A stretch of 64,000 bases of DNA from Mugil cephalus (Eukaryota > Chordata > Actinopteri > Mugiliformes > Mugilidae): positions 3,149,001-3,213,000 of the forward strand of contig NC_061790.1 of NCBI RefSeq assembly GCF_022458985.1, given 5' to 3'. The position numbers and the translations under genes are program-made. The notes beneath the pieces were generated by a model, which saw only the letters and a program-made list of their open reading frames with translations, did no database searches and was not told where the DNA came from. Below, one piece after another: positions 1 through 64,000 of the stretch. The number at the start of each line of letters is the position of its first letter. The first letter of the stretch is position 1.

Positions 1-433
1 TCACACAATGGTATATTCTGACGTCTCTTCTTTGCCCAAAAAAGTGACTAGTGATAAATCTAGAACTATTTCTGTTGCTCATTGAGCGACTCTGATATGA
101 AGGCACATATCGCTCTTCTTTCTCTTCTCAACGAGCTGTGGGTGTGTTGCTCCGCCCCCCCACCCACAGATAGTCCCTCCTTCCCTCCCAGGCGTCCACC
201 TCCAGGTCTGACCAATGGGTTGGGGTGATGAAGCCCATGTGTGCAAAAAGCTGCAGTTCACTGAGTGGCCACTTGAGGCTTAAACGTGTCCAATCAGCAA
301 AGACACGGTGTCTGTGTTCAAAGAATTTAACATTCGTCGACACTATGAGACCGGCAACGGAGGGCTGGTGGATGGTGACAAATGTTTGAGCTATTTCAGC
401 CACATAAAGAGACCAGGAACTAAAACTACAGAC

Positions 434-499
434 ATGAACAAGTTCATCTTTCTATCTCTATCTGTGGTTTGGTTTAATGCTGTGGTCGGCCATGACTGA
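434..499 (+). other. Tiny secreted-peptide-like ORF, function unknown
   Basis: A 21-codon ORF starts with MNKFIFLSLSVVWF and reads like a cleavable signal sequence, then stops after GHD. A CATAAAG box lies about 30 bases upstream. A near-identical stretch lies at about 9285-9355, but there the start codon is ACG. The shared stretch belongs to a duplicated block that also contains the receptor signal-peptide exon. It may be a first exon of a lost gene or chance sequence. Bases 1-433 hold nothing else I can recognise. Confidence 0.2.
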
Positions 500-911
500 C
501 AACAACTACAACATCCTGTTAACAACACACAGTACAAAGGTTGTCAAGATGTGAAGACAATGGTGAGAATCAAGATACATTTATCTTCTTAATCTTAATT
601 TAAAGGATTTTATTTCATCTGACTGCAGCATTTGATTCAAAATTAATCAAAGCACAGACACTTGAATGGATCTGTATCAACAATGAGTCTATATTTATTT
701 TAAACCACATGTTGAATCTAAAATATATGACTCAATTGAACTGTTAGAAATTTTCACTTTGTTCTTGACATGCAAATAACTTCAGTGTGTCATTCAGCAT
801 AGTGCGTCTGGGCGATCAACACAATCCATCTGAGCTCATCTCGTTGCTAAATATTAGAGACTCTTCAGCATATATCATCCACTTTTTATATAGAAGTTAA
901 TGAATCCTTAC

Positions 912-975
912 CTGTAAACTGAAGCATCAGTATCATCAGTGACAACAGTTTAATCCATTTGAATTCATCCATCAT
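912..975 (-). CDS. Signal-peptide exon of an Ig receptor (rest off-window or lost)
   Basis: This 64-base exon encodes a signal peptide beginning MMDEFKWIKLLSLMILM and ending LQFTG. It closes with CAG and a GTAAGG donor in phase 1, exactly like the first exons of the four complete receptors further right. No D1, D2 or membrane exon follows within bases 1-911. The gene therefore either continues beyond the left edge or is a remnant. Introns of 0.1-3.1 kb after this exon elsewhere in the array make continuation plausible. An in-frame upstream Met near 1077 is ignored, because it would bury the hydrophobic core behind about 35 charged residues. Confidence 0.6.
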
Positions 976-1075
976 TCTTGTCCGTCTTTCTCTGTCTTCC
1001 TCCTTCTTAGAACTGTCACACTGTCTAAAATAGTTCTCCTTGTAGAGAGACACAGCGTTGACACTCTGTGATGTC

Positions 1076-1145
1076 ACTTCCTTATATTGACTGCTAGTCT
1101 CTTTCTAGTGTGTGCAGAAAGAAGGTAACGCCTCTAACTTCCTCA
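1076..1145 (-). promoter_or_regulatory. Paired ETS/PU.1-like sites upstream of the signal-peptide exon
   Basis: On the minus strand, TAAGGAAGTGA (complement of 1074-1084) and GAGGAAGTT (about 1136-1145) lie about 100 and 165 bases before the start codon. The same pair with the same spacing lies before the signal-peptide exons at 9831, 11391 and 17024. The GGAAGT core is known as an ETS/PU.1 site in myeloid promoters. Promoter activity is inferred. Confidence 0.4.
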
Positions 1146-1782
1146 CTGTGTACAAGGCAGTGATGCAGGGTTTGACTCTGTGACCTCTACTATTAATTTA
1201 TGATATATAAATAGTCTTTACCAAAATGACAAAGAGACTTTGATATACCGCTCTGTGTCTAAACTAAAGCAAGATCTTTAGCAGCTGAGTGAAGCAGCAT
1301 ATTGGTGTGACTACAAAACCACAATAAGAACAACACGTGCACATGGTGTCCACTCCCATTGTGCATTCATGGCAGTGACGTGTTTGTGGTCTTAAAATAA
1401 GAAGAAGACAAACGTGTTAAGATTGTTAGTGAAGATAAATATATGCAAAACTGCAGCCCTCAGTCTTTTGTTGGTTAATGTTTCTTAGTGACCTGAGCAG
1501 AGTTAAACTACTCACCCATACAAACTAGTTAGGTTGTTGTGGATGTACAACAGTAACTAGGGTCTGTGGTTTCATCATTGTCACAACTGTCAAGTGTCCT
1601 TTATTTAGTGAGATACAGCTTTAAACTTTGCACAATGTCACTTCCTTGTTCTTACTGCTCGTCTCTTTGTCAGCCTAACTCAGACACGCGCAGACAATTT
1701 AAGATATACAGAAATCAGATAACTCGGACTTCAATGTGTCCAGAGCGATGATATTATTCATATTTCCTCAGTTTATCCTAAG

Positions 1783-1900
1783 GCGTGCCCCAGGGATCAA
1801 TCCTGGTACCACTCCTATTCATTCACATTTACCAATAGTCTTGATCAAAATATATCTGATTCAAAATTCTAGTTGTATGCAGATGATATTGTGGTGTAGT
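1783..1900 (+). mobile_element. LINE reverse-transcriptase fossil
   Basis: The plus strand reads GVPQGSILVPLLF at 1783-1821 and, in another frame, LYADDIVV at about 1871-1894. These are the motif-4 and catalytic YADD blocks of a non-LTR reverse transcriptase. The frame breaks between them and a stop follows. Similar remnants lie upstream of other signal-peptide exons in the array (11567, 27247, 31165). Confidence 0.65.
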
Positions 1901-1994
1901 GGTCAAAACCAGACTGTTTCATAGCTGTGTGAGGCAACATGAGGCCTTGACATTAAAACCATGTGAAATGAACATTGTGTCCCTTCCCACGGTG

Positions 1995-2260
1995 CATTTG
2001 TGACAGTGATGTGTTTGACGTCTTATAAAGAGGAAGGTGACGCATGTGTGAAGATTGTTAATTAGCTAAATGTTTCCACTGATGCATCTTTTAAAGATAG
2101 GACCATGTGATCAACCACCAAAAACTGACCCTCGGTGTTGAAGATGCAGCTCACTGATAAGATGATATTTTAGTTGTCTGAAACATTTGGTTCCTCATTG
2201 TGAGTCTTTGTGAGAACTGATGGGGAAGTGTTTTCTTCAGAATGTGAGTGTGAACCAAGC
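1995..2260. repeat. Array upstream block, copy 1 of 3
   Basis: This block contains the stretch GTGAAGATTGTTAATT, then a GATGCATCTTTTAAAG core and GATGCAGCTCACTGATAAGA. It recurs almost unchanged at about 10183-10400 and 17835-18040. It marks the flank of the duplicated receptor unit. No coding potential is seen. Confidence 0.7.
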
Positions 2261-2416
2261 AGACACCAGAGGCTGCATGGCTGAGCTGAAAGAGCCTGTT
2301 GCCAGTTTGATGAGCATGTGCATGATGACTTGAGACAAGACCCAGAAGATCAGCTGAGGATATTTGACTACTCGGTCATGCCAGACTTTTTAAATGTAAT
2401 TGACACTTAAAAGCTC

Positions 2417-2640
2417 AAAGGCCACCATATGGTAGGCCAAGCATGGGTCCTCCAGTCTCTTGTTTCTCTTCCTCATTCTGCTTATGTGTCTCCGGGTCCT
2501 GCCCCTCAGATGTGGATATCTCCCTTACTGATGTTTCTAAGCCTGCAGACGTCACTATTTCTGTTCCTGTTTCTCTTGACCTGCCCACATGCATGTGTGG
2601 TGTCACCTGCCATCTCGTGCTGGGCCACATCTAAAATAAT
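2417..2640. repeat. Dispersed repeat beginning AAAGGCCACCATATGGTAGG
   Basis: The segment is shared with about 10627-10800 and 18436-18530, each time following the upstream block. ORFs across it are not conserved between copies, so I treat it as non-coding. The adjoining 2640-2980 holds no recognisable feature. Confidence 0.55.
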
Positions 2641-2984
2641 TGATTAGTTCCATCTAATAAGGGCTGGACTGCTCTTTCACTCTATCACTATGTGCCCTAT
2701 TGTTGACTTAGCTCCTCTATTCGGACACCCTTACCCTCCCATCTCTCCAGAGATCTACAGAGCACCCCCCTGGACCCCGTCAATCCTGAGTGAGGTGACT
2801 TTGAAAGCACAGGACCCTGCACACCAACAGTTCCTGCCAGCACCACATGCCATCCTTCCACATCTCCTCTGTCCTTTCTTCTCCCCCTCTACATACTAAG
2901 GTGTAACACTGCCCTCCCTGCCACATAAGGTCACTCTGCTCAATAAAGATCAACAAACTAGCTCCCAGGGAGAGCCAGTGATGG

Positions 2985-3890
2985 TAGACCTAAGTGCAGG
3001 ACCATGGGAGATGAGGCCGGGGTTCAAAGAAAATTCATTTAAATGGATGAATTTATTTGATGAAAAACAAAAGGCACTACACACATGGCACGTAAGCAAA
3101 ATCATGGCATGAACAAAAACACAGGAACATGGCATGAGGACAAAAACGACATGAAGAATGTAACGACACGACAGGGAACAAGGTGAAAGGCAGACACAAG
3201 AGAGCTGAGGGATGATGAGACACAAGTGAAACAAATCAGGGCAGTCAATGGAAGACACGGGGAGTAACACAAAACAAGAAACCAAGGAAGTTAACAAAAT
3301 AAAAGAGGAAACTCAAACATATTGGACACAGACAAGACACAGAATCATTACAGTACTCCCACCTCAGGGGACGGATGCCAGACATCACTATGAAGACCAA
3401 AACAAAAGTCCAAATACAACAGGGTGGGCGGAGGGGGGTGTGAAAGGGATTGAACTCAGACAAAAAGAACAACGTCCAGGGAGTCTCTAGAGTCTCTGGA
3501 GTTCTGGAGGACAACTGGGCAGAAAGGACAGGTTGTTCTGGCGTCGTCATAGGAGGAGCCGGAGGAGGAATAGAAATAGTCGTGTCATTCTCTCAGGAAT
3601 GTGAGTTTTGCGGTTGGATCCAGGTGCAGGACGAAAGTCGATGAGGCTGGGGTTCAAACCAAAAGGGATTTAATGAAAAATGAAATGTGCTGCAGACATG
3701 GCAGGGAAGCAAACAATGGAATGAACAAATGGGGACAAAAACAACGCAACGACTAAAACAACTTGACAAGGACAAATGGAAACACAGGGCTGTACATATA
3801 AAAGAGAGACAAAGGATGATGAGACACAAATGAAACAAATCAGAGAAATCAATGGAAAACACAGGGAGTAATATGAAACTTTGTTTTTTT
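2985..3890 (-). mobile_element. Internally deleted LTR-type element
   Basis: Two diverged direct repeats, about 2995-3310 and 3615-3890, share GTGCAGGAC, GATGAGGC and GGGGTTCAAA. They also share a matching 3' part around ACAAATGAAACAAATCAG. On the minus strand the right repeat has a TATATG box. The roughly 300 bases between them have no intact gag or pol. The layout matches the element at 20815-22500, so I read it as an LTR pair around a collapsed interior. Family assignment is inferred. Confidence 0.5.
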
Positions 3891-3892
3891 CG

Positions 3893-4107
3893 CTGTCTGC
3901 CAAACCAGGAAGTGAAAGGTGATGATACTTCCTACAGTATCTCTGTAGAATGAGATGAGATGTGGGGGTGGGGCCAGTTTTCCTGAGTCTGTGAAGTGAG
4001 TTGAGCTGCTGTTGTACTTTCTTGATGACCACTGTGGTGTTGGAGGATGAGGTGAGCTCATCAGCAACGTGGACACTGAGGTATTTCACACTGCTGGGCC
4101 TCTCCAC
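3893..4107 (-). mobile_element. LINE reverse-transcriptase C-terminal fragment
   Basis: The minus-strand translation VKYLSVHVADELTSSSNTT followed by a Gln-rich helix and LHRLRKTG matches the thumb region seen at the end of many fish non-LTR reverse transcriptases (VKYLGVHI..LTW..NT). The reading frame shifts soon after, around the FYR segment. It is a dead fragment with no matching 5' part nearby. Confidence 0.7.
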
Positions 4108-4139
4108 AGCAGTGTGCAGATGCTGCTATATTTGGTGGA

Positions 4140-4812
4140 AATTCTATCTTGTGGGGCTCTTTTAACTCTATAGGCTCTATACTGTGGTGGATCTAGACCT
4201 GCATCAAGGCATTTCTTCACCAGGCGTTAACATTTCATCACTATAGGTGTGAGAGCCAAAAGTCAAATGTCATAGCAGCCTGTAGGCAGACACATAAACT
4301 CAGACAGGTGAAGCACAAAGGATGAATCAAACTAAATGAAATATAAAACACAAACTTACATGAACGTCAAAAACCAGGCGAGAGCTGGTAAACTGCACAC
4401 AGATATGAATTGTGGAACAGTTGTATAAATATTGAGCTGACTAACGTGTGATCATTTTACTAGAAAGGGGTTGGACACAAATGCAAGAGACAAAGCTTTA
4501 AGTAGTAAAATTCAATTTAATGAAATTTAATCGTTGAATAAAAATCTGTGCAGCAAAAAGCAAAATGAATACAATAAGTCCAACAAAAGCCAAACAACAA
4601 AGAGAGCACACAACACTTTATCCACAACTTAGTCCAAAAATATAAAATAAAAATAAAATCCAAAATCTGAAAGGAGAAGGAGGTGGATACAGGTGAGTAG
4701 AGAGATGAGGAAGATGAAGTGATGGAAAGAAGTGTGAAAATGGAGGAGGAATGGAGGCTGTTGAGAAATATATGGTAGATGATGCTGAAGTTGTTGATCA
4801 GAGGTGGAAGGC
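4140..4812 (-). other. Probable 3' UTR and flank of receptor copy 1
   Basis: The stretch follows the stop codon of copy 1 on the minus strand. ATTAAA poly(A)-type signals lie opposite 4516-4521 and 4526-4531. Bases 4815-4840 and the following region closely match the corresponding downstream sequence of copy 3 (about 23870-24007), so the UTR was duplicated with the gene. No ORF here is supported. Confidence 0.45.
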
Positions 4813-5358
4813 TCAAACTTCATCATCTTCATCATCACAAACCTGTAAAAAACAAAAGTGTAACTTCTCTGATCTCTAAGCCTCCAACACATGAATAACT
4901 CCACTCTGTAAAGATACCAGAGACATTAAACTCCAGTCATTTGGTAAATAATTTGAATCAAAGCAGTAAAAACCTTTTTCATTCAGTTTCTAAAACTCAC
5001 AGCGTTTCCATCCGTCTGTGTTGTTTTCCCTAAAAAAAGACGAGAAGGAGTTAAGTTCATGTTCCACAGTGATAATCCAGGTTCATCCAGACCTCTTGTT
5101 CATATATTCATCATCTCACCTTTAGTTCTTGTCCAGATGTTGACGGCCACAACAGCTGTTGAGAGTGCTGCTACACCCACAGCTACAATGATGGACCTCC
5201 ACCAGCCTGGAAGACAATGAAGACAGGAAAACATGTTTCAGCTGCAGCTTTCTGTTCTCAGGAAAAGAGACTTTCACAACGATTATTAAGAGGACGACTA
5301 AAACCACAGCAACAATGATGTACAACACATCTGGAATAGAGATACAATAATCTCTGAT

Positions 5359-5418
<60 letters not shown>

Positions 5419-8400
5419 AATGTAAATTGTAAAAATATTGGGTCCTTACATGTCGTAATTGTTGAGGTGTCCTTGGTTTCAGTCTCTGTTGTTGTTACAT
5501 CAGTTCTTCTGTTGTTCTCAGTTGAATGTTCTGATTCAGTTGGAGCTGATGTTGTTGGTTTTCTGTCCTCACCTGAAAAAACAAACAAAAAATATATAAA
5601 ACATTAAACCTTTGATCTATAAAATAAAGAATTAGACCAAGAACATGATAATCTCCACTCATCACAGACTGAGACATCACCTCGTAATTTTGTTGAGGTG
5701 CTTTTGCTTGTAGACTCTTTTGTTGTTACATCAGATCTTCTGTTGTTCTCAGCTGAATGTTCTGATTCAGTTGGAGCTGATGTTGGTGGTTCTGTGTTCT
5801 CACCTGAACAAAACAAAAACTACTCATTAAGAACTGTTGTATAAATGGAGTTTTAATTATTTAACAACTCAGAAAAATCTCAGTTTGTTTCTCACCTGAT
5901 GGACGACGGCTGAAGGGAAAACGCTTCACTTCATTAGTCTCTGTAGTTACTTGACACTTAAACAGTTCATATCTTGATGTGTAACTGGAATGAGAAGTCA
6001 GAAACTTGACAGAAGCAGAGCAGGAAGACTGTGATGTTATTAATTCCTTGTGATCTTTGTCCACTTCTTGACCTCTGTTCAGCCACTTCACTGAATGTCT
6101 ACATGTTTCATATGTCCTCACAGAGCAGGTTAAAGTCACCTGATCAGTTTGATTGTGTTCAGTCACTGGTGAAGATGGATTGGAAGAGAAAGACAAAGTT
6201 AGTGAGATTAACTTCATTATTCTAATCATAATTATTGTCATGTTTCAGTGTGTTGTTCTAATGAGACACTTTGAGATGAAAACATTATGATATAAATACT
6301 CACTGGTTACAACAGACAGAACAACCTGAGCATCTGGACCTTGTTGTTGTCCTGATTTGTCAAACTGTCTGCAGGTGTAACGACCAGCATCATCATCTGT
6401 GACCTTCTTTATAACCAGAGAACAGTTTGTTGTAACTCTCAGTCTGTCTGGTTTAGATCTGATCTGTCCAAGATTAACCAGCTCTACGTGTACTCTGCTT
6501 CTTGAACCAACAAACAACCAGGTTGTACTGTCACAGTTACGATGATCATTTATCACATTTTCACAAGACAAAGTGACGTCATCTCCATCTCTGACAGTGA
6601 AGTAGAGGTGAAGCTGTCTGCTTAGTGTTCCTGAGAATATGACAGAGAAACAAACATGTTTCTATTAATGTCAGAGTGACGATCATTTCAGATACAACAC
6701 AACATTGTGTTCACATGTTCCTCATCCCTGACTGTCAAGACTGAACTAACCTCAGAGACAACACACAACATGGCTACCTTGGTTCATCTAAGATTATTTC
6801 ATTTCATTTTGTTTCATTTATTTCATAGGGACATTATAAAATTAAATGCACATTAATCATCTTAATAGTGAATGTGTCAGTGTTAACAAATGGGCTTCAG
6901 AGGTATAGAGGTTTAGATTAGATTAGATTTTTTAAGAACCATTATCATACCTGTGAAAAAACTAAAAGTCAAAGTTGTTAAAATTGAAAAGTAAAAATAT
7001 TCATCCATTACTAAAATCCAGGTATAAGCCATTAGCCTAGCTCAAAGATAAAACAATTACATCAACCAGAATAACAGTGAACAACAGAAACAACATGCAG
7101 CTATGAGGCAGATACAGATGACGATGTTCACATATTTAGTTCTTCTGAAGCCAGTCCTTCAGATGGAGACTAAATGTGTTGTTAGAGGTTCAGGTATTTT
7201 ATTCCATAGTTTAGAAGCTCTAACAGAAAAGCACAGTTGACTAAAGGCACTAGATCTATGAGGGATCACACAGTCCCTCTGAGAGCTGCTACAGTCTTTC
7301 TGCTTTATAAAGACACAGAGTGGTGGTGGAGGGGCCTTAACATTTATGGCTTTAAAAAGAAATCAGGCTTCAGTGTGTTTTATGAAGTTCTCACTTAGAC
7401 CTAGACTTATTTTTATCATTGTCATTTTGTATGTACGGGGTGTATACAGAATGAAATTTTGTTGCATACGTGTCCAGAATTTTATCAAGCTACCTGCTAT
7501 AGTTTAAAAAAATCCCCTCTGGAAGGGTTATCAGGACAGGTACGGTGGATACAACTCCAGTCACTTTTATGATTTTATTGCGTTCACACGTACAACAAGC
7601 ATCCACACGCTTGGTAGCTGCTAGCCCACGTTAGTCAGCTCGTTAGCGGCGTTAATTAGAAAGTAATATAGCGACATTAATTAGGTTGTAAACCTGTAAT
7701 GCAACATAAACACAAAACCCAAAATGAATGAATGAAAGATATACTCATTCATATGATATTTAAACACCAACAATGCTAGTCTGCAGCTACTCACCGGCAA
7801 GGCGTACCAGTCCAGACAATTAAACAATGATTTGAAACCAAAAAGTGAGACACCTGCTGGTTCTACAATACGACTCAGGACAATGTGACAGAATTACAGA
7901 TAAAATAAGATAAATTACAATATAAAGTGCAGCAGCGATGAAGATGATAGGGTGACATGTATCATGATGCAAAAATAGTTTAACAGTGAAAAATATCGGT
8001 GCAGAGAATGACAGTAAAAAAGGAGGGAGAACAGTCCATGGTGGGGGTGTGAGGGGTCACTGATGATGTTACAGGCTCGGTACATGCAGCGCTGTGATGA
8101 GGTTCCTGAATGGAGGGAAGAGGGGTCCCGATGATCCTCACCGCTCTCCTCATGTTCTTCCAGTTGGAGGCGCTGCAGCTTCCACACCACACAGAGAGGC
8201 AGCTGGTCAGAATGCTCTCTATGGTGCTTCTGTAGAACGTCTTGAGGACGGGCGGGGGCAGGTGGACAAAGTTTGGGCTTTCTATCCAGCACCTTGAGTG
8301 TTTGCTTATGCAGTGAAAATGAAGAACCACCATAAAAGACGAGCTTTGTTTGATGTTTCTGACACATTGTTGCATCTCACCCTCATGCCCTGATAAGGAC

Positions 8401-9831
8401 ATTTTTTGTGTGTTTTGATAACTTTGTGGTAGTTCTGCTTGTTGGCATCATATTTGGCAAAGATATATATTTTTTTTATTATTATCATATTAGCAAATTT
8501 TCATATTTCAAACTCAAATTCCATAATGCTCCATTTTTACACTGCGTAACCTAAGCTGTTACGCTGTTACCATCAAGGAACTATAGTGTCTTCTTCAAAA
8601 ACAATCTAAAAATAGCATATGTTAATATTTTTTTTCTACATTTTTTTACATCAATCTTTTAGTCCAGTTCAGTTAGAATCATAAATACCAAAAGTTTGAT
8701 TATTCTCTCACTTTTAAACCTTAATATGACAGTGTTTGTGATGGTATCGCAAATTTTTCGAAAAGAAAAACACAAAATATTAAATATTTTCAATAACATA
8801 AAAGCAATGTTTTACAAAAATCTTTTAAACCACTTAAATACTAATCACAAATACCAAAAGTTAGTTTTTTTTTAACTTTCAACCCTTCATTTGCCAGTGT
8901 TTGTGATTTCATTTCTCTTGAAAAAAAAGTGTGTGTTTTATCCTGTTACTTGAAAGTCAGAGAGAATCAGTCTGAATGTGAAAAAAGCCAAAGTGCAGCT
9001 TGCAGCAGGAGTTTCAATGGGTTTTAATGGGAGTGATTCTTTGAAATGGGCACTACAAAAAAATAAAATGAATAAAAATCAATGTTGCTACGGATCATTG
9101 ACATGTCCAAGGCTCTAATGATCCCCCCCAATAAAAATCCACTTTGCATTTTGGTTATTGAATTTTTTTGTGTTTTTTTGTGTTTTTTAATTTAATTTTT
9201 TTTTTCCAAATGTTGAATGTGTCCACACTGGGTCTATAATGACACGCAAACTATTTCAGCCACAGAAACCAGGAACTAAAACTACAGACACGAACAAGTT
9301 CATCTTTCTAACTCTATCTGTGGTTTGGTTTGATGCTGTGGTCGGCCATGACTGACAACAACTACAACATCCTGTTAACAACACACAGTACAAAGGTTGT
9401 CAAGATGTGAAGTCAATGGTGAGGATCAAGATACATTTATCTTCTTAATCTTAATTTAAAGGATTTTATTTCATCTGGCTACAGCATTTGATTCAAAATT
9501 AATCAAAGCACCGACACTTGAATGGATCTGTATCAGCAATGAGTCTATATTTATTTTAAAACACATGTTGAGTCTAAAATATATGACTTGATTGAACTGT
9601 TAGAAATCTTCACTTTGTTCTTGACATGCAAATAACTTCAGTGTATCATTCAGCACAGTGCGTCTGGGCGATCAACACAATCCATCTGAGCTCATTTCGT
9701 TGCTAGATATTAGAGACTCTTCAGTATATTTCATCCACTTTTTATATAAAAGTTAATCAATCCTTACCTGTGAACTGAAGCATCAGTATCATCAGTGACA
9801 ACAGTTTAATCCATTTGAATTCATCCATCAT
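4813..9831 (-). CDS. Two-Ig receptor copy 1, short tail without ITIM
   Basis: Predicted coding exons are 9768-9831 (signal peptide), 6304-6630 (D1), 5896-6165 (D2), 5681-5803 and 5450-5572 (two similar Thr/Ser-rich stalk exons), 5120-5206 (membrane), 5001-5029 and 4813-4842. They total 1053 bases, or 350 residues. D1 is V-like: LSCENV, an extra Cys in NCDSTTW, and GRYTCRQF. D2 has LTCSV, CRHSVKW, SSCSASV and FKCQV. The membrane exon reads WWRSIIVAVGVAALSTAVV and is followed by only about 20 tail residues ending DDEDDEV. No ITIM is present and no charged residue sits mid-membrane, so the signalling route is unclear. It probably acts at the surface of immune cells, judged only by family resemblance. 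Splice sites are canonical, and all junctions are phase 1 until the last intron. The signal-peptide exon lies 3.1 kb from D1, across LINE debris. Confidence 0.8.
5207..5330 (-). other. Second, unspliced membrane segment inside copy 1
   Basis: A good acceptor (TTCCAG) at 5331-5336 precedes VLYIIVAVVLVVLLIIVVK, equivalent to the membrane exon of copy 2 (14175-14258). The sequence after VVK departs from copy 2 and joins the intron that precedes the WWRS membrane exon, so the splice donor is missing. If used, the composite exon 5120-5330 would read through into a Cys-rich tail and stop at 5122-5124, two bases before the exon end. Confidence 0.55.
5361..5421. repeat. (GAAA)n microsatellite in copy 1 intron
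   Basis: About fifteen GAAA units lie between the second stalk exon and the membrane segment. The same repeat occupies the same intron of copy 2 (14285-14356), so it pre-dates their duplication. Confidence 0.9.
6640..7985. other. Intron 1 of copy 1, first part
   Basis: I recognise no gene, RNA or structured element in this stretch. It contains ordinary AT-rich sequence with short interspersed-repeat character around 7130-7330. Confidence 0.4.
7990..8310 (-). mobile_element. LINE reverse-transcriptase C-terminal fragment
   Basis: The minus strand reads KTFYRSTIESILTSCLSVWC, then NWKNMRRAVRIIG. This is the conserved C-terminal YR-IES-LT---WYG--- region of fish non-LTR reverse transcriptases. 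A competing frame over the same bases is its shadow. The fragment is isolated within intron 1 of copy 1. Confidence 0.75.
8400..9239. other. AT-rich intron sequence without features
   Basis: Homopolymer-rich sequence in which two similar segments (about 8640-8730 and 8820-8900) share the phrase AAATACCAAAAGTT. No coding or RNA feature is seen. Confidence 0.4.
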
Positions 9832-10000
9832 TCTTGTCCGTCTTTCTCCGTCTTCCTCCTTCTTAGAACTGTCTCTCTGTCTACAGTAGTTTTCCGTATA
9901 GAGAGACACAGCATCGACACTCTGTGATGTCACTTCCTCATATTGACTGCTAGTCTCTGTCTAGTGTGTGCAGAAAGAAGGAAACACCTCTAACTTCCTC
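9240..10000. repeat. Duplicate of the 410-1150 block
   Basis: The block runs collinear with 410-1150: the MNKFIF-like stretch, AT-rich spacer, signal-peptide exon and 5' leader all match with only scattered changes. It is direct evidence of segmental duplication in the array. Confidence 0.85.
9932..10000 (-). promoter_or_regulatory. Paired ETS/PU.1-like sites of copy 1
   Basis: GAGGAAGTG (complement of 9932-9940) and GAGGAAGT (9993-10000) lie 101-170 bases before the copy 1 start codon, in the arrangement conserved before other copies. Confidence 0.4.
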
Positions 10001-10182
10001 GCAGTGATGCAGGGTTTGACTCTTTGACCTCTACTATTTATTTATGATATATAAATAGTCTTTACTAAAATGACAAAGAGACTGTGATATACAGGTCTAA
10101 CTAAAGCAAGATATTTAGCAGATGAGTGAAGCAGCATATTGGTGTGATGAGAAAACCACAATGAGAACAAGTCACTCCCACG

Positions 10183-10400
10183 GTGCATTTGTGACAGTGA
10201 TGTGTTTGACATCTTATAAAGAGGAAGGTGACGCATGTGTGAAGATTGTTAATTAAGATAAACGTTTCCACTGATGCATCTTTTAAAGACAGGACCATGT
10301 GATCACCTACCAAAAACTGACCCTCAGTGTTGAAGATGCAGCTCACTGATAAGATGATATTTTAGTCGTCTGAAACATTTGGTTCCTCATTGTGAGTCTT
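10183..10400. repeat. Array upstream block, copy 2 of 3
   Basis: Near-identical to 1995-2260, including GATGCATCTTTTAAAG. It sits in the same position relative to the signal-peptide exon at 9831. Confidence 0.7.
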
Positions 10401-10626
10401 TTTGAGAACTGATAGGGAAGTGTTTTCTTCAGAATGTGAGTGTGAACCAAGCAGAAACCAGAGGCTGCATGGCTGAGCTGAAAGAGCCTGTTGCCAGTTT
10501 GATGAGCATGTGCATAATGACTTGAGACAAGACTCAGAAGATCAGCTGAGGATATGTGACTACTCGGTTTTCTTTTATCATGCCAGACTTTTTAAAAGTG
10601 ATTGACACACGTAAAAGGACAAGTCA

Positions 10627-10800
10627 AAGGCCACCCTATGGTAGGCCAAGCATGGGTCCTCCAGTCTCTTGTTTCTCTTCCTCATTCTGCTGATGTGGCT
10701 CCAGGTCCTACCCCTCAGATATGGGTACCTTGTATCTCCCTAACTTCTGTTTCTAAGCCTGCAGACATCACTATTTCTTTTCCTGCCTCTCTTGACCTCT
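10627..10800. repeat. Dispersed repeat, second copy
   Basis: It shares GGCCACCCTATGGTAGGCC and the following T/C-rich run with 2417-2640. ORFs over it differ between copies and are not accepted as genes. Confidence 0.55.
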
Positions 10801-11327
10801 CAGATTCCCATTGTACTGATGTTCTCAGTTGTTCTGGTATCAGAGATCCTCCTAATGTCAGAGACAGCCACTGGGTCTGCAGTCCACATCAGCCCAAAGG
10901 CTGTTTGCTGTCACTGGTTAAATGAATATTTTTCTTTTATTCATACTGTGTTCATGCTAACCTGTAAACTGTAGAATCAGCATCAAAAATACAGAGATTT
11001 AATGTTTTCTCTCTATTTCTTGTGTAAGTCTCTAAATTTGAGCTTCTTGAACACAAACGTATCTTCTTCCTGTAATAACTGAGCTACAACTTCCTCATTA
11101 TGACTTTCTCCTCTCTTTTCTCTCAGCAGTCACTTTGATATGTCAAGTCCATGCTGGCTTTCAAGTTTCTCTTTATGTCCGTTTTTGTCATTTCAATACA
11201 AACAGAAGTTTCTTTTGGGAACGTACTGCAGAGACAGCTTTCTATCAAGGACAGCCTCAGTTTGTGAAAGAAGAAAATACGTTTTCATTGAAGTCTGGTT
11301 ATAAGGCAAACGTATATGAATCCTTAC

Positions 11328-11391
11328 CTGTAAACTGAAGCATCAGTACCATCAGTGACAGCAGTGTAATCCATTTTAATTCATCCATCAT
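11328..11391 (-). CDS. Orphan signal-peptide exon between copies 1 and 2
   Basis: A 64-base phase-1 exon encodes MMDELKWITLLSLMVLM and ends LQFTG at a GTAAGG donor. The next receptor exon downstream on the minus strand is another signal-peptide exon (9831), so this one has no Ig exons of its own. It has the usual leader with two ETS-like sites (11491-11558). It is either an alternative first exon for copy 1 or what remains of a deleted receptor. Confidence 0.6.
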
Positions 11392-11566
11392 TCTTGTCCG
11401 TCTTTCTCCGTCTTCCTCCTTCTTATAACTGTCTCACTGTCTAAAATAGTTCTTCTTGTAGACAGACACAGCGTTGACGCCTTGTGATGTCACTTCCTTA
11501 TTGTGACTGCTGGTCTCTTTCTAGTGTGCAGAAAGAAGGTAACGCCTCTAACTTCCTCATTGTATC

Positions 11567-11620
11567 CAAGGAGTACCACAGGATTTCATTCTGGGACCAC
11601 TCATATTCATATTTTATATA
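11567..11620 (+). mobile_element. LINE reverse-transcriptase fossil
   Basis: The plus strand reads QGVPQDFILGPLIFIFYI, a mutated GVPQGS-LGPLLF block of a non-LTR reverse transcriptase. It lies about 175 bases upstream of the orphan signal-peptide exon. A weaker echo lies near 11995-12040. Confidence 0.55.
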
Positions 11621-11639
11621 AAAACACTAAAATATTCAC

Positions 11640-12689
11640 TTTTATATCCATGAGGCTGTGATGTCTGAGTCTAAACTAAAGGATCTTTAGCAGCTAAATG
11701 AGGCAACACAATGATGTAACAACACAACCACAGTAAGAGGAAGAAGTGTAGACAGTCTGTCCATTCCCACTGTGCACTGGCGGCAGTTACGCCCTAAAAA
11801 GAAAAAGAAGGCAAATGTGTGAAGATTGTTTGTGCAGATAAATGAAAACTCTTCTCTTAGAACTATACATTGTTGACCTCCTCTAATGTCACTTACTCCG
11901 TTCCAGTTAACATTTAGAGAAAAACTGAAAAGTAAATTAAATCATGCAGAATTCAATGAGTGCAGACACAACATCTCACTTCTAGCTTCCTCATTATATC
12001 TGAAGGGAACCATCTTGGGAACACTCAGATATATTAACTCTCAACAGTCTTTGATAAAAAAAAAAATAATAATAATAAAAAAAAATCCCTTTAACGCAGG
12101 TGATATGGTGATAAACTGATCTGTGTCCACTCTAAACCAAACCCTTTATAAATCATGCAATGAATCAACATGCTGAGAATAGAAAACCATGTTAAAAAGA
12201 ACAAGTACACGTTGTGCAAATGAGAAGAAAAGGAAAAAAACGTGTGAAGATTGTTAGTTCAGATAAATGCTTTTCATGATGAGGATGTTCTTCTTTGTGT
12301 AGATCTATTTGTAGATTTATAGACAGGTTTGTGTTGATAATGAAGATTCAGACTCCTCACCCTCCAACAACTGACCCTTGATGTTAAAGATGCAACACAC
12401 ATATAAGATGATATTTCAGTGTTGTGACACTTTTGTTCCTCATCTGGTGAGTTTTTAATTAAAACTGATGAGGAAGTGTTTGGTTGAGTCCAACAGTCTG
12501 GATGTTGTCACCTCTGATCACTACCAGACAAACAAAACTGCTTTAAGGTCTCCTTTCCAGTGTTTGTCTCACGTCTGAGTCAGTTCAGGTTTGTGATACT
12601 TGTCCTGACTTTGTTTTAATTACATTTGAAGCTGACCTCACTCTGAGTTTACACCAGACACACGACTCTTCTCCACATGAGGATTCAAA
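11640..12689. other. Spacer between receptor units
   Basis: AT-rich sequence with an A-run at 12057-12085 and array-type phrases (GTGAAGATTGTTAGTTC). No gene is recognised. Confidence 0.4.
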
Positions 12690-13388
12690 CTGTTAGATGT
12701 TTATTAAAGAATACAAATAAAACATCATGAAGAAAATGGAAAAAGATCAATGAACACCTTATTAATACTGAGCAGACACACAACACACTGCAGTGAAGTC
12801 ACTTACACTGGTCCAACAGAGAACACAGTGTACAGCGCCCCCTACAGTGCGATATAAGCAAAAACTAAAGTATACTTCAGGTTCAGATGCTGCATTAAAA
12901 CACTTCAATACTACATGTTTATACAGTATGTTACACATTAGCACTGAAAGAGGAATCAAAGATACTATTAAAACAGAGCAAACCCCAAATAATAGAGTTA
13001 GAGTTAACCCCAGTGATGTAGAGTTAATCTAAGCCTGACCCCTTTGAGTCAGGTGACTTTTGGTACCTTAAACAAATCAAACTAAATATTAAAGAGCTGT
13101 GATTCCTGAACATTTGGATATGAATTACTTCATGTTACTTCTGCATTGCATTCTATATATACATTACACAACTGTAACTTAATAACTTGGTGAACAGAAC
13201 AAAACAAATGCATCAGTGTCTAAATGTTTCTGGAGCTAACTGTAACAAGACAGCCTATGTTAGAAATAAAAAGCAATGTTATAAAATAACTGCATCCCAT
13301 CCAATAAAAAGCTGATAGTAAAACTTTAAGAACTGTAACTGATAATTTATCGATGTTAAATGAAGTGATGATCTGTGACATGTGTCTC
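12690..13388 (-). other. Probable 3' UTR of receptor copy 2
   Basis: It lies directly after the copy 2 stop codon on the minus strand. An AATAAA signal opposite 12700-12705 suggests that transcripts end near 12680. No supported ORF. Confidence 0.5.
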
Positions 13389-14286
13389 TTATTTGTTTGG
13401 TTTGTTGATGGTTGCGTAGAGGTTGCTGGGATCAGCTGAGGGAACGTTCACTGTGCTGTAGGTCACTGCATCACAGTCATCATCATCAATTCTACGTTGA
13501 ACCTGGAAGAGAAACAACACAACAGGACATGACCTCATGTACTCGTACCAGCACGTAACTAGAATACACAATCAGACGTCTTACTTTGTCTCTACTGTTG
13601 GTTTTCTTGGTGAAGCTGATGGAGGCGTAGGAAACACCATCTTCAGGATCAGCCTACACAGTGAAAACACACTGTTCAGGATCATGTGGATCTATAGAGA
13701 ATCAGCTCAAGCCTGTTTTCTTCTGACTTATTTCCTGTAAGTAACTAAGTGTGTCTCATGTTGTGTGCATATAGCAGGAGGTTTGTAACGCTGCCCTGGG
13801 TGTAGTGTAGTGAGATCTCACCATGTCCTGACTGGTTCCTGGTGCAGACTCGGTCTCTGCAGGGTTTGATGTCAGGGCCTGAACAAGAAGAGTCAAAGAA
13901 CATTTACAGTTCACAGTTTAGTTCATCCAGAGCAACACATCTGTACAAGTTACAGCATTAGAACACAACAGTCATGTCAACACTACAACACTGTCACCAT
14001 CATTGATCTCATTGTATCTTATCTCACGTACACACTTATAGTTTGTAGTAAAATAAACTTGTTAAACTCACAACATGAGCTGGTGTTTTGTTTCCTGAAA
14101 AGACACAAAGGTGAGAGACAGTTTAGTTTTTGCTCCGTTTTTAAATTTAAAGTTTCATGTGTGAGTTCTCTCACCTTTACTTCTCTTCCATCTGACGACT
14201 TTCACAACAATTATTAAGAGGACGACAAAAACCACAGCAACAATGATGTACCACACATCTGGAATAGAGATAGAATAATCACTAAT

Positions 14287-14354
<68 letters not shown>

Positions 14355-17024
14355 AATTTAAATTGTGAAAATGTCAGGTCATTACATGTCATAATTGTTG
14401 ATGGGCCCTTGGTTGGAGCTGATGTTGTTGGTTTTGTGTCCTCACCTGAAATAAATAAAACACAAAATATCAAAGTTTTGATCCGTAAGATAAAGAATTA
14501 GATGAAAAACATAATAATCTCCATGAGAGAATGAGATGTCACCTTGTAATGTTGTTGTTGTTGTTGTTGTTGTTGATGATGATGTTGTGTCCTCACCTGA
14601 ACAAAAATAAAAACAACTCATTAAGAACTGTTGTATAAATGGAGCTTTAATAATTTAACAGCTCAGAAAAATCTCAGTTTGTTTCTCACCTGATGGACGA
14701 CGGCTGAAGGTAAAAAGCTTCACTTCATTAGTCTCTGTAGTTACTTGACACTTAAACAGTTCATATCTATCTGTGTAACTGAAATGAGAAGTCAGAAACT
14801 TGACAGAAGCAGAGCAGGAAGACTGTGATGTTATTAATTCCTTGTTATCTTTGTCCACTTCTTGATTTTTGTGCAGCCACTTCACTGAATGTCTACATGG
14901 TTCATTTGTCCTCACAGAGCAGGTTAAATTCACCTTATCAGTGTCATTGTGTTCAGTCACTGGTGAAGATGGATTGGAAGAGAAAGACAAAGTTAGTGAG
15001 ATTAACTTCATTATTCTAATCATAATTATTGTCATGTTTCAGTGTGTTGTTCTAATGAGACACTTTGAGATGAAAACATTATGATATAAATACTCACTGG
15101 TTACAACAGACAGATCAACCTGAGCATCTGGACCTTGTTGTTGTCCTGATTTGTCAAACTGTCTGCAGGTGTAACGACCAGAATCATCATCTGTGACCTT
15201 CTTTATAAACAGAGAACAGTTTGTTGTAACTCTCAGTCTGTCTGGTTCAGATCTGATCTGTCCAAGACCAACCAGCTCTACTGATGCTCTGCTTCTTGAA
15301 CCAACAAAGAACCAGGTTGTACTGACACAGTTACGATGATCATTTATCACATTTTCACAAGACAAAGTGACGTCATCTCCATCTCTGACAGTGAAGTTGA
15401 GGTGAAGCTGTCTGCTTAGTGCTCCTGAGAATATGACAGAGAAACAAACATGTTTCTATTAATGTCAGAGTGACGATCATTTCAGATACAACACAACATT
15501 GTGTTCACATGTTCCTCATCCCTGACTGTCAAGACTGAACTAACCTCAGAGATAACACACAGCATGGCTACCTTGAGTGGTTATCTAAGATAATTTAATT
15601 AAGTACCATCAAAAAGAAATGAGCTTCGTTTGACTTTTCTGACACACGTTCATAAAGTTTAAATAACTGTGTTTTCAGAGATATTTCTCTTTTCCCTGGT
15701 ATTTATAGACTTAGGCTTTAATGATCCACACGGAAATTACTTTGTCACCATAACTTTGTTGCACATAAAAGTAAACACTTATACAAAACACAAGAAAGAT
15801 AAATGAGATTCAATTTAAAAAAATAAATAAATAAACAATGTCATCAAAAAATTTACAGAATTAGCATCATATACAAGTTGGCAAAACAGTGTTCGAGGTG
15901 TTTGGTTATTTGAGCAGTTGCATAACAACAGCGGCATGGGTCATATGAGGGAGGGATATAAATTCAAACGGAATGTGCCCCATAGAGTGTGAAGCTGGGC
16001 ACAGATGCACTGTGGTCCTTTGAACCAGATCTCCAAAGCACCTCTCATAACACACTCCTCTGGGTCCCATCAAGCACACACAGTTCACTGATCCTGCCGC
16101 CAAAGACCTCATGTTCCCCTTGAGTACAGACGGCACCGCCAACCTGAACCTATTTCTCCACTCCTCCGCTGCCAACTCCAGCCTGGCATCCAAAGTACTT
16201 CTTTAGAAAATCAGCAGCAATCTCAGGCCTCACTCCGGGCAGCTCAGGAGACATGGACAGCGCTAGCAACTGATCTCACAATGGCTGCTCCGCCGAAGTA
16301 CACAGCCAACGACCAACGACACAGCCAAAACACAAAAAGTCCAGAAAAAGAAACCAAAATAAAAACAGCACAAAAAGACAAAAATGACCAAAACCCATTT
16401 TGATTGGTTCAAGGCATTGTCACAATCACTTCATTATATAAGTCTTTATGAAGATGCTGTTATCACCCATGTACTTAATACAAGTGAGTGTAAGGTGGCC
16501 CCTTTGAGTGTGAAGTGACGATAAACCCATTGAAACCTATGATGCATGTCACAATGCAGAGCCAATAAAAGGCATCCTGGACGAGTAACACTGTCTTCAG
16601 AAAAAGTGGATCTACTCAAAGATGAAAATAAAAGAGAAAACAGCAGCAAAGAGCAGCAAAAGGAGAACCTTGACTTAATGACGTGTAGTAAAATATGAAT
16701 CTTGAAATTACTATTATTTTTTTATTATTTAGATGCTCAAAACACTCACGATTGAATGCATTAGTCATTTGCTCGTGCAGTCACACTCTGGTGGTGGTAA
16801 AGTACCTCAGTAATCACAGCAGCACTAGAGCAGACTGAAAGAAACGTGGCTACCAATCCACCACCAAACACCACTCACTCACAAATGTGCACCAGTGGAG
16901 TTCACACTAGGAGCAAAGTGGGTTAAAATATCATCCGCTTTTTATATAATGAATCCTTACCTGTAAACTGAAGCATCAGTATCAACAGTGACAGTCGTTT
17001 AATCCATTTGAATTCATCCATCAT
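13389..17024 (-). CDS. Two-Ig inhibitory-type receptor copy 2 (ITIM tail)
   Basis: Predicted exons are 16961-17024 (signal peptide), 15098-15424 (D1), 14690-14959 (D2), 14543-14596 and 14386-14445 (stalk; the first is a Thr run), 14175-14258 (membrane), 14072-14094, 13822-13878, 13585-13653 and 13389-13502. They sum to 1122 bases, or 373 residues, without a stop. D1 keeps CENV, NCVSTTWFF and GRYTCRQF; D2 keeps its four Cys. The membrane exon reads VWYIIVAVVFVVLLIIVV, then the basic KVVRWKRSK. The tail holds VSYASI and VTYSTV, both fitting the ITIM consensus, plus an NLYATI-like motif near the C-terminus. By analogy with ITIM receptors it would recruit SH2 phosphatases and dampen cell activation. 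The ligand is unknown. The 1.5-kb first intron contains a LINE piece. Confidence 0.85.
14285..14356. repeat. (GAAA)n microsatellite in copy 2 intron
   Basis: About eighteen GAAA units lie between stalk exon 2 and the membrane exon, at the same place as in copy 1. Confidence 0.9.
15906..16193 (-). mobile_element. LINE ORF2 N-terminal fragment
   Basis: The minus strand reads AEEWRNRFRLAVPSVLKGNM followed by RSLAAGS. This resembles the R-PSI-MGN-RSL-NK start of the endonuclease ORF in fish non-LTR elements. The rest of the frame diverges. It lies inside intron 1 of copy 2. Nothing else is recognised between 15430 and 16900. Confidence 0.5.
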
Positions 17025-17123
17025 GCTTGTCCGTCTTTCTTCGTCTTCCTCCTTCTTATATCTGTCACACTGTCTGCAATAGTTCTTCTTGTAGAGAGAC
17101 ACAGCATTGACACTATGTGATGT

Positions 17124-17193
17124 CACTTCCTTATATTGACTGCTAGTCTCTTTCTAGTGTGTGCAGAAAGAAGGTAACGCCTCTAACTTCCTC
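17124..17193 (-). promoter_or_regulatory. Paired ETS/PU.1-like sites of copy 2
   Basis: TAAGGAAGTGA and GAGGAAGTT lie about 100 and 165 bases before the copy 2 start codon, at the conserved spacing. Confidence 0.4.
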
Positions 17194-17834
17194 ATTGTGT
17201 ACAAGGCAGAGATGAAGGGTTTGATTCTGACGCCTCCGAATAAAAATTAAGATTGTCACTTCTATCACAGAGACTGTGATATACAGCTCTGTGTCTAAAC
17301 TAAAGCAGCTGAGTGAAGAAGCATATTGGTGTGACTACAAAACCACAACAAGATAAGCAAGCGCACATGGTGTCCACTCCCATGGTGCATTTGTGGTAGT
17401 GACGTGTTTGAGGCCTTAAAGGAAAAGAAAATTGCGTGAAGATTGTTAGTAACGAAAATATATGCAAAAATGCAACCCTGTTTTGTTTTTTAACGTGTCT
17501 TAGTGAAGACACAGGATTCACACTGATGAAGACTGACATGTGCATGTGCATGTGCATGTAACAGTAACTAGGGTCAGTGGAATTATCGTGCTCATAACTG
17601 TCAAGTATCTAAAATAGTTATTTATTTAGAGCTGTGGTGTCACTTCCTTATTCTTACTGCTAGTCTCCTTTTCAGCTAAACTCGTGCAGACAGTGTAAGA
17701 GACACAGAAATCAGATAAGTCAGACTTCATTGTGTCCAGACCGATGATATTATGCATATCTACCTCAGTTTATCCTCAGGCATGTGAGGCAACACGAGGC
17801 TGTGACATAAAAAGCATGTGAAATGAACATTGTG

Positions 17835-18040
17835 TCCCTTCGCATGGTGCATTTGTGACAGTGATGTGCTTGACATCTTATAAAGAGGAAGGTGACGCAT
17901 GTGTGAAGATTGTTAATTAAGATAAAAGTTTCCACTGATGCATCTTTTAAAGATAGGACCATGTGATCACCTACCAAAAACTGACCCTCGGTGTTGAAGA
18001 TGCAGCTCACTGATAAGATGATATTTTAGTGGTCTGAAAC
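17835..18040. repeat. Array upstream block, copy 3 of 3
   Basis: Collinear with 1995-2260 and 10183-10400, upstream of the copy 2 signal-peptide exon. Confidence 0.7.
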
Positions 18041-18435
18041 CTTTGGTTCCTCATTGTAAGTCTTTCTGAGAAATGATGTTTCCGTTTTACTCGGAATGTG
18101 AGTACAGCAGTAACAGGGTCTGGATGCTTTACCCTCCAGTGACAACCAGATAAACACAATAAACACAGTATGTATCATGGCGAATGCAAAACATGTAATG
18201 TTTTTGTGCTAATTGTCTGATTTACTGCTCAAAATCCTCAGAGGTGGGACCAAATGGGTGTCACTTCCTTGCTACACACTGTGACAGGATGACTTGACCC
18301 TAATGTGAACCAAGTAGACAACAGAGGCTGCACAAACTGAGCCGAAAGAGCCTATTGCCACTTTGATGAGCATTTTTTGCAACATTACTCGCTCTTCTTA
18401 AATGTAATTAATACACTTAAGAGGACAAGTCAAAA

Positions 18436-18558
18436 GGCCACTGTGTGGTAGGCCAAGCATGGGTCCTCCAGTCTCTGTTGCCCTTCCTCTTTCTGCTGAT
18501 GTGACTCCAGTTCCTGCCTCTCAAAGATGGGTAGCCTCAGCCCTGCAGCCAGGGACCT
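18436..18558. repeat. Dispersed repeat, third copy, cut by a transposon
   Basis: It shares the GTAGGCCAAGCATGGGTCCT phrase with 2417 and 10627. Its similarity ends where the Harbinger-type element begins at 18559, so that element inserted here after the duplication. Confidence 0.55.
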
Positions 18559-18829
18559 GGGGCCTCATGTACAAAGACTTGCATGAATTTCTCACTGAAA
18601 CATGACGTGCACTAATATCCAGAAATTGGCGTCTGCCCAAAAAAAATCAGATGTATCAAAATGTGCGTGCGCCTGGATCCAACCACTTTTTGTTTGTACA
18701 TCCCAATCAACATGGAATTGAGCGCACATGTAGTAGTGCCAAACTCCTCCCTGTCCACGCCCCAATTTAAATATGCAAATGTGTTTAAATATGGCCTGCA
18801 TCGCGGATTTCCCACTCGATCGGATTTTC

Positions 18830-19566
18830 AGCATGAGTAAAGAGGAAAAAAAGGAACTGAGGTCGAAGTGTTACTAAATGAAGTGGAGACATGCAGTGAT
18901 ACTCTACTTGGTAGCCTGTCGTCAGGCATAAACACAAAATAAAAAAAAGTGAGTGGGAGCGTGTGTGTGACGCTTTTAATGTAGTGGAGCAGCGCGCACA
19001 CGGAAATAAAAAAGAAATGGTCTGACATAAAGGTGGAAGTGAAGCGGAGGATTTCGGAACACCACTGATATGTGATCGCAACGGGTGGGGGGTCAGGAGG
19101 GTACGAACTGACCCCCTCCGACCAGAGAGTGGCCGTCATAATGGGTGACACAGCTCTCGCCGGAGTTATGGGAGCCCATTAGTGACACAGATCATCCCCA
19201 AGGTAAATGTGTTAAACTAAGAAATATTTTCATTATACTGGTCCTACAATAGGCTGTTCACAATACACATAGCTCATGCGTGAAGCTGCCAGAATATTAA
19301 ACACGTTTACTCATGTTCAATGTTCAATTTTTTTTTTATTTTTGACAATTCTAGACAGTTTTGGCGCTGCCTTCATCGGCACCGCGTGCCCAGCGACTCC
19401 ACGCCAGCTGCTGACGTCTGCCCGACTGGCCGTGTCCTCACCAAACTGTACCGGAATCACAAGACGAAATTGGCAGATCCATGCCATCAATTATTGTCTG
19501 GATCAAATAATAACCGTCCTTGGAGATATTAGCAACGCAATAAATGCACTTGTAATAAGTAACTAA
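18830..19566 (+). pseudogene. Harbinger Myb/SANT-like DNA-binding protein remnant
   Basis: Reading across frames on plus gives pieces such as EVEVLLNEVETCSDTLLGSL (18870-18930) and KKEMV-HK-EVKRRISEHH (19010-19065). These match the trihelix Myb-like partner of Harbinger transposase. A second piece at about 19440-19566 looks like its C-terminal helix. Several stops and frameshifts separate them, so it is dead. Confidence 0.6.
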
Positions 19567-19734
19567 ATTGTGTCCTTGCCTCTTTACATGGTTGAAATGA
19601 TATGCTACAGGGTCCGTATTGCTTCCCGAGATCCGGCATCCAGTTCCTCTGGTGGGGGGATGTACTCCACCAGAGTGGTATCCCATGGCGGGGTGCCACG
19701 TTGTGCAGGACGCCACGGGAAATCATAATGTGGC

Positions 19735-20524
19735 ACACCTTCTCCATTTATAGACCCGAATCTCTCTTGGTCGGTGTCGGAGTTGGTGAGAGGGGTCAAC
19801 AGCCACAGCAAATGGATAAATTATTGTGTCACCGAGAAGCCACTGTATCAGCCTCCAGCCTGTTCCCAACCATGCTGTTGGTCAGAATGTGCGAGTTATG
19901 CGTTGAACCAGGCCACCTTGCCACAATGCTAGTGAGCTGCATTTGCGCATCACATATTATTTAAACATTTATGGGATGAAAATGTTTCCCGTTGACAAAA
20001 ACGAATTCATCTTGTTATGGCACTTTGATAGCATGTGTGCGCAATCAATAGCTCCGATTACATCAGGGAAACCGGCTCTTGGTGCAAACTGCGCTTTAAT
20101 GTTGACCTGTTCAACAGCATTGTATGGGAATTTGATGTACCTGAACATTCTGATGATCCCGTCCCACACAGCTGGCATGCCTCGGCTCAGGGTTGACCGA
20201 CACACTCCAGACCGGTGGGCCAGTTCCCGCTGGAAAGTCCCTGTTGCCAGGAACCCCAGAGTAGTCAGCATCTGTGTGGGTAGGACAACCCCTAGCTCCG
20301 CGCTGTGTTGCGCTCTAGGGCCGGTTGCAGCTCTGCACACAGCTCCAGTAATACTGGCCTCGGTAAACGAAAATGATGAGTAGATCTCCGTGTTCTCTAA
20401 ACACTCTCTCATGCCTAATGTTACCATTTGCGAGGTCTTCTAACAAAGCCAAAGCTGCCATTGTTAATACCATTTTCTTCATCACTTTGTACATGCTTTC
20501 ATATCCACCAATGGTTACAAACAC
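19735..20524 (-). pseudogene. Harbinger (HARBI1-like) nuclease remnant
   Basis: The longest open part, 19969-20427, reads FTEASITGAVCRAATGPRAQ, LATGTFQRELAHRSGVCRST and FPDVIGAIDCAHM. The last contains the first catalytic Asp of the DDE nuclease. The preceding N-terminal helix lies at 20427-20470 in another frame. After a stop at 19969, VARWPGSTHNSHIL continues the domain at about 19890-19935, followed by more stops. The second catalytic block (GDSGY in the family) is not recognisable. It encodes no functional transposase. Confidence 0.75.
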
Positions 20525-20814
20525 ATGTGTGTTAATTGCGCATTAATGTGTCTCTGATGTGTACATCCTCCGAGAACTACTTGATTTCACATTACTGACA
20601 GTTCCTCAGCGTCGCCTCTTAGTGTCGCCAAAGGAGCAATAGCTGTGGAAACTGGCGTACGCCAGCCATGATGTTGGTGGAGGTCACCGCCCATTTCCAC
20701 GGTCAATTCACTTTTGATACATCTGAACATTGACGTTGATGTGGGCGCACGCAACGTTTCTGGCGCACGCAACTTTGATACATGAGGCCCCTGGTCCTCA
20801 CTTGAATGTCTCTC

Positions 20815-22500
20815 AGGTGTTGAAGTGGGGTGAGGACTCAGATGCAGGACTACAGATGAGTCTGGGTTTCAAACAAAATTTAATGATTAACAAAAAACAC
20901 TGCACATGACAGGAAAATACAAAATACAAACATTTTAAGAATGAAGGACATGGCAAAACTGCAAGTCCAAATCCTGGTTTGGAGGCAAGGACATGGAAAC
21001 ATGAAACAAGACATTGAAACATGGCGGGAAGACATCAGGACAGCATTAACGACACGACAAGGAACAAAGGGAACGGCAGGGCTATATATACACAAGAGGG
21101 CTCTGGGCTGACAAGACACAGGTGAGACACATGAGGACAAGCAACCCAGGTGAAACCAATGAACAATCAAGGGACAGAAAGCACAAGACAGGAAATCCAG
21201 AACTTAAGAAAATAAAACAGGAAACAAAACACATGATATAGACAGACTTGACAAACCACAAGGAGACAAGACAGGCAGGAAACTAGGAAACTTCACAAAA
21301 TAAAACAGACAGAATCCCCCCTTAAGGGTCGGATCCCAGACGTCCCTTAAAAAGTACAAACAACATAATCCAGACCAGGGCAGGCGGAGGGGGCAAGGAA
21401 GGAGGGAACAAAAAACAATACAGTCTAGAGAGTCACAAAAAGTCCTCATGGCGGGTGATGTAGACACCGACAAGAAGATGTAGCGGGCCGCTCGGGAGGG
21501 CGGCTGAAAGGCTGGGAAGACGTGGCGGGCCGCTCGGGAGGGTAGCCAGAAGGTCAGGAAGATGTGGTAGGCAGCTTGTGACAATGGCCAGGAGGCCAGG
21601 AAGACATGGTGGGGGTTTGTGACGGCGGCCAGGAGGTCCGGAAGATGTGACGGCCTGCTCGGGATCGCAGGCGTGGGTTCCAGGTGCGGCAACAGGAACG
21701 TGGTCTGCCGGAGCAAACGGCTCCTCAGGAACAGGAACGTGGACTGCCGGAGCAAACGGCTCCTCAGGATCGGGGACATGGAGCACTGCCAGTACTGTGG
21801 GCGGCCGGGTCTGAGGCGCAGGCAGTGGGGGTAGTGTGGGCAGCCAGGTCCAAGCTTGGCACTGGGAGCACTGCGAGCGGGCGGGTTCGAGGCACACAGT
21901 GGGGTGGCAAACACCCTCGCAGTGGGGACAGGTCTAGGAGAGGCATTTGGGTGGCAGGCAGACCAGCCTGTCCGGAGCTGCCTGACCACAGGTCTGCCTC
22001 CCTGGCGGCCAGGCGAGTCCCCTTAGATAGACAGGGGCTGGAACTCCGGCATGAGCCCGAGTCTGTACTCCAGCATTCACTCTTGATAATAACGAATTAT
22101 TCATTGCTTCTGCCTCATCAAAAGTAACGTCCGCTGGGTCCATACAGTTCTTTCAGGTTGAAAGGTGTTGAAGTGAGGTGAGGATCCAGATGCAGGACTA
22201 CAGATGAGGTCGGGTTTCAAACAAAAGGTATTTAATGATTAATAAAAAGTGCTCCACATGACAGGAAAATACAAAATACAAAAATCAAAAGAATCAAGGA
22301 CATGGCAAAACTACAAGTCAAAATCACAGCTTGAAAGCAAAGACATGGAAACATGAAGCAAGCAGCCCCATTTCGCATCCCGCACCGGGCGCCCTTTCCT
22401 GTGTGTCTTTCCACCCATTGATGCAACAAGGAACAAAAGGAAAGGCAAAGGGAAAGGCAGTGCTATATATACACAAGAGGACTAGTAGTCCAGTTCTCTG
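20815..22500 (-). mobile_element. Ty3/Gypsy-like LTR element, internally deleted
   Basis: Direct repeats at about 20815-21310 and 22163-22500 share GTGTTGAAGT, GATGCAGGACTACAGATGAG and ATGACAGGAAAATACAAAAT, with a TATATA box on minus in each. These are LTRs. Just inside the right one, the minus strand starts MDPADVTFDEAEAMNNS (22143), a gag-like opening. The interior then becomes a proline-rich, repeat-rich frame (21430-21990, with the tandem phrase VPVPEEPFAPA) and ends in WDPTLKGGF before the left LTR. Protease, reverse transcriptase and integrase are missing, so it cannot move on its own. Confidence 0.7.
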
Positions 22501-22899
22501 TGTGTGTCTTACGAAAATCCCAGGTTGACCTGGCATTTTCAGATCCGGGTCGACTCACCTTTGGTGCGCTTTCACATCGGCAAAAGTCCCGGTTTGGACA
22601 TCCCGCTGTGACAGCTGCGTGCCTGTTTTTTCCTCCCTCATGCATCATCACGTACATTGCAGATAACATTGCAGTTTGCTGATGACCTGAAAAATGCCAT
22701 GATCATTAGAAAAGTGTGGGAGATCACTATACAAGTTGTATATAAACACAGTCACCGTTCGCCGATGCGCTTCCAACGATCACGTAACAACACATTTGAT
22801 TAGTTTGATTGAAACAAATGAACAAGACTTCCCCATGTCTGGTCGGCACTAAACCAGACCAGGTTTCTCACTGAACAAAGTAACTGTCCCCGACTCCGA

Positions 22900-23130
22900 C
22901 CCGCTGCCGTGGAAGGAGGATTGTATTGCTAACTTGGGCACCACCAAGTACGGCAGAAACTCGACCGGGTGAAAAGATACTGGCAATGCCGTTGACAGAA
23001 AGAGCATCCAGAATATCCACCTTTGTCACTGCTGATCCTTTTTTGAGTACACAATCATGGCTTTTGGAATGTGCAACATGCCTGCCACGTTCCAGCGCCT
23101 TGTGAACCATGTGTTGCTGGGTCTGTTTTG
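22900..23130 (+). pseudogene. Ty3/Gypsy reverse-transcriptase fossil
   Basis: On plus, TADPFLEYTIMAFGMCNMPA followed by TFQRLVNHVLLG (about 23025-23120) is the FGL-NAP-TFQRLM block of Gypsy reverse transcriptase. Out of frame upstream lie LGTTKYGRN and an LTERAS-like piece. It is interrupted by stops and opposite in strand to the neighbouring LTR element, so it comes from another insertion. Confidence 0.7.
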
Positions 23131-23179
23131 CACATGCCAAAAGCCTAGTTATTACATACAGTCTTTGCTTTCTTGTGTG

Positions 23180-24007
23180 CATGTCCTGTGCTTGGTTCCT
23201 ACTTCAAGATACATATTGTGACCCCTTCATCAATGACAACCATGAGACCGTTAATAAATCTCAAAACACACAACGAAGAAGTTAATATTATCAGGTTTTA
23301 GAAAATGACCACACAACACTGTTATAGACTGGTAAATGTCACTTGTACTTTATGAATATTGACATATTAGGCAGACAGAAAAGTAGCAAAAAACAAAACT
23401 ATAAAATGTAAAATACAATTTACAAGAAAATGTAAAAAATCAGGGGAGGACCAACAAGCAATGAAATGGTAGAAAGAGCTGGTAAAGTTCACAAATATAT
23501 GAATTGTGGAGCTGTTGTACTAATACTGAGATGACTAACGTGACCATTTCATGCAAGTGATGAAGTTTGAATTAGTAAAAGTCAATTTACTGAAACTTAA
23601 TCATTGGACAAAAAGCTGTGCAAAGAAAATCAGGACGGATCAAGCAAAACCCAAAGAACAAAGAGAGCATACAACACATTATCCAGAACTTATTCTAAAT
23701 TTATTGTCAAAAAGAATGAAGGAAGGAAGGAAATATGAATTAACAGTACTATACAGTATATACACAGATAATTAAAGGAGATACAAGGCACTGGTGGAAC
23801 CAATCAGTGAGAAGCAAACAGATTACCAAAATAAAACAAATGAAGCACATGACTCAGATCATTACATGATGAAGGAGATGGATACGCGTGAGTAGAGAGA
23901 TGAGGAAGATGAAGTGATGGAAAGAAGTGAGAAAATGGAGGAGGAATGGAGGCTGTTGAGAAATGTATGGTAGATGATGTTGAAGTTGTTGATCAGAGGT
24001 GGAAGGC
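23180..24007. other. Downstream flank of receptor copy 3
   Basis: Bases 23460-24007 resemble the 3' flank of copy 1 (4380-4812), for example AGAGCTGGTAAA and GACTAACGTG, confirming duplication of the 3' end. No gene is recognised; the (GAAGGAAGG) run at 23717-23732 is simple sequence. Confidence 0.45.
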
Positions 24008-26931
24008 TCAAACTTCATCATCTTCATCATCACAAACCTGTAAAAAACAAAAGTGTAACTTCTCTGATCTCTAAGCATCCAACACATGAATAACTCCACT
24101 CTGTAAAGATACTAGAGACATTAAACTCCATTCATTTGGTAAATAATTTGAATCAAATCATTAAAAACATTTTTCATTCAGTTTCTAAAACTCACAGTGT
24201 TTCCATCCATCTGTGTTGTTTTCCCTAAAAAAAGACAAGAGAAGGAGTTAAGTTCATGTTCCACAGTGATAATCCAGGTTCATCCAGACCTCTTGTTCAT
24301 ATATTCATCATCTCACCTTTAGTTCTTGTCCATATGTTGACGGCCACAACAGCTGTTGAGAGTGCTGCTACACCCACAGTTACAATGATGAACCTCCACC
24401 AACCTGGAAGACAATGAAGACAGGAAAACATGTTTCAGCTGCAGCTTTCTGTTTTCTGGAAAAGGGATGACTGTGGAAGGAAATAAATACATCTGTGTGT
24501 TGAGGAAAGAGGAAAAGAAACATGTTGAGACTTTAAACTGTGATGTTGTTGAGGTGTCCTCTGTTGTTGATACATAAGTTGTTGGTTTTGTGCCCCCATC
24601 TACAGAAAATAACACAACTAAAACTGTTGATTGAGAACTTGACTGTATGTGATTTATTATTAAGACTTAAGATCCAGATCAGTTTGTCTCTCACCTGATG
24701 GACGACGGCTGAAGGTAAAAAGCTTCACTTCATTAGTCTCTGTAGTTACTTGACACTTAAACAGTTTATATCTTGATGTGTAACTGAAATGAGAAGTCAG
24801 AAACTTGACAGAAGCAGAGCAGGAAGACTGTGATGTTATGAATTGGTTGTCTCCTTTGTCCACTTCTTGAACTTTTTGCAGCCACTTCAGTGAATGTCTA
24901 CATGTTTCATATGTCCTCACAGAGCAGGTTAAAGTCACCTGATCAGCGTGATTGTGTTCAGTCACTGGTGAAGATGGATTGGAAGAGAAAGACAAAGTTA
25001 GTGAGATTAACTTCATTATTCTAATCATAATTATTGTCATGTTTCAGTGTGTTGTTCTAATGAGACACTTTGAGATGAAAACAATACGATATAAATACTC
25101 ACTGGTTACAACAGACAGATCAACCAGAGCATCTGGACCTTGTTGTTGTCCTGATTTGTCAAACTGTCTGCAGGCGTACTGACCAACATCCTTAAGTGTG
25201 ACATTCTTTATAACCAGAGAACAGTTTGTTGTAACTCTTAGTCTGTCTGGTTTAGATATGATCTGTCCAAGATCAACCAGCTCTTCTGCTGCTGTGCTTC
25301 TTAAACCAGCAAAGATCCAGGTTGTACTGTCACAGTTACATTGATTATTTATCACATTTTCACAAGACAAAGTGACCTCGTTTCCATCTCTGACAGTGAA
25401 GTAGAGGTGAAGCTGTCTGCTTAGTGCTCCTGAGAATATGACAGAGAAACAAACATGTTTCTATTAATGTCAGAGTGACGATCATTTCAGATACAACACA
25501 ACATTGTATTTGTATGTTCTTTTAACTTACTCCACCCACTCTTTATAATTTTAATAGTCAGAAGATGTTTTTAAGGAACATGCTTAAAAGACAGCCAAAA
25601 ATAAAATCTAGGTTACAGAACACACAAATTAGTCATCTGGTCTTCAATGCAGGTTGTGTCATCTCATCTCATCTTCTACTACCACTTATCCTCACTAGGG
25701 TCATGGGGGTTGCTGGAGCCTGTCCCAGCTGTCGACAGTGAGAGGCGGGGTACACCCTGGACAGGTCACTAGTCCATCGCAGGGCTAACTGTGATGGGCT
25801 AACTTAAGCAATATATATAATAATATTGCCATTATACAACCATTACCAACAAAATAAATCGCCATTATTTAGTGATGACTCAGCCGTGCTGTAATGCTGA
25901 TTTGAGAATGTTCTAAATGTCTTATTGAGATCAGATTGCTTGGTCAGAACTACTTGTTGTATAAACAGAGACAAACAACCATTCGCACTCACACCTAGGG
26001 TCAATTTAGAGAACACCGAGGCCTAAAACTAAATTTTCCCAAACGGTCTTATCTGTGAGACATACACATAGCTGGAACAAGTTACCGCCACACATCCTGA
26101 ACAGCGACTAACTACTTACTTTCTAAAAAATCTCAAGCAGTGGTCAAAAATTAATCAGACATGTACTCACATAGCCTAAAAAGTTTTCTTAGTCTTAGTC
26201 TTAGTTTTCTGGGACTCTTTTGACTGTTTTTTTTTTTTTTTTTTTTTTTTTTTTTGTTTTAGATTTTAAGGGAGCGGTACTGCTATGCTATTGACTTTTG
26301 AATGTTTACAGTAACTGCGCATCCATTTAGAAATCTTCATCCTTGTTTGTTTGTTTTAAATAATAATACATTTAATTTTAGGCGCCTCTCTGGTACCCAA
26401 GGTCACCACACATTAAAAACAAGCAATAAGAACCAGCAAGAAACACATAAATAAACAGATAATAACATAAAACAAAAAAAAAATAAAAATTAATATTGGG
26501 ATTCTTGGACCATGTCTGTTTCGATACTGTCTGTCTGTGTCCTTTTTGGCTTGTTTCGACATTGTCTGTCTGTGTCTGGTTCTGTAATTGTCTGTTGTAG
26601 TACTGCAGTTTTAAATGCTTCTTTATCTGTGTTGTGTGGCTGCTTTAGCACTACAACTAAAATTAGCATCTGTGCTAAGACCGGCGCATTTACACTGATG
26701 TGCAATAATATGCATTGTCCCAATTCGATAAACTAATGATAATAATAATAACATGCAAATTCCACCCAGAAAGGCCTGAGCTGGACCTGAAACCAGACTT
26801 TCTCGCTGGGAGGATCCAGTGCTATCCCAAACAGGTTTGTTAATTACAAATATGTATGTGCCCTTACCTGTAAACTGCAGCGTCAGTATCACCAGTGACA
26901 GGAGTTTAATCCATCTGAATTCAGCCATCAT
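24008..26931 (-). CDS. Two-Ig receptor copy 3, short tail without ITIM
   Basis: Predicted exons are 26868-26931 (signal peptide, beginning MMAEFRWIKLLSLVIL), 25103-25429 (D1), 24695-24964 (D2), 24522-24599 (single stalk exon), 24317-24403 (membrane), 24196-24224 and 24008-24037. They total 885 bases, or 294 residues. D1 has CENV, NCDSTTWIF and, unusually, GQYACRQF. The membrane segment is WWRFIIVTVGVAALSTAVV, and the tail ends DDEDDEV like copy 1. The stalk donor is ACAT followed by GTTTCT. It aligns with the good donors of copies 1 and 2 but is weak, so stalk skipping (phase-compatible, both phase 1) is possible. Without an ITIM or a mid-membrane charge, its signalling mode cannot be inferred. 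Confidence 0.8.
25655..25800. repeat. Dispersed fish repeat (LINE-tail-like), copy 1
   Basis: The phrases TATCCTCACTAGGGTC, GGGGTTGCTGGAGCCTGTCC and GAGGCGGGGTACACCCTGGA are a familiar fish dispersed repeat. Related copies lie at 52765-52880 and 60905-61020, in opposite orientation. The origin as a LINE 3' tail is inferred. The rest of intron 1 of copy 3 (25800-26860) holds only a T-run (26227-26256) and AT-rich sequence. Confidence 0.7.
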
Positions 26932-27242
26932 GCTTATCCGTCTTCTCCGTCTGTACTTTACTCAAAACTCTGTCTGAAATAGTTCTTCATTCAGAGCGTT
27001 GGCTTCCGGTGACAAGGATGATTTCACTTCCCGGTAGCGCCTGCGCATCTTTATTTTTGAATTTCCACAAATAAGGTATATGAGTGTGTGTTCTCTACGT
27101 ATTCATCTCTTGACCAATATTAAAGTTGCTCAGAATTCAAGAACCAATGAAATCACCATGTAGAATGGTCAAATGATTTAATAAACAGATATAAAATGAG
27201 ACAGACTCCTGTGTGTGCACAGAATATATCGCTCCAATCTTC

Positions 27243-27340
27243 CTCATTGTATCTAAGGATGTACCCCAGGGATCAGTCCTGGGACCACTCCTATTTATGT
27301 CCATATGCTGATGTGTACTGCTCTATCTCCACACCAAGTA
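27243..27340 (+). mobile_element. LINE reverse-transcriptase fossil
   Basis: DVPQGSVLGPLLFMSIC lies at 27253-27303, and a frame-shifted YAD-type catalytic remnant follows at about 27302-27330. It sits about 320 bases upstream of the copy 3 start codon, on the opposite strand, like the fossils near other copies. Confidence 0.65.
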
Positions 27341-27539
27341 AGGACCTTTGGTGCATTTGTGCCAGTGACGTGTACGACACTAAAAAAAAAAAAAAAAAAA
27401 GGCGACGTCCACAAATGTGTGAAGATTCTTGGTTAAAATAAATTTCTTTGAAAGGTATTTAAAGCCTGGACTTTCCAGTCTCTAATGACAACCAGATAAA
27501 CATAAACAAACACAAACAAATTTAGAAACATGTTTGTTC

Positions 27540-28472
27540 AGTAGATATTTATTATCCCCTCGGAATGTTATCTGTGTGATACAGAACATAAAGTTACTTT
27601 GGGCAGAAATTTACAGATTGCACATACAGCTGATGCTAACAATACAACAAAAAGACCTACAGAAACATTTTTGTTAAAAAGAAAGAGTACAACAATAAAA
27701 CAATATATAAAAAACATAATATAATCAAACAAATCCATGTGCTTTTGGTTACTAATATACAGTATGTACACTGATCAGTCACAAAATTTAAAACCGCTGA
27801 CAGTACAAGTGAATAACATTGATCATCTTGTGACAATACAACAATGAGATGTCTACCACCCATGTAAACCAGACCAGGCTCAGTCACCCAAGAGCAATAA
27901 CACTTCCTGATGATAGTAGCCATCGCCAGCAGATAAACTTTGCCCATATTAATATCCAAACTGGACGAATGGAGTAGTAATTACAACCATTTTTAATGTT
28001 TAAAGTCATGCCTGCCCTTTAACTAGGTTTACTGATGATGTCGTTTGCTATCAATCATGCTAATCCAAAATGTGTCTGCATCCAAAAGTCAGTTGTCTTG
28101 TGATTAACATTACCTGGTTCCAAATGGTGCTACAAAAACAGGTGGGAGGGTGTGAAACTTAATTGAATAACAAATGAGTTTGTCTGCTTTTCATTCTCCT
28201 GGGAAATGAAGAAAGTTTAATGTTTGAGGAGATCATTCTCAGGTCTGGGATGTATTTTTCTCATTCTTGCAGTATCCTTCCTTCCACACAACCTCACACT
28301 TGCACGAGGGAGATATGAATCTTTAGAGACATGGCTCAAGTTAAAACATTATAAACAACACTGCAACTGGGAAAATGTCTGTCCTAATGATAACCTCCTC
28401 TCTGCGCTCTGTCTTGCCTATCAAATTATTACTTATTTTTTTATGATCTGAGCTGTAACCAGACACAGTCTC
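27540..28472 (-). other. Probable 3' UTR of receptor copy 4
   Basis: It follows the copy 4 stop on minus. An AATAAA signal lies opposite 27548-27553. A Tc1-derived fragment occupies 27768-27965. A plus-strand ORF at 28224-28451 has a signal-like start but lies antisense to this UTR and is not accepted. Confidence 0.45.
27768..27965. mobile_element. Tc1/mariner-family end fragment
   Basis: It begins TACACTGATCAGTCACAAAA, a terminal sequence shared in form with the elements at 44477 and 61703. It then retains AATAACATTGATCATCTTGT and a decayed transposase stretch. The other terminus is absent. Confidence 0.65.
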
Positions 28473-30986
28473 TTATTTGTTTGGTTTGCTGATGTTTGCG
28501 TAGAGGTTGCTGCCGTCAGCGGAGGCTCCTGCAGAAGAGGAAGAAACTTTCACAGTGCTGTAGATTACTGCTTCATCATCACCTTCATCAACATTATTGC
28601 CCAGAACCTGGAAATCGACAAATAACACATAAAGCCAATTACATACAGAGAAACAAAGGCGAGTTTTAGGTATTTTTCTTTGACGTATTGAGTTTAACCA
28701 ATCACCTGGGCTTCATTGTTGGTCCTCTTGTTGTAGCTGATGGAGGCGTAGGTCACAGTCTCTTCAGGATCAGGCTACACAGTGGACAGAAGAGAATGAC
28801 AGCTCAGTACCATATGAAATGCTTGTTTTACATTTCAGGGAACAAGTAACACAGAGAAAATGTGTGATCTTACAGGGTCCTGATTGGTTTCCAGAGCAGA
28901 CTGAGTCTTGACTGGGTTTAAGCTGAGTCCCTGAAACATTCATAAAAAGGCAAAGACAGATTATTTAAAGTTAAAGTAATCATAATGTCAAATTCAGAGG
29001 GAAAACGTGTCTGAGGTAACTACAAGAAGTATTGAACGTTAGATGGACACAAGCATAAATGCATAAATGGACAGTTAAAAACTCACTGGGTTTTCAATCT
29101 TTTGTTTCTTTCGTCCTGAAAAAAAAAAAAAAAGAAATCTGAGTTTAGTTGCAACAACAGAACTTCCTGCTAATAAATGTTGCGCCTGTGAATCACCTTT
29201 CTTCCAGCTGACGGCTGCAACAACAGTCATCATAAGTGCTGCTAAACCCACGGCCATGATGACAAACACCCACCATCCTGCAGAGAGAGAAACCATGAAC
29301 AACATCCAGACTGCAGCAGCTTTCTCAAATTTTAAGAACCCAAAGGCAAAGGAGGAGAGAAATTGACACTAATGTTGAGTGTGTTGCCAACTAGTCAATG
29401 ACATCACACATAAATACATAGTAGTAATGCTTAAAAATAATGAAATCTAGATTCTTGACCTGAATACACAAAAGATGCCACTGAGGCTTTTATTCAAGGT
29501 AATTGAAGTCTGAACACTCTCAGCTCCATCATAACTTCTGTTTCTCCCATGGTGCATTCACTGACATCAAGAAGAAAAAAACACACTCTACCACCACAGC
29601 AATAACTAATAGAACCCTCACCTGTCTTCTAAGAGGAGTCCATGTTGTTATGGTCACATGATCAGTGACTTAAAGGATTATGGCAAAGCAGTGAAGTTGA
29701 CTAGTTTCTACAATCCCTATTGCACAGCAACATCCAAAACTGTTACACTGTTGAAATGTGTTCATGTTATTATTTGTTGCTTTGCTTTGTTGCTTCTTCA
29801 ATGTCAGTTCCTCTTCTATTACAGCTATTACATCAACAGCGAGGTTGATGCTTGAATACAAACAGGGGCAGCTTTAAAGAACTTACACAGTCCTATTACA
29901 TTTCTAACAATATTAATAATTCTATAGTTCAAAATCAAGGTGTATTGCAACACTCGGTTAGCTTTAGGCACAAACAGCCTAGGGTTAGGGTTAAAGAGAC
30001 AGTATCAAAGTAAGTGTTATCATAAAACTACTGTCACACAAGGTAATTATTTCTTCTCACCTGTTTTTTTATTTGAAGGTTGAATATTGAAAGTAAACTC
30101 TGTCATGTTTCCACCATTCGTCACTTGACACTTGAATAATTCATAATTCTTTGACGTGTAAATATGATGAGAGGTTGTGAAAGTCACATTGGCTGAGCAG
30201 GAGGAGGATTGTGACGTCTTCAGCTCTTTGTCTTTTTTATCAATATCTTTACCCTCATACAGCCACTTTACTGTGAGTGGACATGTATTATGTGTTGACA
30301 CAGAGCATTTTAATGTCACTGTGTTGCCGTCCTCATATTCAGTCACTGGAGAGGATGGAGATTGAGAGAGAAAGACAACAAGAGTAAAATGAACTTCATC
30401 ACTGTGATCATAATTATTGTCATGTTTCACTATGTTGTTCTAATGAGACAGTTTGACCTGGAAACATTATGATGGAAATACTCACTGGTAATAACAGACA
30501 GATAAACCAGAAAGTCTGCTCCTTGTTGTCGTCCTGATATGAACTGTCTGCAGGTGTAAAGACCAACATCATCATCTGTGACCTTCTTTATAACCAGAGA
30601 ACAGTTTGTTGAAACTTTCAGTCTGTCTGGTTTAGATCCTGTGCTGTTGTGAATCTTCCCATGTTCAAACAGTGTTACTGTTGCTGTTGTGCTCGCAACA
30701 CTACTGAAGATCCAGGTTATACTATGACAGTTTTCTTGATGATGATTTACATTTCTACAAGGCAAAGTGATTCCATCTCCATCTCTGACAGTGATGGAGT
30801 ATTGTCCGGTTGCTGTTGACAATATCATTTGTTTTTGTTAATGTAACGTTTTTTTACTAATAAACCATCAATAGTAAAGTTAATTAATGTAAAGCCAGTT
30901 CTGAATGTTTATGCATTCTTACCTGGAAACTGAAGCATCAGAATCATTAATGAAAACATTTTAATCCGCCTGTATTCAGCCATCAT
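28473..30986 (-). CDS. Two-Ig inhibitory-type receptor copy 4 (ITIM tail, no stalk)
   Basis: Predicted exons are 30923-30986 (signal peptide, beginning MMAEYRRIKMFSLMIL), 30486-30812 (D1), 30061-30345 (D2), 29197-29277 (membrane), 29087-29115, 28874-28930, 28706-28774 and 28473-28607. They sum to 1047 bases, or 348 residues. D1 begins ATGQYSITVRDGDGITLPC and keeps NCHSITWIF and LYTCRQF. D2 is 15 bases longer than its relatives and reads LKCSV, CPLTVKW and FKCQV. I found no stalk exon between D2 and the membrane exon (WWVFVIMAVGLAALMMTVVA). The tail carries VTYASI and VIYSTV, both ITIMs, and a final NLYANI motif. It is the most diverged member. It has the shortest first intron (110 bases) and no ETS pair of the conserved form. 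Confidence 0.85.
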
Positions 30987-31159
30987 GCTTCAAGAAGACG
31001 TCTGACCGCTTGTGTCTGAAGTGTCTAAAATAGTCGTTCAAGTAGCGAGACACAGTGCTGACTTCCTGTGCCACGTACAATGTCGCTTCCTCTTAACTCC
31101 TGGTCATCTCTTCTTCTCTCTTGGGCTGTGCATTATTTACGTTCCCCAGCTCCCTGATT

Positions 31160-31215
31160 TAATCCAAGGGAGCACCCCAGGGATCAATAGTGGGACCACT
31201 TCTATTTGTTCTATG
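31160..31215 (+). mobile_element. LINE reverse-transcriptase fossil
   Basis: GAPQGSIVGPLLFVLCEY on plus is a motif-4 remnant. It lies about 175 bases upstream of the copy 4 start codon. Beyond it, 31220-32240 has a short ATTG run (31235-31252) and no recognised feature. Confidence 0.6.
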
Positions 31216-32243
31216 TGAATATTTTTGAACAAATTGATTGATTGATTGATTTAAAAATTTAAATTGATTAAGAGTTACTCCTCAGACATCGGAAATTAAT
31301 TTGGGATTTTTGGAGACAAGATAATGTTTTAGTGGCCTGAGACCTGTTGGTTCTTGCACTTCGGTTGAACAGAAGGGGAAGTGTTTCTGAGAAATGTTAT
31401 CTTCTATACGTGACCAGTTCAGTGACGTGTTTGACATCCTGGATAAAGAAAGGTGTGAGGAGGGGTTATTTATAATGAATGGTTGCATTAATGCAGCTGT
31501 TCTCTAGTCTTTCTTACCGAAGAGGTAGGACTTGTTAGAAAGAGTGATGGTTGACAACTCAAATAACCCTTTCTGAAACTGACCCTTCATGTCGAAGATG
31601 CAACACAGATTTAGGTGGTAGTCTCGACCTGGTGCTTCCTCATTGAGCATATAATGGTATGAGAATTATTTTTTTATGGAAGTATTTTTTTATTTTTTGA
31701 GAGAGAGATTCTGCCCTCTAATGATGAAGACATGAAACAGACAGTTAACACAATTTATATAAGTTACCACTTCAAAAATAATCACATAGTGTCCAGTTCA
31801 ACAAAAGAATTAGAGGCCAAATGTGTCAAAACAGTAAGTTAAGATAATTGGTGTGCGTGACAACTGAAGGCTGAAACAACTCACCAATCAGAAAACGAGT
31901 CTCATTGCAGGTCATTATTTAACCTTTATAGTACTTTTTCTGTAGAGCTAAAGTGGAAGTGTTTTGGTCAGCATGTGAGTAGGGTAATGACCAGATAAAC
32001 ATCAGAAATGCAAATCGTTTACACATTTAGAAACTCATTTGTCAGCGAAATCGCTTGCATTCACTTCCCTAACGAGAATGAATTCTGTGATCAATTCAGG
32101 TCATTACACTTTGGGTCTATCCTCATTGTACACCATATATGAGAGGAGGAGGTAGAAAGGAGAAATCCAGAAGTGGAGATGCACCAAAATCACGTACATA
32201 TCATGAGTTATGTACTCCGGCCTCATCGGGGGTTTCTACATTC

Positions 32244-32956
32244 TTAGGCCACGCTTACACGAATACGAGTTTTTGGGTGAAACCACATAAGACTTGTACG
32301 TATAGGCCAGCTGTGACGGATCTGGATTTTTTGGTGAGTGGAATCACACCTTTTTTAATCCAGGTTCCGGCGTGAAAAAGACAAATATGGAGCTTGTGCG
32401 GTTGATTTTTTTCAATTGTGTGGATGCCTGATGTGAACATGATGATGTCATCACCCTTCCAGCCCCCGATGTCTCATAACAAAAATTTCAGTGGTTGACT
32501 ACAGGCCTGTGACGATGCTGCATCAGATACTGACCCTTGTTGGGTGGCTATAGGTTAATATACAGTGTTATTTCAACACTACGATGAGCTAAAAAGGATA
32601 AGGGACTACAGTCTGGACTGCATGTTTGTATATGGCGTGCAGGTTTGATGAGCATGCTCCAACTCTTTTCTCTATTTTTTGGCTGAGTTCTGTCAAAGAA
32701 ACAGCACCACATGTAGGCCTGGGATATGTACTACAGCCTTTCTACAACTAGATGTGGTTTTGCAAAGGAAGACTTTATTTGTCATTTAGATTTCCATTAA
32801 AATGTAATTTTGGTGGAATAGCTCAGAGCACAGCAGGAATACCAAACAGAAACAGTAGTATATGCAGGAGGAGGAATATAAACGAAACTCGAAACTCGAA
32901 ATAGGAAGGAAGGAAAACCAGAGAAAAAACAGATTGTTTTGGTACGTGTGGACAAA
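32244..32956. mobile_element. hAT-like non-autonomous element, copy 1
   Basis: The left end TTAGGCCACGCTTACACGAA and the right end TTTTGGTACGTGTGGACAAA are imperfect inverted termini. Internal phrases (GATGTCTCATAA, AACACTACGATGAGCTAAAA) are shared with the element at 52958-53427. No transposase is present. The hAT assignment is from terminal resemblance only. Confidence 0.6.
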
Positions 32957-34000
32957 GCAGGACCTGGGTGAATGTGGCATGGTGACCACATGGTCATCTC
33001 CTTTCTATTTAGCCACAGCCAGCTAACTGCTTACTTTGGCGACAGTGCGGACAGATTATTTTCTCAGGCACTTGTTCCCTAATGTCTTATGTATTTTTTT
33101 TCTATTATTACTCATGCAATTGAGCTTTAAATGTACAGTTGCAGATATGCAGTTTAAACTAGAGCTGTATTGTATATGCAGTATTTTTAAAGTCATGTTT
33201 GGGATCTGGTGCCCTCTAGAGGATGTACATGATAGATGATGAATGAATTGAATATTCAGTGCCCTTTAAAAACATTGGATTGTGATTTACCACAGCCTAC
33301 ATTAACTGCTTCATATTCTTATATATAAAGCCTGACATGTTACATTAAATAATATATATATATGTATATGTACTAAATTGAAGCTTTTGCGATTTATTTG
33401 TATGATTTAAAATTATGATCTTCAGTGTTTAGACCACATAATTTGAGGACGCAGTAATAAGGCTTCAGTGATCATGTGACGATGGAGGATGCTACAACTG
33501 TGCTCTGTGATCAAGTTATTCTTATATGAGCTACTGGTGGAACTAAATAAAAACATTGAAGGGTTTTAACTCTGACTCGAAAAGAAAAGACAAGACATCT
33601 GCTGTTGTCCATAATAAACACAGAAACAACAAATAGTAGGGATAACCAATATTTTAATTGTAATTTTTAATTTAGATATGAAAGATTTTGTTAAAAAAAT
33701 GTTTTGTCTTTTTCCCAAATTGTGAAATGGACACGTTGTTGAGCATATCCTCACAAGGAGAATGAAAGCCTTTTAAAACACTGCAATAAAACGGGCGGTC
33801 TTTGCTACGTTAATACAATTTTCCATTAAAGTGACGTCACAGAGGTCAAGAAATCCAGCAGCTGTCTGCATCAAAAAAACAAAAAAAAAAAAAACAACAA
33901 AAACAAGAAGTAAAAATCATGGTCAACATTGAAGAGGAGAAATGAGAAGGTAAAGAGGAGGTATGCGAATGTATGAAGACAGGTCACGATTAAAAAAAAA
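32957..34000. other. Gene-free stretch left of pnrc1
   Basis: AT-rich sequence with (AT)n at 33350-33366 and A-runs near 33875-33900. I see no gene, repeat pair or RNA. Confidence 0.4.
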
Positions 34001-34199
34001 AAGACACACCAAACAAAACTACGTCCACATGAAGCCTAGAGAGAGAGCGTCGGTGTCTTCTTTCTTTAGCTCTACATCTGTACTGAAACAGCTTCAGCTC
34101 TTCTCTTTTCATTCAGACAAGCACTTCCTCTGGTTTGTCCTCAACCTTTTTTTTTTTATCCAATTACTCTTTAGATTTCCAGAACATGGAACACAAACA

Positions 34200-35522
34200 T
34201 GACCAGCACCAGACGCTGGAGCTGCAGCACAGGTCATTTTAAACCTTAAATTAACTTTCAATTATTATCGTGAGATATTTAAAAATAACAGATCATCGTT
34301 CAATACACAAATTACAAATCCACAAGCAATGAACGCAACAAAACGCCTCGTTTCATCCGATTATTTAAGACACACACGACAGTCATTTTTGTGAGCTGGA
34401 AGCAGCAAAACGTTTCTTTTTCTTCTAATTCGTCGACTTTGTGGTTCATTTGCACCAACTGTACAAAAGGTGACGAACAGTAACTGATGGCGGATGAGAC
34501 AGAAACATCCTATCCCACAGAAACGTGTCCTGACTGGAGGTCGGCTCGGTGTGGCTGGGTGGTTGAAACAGAACGTAAAAAGGGACTCCTGTAAAATGCA
34601 GCCAGCTTAATGTGGACGTACTCTAAATCAGTGCAGTAAAGGTTAAAAAAGAAACAGTTCTGTGTCTGGATACTGGCTTTCTGCAGCAGCTGCTCGTGAG
34701 ACTTTTCACATTGTCGTCATCTTCTCTTCAGCCCTCGTCGGCTTCGCGGTCCCTGATTTGACTCTCGACTTTTTTTTCCTGACCGGCTGGACCCGTGTTC
34801 AGGGAAGGGAAATGGCTTCTTCTTTTTTTATTTGATTCGTCCACTGTCCAAGCCAGTTTTTGTTTTTAAAGGTTTCATCAAAAAAGCGGCCGGGTGAAGC
34901 TTCGGAACATCAACCTCAGGTTTCCTGCCCTTCCCTTCTTTTTATTTTTCCTCATTATTTTCAGTGCAAACCGGTGATAAAAGTCTTTCCAACATCCACC
35001 GTGCCTCACGCTGAACGGAGCTGTTACAAAGTGCCTCAGTATTATTTTTTTCTCATTTTCTTTTTTGGAAAATCTTCAGTAACAAAACTAGAATCTCAGT
35101 TAAAATAACAAGAAAATATACACGTTATATTATGTACATTTACACAAGCTCTTTAAAAAAAAGCCGAGCACACGGCTGCTTTTTCAAAAGTGTTCAAAAA
35201 AGAATCATCACTTCAATAATGTAAACGTGAGACACTTGACTTGTGATGCTGCTGGGACTCTTCTCTCTTTCTTTTTTAACTCATGTAAATAGGAAATAAA
35301 CCCCCAGCGACAACACAATGTGTCCCGAAATGTTCACAAATGCAGGCAGCTTGTTGGCTAATGGGAAATCGTACTAAAGTGAATAAAAACTCCCCTCGTT
35401 GTATTGCAGTGTCTTAAAGGCCAATCTCCATTCATCAGATTAAAAATTCTTCCAAATTGTTGAGCTCGTCTCCGAGAGGTCGTCTCCAATCTGAACCTCC
35501 GGCCGACGTCTTGCGGTGGCGT
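34200..35522 (-). other. Probable 3' UTR region of the pnrc1-like gene
   Basis: It follows the pnrc1 stop codon on minus and has no supported ORF. Possible AATAAA signals lie opposite about 34827 and 34938. The true end of the transcript is uncertain. Confidence 0.35.
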
Positions 35523-38500
35523 TCACAGCGCGTCTTGAACCTTCAGCAGCGACTTCAGGTGAACGGTCATTTGCTCTCGGCTCTGGTCGCTCTGCTGAGG
35601 CTCGTTTTCTCCGACCCAGTGGCTGGGCGGCTTTGGTAAGACGCTGGGAGAGGGGGGCTCGCTGAACTTAGCCCCGGCGTACACCTTCTCTCCATCTTTG
35701 AGGTATTCGGCTTCAGCAGGCAGGGCGTTGGGGATCTTGACGTTGTTCGAGGCGTGGAGGGGTTTCTTCTGCTCTCGGGGGGAGGGCTGACGGGGAGTTG
35801 GGGGCTTAGCGGGGCTGATGACATCCCTCCTCTTTGTGGAGTGGGGAGCGCTGGGCGTTGGGCTCTGTTTGGGCTTGTGGCTCCGGGCGTTCACATTCTG
35901 GGTGATCTGGTCGTGTCGAGGCAGGTTGCGGCTCGGTTGGCCTCCGGGCTGCGCTGGCCCTCGCTCCGATTTACCCCCTTTGGATTTCAGCAGCTACAGA
36001 AGAGAAACAGCATTAACCCATGAGAAATAAACGGCCACAAGATTAAAACCACTGACACTTAACCAATAAGGGGCGACTGTAACCTCCCAAATTGGAGTAC
36101 GATGCAAAAGGAAAAGGAAGACTAGTAATATGTATAAGACTGTGTTAATGTGTGTTACAATAAAACTATGTACAGTTGACCAGATATCTTTACAATTTAC
36201 AGTTTCACAAGGGAGCATTTTCACGTTTACAAGATTTTTGGGTGAAACCCCCATAAGTCTTGCACGTTTAGGCCGACCATATGACGAACTGGTTTTCATG
36301 TTTGATTGGAATCGCACCTTTCTGAATCCAGGTCCGGTTTCATAGCAACAACATCAATGGTGAGGAAGAAAAAGATTGTTTGGGTATGTGTCAACATGGT
36401 CTTAGTTTGGGAGTCACATTCAGCTCAATTTGATCTCAAGTGAGACCAATAACCTTTAAGTTAAACTTAGACAGACCTTATTTGTCATTTAGATTAACAC
36501 CAAAATGAAAACATGCAGCCGAGACATAACTATGGACAGTGAATTAGAGTAAAACATGGAGTTTGTTTATCCCGTGTGAATGTACCACATGAAATACAGA
36601 CACTGGGGCATCATTTCTGAATCACAGGATGTCCCCGCGTAAAACTAATCCCGTGCCAATGGGACTTAAGATGATCTCATGTGATGCAATGTTGTTCTGG
36701 GGAATCTTCTCTTGGCCACTTGGGGGCAGCAGAAACCAGATAACACCAACAATAACAACACCACAGACCCATTCAAGGTTTGTGAAGAATGTGATGGCAC
36801 ATGACACTATAGCCTGTAAACAACGGTTGACATATTTCAATGGGCTGTTTTGACAAGAATGGACGAGGAAAGCGCATTTTATAGAATTTTATAGAATATA
36901 CTAATATACTTTGTCATTTTATAAAGGTGACTCTGACTGATGGGTCTATATACACCGACCTCTACACTCTCATTCTCTGGATGGACAATTTGACCAAATG
37001 AGGACACGGAGGGGACGAAGTCTGGTCTGTCTTTAGCAAGTGAAGCCTCTAAAACAAAGATATTACAAGAAGTAAGTGGAACCACTGTGGAGGGTAACGT
37101 AGTAAATGCGACTTCTGCTTGGACACACCTGAAACATACAGCTTATGCTGCGTTACCTAGCGGTAAATGATTAACTGAACGTAATTTCACAACTTATTCT
37201 AACCCATAATGTTATCCAGGCTGAAACTGATGATGCATCACACGTTAATCTTATCTGATGTGAAGTGTGCGTGTTGATTCTCTCACTCCAGTCCTTTCTT
37301 TTAATCACCAAAGACAAACCAAAAGTTGTCTACAACGGGAAGTCGCTGGTATGGTGACAAAACTTTAAGTTAGTGTTTTTGATTTTCCAGTTTTGGCGCC
37401 AAAAAATACAACAAGACGACATTTTCATGGTTGAAAGCGATGGTGTTCGCCTCAAGTCTCCCTCTGTTTTGCCTCCAGTTAATATTGTGACGTCACAGTG
37501 ACGTAGGACATGTAAGCGTCCATTGTCTTTTAAGTTATACCAACACCTGGTAAACTGTTCCAGGAAACATTCCTTCACTATGTTATGGTTTTTCTCTCTA
37601 AATAGCAGCATTGTTTATCAAATTTATTACTAAATTAAAGAACAGAAAGTCCTCTAAACTTAAAAACCAATCTCACTCTCATCCAACTTCCATCTACTTT
37701 AACCTATTTTCATCGGACTCATTCTCCCATGAACTGCCTCAACATGTCTCGCAACTACAAAGTAGGCGTCTCTCGCTCCTTCCACAGTAACAAAGAAACC
37801 CGTTGCAGGGTGACGTCTTTGGTTTCGGGTGTGGTTTCAGGCCCGAAGCTTCCTCATTTGACTTTACAGACAAATCTGTAATCGTTAAGCAACCTGGGAC
37901 ATTTTTTCTGCCTGAATCAGCCAGTTGGAAAGAGGAAGACGAGTCTGTTCATCCACACAAAGACGGCAAATGCGTCACTTTGAAAATGCCTCGGGCGCAA
38001 CAGTGTAATCCTAATTAAATTAAACAGATTGAGTACTTGAGATAATAAGTATTAAAGTGAGGATTTAATATTATTATTAGTTGTTTTATGTATAAACATA
38101 GCATATCAGACACAACCCAGGTCCTAGAAAGATGCAATATATTCTCATAAACTTTAAAATAAATACACAATAAAACTGAATTACATCTAAGCTCCACTTT
38201 TAAGATGTTAGAAGACAGACACCACAGATGTTAAGGGCTGTAGCTGATTTCTAAAGACAAATATTGGGTTTAAATTGATTTTTGACTACACAATAGTGAT
38301 ATTGAGCAAGTTAATTACCCTCTGAGGTCAGTTCACACTGAGACTGAGAGGAGTTTCTATTCCCGTTGTATTTTTTCATGTCTATTTTATTTTACTATTT
38401 ATCTTTTATACCCTACACTTTATATTCTTGATATCTTCTTTTGTATGCTGCAGTTTCCCCATTCTGGGACAACTAAAGGTTTTCTTAATATCTCAATTAC

Positions 38501-39174
38501 TGCACTTTGTCGACACACCTTCTTTTTACACTTAAAGTCTATACTTTTATTTTAGTATATTACACTTTTCTCAATTATACAAATATACTTATACATGTAT
38601 TTTTATAGTTCTCGTAAATATTGTGTAGAAAGTATATTGAGTTTTTATTTTTTATTGTTTATTTTATCTTATTTTTTTGTGTAATTATTACTGTTTTTAC
38701 TGCAGTTTTACTACTGGCTCCAGGTACAAAAACACATTCAACTGCGCATTATATTATGTATAACAATAAACTTAAATAAATCTACAGGTCTTTAGGTAAT
38801 AAAAGCTTTAAACTAGAAGTCACCTCTTTCTTGGGTCCCTGTTTGAGATGATGGAGGCTGAGTACGGTGTGCGGACCGGGTGCAGGGTGCGCGGTCCCGG
38901 GCTGAGCCGCCAGGGTGTTGTTGTTGTGGTCCAAGAGCCTGATGTTGGGGCAGTTTTTCGGCGGTTTCTGGTTCTGCAGGGGCGTCGTGGTCCTCATTAT
39001 CCTCCTCCCTCCAGTCTTCTTGTTCTTATTCTTCTTGTCCAGTAGCGCCTGCTTCGCCCTGTTGCCCGTGTTGACCCCTGCGTCGCCGCCGGGGATCGAC
39101 GGCGACTCCGGGTTGTTGTTTTCCACGTTGCCGATGTTGCCTTCATCGCAGAGAGCCGGGGACCCGTCCAACAT
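35523..39174 (-). CDS. pnrc1: Proline-rich nuclear receptor coactivator (PNRC1-like)
   Basis: Two exons, 38824-39174 and 35523-35993, splice after GPKKE in phase 0 and give 273 residues. Exon 1 is Asn/Lys-rich, with a basic patch (KKNKNKKTGGRR) that could be a nuclear signal. Exon 2 opens LLKSKGGKSER and ends with the family signature AGAKFSEPPSPSVLPKPPSH, then EQMTVHLKSLLKVQ. The Pro-rich SEPPSPS segment and the LKSLL box correspond to the SH3-binding and nuclear-receptor-binding sites of PNRC proteins, which also contact the decapping factor DCP1A. The two-exon form and the length favour PNRC1 over the roughly 140-residue PNRC2. The start chosen is the first Met in frame. Intron 1 (2.8 kb) holds one hAT-like element (36207-36409) and nothing else seen. 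Confidence 0.88.
36207..36409. mobile_element. hAT-like non-autonomous element, short copy in pnrc1 intron
   Basis: TTTTCACGTTTACAAGATTT, GGGTGAAACCCCCATAAGTC and the closing phrase GGTATGTGTCAACATGGTCT match the ends of the elements at 32244 and 52958. Most of the interior is deleted. Confidence 0.55.
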
Positions 39175-39600
39175 GTCGTTCTTGGGGCAGCGAGGACATA
39201 AACATAAACATAAACAAATCCTCCGCAGCTGTGAGTCGTTTTAGACACAACAACGTCACAAGCTAACAGTTAGCTACCAATGAGCTAAGCAGATGATGCA
39301 CTTTCGTTTTCTAAAAAAACTGCCCTCACGAAGAAAAACAGTGCCTGACGAATATAACGTTATATTCTCGTCTCGGAATAAGCTCCAGTGCGCAAACTTG
39401 TGGAGTTGTAATTATTGCGGCTGCTTTAAAAAATGTCGCTGGACGTTTTCTTCCGCGATGGCGCGTCGACGGTAGCTACAAGCTAATGCTGGCTAGCTGC
39501 TTAATGCGGAAGCCTGAGTCAGACATGTGACTTCCTGTAATGGCTTTCAAAATAAGACGCCGACAATCATGTGACGTCTACGGCTTGAGTAACCTGAAAA
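39175..39600 (-). promoter_or_regulatory. Probable 5' UTR and promoter of pnrc1
   Basis: CG-richer sequence lies immediately before the start codon, including a CGCGATGGCGCGTCGACG stretch (39453-39472). A cAMP-response-like TGACGTCT lies at 39572-39579. Small ORFs on either strand here are not conserved-looking. Promoter role is inferred from position. Confidence 0.35.
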
Positions 39601-40744
39601 TATGTCCAGGATACACTTGTAGTTAAAAGAAAAGAAAGTAATAGTGGTGTGAATGTTAACTGTTATTTGTTTTTTATACAAAATATACTGTATCATTTGC
39701 ATTTTTTTACGATAATAAGGAAATATGAGGCACAAGACATTATGTAAATATTCATAAATACGTGTCCATGTAAATTACCTATAATATTTCTGAAATTGTA
39801 ACTTCGCTGCATTGTTAAAGTTATTTTAGGTCTGATATGCAATTATTATAACTTATGCATTCATATTTATATATGTTTTCAATACATTGATGCTCTTTTA
39901 TTTTCATCGTCAACACTGTTACTTTGTAAACCCTGATTGTCGGAGTTATTCTCGTTAACTTGACACTCTATAGGTTTCTGTTTCCAGTAAAGGGGCGTGG
40001 TCTGCTGCATCCGGTGGGTGACGTCTTACCTTTTTTATTTGGGCACCTTTGGAGGGTGAGGCTAAACTGTAATTAACACAAACAAAACAACAACAGTTCA
40101 ACTGTGTGTGTTTTTTTTTTGTTTTGCTTTTAGAGCACAGTGCAGCTCTGCTTCCTTTAGAGACTTTCTTCAAGAGATGAATCATATCATTAACTTCTAG
40201 TCTGCACTGAAACTGTCTCTAACTTTATCACACATTTTCATTAAAAATAAGAAATCTTTGCCAACTCAAGTCTTAACTCACTTTTATGTAGTGTTGCAGA
40301 TATATTTTTCATGTAATTCCTCAGAATAAGTTATAGTTGTTGTCTTTATCATCTTTCCAGATAAAATATTCTTAACTTGGTTCCAAAGATTAGTCATTTT
40401 TTACAGGTTAAGCAATTTATCATAAAAAATAATAATAAATAAAATTAGGTTCCAGCTTCTCTTACTCATAGATTCTCTTTGGTTTACATAATAATTGCTT
40501 AGATTTATGACAATTGTGGTGAATAAAACAAATCAGTTCTACGACTTTTGGTAATTTAGAATTTTCTTATTTTTTAATATTTTGTTCTGTATCTGAGGAA
40601 CCAGTCCATTTTTTATTTTTTCCCTCTTACATATGAATTAATCTCTATAAATTAAAAAGACTAATTCTAACATGTGCACATGTGCTCAGGTTGCTGCTTT
40701 ATAATACAGTATGAATGCAGAAGACAAAGACCTACTGAACACAG
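39600..40744. other. Intergenic spacer, pnrc1 to crip2
   Basis: AT-rich, with no recognisable gene or transposon. Confidence 0.4.
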
Positions 40745-41263
40745 GTTTGCTACCACACAGTTTTATTGTATAAAACGTGAACTCTAAACTCCCCCTCCTA
40801 ACATTCAGTAAAATGCACTGTGCGCTTATTCACTACAGACGATATCATCCTTCGTTTTAGAACCAGGATTCGTTCAAAATAACACTGAAAATAAAAACCC
40901 GTGCGCTGGTACTTTTGTTTCCGTACAGTACATGTTTTTAAGTGCACTAAAGTCCAAAAAATCTACTGATCAAGAGTGAAACAAACAGAACAACACAGGA
41001 GCTTAAATCCACCACAGTAAGAGGCTGATAATTATTTGGCAAAGAGAACCGAGAAACTTAAAGGCAAGTCTGAAACTCACGCGGGAGGACATTTTTAAAG
41101 GTTCGTTTCCGTACAAAAAATAGATATATAAACAATATATAAAGACAACAGAAACGTCTAAGCATCCATCCCTTTGAGCGTTGTACAAGTTGTTAGTCAC
41201 AATGAGCTGACGGCGAATCAAAGAGGCTCCTGGAGGAGGAGGTTTCTTTGTCCAAGTGTTGGT
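40745..41263 (-). other. 3' UTR of crip2
   Basis: It follows the crip2 stop on minus. An AATAAA signal lies opposite 40762-40767, placing the transcript end near 40745. Confidence 0.6.
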
Positions 41264-44200
41264 TCAAGGCTGCGCCTCAGCCTCGGGGTCGTCGTAGATG
41301 TAGCTGCCGACGCCTCCGGTGTTCACACCTGAGAGAGAGGAGTGTCAACTTTAAAAGGTCAGTTCATATAATGGCTCTCGTAAAGCTTTTAAAAGTGTTA
41401 AAACATTAAAAACAAAACCTCTATGCAAACACCTCACACGCATTTAACTATTGAGAAGGTTTTGGTTGTTTTCGCAAAGGTTTCATCGTAGTTTCAACCA
41501 CGGGCTGTACAAAGGTGGACATCAAAACTGAAGTTAAAGCAAGTACAGCTCCCCCTGGCGCCTGGCTGTAATATAGGTCGTAAGCGCCACCCCCTCTGTG
41601 TTAGTGGGCGGGGATTGCGCCAAACTAAATCATTAAAATAAATGTCAATACATTTTTTTATTCAAGGATGGTTTGCCATGCCAACTGCTTCCTTGGACCG
41701 TGAGAGTTGTAAAAAGTCCAGCGTACAATCCAACATTTCCTTGTAAGTTGTAGAGCAGAGCGTAGTATTAGTTAAACGAAAATATGAGTGAGTTTGGAGG
41801 AGGTGAGGGCGGGGCATAAATATTGTGGCCCCGCCCTCGAACCGTACTGATCAGACTCTGGCTCCATAGTACATATTTTATTGTACACCGGACTGCTGTG
41901 ACAACCTAATTTCCCTTTGGGGATGAATAAAGTAATCTATCTATCTATCTATAGTCAAAAGATGGCATCGCCCTATTCCTGGGAAAATAGCATCAGTTTA
42001 CCCAATGTAGGGAAGTAGGGAAGTGTTCATATTTACATACAGTCTATTGTTTCTGATAATTTTACAAATCCTGGAGAAAGACAAACAATAATAATTTGAT
42101 GTACATTAATCTCCAAAGATCTGCATGTTTACTAGGGCTGTCAAAATTAATGCATTAGTTTGTCTTTGTAGCTGCTGAAAGAGGAGGAACAGGCCACATT
42201 TGTTGCAACTGCTGAAGGTGTCCAGTCAATACGTTAAGTGCAGATATTTTCCCTTCTTTCTTGAGTCTTTTTGATTATGCAAAACGCAATTAATATAGAT
42301 TAAAAAGGAATATTAATCGAAATGAATCCACAGTGTGATTTATCTGATTAAAACCTTTATTGTTTAACAGCACTAATATTTACTTCTTTGGTTGAGGATG
42401 TCAGTGCGCTTAAAGACATTTTAGCTTCCCTTCACTTGTTGTTATTAGATTTTGAAGGTTTTTTATTTTTTTCCTTCAACACCTACTAGTGCTCGGTGTA
42501 CAAGCTGTTAGTGTGACAGCTGTGTTGTGTGTTGTCAGTGACGATAATGGGGATAGGATTAAACTTTCTCAGACAGTTTCTTTCTTTCTAGCTCACAAAA
42601 TGGAAGCTATTTAGCTCTGCCAAACACAATTAACTCAACTAAAATACACGTCTCAGGCTCTGCTCATGTTGTTCTAGCTTTTAAATGGCTTTTCATCGAC
42701 TTTTGTGTGGAGAAATGGTGGTTTGAACCATTGCTTTCGATACCTTTGGGTCCAAACAGAACAGCGTAGCACGGTTTGTGGCAGTAAGGTTGTCCGTCGT
42801 GCTGCAACACAAAGACAATAGTTCCTCATGCAACATAAAGTCATCATTTACATGTTGTTTACAAAACCACAACAACTACATTATATTAAACTCACAGCTT
42901 CGACCACCTATGAGTTTACTTGTTGACAACCTCTCATCATGTCACGTGCTATAGTTTGATTTGAATTTTTCTAATGAGGAATACACATTTGGAAATAAAA
43001 TAACTGGACATGTCTGCACCTCAAAGCACTACTCTACTCTGAGGATTCCAGCTGTTTGCCGTACTGTTGCACATCTCTTACCTCTGCGTGACCTCCCGCT
43101 GTCAGAGTCTTACTGCACCTCTCACAGCGAAGACAAGGCCGGTGCCAGTTCTTCCCGAGAGATGACACCTTCTCAGCTGCACACATAGAGAGAGGAAAGG
43201 CCACCATGGAGACAGTCACCACGGCAACCGGTCGACTTTTAGCCACGTAATGGCCCTTGCAAAGCATTTAAATTGGACCAGCACTCCTAAAAATGTGTGC
43301 TATGGGGGTTTTATTGCAGGGATTTCATCATAGTTTCGACCACAGACTTTATAGAAGTGGACACCAAGACTGCTCCTCAAAAGTGAAGCTAAAGCAAGTA
43401 GAGCTCCCCCTGGTGCCTGGCTGCAGCATAGGTCATAAATTCCACCCCCCCATGTTAGTGTATGGGATTTAAGCCAAACAAAAACAGAAAAATAGAAGCA
43501 AATATATTTTTGTCAAGGATCCCAAGAGACGACACGTTCCCAGCTGTACACACACAGAGAGGAGAAACCACCATGGAGACAGTCACCATGGCAACCGGTC
43601 AACCGGCCACCACTTATAGCCACATTCCAACACTCGGGAGACATGTAAAAACATGCAGAGATGCTCACCAAAGTATACGGTCTTGTTGCACCTGGGGCAG
43701 ATGTTGGGTCCTCCGGAGAAGGACGAGAAGCTGGCAGCTGGAAAAATTAAACTGAATTAAAATGCTACATTTAAATGAACCTAAAATAAACATAAATCCT
43801 GCCAGAGAGGACGCTACTCCAGCAGACGGTTCATTTCTCTTTCCCCCACATCTTATTTTTTCTATTTTTTATTTTGCTCAACTCATTTCTCACCCTTCAC
43901 TGGTCCCCGTGCAGGGGCTTTTTTCATCTCCTCCTCCGGTTTGGCATTTGTTTCCAAGGAAACGGCCGCCGGGGCCTCGTTGGCGGGAGCGTCGTACACG
44001 TAGGAGCCGGCGCCGCCGATGTTCACACCTGAAAGATAACGGAGAGCATGTTAAAACCTGAACACCAAAACCAAAACAACTCGAGGATGTTAAAAATGTT
44101 GTGTTTTGAGTTTAGAGGAGGAAACGGCACCTTTTGGTCCGAAGAGGGCGGCGTAGCAGGGCTTGTGGCAATAAGGAATCCCATCATGCTGCATGACGTG

Positions 44201-47200
44201 AGAGGGAGAGTAAATATTTCTTCACAGTCTCTAAGTGAAACTAAACTTGGAAAGTTGAATTAAAAATAGTTTTGTCTCCACTGTTTATGAATTCACGTAA
44301 TCCCGTACAATAAAAAATGAACCAGGACTTGTTTTAACAATCCTCTGTCATGCTGTCCATTCTCGCCAGTTTAAAGTGCTGTGGTCTGTTTACTTCGTCT
44401 CATTATTCTCTGCATAAAACCAGGAAAAAGAGGGAAAAGTTTTTTTTGCCAACTATGTGAATCTGTGCCTGACGTGCAGCGATCAGGCATAACATTATGA
44501 CCACCTTCCTGATATTGTGTCAGTCTCCCTTGTGATGACACATCAGAGAATGGACATGGGCCTTCTGAGGGTGTCCTGTGGTGTCTGGCAACATAACATT
44601 GAGGGGAGGGGCCTCTGTAGATCATTCCACAGATACTTGATCAGTTTGGGATCTAGTGAATTTGGAGGCCAGGTCAACACCTTGTGCTGTTTTTTTTTTT
44701 TTTTTGTTGTTTTTTAAATTGTTCCTAAAGCATTTTGTGAGTGTGTTCATGTCAAGCTTCATCCTGGGTGTCATTGCTATAGGGTGGGGGTGTCTGGTCT
44801 GGTCTAGGTGGGTGCTACATGTCTAAGTAACATCCGCACATCAATAAACGTGCAGGCAGAACGTTGAATTGTTACAAGATGGTTTAAATGTTACTTTACT
44901 TCCGCTGTCAATGGTCATAATGTTGTGGCTGATCTGTGTATGTATATGTGTGTGTGTATTGAGAGGAGAATTAATTAGCTGTTTTATAATCCTGCTTCTA
45001 AAAATTCTGCAAATGTTTATGTCTTTGTCAAGAAGGCTTTAGAAATCAAGATGATTAACGTCGTTGTTAGTTCCGTCTAAACCGGGACAGTTTGGAGGAG
45101 GAGTTTCTACCATTTTCATCAAACAGTTTCATATCTCTGACAGAATCTTTCACAATGAACTGAGTGGATGCATCACCATCATCATCATCATCACTGACTA
45201 AATTATTGGAGCTTTTCACTGGTGACTGAAGGCACCGTTGTCAGTTCAGCAGTGATTCACAGCGTGTTACTTCCTCATTAAAATCCTATTTAAAGACACG
45301 GTAAACCACAGAAACAACCTCACAACAACCATAACAACGCTGAGCTGAATGTGACAACATGACTTAGCTGGAGGCTGTCAGTGATCCAAACACAACTTAA
45401 CCAAACAAAGTGATACTAGCTTTTAGGTTGCACTTCATGCGCCGAGCTGTGTCGATGGATGTCTTGACACAGTCAGCTTGTTCTCAGATATGAATTTCTT
45501 TTGCTATTTACACTTAACTGAATCTCCAGCTTGTGCATCATTTCAGAAAGAACTCAAACTGGTGTACATTATGTACATTCTAAGCATAATTTTATGCACT
45601 TTTCCATGAAGATCATCTTTGACAGTGGTCGTTGGAAATGCTAAAAATACACATCTAATCACTGCATGTTTAGATTAGTCACTTAACAACATGAAAACAT
45701 GTTAAAATCAAATTTTTCACAATAATCCCTGTTGCTCGGGGACAACTGGACTAACGTTTGAAATTATCAAAGACAAATGAAGTTTAGAAAATCCTTAATT
45801 TAAGGCGGAGAACCAGCTTTTATCATAAAATTAATTCGGAGGAGGATCCTTTGTGGTGAACAGTCGCTGAAGTGAGAGTTCACTCATGGTTTTTCAGAAA
45901 GTACAAGTGCGATCACAAAGGAAAACCACAGCTTCCTGCTGAGGTCTTTGACTAAAAGTGGAAGTAGAAGTGAAAACGGAAAAGTTTTCTCGCTGCATGT
46001 ACAGCACATTTAAATTTGCTATTTGCCTAAAGCCTCCGGATCTCAACAGCTGTTTACACAAGCAATTAATCACTTTTACTGAGACTTTACTCCCTTCAAT
46101 CGTGATCACGTTGATGTTGGGAAGATCGAGATAAGAAAAAAATATTTATCCTGAATCCCTTGCTTGATTTTTACGGCACAGATATGCAGAAGTACCTCAT
46201 AAATCTAGATAAATAAACAGATGGTTGTCTCAGAAAGAAACATTATATAAACTACTCCACATCCTCTTACCTCAGCGTGGCCTCCGGGAGTCAGCGTCTT
46301 GCTGCAGCGCTCACATTTAAGGCAGAACTTGTGCCAGTCTTTCCCTAAAGATGACACTTTCTCGGCTGTGGAAGAGAGACAAACCACTATCGTCATCATC
46401 ATCGTCATTTAAATTAATGTGGAGTAACTGAAGAACTACAGGGTTACATGCTCACATTAAGACTTAGTCCTGGAACACAAAATGGTTACAGTTACATGGT
46501 CGTTTGTTTTGTTCATGTGAGTCAGATTTCATGCAGAGAAGGATTTAGGTCATGATATATCCAAGAAAAAAAGGGCAAGCTCAAACAAAAGCAATTTGCA
46601 TCCCGAAGACCATTCCATTACCGGGTGGAAATTTTCTTTTACTGTAACATTATTATATAACATACAACACCCAACACAGATCACAATATCACTAATATCC
46701 CAATGGTTTCATCAAAGTCTTCAGCTTTAAAAGACTTGGACAGACCTTCGTCATGAGTTTCTGATGGGCAACACCCACAGACGTTTGACCCAGGTCCCAT
46801 CCACTAACATAGAGGGGGCGGGGCTTATATCACCTACACTGCTGCTGGACACCAAGGGGGGCTCAACTTGCTTTAATTGGCACCACATTTGAGGCGCTGT
46901 CATTGCGACCACTTTTGGTCGCCTTCCAATGTATATCTACAAGTGGCATAAAGTAAAGTATCATCTGTCTAATGACTTATAGTCATGGACTATAACCACG
47001 TAATAGACTGATCACTTTTTCAGTGTCTGTTTATGTTTGAGTTCACCGTTTATTCACCATGTACAGTCTTATTTGCACGTGGATATTTGCCGTAGTATTT
47101 GCCGTATTTTGTATTATTTGTATTTCTTATATCCTACTTCTAAGAGTTCACATTGGTGGACTGGGTGGATAGAATGAATAGAATTTCATTCTACAGGAAA

Positions 47201-50200
47201 ACATGTTTCTATTCTGTGCACATGACATGACAATAAACTCTCTGAATCCGTTTCTAGTTAAAAAGCTTTTTCTTTGTAGTTTAGTGTCCTTGTTGGTTTA
47301 ATTCCTGTCTGTGTTTCCTCCATTGATTATTTGATTGGTTTCCCATTGTGTGCTCTGAGTTCACTATTCTCACCTGTGCCTCATTAGCCTCAGCCTTCAG
47401 ATCTACCTCTGCACATGGTTCCTAGTTTTCTGTTTTCCATGTTTGGTTGGATGAATATGTCCTGCTCTGCAGCTCTATAGCTTAACTTCATCTTAAATTC
47501 TTATTTAACTAAACATTATTTCACCCAAAACTCAGTTCCTTATGTGCATCTCTGCATTTGTGTCCTACTAAACCACAAGTCCACAGCAAGTTTTTTTTTT
47601 CTTTTTTTGATATGCAGAGAAAGGGAAACCTTTTAAATATGTTTTTTAAATGTGAAATCACATTTTGTTTCCATACAAGTCCATCTCAATGCAAAATGTG
47701 AATTTACCCACAAAACAGCTTTCGCATGTGAGCCTAGCAATCATTATGAGAGCACTGTTAGAAAATTCTTTATGGCGTGGGAAGGATCAAGCGTTGGCAG
47801 CTATTCGTTATTTTTTTTATTTTTTATTTTTTTATCTTGATAACCCTGGATATGAGTCATATGAACCAATGCTGTCTGAAACACAACAGTGTAGGTGTGC
47901 GACAGTGGCGACTGTCTGAGTGACAGGCGACGCTTAATGGGCTCTTAAGAGCTGGTATCAGTCCGGAGCGCATTCTTTCCACAGCAATCTGAAGGCCAGC
48001 GCGATGACTCACAGATGATTTCATATCAATTCAACCTTTTTGTGCAGCTACTGTCTGTTCTACCGGTTACCGCAACTTCACAGATGGAAACAGTTGCTGT
48101 AACTACCACAGAAACGAGGCAGCTTGCACAGAATTAAAATCTAAATCTTAACCCTGAAACCAAATTTTAGAGGATTGCTTTACTAAAATGAGAAGACCGA
48201 TGCCTCTTTTATGTCAAATAAATCTGTAACTATCACATCAGCTGCTCCAAAAGTCAACCTCTCAAGCTCAGCAATTATATGGATTATACAAAAATAAATG
48301 TTATTGATTTTTTTCTTATTAAAATTGTCTTAGATCATGAGTTAGTATTTGTGGCGCCCGTTAAGTGCGTAACTAACTTATAAGAACCTATTATGTAGTA
48401 TTGTAAATTTTTCAAATTTACTTAAAATTTCCCAATGATTTAATTTTTAATTAAATTTTTTAAATATTCATAAACTTTTATGCAAGTATGTATTTTTTAA
48501 GTAACGAATTCAGAAGTATTCTTATTTTTATCATCCTAAAATGAAGTTGATATCTAAAATGAAATTGTTACAATATAAATTTTGATCTTTCAAGATAGGA
48601 AAATTTTCAAATTCATCCAAATTTTAAAATTTTATTATTAAACTTTGAGTTAAAGCTTTTTTTATTTAGAATTTGATTGTGAAATTGGTATTCTAATTAT
48701 TTCTGTTAATCAATTATATATTGACTTTAGTGTTAACAAGGGTAATGATTTCCGTATTTTTTTTGGCTGTTATGACAATAATTAATTATGCTAGACATAC
48801 TTTATATTCATCAAAGCTGCATATACAATGTTGCTAATAATTGTCTGGCCTCACATTTTGTATTAGATGTCAACATCTTAGTTGCTGTTCATATTGTTTA
48901 TCTTGTTGATTTTTTCGATTTAAATTAAATATCAAGTCATCTCTTTTTTTTATTAATAAATTGGTATCAAACTTTGAGTATAAGTTTTCGACATCTAGGT
49001 TGTAATATATTATATTATATAGTTTACAAATTGATTATCTCAGTACTTTTATTATTTTTTAAATATATTGGTTGGATCATAACAAGAAGCAATATGCGGC
49101 TTTGCATTTGTGTAATGAGATTTGTACAATTTATTTTTTTGGATCATCACTGTCAATTTCAAAAATTTGCTATAAATTTTGTTATACGCTTCAATGCATA
49201 TAATTTTCCGAAAAGATTTTGAAATCTATTTCATTATTTTAACTAATTATCGACTTTAGAGATTGAATCATTTTATTCATCAACAATCTCAACCTTTTAT
49301 TATTATCTTAGTTTGTTTACTTCATTTTTTCATGATTTTACTTGTTTCCATTTGCGAGTTCATATTCTACTTGCCTATTACCACTTAATACTAATGTTCT
49401 GTTTTTTTGACGTTGGTTGTTGAATATTCCTCATTGATACACTTACATCTCATAATTCTTATTTAACTAAACATATTCACAAACTCGTTCCTTATGTGCA
49501 TTCTGCATTTTGCTATACACAAGTACAGAGTTTTGTTTTTCTTTTTTTGATGAAAAAACTTTATAGTCTTTAATGGAATATGTTTACATCACATGTGAAT
49601 TACAAACTTGCTACTACACATAAAGTTAGTCTAGGGTGGAATAAGCTGCGCTGTATAATGATACTGTTGACAAGTGTACCAAGTCGATCCCTTATTTAAG
49701 ACTGGTATAGTGAGTTCTAAATAGCCAGTAAATGTTATCATAAGTGCAAAGTCCCTTCACAGTAAAGTAACTAGTGCCAGAATAATTTCTGCAATTTAGA
49801 TTTAAAATGAAGACGATGTTATGCAATAATCTACTTCATCATGACACCTAGTAGCTGTTACAAAATTGTCTAGGATTACTAATTTCGAGATCACTTAGTG
49901 TTACAAATGCAAAATGTTTGTCAGATACCTAGAAAGAAAAACTTCTTTTCGTATAGGCTTATGTGAATCTATATAGATGCTGTGAGCAGACGCTCTTAAG
50001 TGAAACAACGAAGAGAGTGCTTGATCTAGTGATTACCACTTCATGAGTGATGGATTGATCAAACACTAGTCACTATTTTTTCTATGAGATTACCATGTGT
50101 AGTTTATTCTGGAGTGACACATAGAATAAAAACAATGTTACATGATGAACAATGTTATTATACGCTAATGACATTTAGTCAACTAAAGTTCCCTGTGATG

Positions 50201-52002
50201 GCAGTTAGTCATAACTGTATGTATGATGAACAAGTCTTTATTGGTGTTATTAGTGTTTTAATTGCGTAGCGTATACAAAAAACTCGATCTCAGTTTTTAA
50301 AATCTTGTGTTAGCTCCAAATATGCATTTACTTTATTGTACAGTACTGGAACGTGCATCAAATACATCCTGTATTACTTCACAATCATCATGTCTAGAAT
50401 TTCAAAGCTATGCTAAACAAACTGAACATGCTTTATCGTGAATGGCATGCACAGATTACCAACAACTTTCGTTGACACATAATGTGTACTCTAAGAAAAA
50501 GCTTTGTTAGCTCAGTGCAGATTAGCAGAGTCTATTACTGTTGCAATCAGCGACATGGTGTATGATTCTGTTTAGATTGGTGTATGTTATGACTACACCT
50601 TTTTTAGACTACTGTATGAATGACATTATTGTGCATTTGCATTTATAGAGATGGTACCCGGTTTGGGATAGACACTCGAGTAAGTCTGCATCATCTATTT
50701 ATTATCATTTCTAGCATAACACATGTCGGCACTTTTGTTCTGCTAGTGAGCTTTGACACTCTGTCAAGACACGGAAAAGGACATCACGCAATCAATCATA
50801 AATTTACACGCTACGGTGTGTGGTCAGATGGTGTTATCCAAAGTCTCACAGTGAACTATTTATATTAGGACCTTAGGGAGGTAAAGAGTTAGATCAAACA
50901 TAACCATCTAAATTATTCTGGACATCTAAAGTGGAATGGATTATGTTCTGTACAACACAGAAAGAGATGTGTACTCCCTTATTTTCGAGGAACATCTCCT
51001 GATCTGGCTGTCATACAAGCTACGTCTGGCACGGGAATTTATTTATTTATTTATTTTACGTCCTTTCACGTCGCGGCATTATCATAGTTTGTGTCACGTG
51101 TGGGAGAGTTTTGCCTACGATTTGAAAGCAGAGAACAATCATTTCGTAGGTAAACCTGATCAAGTCTGTGACAACCATGCTATCTTTCAACACTCTAAAA
51201 TCGCTAGAATACCTAGCAGATTATCTTTTTTTAATGTTTAGAGTAGGAGTGGAGGTTTCTCTTCACCAAATGGATATTCTGGAACATCTTGTTGGCTAAA
51301 CTTGATTTCAATGAGAAACAACAATATTTTTCGATATTTTCAAGTTTGAAGAAGAGAGAATTTTTCTTGAGTGGAAATTATGTTGTAAAAATAGATAATT
51401 AGAGCCTAACTGGTCATGAGATTATTTTCTATTACATCAGAACAACTGAAAAGTTGCACTATAGAATATCTATAAAGTTTTCATTATGTGCCAACAGTAA
51501 TATGTCTCCCTATATCTTTAATTTTTACATTTTTTAAAGGAATACTTCAATTAATATCAACAAATATAGCAAAAATCTAAATCATAAAATCATCTATATG
51601 GGCGACATTGTTTTGTACTTTGCTGTTTGCCATAAGACAAAAAATTAAAAAATATATTTATCTGCATGTTGCTATTCTCATCAAATGAGAAATGCCCCTT
51701 TAGAAGTTGTACCTTTGTTGTGGGTGAGAAATAATGACGTTCCAAATGTATCAATAAAATTAAAAATACATTTAGTTTTTTTGTTCAGTGGGTGCACAAA
51801 TCTGGTTTAAACGCTAAAAGTAAATGAGTATCTATGATATAAGAGGGAGAATAAAAATAAAAATGTGTGGTCTATTCGTTTGAGGAGGCGCTCGCTCTGG
51901 TGATATCACTCCCTCCCTCCCGGCAATCAAAGCCTCTGCAGCGGCTTCATGGCACTCACCGAAATAGACCGTCTTGTCGCATTTGGGACATTTTGACGCC
52001 AT
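41264..52002 (-). CDS. crip2: Cysteine-rich protein 2, two LIM domains
   Basis: Eight exons are 51960-52002, 46271-46365, 44131-44188, 43894-44028, 43669-43737, 43082-43176, 42744-42801 and 41264-41328. They total 618 bases, or 205 residues, close to the roughly 208 usual for CRIP2. LIM1 runs [55 protein letters not shown] linker ([11 protein letters not shown], then Lys/Glu/Pro) leads to LIM2 with [28 protein letters not shown] and [20 protein letters not shown]. The C-terminus reads [12 protein letters not shown]. All zinc-binding Cys and His positions appear intact in both LIMs. CRIP2 is a LIM adaptor of muscle and vascular cells that binds transcription factors and cytoskeletal partners. 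The exon pattern repeats between LIM1 and LIM2 (95-base and 58-base exons in each), as expected from an internal duplication. Intron 1 is 5.6 kb. Confidence 0.95.
41493..41650. repeat. Dispersed fish repeat in crip2 intron 7, copy 1
   Basis: It carries AAGCAAGTACAGCTCCCCCT and GTTAGTGGGCGGGG, shared with copies at 43318-43500 and, inverted, 46735-46970. SINE-like by abundance in fish; no internal promoter boxes were verified. Confidence 0.55.
43318..43500. repeat. Dispersed fish repeat in crip2 intron 5, copy 2
   Basis: GAAGTGGACACCAAGACTGC and AAGCAAGTAGAGCTCCCCCT match the copy at 41493-41650. Confidence 0.55.
43518..43615 (-). pseudogene. Decayed partial duplicate of crip2 exon 6 and its flank
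   Basis: Bases 43520-43615 repeat 43155-43255 with about one change in eight. Shared parts include the start of the LIM2 exon (minus-strand GTGTCGTCTCTTGGGA against GTGTCATCTCTCGGGA), the acceptor AG, and the intronic CACCATGGAGACAGTCACCA. The remnant exon lasts only about 25 bases before similarity is lost, so it cannot encode a LIM half. Confidence 0.6.
44477..44940. mobile_element. Tc1/mariner-type fragment with both ends, crip2 intron 2
   Basis: It starts GATCAGGCATAACATTATGA and ends GGTCATAATGTTGTGGCTGA then TCTGTGTA, an inverted terminal pair. The interior holds pieces complementary to the transposase region also seen at 62983-63195 (for example GAATTTGGAGGCCAGGTCAA). It is too short to be autonomous. 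The flanks 44200-44470 and 44950-46270 hold no other feature seen. Confidence 0.65.
46735..46970. repeat. Dispersed fish repeat in crip2 intron 1, inverted copy
   Basis: CACTAACATAGAGGGGGCGG, TGCTGGACACCAAGGGGG and CAACTTGCTTTAATTGGC are the reverse-orientation equivalent of the repeats at 41493 and 43318. Confidence 0.5.
47280..47640. repeat. Source-like copy of a duplicated intron segment
   Basis: This segment reappears with many small deletions at 49290-49560. Shared anchors include AATTCTTATTTAACTAAACA, GTTCCTTATGTGCAT and TTCTTTTTTTGAT in the same order. Confidence 0.65.
48200..51850. other. AT-rich, indel-noisy part of crip2 intron 1
   Basis: The stretch is visibly richer in A/T at its start (48350-48760 especially) than the surrounding intron. 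It has no recognisable transposon or gene. Bases 49290-49560 are a deletion-rich second copy of 47280-47640. ORFs such as 50620-50868 and 50936-51241 show no motif and sit inside the intron, so they are not called as genes. A low-accuracy sequence patch in the assembly is one explanation. Confidence 0.45.
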
Positions 52003-52210
52003 GTTCAGGGCGAAGAGAAAGAAAGGTCGGGTCTCGTCCTCCTCCCTGTCTGCGCGCTGCTCCGGCGGCGTGGACACACCTCACAGGATGCTGCTGGTGA
52101 TGGTGGTGTGGTGATGATGATGATGATGGTGGTGGCGGCAGAGACTGACGCTCACATCCAGCCTCTGCTTCTCCTGCTTCCTTCACTCCGCCCTCCTGGT
52201 GACATCATGC
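52003..52210 (-). promoter_or_regulatory. 5' UTR and promoter region of crip2
   Basis: GC-richer sequence lies just before the crip2 start codon, including CTCCGGCGGCGTGGACACAC (minus-strand leader) and a (GATGAT) run at 52112-52130. No TATA box is evident. Promoter role is inferred from position and base composition. Confidence 0.4.
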
Positions 52211-52764
52211 AGCTCCATGATCCAGTGCGCAAAGCCAATGTTAAAAATATCCTTGGAACACTTACTCCGATGCCAATTCTGTATTTCCATTTGATTAGTT
52301 TGATACTCCAGACTGTATATCTTTGGAAAATAAATAATTTATTTTCTAATCCGACAGCTGTAGTAACCCGTTATTTTATAGTTTGTTTTCCTACATTTCC
52401 AAGTACTTAAACTCAACCAGATGCTTCATTTTTCTACTTGCTTATTTATTTTATACTTATTATTATAATTTTTTGAATTGAATATACGTATATTTTATTT
52501 ACCATTAGGGGGCAGTAAAATTAGAATATAAGAAGTTTTATTGTCATTGTTGAGTGAAAAACAACAGAATATAATATAAAACAATAAATAGAAACCATAG
52601 CAGCTATACACAACAAAATACAATATATACAACACAAGTACGCCAAGCAATTCGGCAAATTAATTAGCAAACCTGTCAAGGGTATGTCCAAATGTGTCTG
52701 TGAAGGTTCTCGGTCTTCCAGGTCTTGGTATATCCCAAAATAAATGATATAATAAATAAATAAT

Positions 52765-52880
52765 AAATGACTTGTCTAGGGTGTACCCCGCCTCTCGCCT
52801 GATGCCAGGGGATTGGGATAGGCCCCAGCAACCCCTGCGACCCTAGTGCAGGATTAAGCAGTACAGAGGATGAGATGAGA
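52765..52880. repeat. Dispersed fish repeat (LINE-tail-like), copy 2
   Basis: GGGTGTACCCCGCCTCTCGCC and GGCCCCAGCAACCCCTGCGAC match the reverse complement of 25655-25800, ending in GAGATGAGA units. Confidence 0.65.
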
Positions 52881-52957
52881 TAAATAATAAATGAAACAAA
52901 GATGACTGGACTTTGGTTTTTGGTTTTCTTGAAGATGTTTCGCCACACATTCACTAA

Positions 52958-53427
52958 GACCACATTTACACAAATGCTGAAAATCTTGCACATTTAGGCT
53001 GACGGATCTGGATTTTTCGGTGACTAGAACTTCACAACCCTCTAACCCTTGATGTCTCATAATCAGTGGTGGATTACAGGTTTGTGATGGTGCTACATCA
53101 CCCTTGTTGTGTGGATAGGGAAACATATAGTCTTACTTCAACACTGCGATGAGCTAAAAGGGATTATGAACTATAATCCAGACTGTTTGTCTGGATTATA
53201 GTTGTATATGGTTGTATCTGAGTATAGTTTGTATATGGCATGGCAAGCTTCGCCTGCTCTTTATCTACTTTTGAGTTCTGTAGCAGAAACAGTGCCATAC
53301 ATAGGACTGGAATATGTACCATGGTCTTTCGACAATGAATCCATCTTTATGGAACAATTCTTGGAATGACACTAAGGAAAACTGGAGAAAAAAGATATGT
53401 TTGGTACATGTGAACGTGGCCTTAGAG
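52958..53427. mobile_element. hAT-like non-autonomous element, copy 3
   Basis: The left end TAAGACCACATTTACACAAA and the right end TACATGTGAACGTGGCCTTA are inverted termini. It shares GATGTCTCATAA and AACACTGCGATGAGCTAAAA with 32244-32956. A perfect 15-bp hairpin (53169-53183 with 53189-53203) lies inside. Confidence 0.65.
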
Positions 53428-53429
53428 GA

Positions 53430-56090
53430 ATTAAATTCTTCAGGCGAGTCTCTGGCCGTTGACCCTGATAAAGTGGGTTTCAGGTGGGTACCACCTGCAG
53501 ATGTTCCAAGTGAAAACCTAAACTCCCCTGAAGAAGATGAAAAAAAACTCAACAAGTCTAGTCGCTGTGTTTCCGTTTTGGCTACATCCAATAATCACTT
53601 GCCACAGTCCTATAAAGTGTGTTAGATCATTGTATTTTCAGTTTATGCATTATCGTCCTTTTACTTGACTAATAATAGTGAGTAATGAGCGCAGAGATCT
53701 ACATTTCCAAGCGTGCATCGTTACAGTTTGTTGTATTTTGGAAATGTGATTAATCCTAGATCGTAGCAATGTTGACCGTCCTGCATTAATCAGCGTCGTC
53801 CTTCAGCTGTGTTTGTTTCCTCCGTGTGGTTGTTAGGTTACGCTGCCTGACGGCACAGCTCCTCACAGGGAATGTTAAGTGATGCTCTGCAGCTCCCATG
53901 ATCACTACTCTGTACATTCTTGGCACGGTGATCCCAGAAAAGATGACGTATAGACGGTCTACAGCGTACGAATATGTAACAATTTAAATACTTACGTTTT
54001 TGTGAGGCATCTGTACCTGTGATTGTCCTCTTTAGGCAAAAAATACTTCACAATCTGACCACCAGTGGCACTGTTAAGCCTATGAGTGGGTGTGTTTTAA
54101 TGCAGACACATGTGCAACACAGTACTTACAGCAGATAGTCCAGAGGTGGCAGTAAAGAATCAAACAATCATAGTAATGTGCCAACAAAAACAAGGAGGCT
54201 GCCATCTTGGATTGATGCAAAATAATAAGAATATAGAAATCAAAGTAAAAAATTTAAATTTGCATTTTCTGGATTTTATGATTAGAAAGACCTGAGATTT
54301 TCCCACAATTCCATTCACCTGATTCAGACAGCCACCTGTTTCTCAGTCGCCATTGACCTCAGCCATTTTTTTTTATTCACAATGACATAAACATACACTG
54401 AATATTCAAATTCTATTCTTATTTTGAAAAAATGCACCATTCACAAGGCTACAGATAGTGAACAGTAAATTTTCAGCAGATTTTGTTGCTACAGATTTTC
54501 AGCGTATTTGCATAGAAGACCTGTTGGTGTCCAAGTCGAGTTTCTCCTTCCAACGATAAATGTGAGCTTTTCTTTTGGCCATGCGTCTTTTTTTCTAGTC
54601 TTTAGTAAACTTTTGGCTGGATGATTTGTTGTTCAGTGTACCCAGCTGAATACCAACCGGAAGGAAGCTGACCATTAACAAACCCATGTGAGATGCTTTC
54701 TCCAAAGAAAAGGTCTTTTCTCCCACTGACTCTGAAAATTTTCCAATTTGGATGAAGTTGTTATTCAGAATATCCACTGCTGGACTGTTCCTGAATGAAT
54801 GAAGGTGCGCAACACTCCAGATGCACCATCAGGACAGGTAATAGTATGAAAACGAAATGAGAAAGGTATATTTAGCAATGACTATGAAGGATTTGGGGGA
54901 GACCTGTGTCATTTCCTGAGCCTCCCCCCAAGACCTAGAATCCTGGGATCACCGCTGGCAACGTAACAAACATCACTGATGTAATACTGAGTGTAAAAGT
55001 GAGCGTTGTTACTTTTATTTGTTATTTCTTTTTATCCTCATAAAGACGTCTAGGAAATGCATGGAGGAAAAAATTTGCTGCTGATGTTTAAGCAAAAATT
55101 TGTGCCAACAAACTTTATATTGCGTCTCCAAGGCAAACAAGTGCATGCTGTATTTTCAGTGAGATAAACACAGATAAACAGATTCAGCAAAGATGGAAAC
55201 AGAGGCAGTTTTTTTTGTGCGCGGCTAGTGCACTTGGCTGCCAGCCATCTAGGGCCTGGGAATGCACTAATCTTAAAATAAACTCCTCCAGAATATGTCT
55301 ATAAATTTTGGCACAGACATCAACAGTGGCTGGGTGTCATGGGTGTAGGAGAGGCAGGACTCCCAGGCTGCTTCTGTCTCACATCTGACTAAAAGCCTTT
55401 CACTAATCTGGCTGACTGGTAGTTAGTGTTTTCTTAATATCAACATATGATAATGCTGTTTGCAGTGTGGAGTGGCAGGGTTGAGTGTCAGCTCAGTTGC
55501 TGCTCCAAGCGAAGACTTGAAGCGTTTCTTGTTCATGACTGTAAAGTGTTAGTAGCAATCCAAGTCCTGGACCACTGTGATAAATTTGATATTGTGTCAC
55601 AATGGGTGGGATATATCAGGCCGTCAGTGAAAATGCTGTTCTCAAAGTTGATGTTAGAAGCAGGAAGACATGGGCAAGCAAGATGATCTGAGAGACTCTG
55701 GCATGGGTCAAATTGGTCCAAGGAAGGATAAGAGCTGAACCGGTGACAGGGTAGGTTGAAGTGGGTGGAAGCACGTCATTCAATTGCAGTTGTCATTCAT
55801 GCAACTTAAAACGTAATTTCAAGCAAGGGTGGCAACACCACCAACTAGAAGCATTTGTCAATGACACATGGCATTAAAAACAGAGAGTCCCATGTGTTCA
55901 CCAATCTCCGGTCAACGAGTGCAGCTTTCACTCAGTCTACTTGAGTGAAAGCTGCACTTCAGTCTCAGTAGAGCAGCCCTAGTGAGGATCTAGTAACCAA
56001 TTTCCTATTTCAAACTCTTATCTCTTGTTTAGAAACTCAATAAAATTACTGCTGTTTACACAAAATCAAGAACACCAACTTTTTCTAGAT
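53430..56090. other. Long gene-poor stretch
   Basis: No exon with recognisable domain content, no transposon ends and no RNA gene was found. The only structured item is a 17-bp perfect hairpin at 55918-55958. ORFs here are short and lack motifs. Confidence 0.4.
55918..55958. other. Perfect 17-bp hairpin with 7-base loop
   Basis: AGTGCAGCTTTCACTCA (55918-55934) pairs fully with TGAGTGAAAGCTGCACT (55942-55958) around GTCTACT. No terminator-type T-run follows. Function unknown. Confidence 0.6.
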
Positions 56091-56097
56091 CTAAACT

Positions 56098-56180
56098 TCA
56101 CAGTAGGAATTGATAAAAGAATTGATAAAGAATGGGATTGATAAGTAGAATTGATAATGGCATCAGTATCAATAAATTCT
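56098..56180. repeat. AATTGATAA-type dispersed repeat, left piece
   Basis: GAATTGATAATGGCATCAGTATCAATAAA recurs in related form at 57905-57945 (ATTGATAATGACATCGGTAT), where it ends in GATGCCCATCCCTAG. These are two pieces of one common fish repeat separated by a LINE fragment. Confidence 0.5.
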
Positions 56181-56599
56181 GGGAAATTTTGAAAGGGCCA
56201 CAGGGGCCTACTGCCAGGGGAATCAAACCATCGACCAGAGCAAATGCTGATGCTGAGGAGCTGTGTGGGGTGGTAGAGGAGTGTGTGCTGGTGTGTGTTG
56301 TTGAAAAATACATTTTTGGAAGACAGGGATCAGCAGTATTAACAGCAGAGATATCAGAGGAGTAACTGATTAATGAATTGGTCTCAGCTGTGGCTCTGGC
56401 CTGAGGATTAGAGGTTGTCATAGAAACTTGAGGTGGTTGTCAATGATGACACAGGCACCCTAGGCAGCAACAGACAGAAACGTGGAGAAAATTTTTTTTT
56501 CCCTGAGCGCTGGTCTCACAGTTTGGGCTTACTGTGACACAAGGAAAACACAAGGGTATGGCACCAAGACTCTAGAGGTTTTTGGTGGTATCTGAACAT

Positions 56600-57140
56600 G
56601 TTGTACTCCCCGTAGAAGGACTGGGAACGAGACTGTTCAAATCTCAATCGAGAACTTAATTGGCATGATGTTAAGTCCAACATCTCAGAAGTTTCACGTA
56701 ACTCAGATCATCAGCTTCATGTCAATTTTATTCACAGGACATATCCAACACCTGTTAAACTGCATCATATGAAAATCATTAATAAGAATCTTTGTACTCT
56801 ATGTCAACTGAATGCTCAGGGGACATTTCTCCATTTGATATGGACTTGTGGACCTCCCCGTTGTCCAGTTGTGGAACAATGTTGCATCTAAACTTTTAGG
56901 TTTCCATCTATGATGTGGTACCACCAGTAGCCAGTAGCTGAATGTCTAAATGTCTAAAAGCCAGACGTGTGCAGTGTTTGTTGGTCTAACAGAGACGAAG
57001 ATGACTGCGACTCGTTGGAAGCCACCTCATGATTTGTCTGCTTGACCGTGGATACTTTCCTTTTTGGATGACTTTTTTATGGAACTCTCCACAGCCTGCA
57101 TTAATGGTGCTTCGAGAAAAAACTTTGGACACTTGGCACA
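56600..57140 (+). mobile_element. L1/Tx1-type LINE C-terminal fragment
   Basis: The plus strand reads HRTYPTPVKLHHMKI-like sequence at about 56735, then CTLCQLNAQGTFLHLIWTCG (56792-56851), a zinc-knuckle-like C--C---HL-W-C block. Out of frame downstream come TRWKPPHDLS and MELSTACINGAS (57008-57110). These match the end of L1-type reverse transcriptase ORFs, including the RWKP and MELST phrases. Stops and shifts show it is dead. Confidence 0.65.
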
Positions 57141-57469
57141 ATATTACTGTATCTTTGAAACAGATGCTGTAATCTCAATTTTAGCCTTCCGGCTTTGGTG
57201 TATGCAGATTTTTGGTCGCTTCTGTTATGTTTATGTCCTTCTAAATGTTTGTCTTGTCTTTCGTGTTTGTATTGGGTTCTTTTATATCAGTGCTTTGTGT
57301 GTATATGTGTTCTCTTTTCTCCCCCCTTTTCCTCTATCTATATATGCTAGGACATGTTACTTTGTCTTGGTTAAGCTATGTGTAACTGAAAAAAGGTAAT
57401 ATGGTGGCATTGTACATGTATGACACTATTGTACTAAATAAAAACATTTGGTTGAAAAAACAAAAACAA

Positions 57470-58940
57470 AACAACGATTCTGTAAGTCTCACTGCTTTGA
57501 TGAGCACATTGTGAGAGACATAAGAAGCTTGTCTACAACTGTGGAAAAAATCATGTGTGTAGAGTGTAAATTGTGGCCAGGACGAGAAAGAAATAGAAAA
57601 GTTTCAGATAATTTCAGGCAACTTCCCCCACTCTAGCTGATGATGTCACCCACTGTAGCATGAATATTCTGCGCAATACACACCCATTGTAATCTCAAAC
57701 TTACTCCAAACACAATAATGGTCATTGAACAGTGGACACCAATACATAAGACTTGTGTCTACAGTTTAAATTTTAAATGAAGTCTCTAGGTGACAGTATG
57801 CCTGAGCAGTAGATGTTTTTGAAAAACTTTTTCACTCTTTTTTCATAGCTGTAGGGGCCAGTGCCTTGGTGTGTTGCCCAGTGGCCCTAATAAAATCTTG
57901 TTGAGAATTGATAATGACATCGGTATCAATAAAATCTTATCGATGCCCATCCCTAGTCAGATTACATGTTAAATCACAATTTGTTTTGTATGAAGTTGTG
58001 TAGCTGGCAAACAGGCAAGGTCACCCCTGTTACCCCAGCCCCTATAAGGAGGACCCTACACTGTAACTTGATGTGCACCTCCCCAGAAATGTAACTACAT
58101 GTCGTGGACCATAGCAGCTGTGATTGCTTAAATATATACAGAAAGTTCTCCATAGGCTCATACATGCAGTCTACTCAGATGTCTTCTCTAATTTTTCATC
58201 TGTGTTAGACTCACCAACTTTTTGATGAGCTCTCGGTTAACCACGTTTTCTGCTTAAACCACTCCTGGTTGAATGCCCTAGTTTTGTCTTTTCCCTCCCT
58301 TCCCTCAAATTATTAAATCCTCCAGTCGACATGGCCCCAAACCTTTTATCTCCAACTTCTGCTCAAGTGATAAGGTCTTAAACCACACACTATTCGGGTA
58401 GTCAACTTGATTCATCATACAATGAATGAAAGAAACGTGAATTAGCTATTTTTATGTTTCTTTACTACATTAGCCGAGCTAGCTGACCTGTGATTTCCCT
58501 GCCCCTTGCTTCAAATCAGCCAATGAGTTCAGTTCTCTGTGGCCCTGAACTTCAAACCAAACTACTCAAAGAAAGAAGTGTTCTGTACACGTGCATTCAC
58601 GCACAGCATTTCACCAGTCCACAACACTGCAGGCCAGGTCCATCTCAGCTGTGCCCCACTGAGTGGAAACGGAGACGTAGCATCAGGCACAACGACCAAT
58701 TCACACATTCTACACTCCAAAAGTATCTACACAGGAAATTGCATTCATCAAATGTGGATTTTTTTTTAATTTATTTATTTATTTTTTTGGTTGTTTATTT
58801 TTAACACAGGAAAACTTAGTTGATAGCTAAGCAGATAATCCTCATCTCCATTAGGGGCCAGTGGAGCATGGGCCCACCAGATGGCACTGCTGTGCAAAGA
58901 TGCCACTGGTGATAGCTGATCTCTTTCAGTTTTAAGAGAC
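57470..58940. other. Gene-poor stretch
   Basis: Apart from the repeat piece at 57905-57955 I see no gene or element. ORFs at 58490-58804 overlap on different frames and have no motif. Confidence 0.4.
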
Positions 58941-58943
58941 TGT

Positions 58944-58962
58944 TGCACACACACACACACGC

Positions 58963-59012
<50 letters not shown>

Positions 59013-59018
59013 ACACAG
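58944..59018. repeat. (CA)n microsatellite
   Basis: About 35 CA units with a few interruptions (GCAC, CAGA). The Cys-Val ORFs read from it on minus are artefacts. Confidence 0.95.
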
Positions 59019-59019
59019 A

Positions 59020-60369
59020 AATGGACTTACTTCCTCTTTTGCAGAGTTCTAGGAACTATGCAGAAGCACACCAAAAGTTCCTCGTGAGTGGCATATCTGC
59101 AACGTAGTGTGCAGATCATTCAGTGCATGAATCATCTTAGCACTTACTGAACTTAGTATGGACTTAGTATAATCACTTAACTTGGAAACAGCTTTGGATA
59201 TAAGATAAAATATGCCTTTACTCATCCCACGATGGAAAAATTAATTATAATAAGTTGAAATATTCCTTAAAATTTACAACAATTTTTAACATACATGCAA
59301 TGCAACAGCTCATTGCTCAGATTACAGTACCGATCTCTGCCACTGTGTTGCAAAATTCTGTTACTGTGACCACAGCTTCTTCTAAATTAAGTTGGAACTA
59401 AAGTCATCACGTGATCAGTTTTCTGAGTGCTCTGCAACGTGTAGGCAGCGACTTTAAGTGTTTGCACTGAGAATCTATTTAAAATACGATGACATCTGAA
59501 TTGGTTTCGACCACAATCCTCCATTCAGCTTACCAGGTTAATAAGAGGTAAAGATGCATGTGCAGAAGGTAATTTGCGATGGATCTGCACTTGTCTCTGT
59601 GTGTTTTATGTGTATGCATGTGCATAACTTTGCAGTATAAGTAAGAGACAAATGTATTTAATGACAGTTTGATCAGGCCTTTCATGATGTATTAAAATAG
59701 CCCTGAGCACAGTGTGAGAAAATCTGCATTTCTGCAATGTGACAATGAGCAGCAACAGAGGATAACGATGAAGACTTAAAATAAACACACACCAAAAAAC
59801 AGGAAAGCATTTAAAGTTGAGATCATGACTGTTAAACAGGAACGGCCTATATGCAGAAGTACCTCTGTTGAAAGGATGTTAGTTGTGGTTTTTGTTCGAT
59901 GCAGCATCCACTATAAATACTGTCTGAGAGTTTTAGTTCTGAGCTCAACTTCCTTTAAGAATTAGAAAAAAAAATCCCCTTTTTCATCTTGGCACAGCTG
60001 TGTCCTGAAGTGTTTAAAGTTGCACTGTTCACTCTGAAATGTCTCTGACTGTTTACTAAAATGCAAAACCTGTGTAAGTGTCTGGCTTACTGTGACCTCT
60101 GATCTCTCAAATGGAGTATACTTCTTAGCGAGAGATGGGTGATGACATCATCGTTTTTGATACATTCTTAAAGTTGATGTGTGAACATTCAAAGCAGTTT
60201 GCAGCAAACAAAAGGCAGAGGTGTGAAAAACACAGACGGCTGTACTGCTTGAGGACACAATGCGTGACAAACCACAAGCAGACTTCATCTTTAAGTAGAA
60301 ACCTCTTTAGAGACTGTCACTCATCAACATGAGGACGAGAGCAGAGGACGAGGCAGACAGAGCAGCACA
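59020..60369. other. Upstream flank of the Ig-less receptor gene
   Basis: No gene is recognised. An ACTTCCTTT (ETS-like) stretch lies at 59949-59957, about 410 bases before the start codon, farther than in the array genes. Promoter elements are otherwise not evident. Confidence 0.35.
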
Positions 60370-63300
60370 ATGCTTAAATTCAGATGGATTCAAATGTCTT
60401 TATTCCTGATCCTGATGCTTCAGTTTCAAGGTAAGGATACACAGAGCACACATTCGGTTCCATCACTGCATTAATATCACTAATGTCACTTTACTCAGTG
60501 TTCTTCCTGTAACTCAGACGGACAAGTTAAGGTTGGAACTTAGTGATTTTAATTGACTCTTAAAACCAAAGATGAGACACAAACTTTTTTTGAATACGGG
60601 AATATTTCAAATGATTTAAAAGGACATAAAAGCAACGTGAACAGAGAGTGAAAAGCCCTCACACCAGATAGGAACTCAAACTATGATTGACAGCACTCTG
60701 CTCTAATGGTGTGAGTCCCTGAAAGACTGACAGTACTGTCGTCCAATGGCACCTGAGGGGGCTCCAGGGAGAGGCAGTCAACTCATATTAATGAGAAGTC
60801 AGAGTTTTTTGAGTTACCTCTAACTTATGTTTGTAATTACACAAAATATTTGAAGTTTAATTATAAGTCCTTGTTGTCTAGTGTTGAATTGGCAACTCAG
60901 AGTATAATGTAGGCCTGTGATGGACTGGTGACCTGTCCAGGGTGTACCCTGCCTCTCTTTTGATGACAGCTGGGATAGGCTCCAGCGACCATAGTGAGGA
61001 TAAGCAGTAGTAGATGAGATGAGATGAGATGAGATGAGATGAGATGAGATGAGATGAGATGAGATGAGATGGGATGAGATGAGATGAGATGAGATGACAG
61101 TATAATGTTTTGATTGTTGCACATTGATGTTGTTCAGCAACACCAACATCAGGACCAGTGCCATTAGGGGCAACAACATCAGGACAGACAAACACAATAA
61201 CGTCTCCATCCAACAACAATTCAACAAATCAACAAGGTAGTGACTGAATCTCTCTCTTCTTATATCTGAATGTCAGACTGACTCTTGACTGTTGGTGGAT
61301 ATTTTCTGTGATTCAGTCTCGGTTTTCATCCTTGTTGTTTTTCTCAAGATCCAGCTCATGGTCACAGAACTGGAGTCTCAGTGTGGTGGTACATTTCCGT
61401 TCCTGTGGGTTTAGTAGCAGTCTTACTAACTTTGATTGTTTCATGTAGGAAACACAAAGGTGAGGGTATTCACAGATTCAAGTTTGATTTAGTCAAATCA
61501 GTTTTTTCTTTGTTCTACCTAAACTAAACTCTTGCCTTTGCAGGATGCCAAAGACAAATGGAAGAGAACACTGTGAGTTTTAAACACTGAATAATGAATA
61601 CATATGCACTTAAATACACAGACTTTATTAAACTGATGTCATCGTCACTGAGCAGTTCTACACAATAAGTAGACAGAAAATAAGAAGCAGTAAAACTGAG
61701 TATACACCAATCAGCCACTTCATTATGACCACTGAGATGATTATTGACAATTCCTTGTTCTGCTGGGAAACTTTTGGACATGGCATTCATTCCTGTGGAT
61801 GTTACTTAGGCATGTAGCACCCACCTAGACCAGACCAGACACCCCCACCCCATAGCAATGACACTCCTTGATGGCAGCAGCCCTCCCCAGCAGGATGCAG
61901 CCTGACACAGACACTGTCGAAGTCAAGCTACAAGCTGATTATTAATTCAAAACTTGTTTGCTGCGTGTTATTCTTAAACACAAAGATAGTTTCTGGCAAG
62001 GTTATTCTGATGATTACTGATGATTTACTAAACAAAAGTTCCTTAGAGGTAAGAGGAGACACTGTCTAGGTGTTTGATGCCTAAAAGCCTTTTCATAGTG
62101 AACGAAAAATTTGTGGGCCGATTACCCCGGCACTTTATCAACTTGGCTCGGCTCGGCCTCCATGTGAACAGGAATGCTGCATTGACCCGCTAATTTACAC
62201 AGTGATGTTGATGTACCTGCCTGTTAGATTTTAGACGGCCTGTTAGGCTCTGTCTTTGTAGAAGCTCCAGGGCTGCGAACAGCTCAAAAGCAGAGCAAAG
62301 TTTTGGTATGCCCTTGAAAGGTCGGTCTCTTATGAGAGTGGAGATTTTTGTCCATTTTTTCAATCAAATGTGTAGTTACATGATCGTTTGCTGTGTTTTT
62401 TGAGCTCCTCGCAGCTTTCAGCTCAAAAACAGAGCAGGTACATCAACGTCATGGTATAAATTAGTGGGTCAACACAGGATGCCCGGTCACATTGAAGCCC
62501 AGCGGAGTCATTTGACCAGCGTCAAATGTTTTTCTGGTTATGGAAAGGACCATTTTTTCTATTTTTTTGTGTGATAAATTGTTACAGGAATGTAGCCTAG
62601 TTGTGGATTAAGAATTATAGTCATCTTCATGAGCATTTATGTGTGTGGACATGTGTACAGTCAATCGCATGACAAACTCTGTAAACATTATAAGAGATAA
62701 ATGTTTCTCCATTGTACCTCTTTGAAAGGTACAGTGGTCTCCTATTGTAATTACAATATACTGTAATTGTAGGAGCCAGATTGTTAATTCTTCATTTCTT
62801 GTGGGTGTTATGCATGTTTGTGCCAGTAGGTGACAGTATGTTTAGGCCCATGGTTTTCTGTCTATACAGTGAGGTGGGTTAATCAGCGCAGGTGCACACA
62901 AGGACATGTAGCCTATTGTTCTGCTAAGTTTATGCTGGTTTATTTGAGACACAATAACTTGTTTGCATAAAGAAATTAGGAAATGTTTGGACAATTTGGC
63001 TATTTTACCTTGCCTCTAAATTCACTAGATCCCAAACTGACCAAGTATCTGTGGGATGATCCGCAGAGGCCCCTCTCCTCAATGTTACCAGACACCACAG
63101 GACACCATCAGAAGGCCCATGCCCATTCCCTGATGAGTCACAACTCTTTTACAGGCACAAGGCAGACCTACACAGTATTAAGAAGGTGGTCATAATGTTA
63201 GGCCTGATTGGTGTATATCCATACATACTGAGAAGTAATTATGTTGTGTTTACTGTGTACGCCCAAGGATCATATTCACTACGCCTCCATCAGATACACC

Positions 63301-63599
63301 AAAAAGGCCGAGGGTAAAGCTACAGTCATGGTAAGTTTTCTAATGGATCATAGTGGAGATGTTAAGGATTCAATCAGGACTTTATGTTGTGTTAAGATTG
63401 AGAGCATGAAATGTGTCCTAATGTTCTACACTAGAGTTGTGATGATGATGATGATGGTGATGATGACCATGAAGATGGCACTGTGACCTACAGCACTGTG
63501 AAAGTGTCCTCCTCCTCCTCCTCCTCCTCCTCTTCTTCTCCTGGATTTTCCACTGACCCCAAAGACCTCTATTCTACCGTCAACAAACCAAAAATATAA
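60370..63599 (+). CDS. Ig-less ITIM membrane protein related to the receptor array
   Basis: Predicted exons are 60370-60430 (signal peptide, MLKFRWIQMSLFLILMLQF), 61138-61236 (Thr/Ser/Asn-rich stalk), 61349-61459 (membrane), 61544-61572, 63268-63330 and 63435-63599. They total 528 bases, or 175 residues. The membrane exon reads VSVWWYISVPVGLVAVLLTL then CRKHK. The tail carries IHYASI and VTYSTV, both ITIMs, with an acidic Asp run, a Ser run and a final DLYSTV motif. The exon phases are those of array copies 2 and 4. The 700 bases between signal-peptide and stalk exons contain no D1 or D2 exon; no CENV, TTW or YTCRQ codons are seen on plus. The 19-residue tail exon is also missing. The acceptor at 63267 is AAG where relatives have TAG six bases upstream; here that site reads TAC. 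It may be a functional Ig-less adaptor or decoy, or a gene that lost its ectodomain and is dying. Confidence 0.6.
60905..61100. repeat. LINE-tail-like repeat seeding a (GATGA)n array
   Basis: GGTGACCTGTCCAGGGTGTA and GGGATAGGCTCCAGCGACC match the repeats at 25655 and 52765. The copy runs directly into about sixteen GAGAT units at 61013-61096. It lies in the signal-to-stalk intron of the Ig-less gene. Confidence 0.75.
62090..62560. mobile_element. Nested foldback (MITE-like) element
   Basis: The arms around 62175-62222 (TGACCCGCTAATTTACAC) and 62434-62477 (complement TGACCCACTAATTTATAC) are long imperfect inverted repeats. Outer ends (TTTTCATAGTGAAC against a GGTTATGGAAAGG complement) roughly match. 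No ORF. It appears inserted inside the Tc1-like element. Confidence 0.55.
62983..63195 (+). pseudogene. Tc1/mariner transposase C-terminal remnant
   Basis: LPLNSLDPKLTKYLWDD is a decayed form of the S-N-P-LNPIEH-WD block that carries the last part of the DD(E/D) transposase. The ORF then drifts and stops at 63195, just before the right TIR. Confidence 0.65.
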
Positions 63600-63667
63600 A
63601 ATATTACTTAACATTTAAACGACGATTGGTAGCGTCCAGAACATAGATTTAAAAGGAAGGAATATTT

Positions 63668-63895
63668 TCTTGTCTCGATCTTCTTCTCTTCTTGTCTTAT
63701 CTGGTCTTTTCTCTTCTGGTCTTATCCCTTCTTGTCTTGTCTCGTCTCATGTTCTTCTCTTCTTGTCTTATCTGGTCTTATCTCTCCTGGTCTTGCCTTA
63801 TCTCTTCTGGTCTGGTCTTATCTCCTTTGGTCTAGTCTGGTCTTGTCTTGTCTCCTCTGGTCTTATCCCTTCTGGTCTTGCTTTGTCTCCTTTCA
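63668..63895. repeat. Pyrimidine-rich minisatellite (TCTTCTGGTCTTATC-like)
   Basis: About 15 irregular units of TGGTCTTATCTCTTC type lie 70 bases after the stop of the Ig-less gene. Two plus-strand ORFs of SxLxSGL repeats are products of the repeat. The last 100 bases of the window show nothing further. Confidence 0.75.
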
Positions 63896-64000
63896 ACTTC
63901 TCAGAAGTTATACTTGTGGCCTTCGATTTCCTCAGCCCAGTCGCAGGCTCTCATTTCTCTTCATTTGACCAATGAACAACTGTGCTCCAACCACAGATAG

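Follow-up and report, generated by a model that had tools for sequence, protein, structure and literature searches.

An ITIM-bearing paralogue without Ig domains in a two-Ig receptor cluster of Mugil cephalus: a coding-competent gene and possible transmembrane adaptor

Close to a cluster of two-Ig receptor genes in Mugil cephalus lies a further paralogue which retains exons for a signal peptide, a short outer stub, a transmembrane span and a cytoplasmic tail with two ITIMs, and which has lost both Ig domains, D1 and D2. It occupies positions 60370-63599 (+) of the window, the stretch of 64,000 nucleotides that was analysed (assembly GCF_022458985.1, contig NC_061790.1, positions 3,149,001 to 3,213,000, forward strand). 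There is good support for the intact frame and for the absence of the Ig block; the uncertain step, which sets our confidence, is the present function of the product. We lean tentatively to the reading that the gene is a coding-competent, Ig-deleted paralogue whose product may work like the adaptors LST1 and SIT. A preliminary description of the locus had placed an adaptor-like role beside gene decay; its gene model, the Ig loss and both of these alternatives find support, but the dimerising role which it also proposed does not.

The four two-Ig paralogues, G1 to G4, are all encoded on the minus strand. G1 (28473-30986) consists of leader, D1, D2, transmembrane (TM), short, 19-residue, ITIM and last exons in one open frame, and G3 (13389-17024) is likewise a full two-Ig inhibitory receptor in one open frame; each carries two ITIMs in its tail. 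G4 (4813-9831), with two Ig domains and a short tail ending VCDDEDDEV before the stop, also gives one open frame in a model for which the leader pairing and the choice of TM exon are our own. Two TM-like exons occur in G4, near 5321 and 5206, and the second was used in the model. G2 (24008-26931) has leader, D1, D2, stalk, TM, short and last exons, and its model is not in one frame because the stalk donor could not be placed; by analogy with G4, with which it shares the same type of last exon, its short tail probably lacks an ITIM. V-set is the best Pfam match for D1 of G1 and G4, and D2 of both genes passes the C1-set cut-off, with Ig_2 scoring higher in G1. Extra leader exons with family promoters were seen at 11391-11328 and 975-912 (-); the first is followed by no Ig exon before the next leader at 9831 and may be an orphan or an alternative G4 leader, and the unit at the second extends to the window edge. 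Elsewhere in the window an exon at about 46271-46365 (-) presumably encodes a CRIP-type LIM domain, judged by motif, an ORF at 35526-35993 (-) carries a PNRC motif (Pfam PF15365, E 3e-6), and 56616-56888 (+) gives a weak match, below the cut-off, to the zinc-binding region of reverse transcriptases (E 0.0015) and is perhaps a retroelement remnant.

The focal gene comprises six exons and five introns, all GT-AG, which splice to one open frame of 528 nt, or 176 codons including the stop, with no internal stops. Exons and junctions agree with the earlier description of a receptor exon set without D1 and D2. On the plus strand, exon 1 (60370-60430) encodes the signal peptide (MLKFRWIQMSLFLILMLQFQ) with a hydrophobic core MSLFLILML, ends in phase 1 and was aligned with six family leaders; exon 2 (61138-61236) encodes a stub rich in Ser, Thr and Pro in which two N-glycosylation sequons, at residues 47 and 48, overlap; and exon 3 (61349-61459), placed by paralogue similarity, encodes the transmembrane span and a juxtamembrane cysteine, Cys86. 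They are followed by a short cytoplasmic exon 4 of 29 nt (61544-61572), which resembles that of G2, by exon 5 (63268-63330; phase 0-0) with the first ITIM, IHYASI, and an acceptor shifted relative to G1 and G3, and by exon 6 (63435-63599) with the second ITIM, VTYSTV, Asp and Ser repeats, a third motif, LYSTV, and the stop. The exon end phases (1,1,1,0,0) are typical of the local family. The splice sites are phase-compatible, as had been stated, but this tells less than it seems to: both D1 and D2 are exons of phase 1-1, and the frame would be retained automatically after their loss.

By descent the focal gene is a member of the local two-Ig family without that family's ectodomain. Its leader, TM, ITIM and last exons have homologues of identical phase in G1 to G4, although an ITIM exon is missing from G2 and G4 and the focal short exon is similar to that of G2 only. 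Its leader is 81% identical to the G1 leader over 54 nt (E 2e-10), and its TM, ITIM and last exons outscored all 200 shuffles against the paralogues tried; for the TM exon against G1, a second test found the score reached by one of 500 shuffles. The short exon with its donor matches G2 at 83% over 42 nt (E 3e-7), half of the match being intronic, and the 29-nt exon alone is suggestive only (eight of 500 shuffles as good) against G2 and shows no similarity to G1 or G3 (450 and 406 of 500). Similarity of the focal stalk exon to five paralogue stalk exons is also only suggestive (9, 15, 40, 42 and 65 of 500 shuffles), and the exon was assigned from its phase, composition and splice sites. Past length changes driven by repeats, the tail ends in the family frame, with 63553-63599 aligning ungapped to G3 up to the stop. 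This mixed resemblance, of the short exon to G2 and of the ITIM and last exons to G1 and G3, indicates that the focal gene branched off long ago and was not newly copied from any one of them.

That both Ig domains have been lost, as the preliminary description claimed, is upheld by scans of the plus strand with Ig queries and of its ORFs with Pfam. Six Ig queries (D1 of G1 to G4 and D2 of G1 and G3) recovered all four minus-strand pairs of D1 and D2 exons with E values of 1e-24 or better, but matched nothing on the plus strand below E 0.01, and the best plus-strand score between 58 and 64 kb had an E value of 7.6. No Pfam Ig match occurred among 20 plus-strand ORFs of at least 85 amino acids from 31 to 64 kb, or among four minus-strand ORFs. 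Sense D1 and D2 sequences of the four paralogues scored within the range of shuffles against intron 1 (0.16-0.91), and antisense D2 of G2, G3 and G4 exceeded most shuffles (0.04, 0.02 and 0). The antisense signal comes down to one wrongly oriented 14-nt match (60790-60803) and was taken as chance.

In the place expected for D1 and D2, intron 1 contains a repeat stretch at 60910-61032 (+), presumably of SINE type, and an 86-bp array, (AGATG)17, at 61012-61097 (+). The SINE-like stretch is 82% identical to 25787-25659, a copy which lies upstream of D1 in G2, and part of it is 75% identical to 52768-52881. Recombination between repeat copies flanking a D1-D2 block would leave the present picture of intron 1. 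The copies in intron 1 and G2 differ at 12 of 120 aligned bases, from which the intron 1 copy is about 0.05 per site old, assuming equal divergence from one source. If this copy was involved in the loss, little enough time has passed since then for the frame to have survived by luck; if D1 and D2 were lost earlier, the frame must have been kept.

The cytoplasmic tail also differs from those of G1 and G3. The 19-residue tail exon, reported as missing, is indeed absent: intron 4 contains no match to it inside or outside an inserted element, and the corresponding exons of G1 and G3 do match each other. The insertion, which takes up most of the intron, is a transposable element of about 1.5 kb with estimated ends at 61703-63217; its inverted ends (61688-61732 and 63186-63230) are imperfect, with 76% complementarity, and a second copy occurs near 44.48-44.94 kb. 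The changed acceptor of exon 5 was likewise correctly recognised, with 12 nt instead of 24 preceding the conserved TACGCC; TGTGTAG at the ITIM-exon acceptor of G1 and G3 has become TGTGTAC in the focal gene, and the shift removes exactly four codons before TACGCC and keeps the frame. Over its whole length the exon has 63 nt, compared with 69 nt in G1 and G3. Since exon 5 is a phase 0-0 exon, its skipping would yield an in-frame protein with one ITIM.

If the signal peptide is cleaved near residue 20, as assumed here, the outer part is a stub of about 44 residues, 45% of which are Ser, Thr or Pro. It constitutes no ligand-binding ectodomain and has no Pfam match above the cut-off. Four weak Pfam matches to the spliced protein fell below the cut-off and were dismissed as chance. 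The span is uncharged (best 19-residue hydropathy 2.31), and the only cysteines, at 86, 92 and 123, all lie level with the inner membrane face or behind it. Since the stub lacks a dimerising outer cysteine and the span is uncharged, the sequence gives no support to the proposed role as a dimerising partner. The two ITIMs are spaced 35 residues apart, compared with 30 in G1 and 29 in G3. Two ITIMs at such spacing would suit the tandem SH2 domains of SHP phosphatases. Both motifs, at residues 103-108 and 138-143, fit the consensus (S/I/V/L)xYxx(I/V/L) as quoted in the accessible text of PMC2442602, and the third motif, LYSTV, is of the LYxx(V/I) type shared with G1 and G3.

A short outer part, a single span and tyrosine motifs in the tail constitute the plan of adaptors such as LST1 and SIT. 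LST1, according to the available sections of PMC8111073, is a protein of 97 residues which, like the focal protein, combines a very short outer part, one span, a membrane-proximal cysteine, in LST1 a palmitoylation site, and two ITIMs, and it binds SHP1 and SHP2, which indicates that such a plan can work. The same sections report that LST1-deficient mice show a normal LPS response and lower TNF-alpha in colitis, so that an inhibitory role is not clear-cut even for this analogue. Unlike the focal stub, the outer part of LST1 contains a dimerising cysteine; the likeness is in plan and no sequence relation is claimed. SIT, in the accessible part of PMC3177817, is similarly a membrane adaptor with tyrosine motifs, which inhibits TCR signalling and whose loss raises T-cell signalling. 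A title in the reference list of that paper describes SIT as a disulfide-linked dimer, in contrast to the cysteine-free focal stub, and here too the likeness is in plan.

For the focal protein, the following sequence of events may be envisaged. The D1-D2 block would have been deleted, perhaps via recombination between repeats, and the gene product would still be made, as a type I membrane protein whose stub of some 44 residues could carry glycans. In the absence of a binding domain no ligand of its own would trigger it, and control would come from its location and from nearby kinase activity. Src-family kinases beside activated receptors would phosphorylate Tyr105 and Tyr140, and SHP-1 or SHP-2 is predicted to bind the phosphorylated pair through its tandem SH2 domains, which would set a steady inhibitory threshold, as for LST1 or SIT. 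The earlier suggestion of a constitutive sink for phosphatases comes close to this reading, and we prefer to speak of a tonic recruiter. More doubtfully, we propose that a receptor became a ligand-independent ITIM adaptor by a single in-frame deletion of the Ig block, and was then kept and reshaped under selection of its own with a different promoter. A literature search for Ig-less ITIM genes, with most subscription papers outside its range, yielded nothing on point and does not prove that none has been described.

Among fish receptor families, DICPs have two Ig domains, D1 and D2, ITIM tails and clustered genes, and the local family is possibly of this kind. Naming the family via solved structures was tried and gave generic Ig matches only, and a scan of viral and genome contig collections with a D1 alignment found no relatives of the local D1. 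NITRs resemble the local family in their clustered Ig receptors, ITIM tails and separate leader, TM and cytoplasmic exons, according to the accessible text of PMC2442602, but their second (I) domain has six conserved cysteines, compared with four invariant ones in D2 of the four local paralogues, and of their J or J-like motif (FGXG and/or TXLX(V/L/I)), the FGxG half, which was the half examined, is absent from G1 and G3. NILTs, as presented in the available part of PMC3022915, share with the local family Ig exons in phase 1, ITIM exons in phase 0, and a tight cluster with pseudogenes and transposable elements; their CX3C motif does not occur in the local Ig domains, where cysteine spacing was read by eye in alignments.

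Almost as likely as the adaptor reading is early decay, namely that the Ig block was lost recently, that the gene is of no use, and that its frame has stayed intact through the short time elapsed. A similar fate is documented in salmon NILT clusters, which include pseudogenes, one of them without an exon (accessible text of PMC3022915). Several features of the focal gene which speak for decay are at the same time points against the adaptor reading: weak acceptors, a missing promoter element, an upstream ATG and a raised dN/dS. The lack of a poly(A) hexamer also counts against the adaptor reading. Three of the five acceptors are weak (2.3-3.6) and the mean of all five is 5.8, whereas the 16 G1 and G3 acceptors average 10.7 (p 0.02); donors are normal (9.0 against 8.3, p 0.77). 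These scores are a rough guide, and the D1 acceptor of G1 itself scores -1.8. Unused AGs outscore the acceptors in use at 60518 and 60970 for intron 1 and at 63153 and 63292 for exon 5, the latter two scoring 5.5 and 4.8 against 2.3 for the site used.

In the flanks, an element GGAAGYGA.AT, which we take to be Ets-like, is conserved in each of the six paralogue leaders (minus strand; -100 to -106) and was not found in 400 nt upstream of the focal gene, and TGACATCA lies at -227 in the focal gene as against -101 in four of the six leaders. An out-of-frame ATG at -41 opens a frame (60329-60409, +) which overlaps the start codon and counts only if the transcript begins upstream of it; ATGs within 110 nt upstream also occur in three of the six leaders (G2, G3 and G4), none nearer than -59. 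Neither AATAAA nor ATTAAA occurs in the 401 nt between the focal stop and the window end, and the nearest poly(A) hexamers follow the stops of G1, G2, G3 and G4 by 252, 303, 684 and 282 nt. A TC-rich degenerate tandem array of 15-bp units lies at 63682-63879, downstream of the focal stop.

Against decay stands the absence of any disabling change in the 528 coding nucleotides and ten splice dinucleotides, the weight of which depends on the time available. In neutral simulations with indels the open frame survived in 45%, 8%, 1.9% and 0.3% of trials at 0.01, 0.03, 0.05 and 0.08 per site, and with substitutions only in 67%, 29%, 13% and 4%; at 0.15 per site the values were 0 and 0.2%, respectively (4000 trials each; by choice, transitions were set at 2:1, indels at 0.1 per substitution and the frame-breaking share of indels at 75%). 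On the focal branch dN is 0.25 (bootstrap 0.17-0.35) and dS 0.20 (0.03-0.37), estimates which rest on three sequences and 110 codons. The focal frame cannot have drifted freely for long, and was constrained for most of the branch if dN does not exceed the neutral rate; this argument fails if divergence equals the low bound of dS (0.03), where 8-29% of neutral frames survive. A loss mediated by the repeat would be younger than about 0.05 per site, a range in which neutral survival with indels rises from 2% to the 45% seen at 0.01, and this favours decay. Branch dN/dS is 1.26 (0.59-9.9) for the focal gene and 0.55 for both G1 and G3, the focal value exceeding those of G1 and G3 in 94.8% of bootstraps and lying above 1 in 74%. 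The higher ratio accords with decay, but a high value over the whole branch is unexpected if constraint ended recently, its interval being wide. Pairwise tail dN/dS (0.78 for focal-G1 and 0.73 for focal-G3) was set aside as an underpowered test of maintenance, the intact pair G1-G3 itself giving 0.89. Survival of the motifs alone was also set aside as a strong argument; their neutral survival is 50% at 0.05 per site and 4% at 0.26. Because the codon alignment allows only gaps in multiples of three, such gaps were not counted as evidence.

An assembly artefact, with the Ig exons omitted at one of the intron 1 repeats, the AGATG array or the SINE-like copy, is improbable: the 86-bp array and the repeat copy do sit where the exons are missing, but the window contains no N, and the gene is not a collapsed copy of G1 or G3 because its differences from them extend to the promoter, the ITIM acceptor and the 19-residue exon. 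It is very improbable that the tail exons are part of a bigger gene on the plus strand with Ig exons of an unrecognised kind or elsewhere, for although the Pfam scan covered only ORFs of at least 85 amino acids, none of the 20 on the plus strand in 31-64 kb matches an Ig family and a leader matching those of the family lies about 700 nt upstream of exon 2.

If the gene is decaying, it would be an ordinary casualty of a fast-changing receptor cluster. If it is expressed, it would represent, within one cluster, a step between receptors and adaptors, two classes of immune regulator, and the intact relatives alongside would make the step from receptor to adaptor testable. The adaptor reading, if true, would provide a route by which transmembrane adaptors may arise from clustered receptors.
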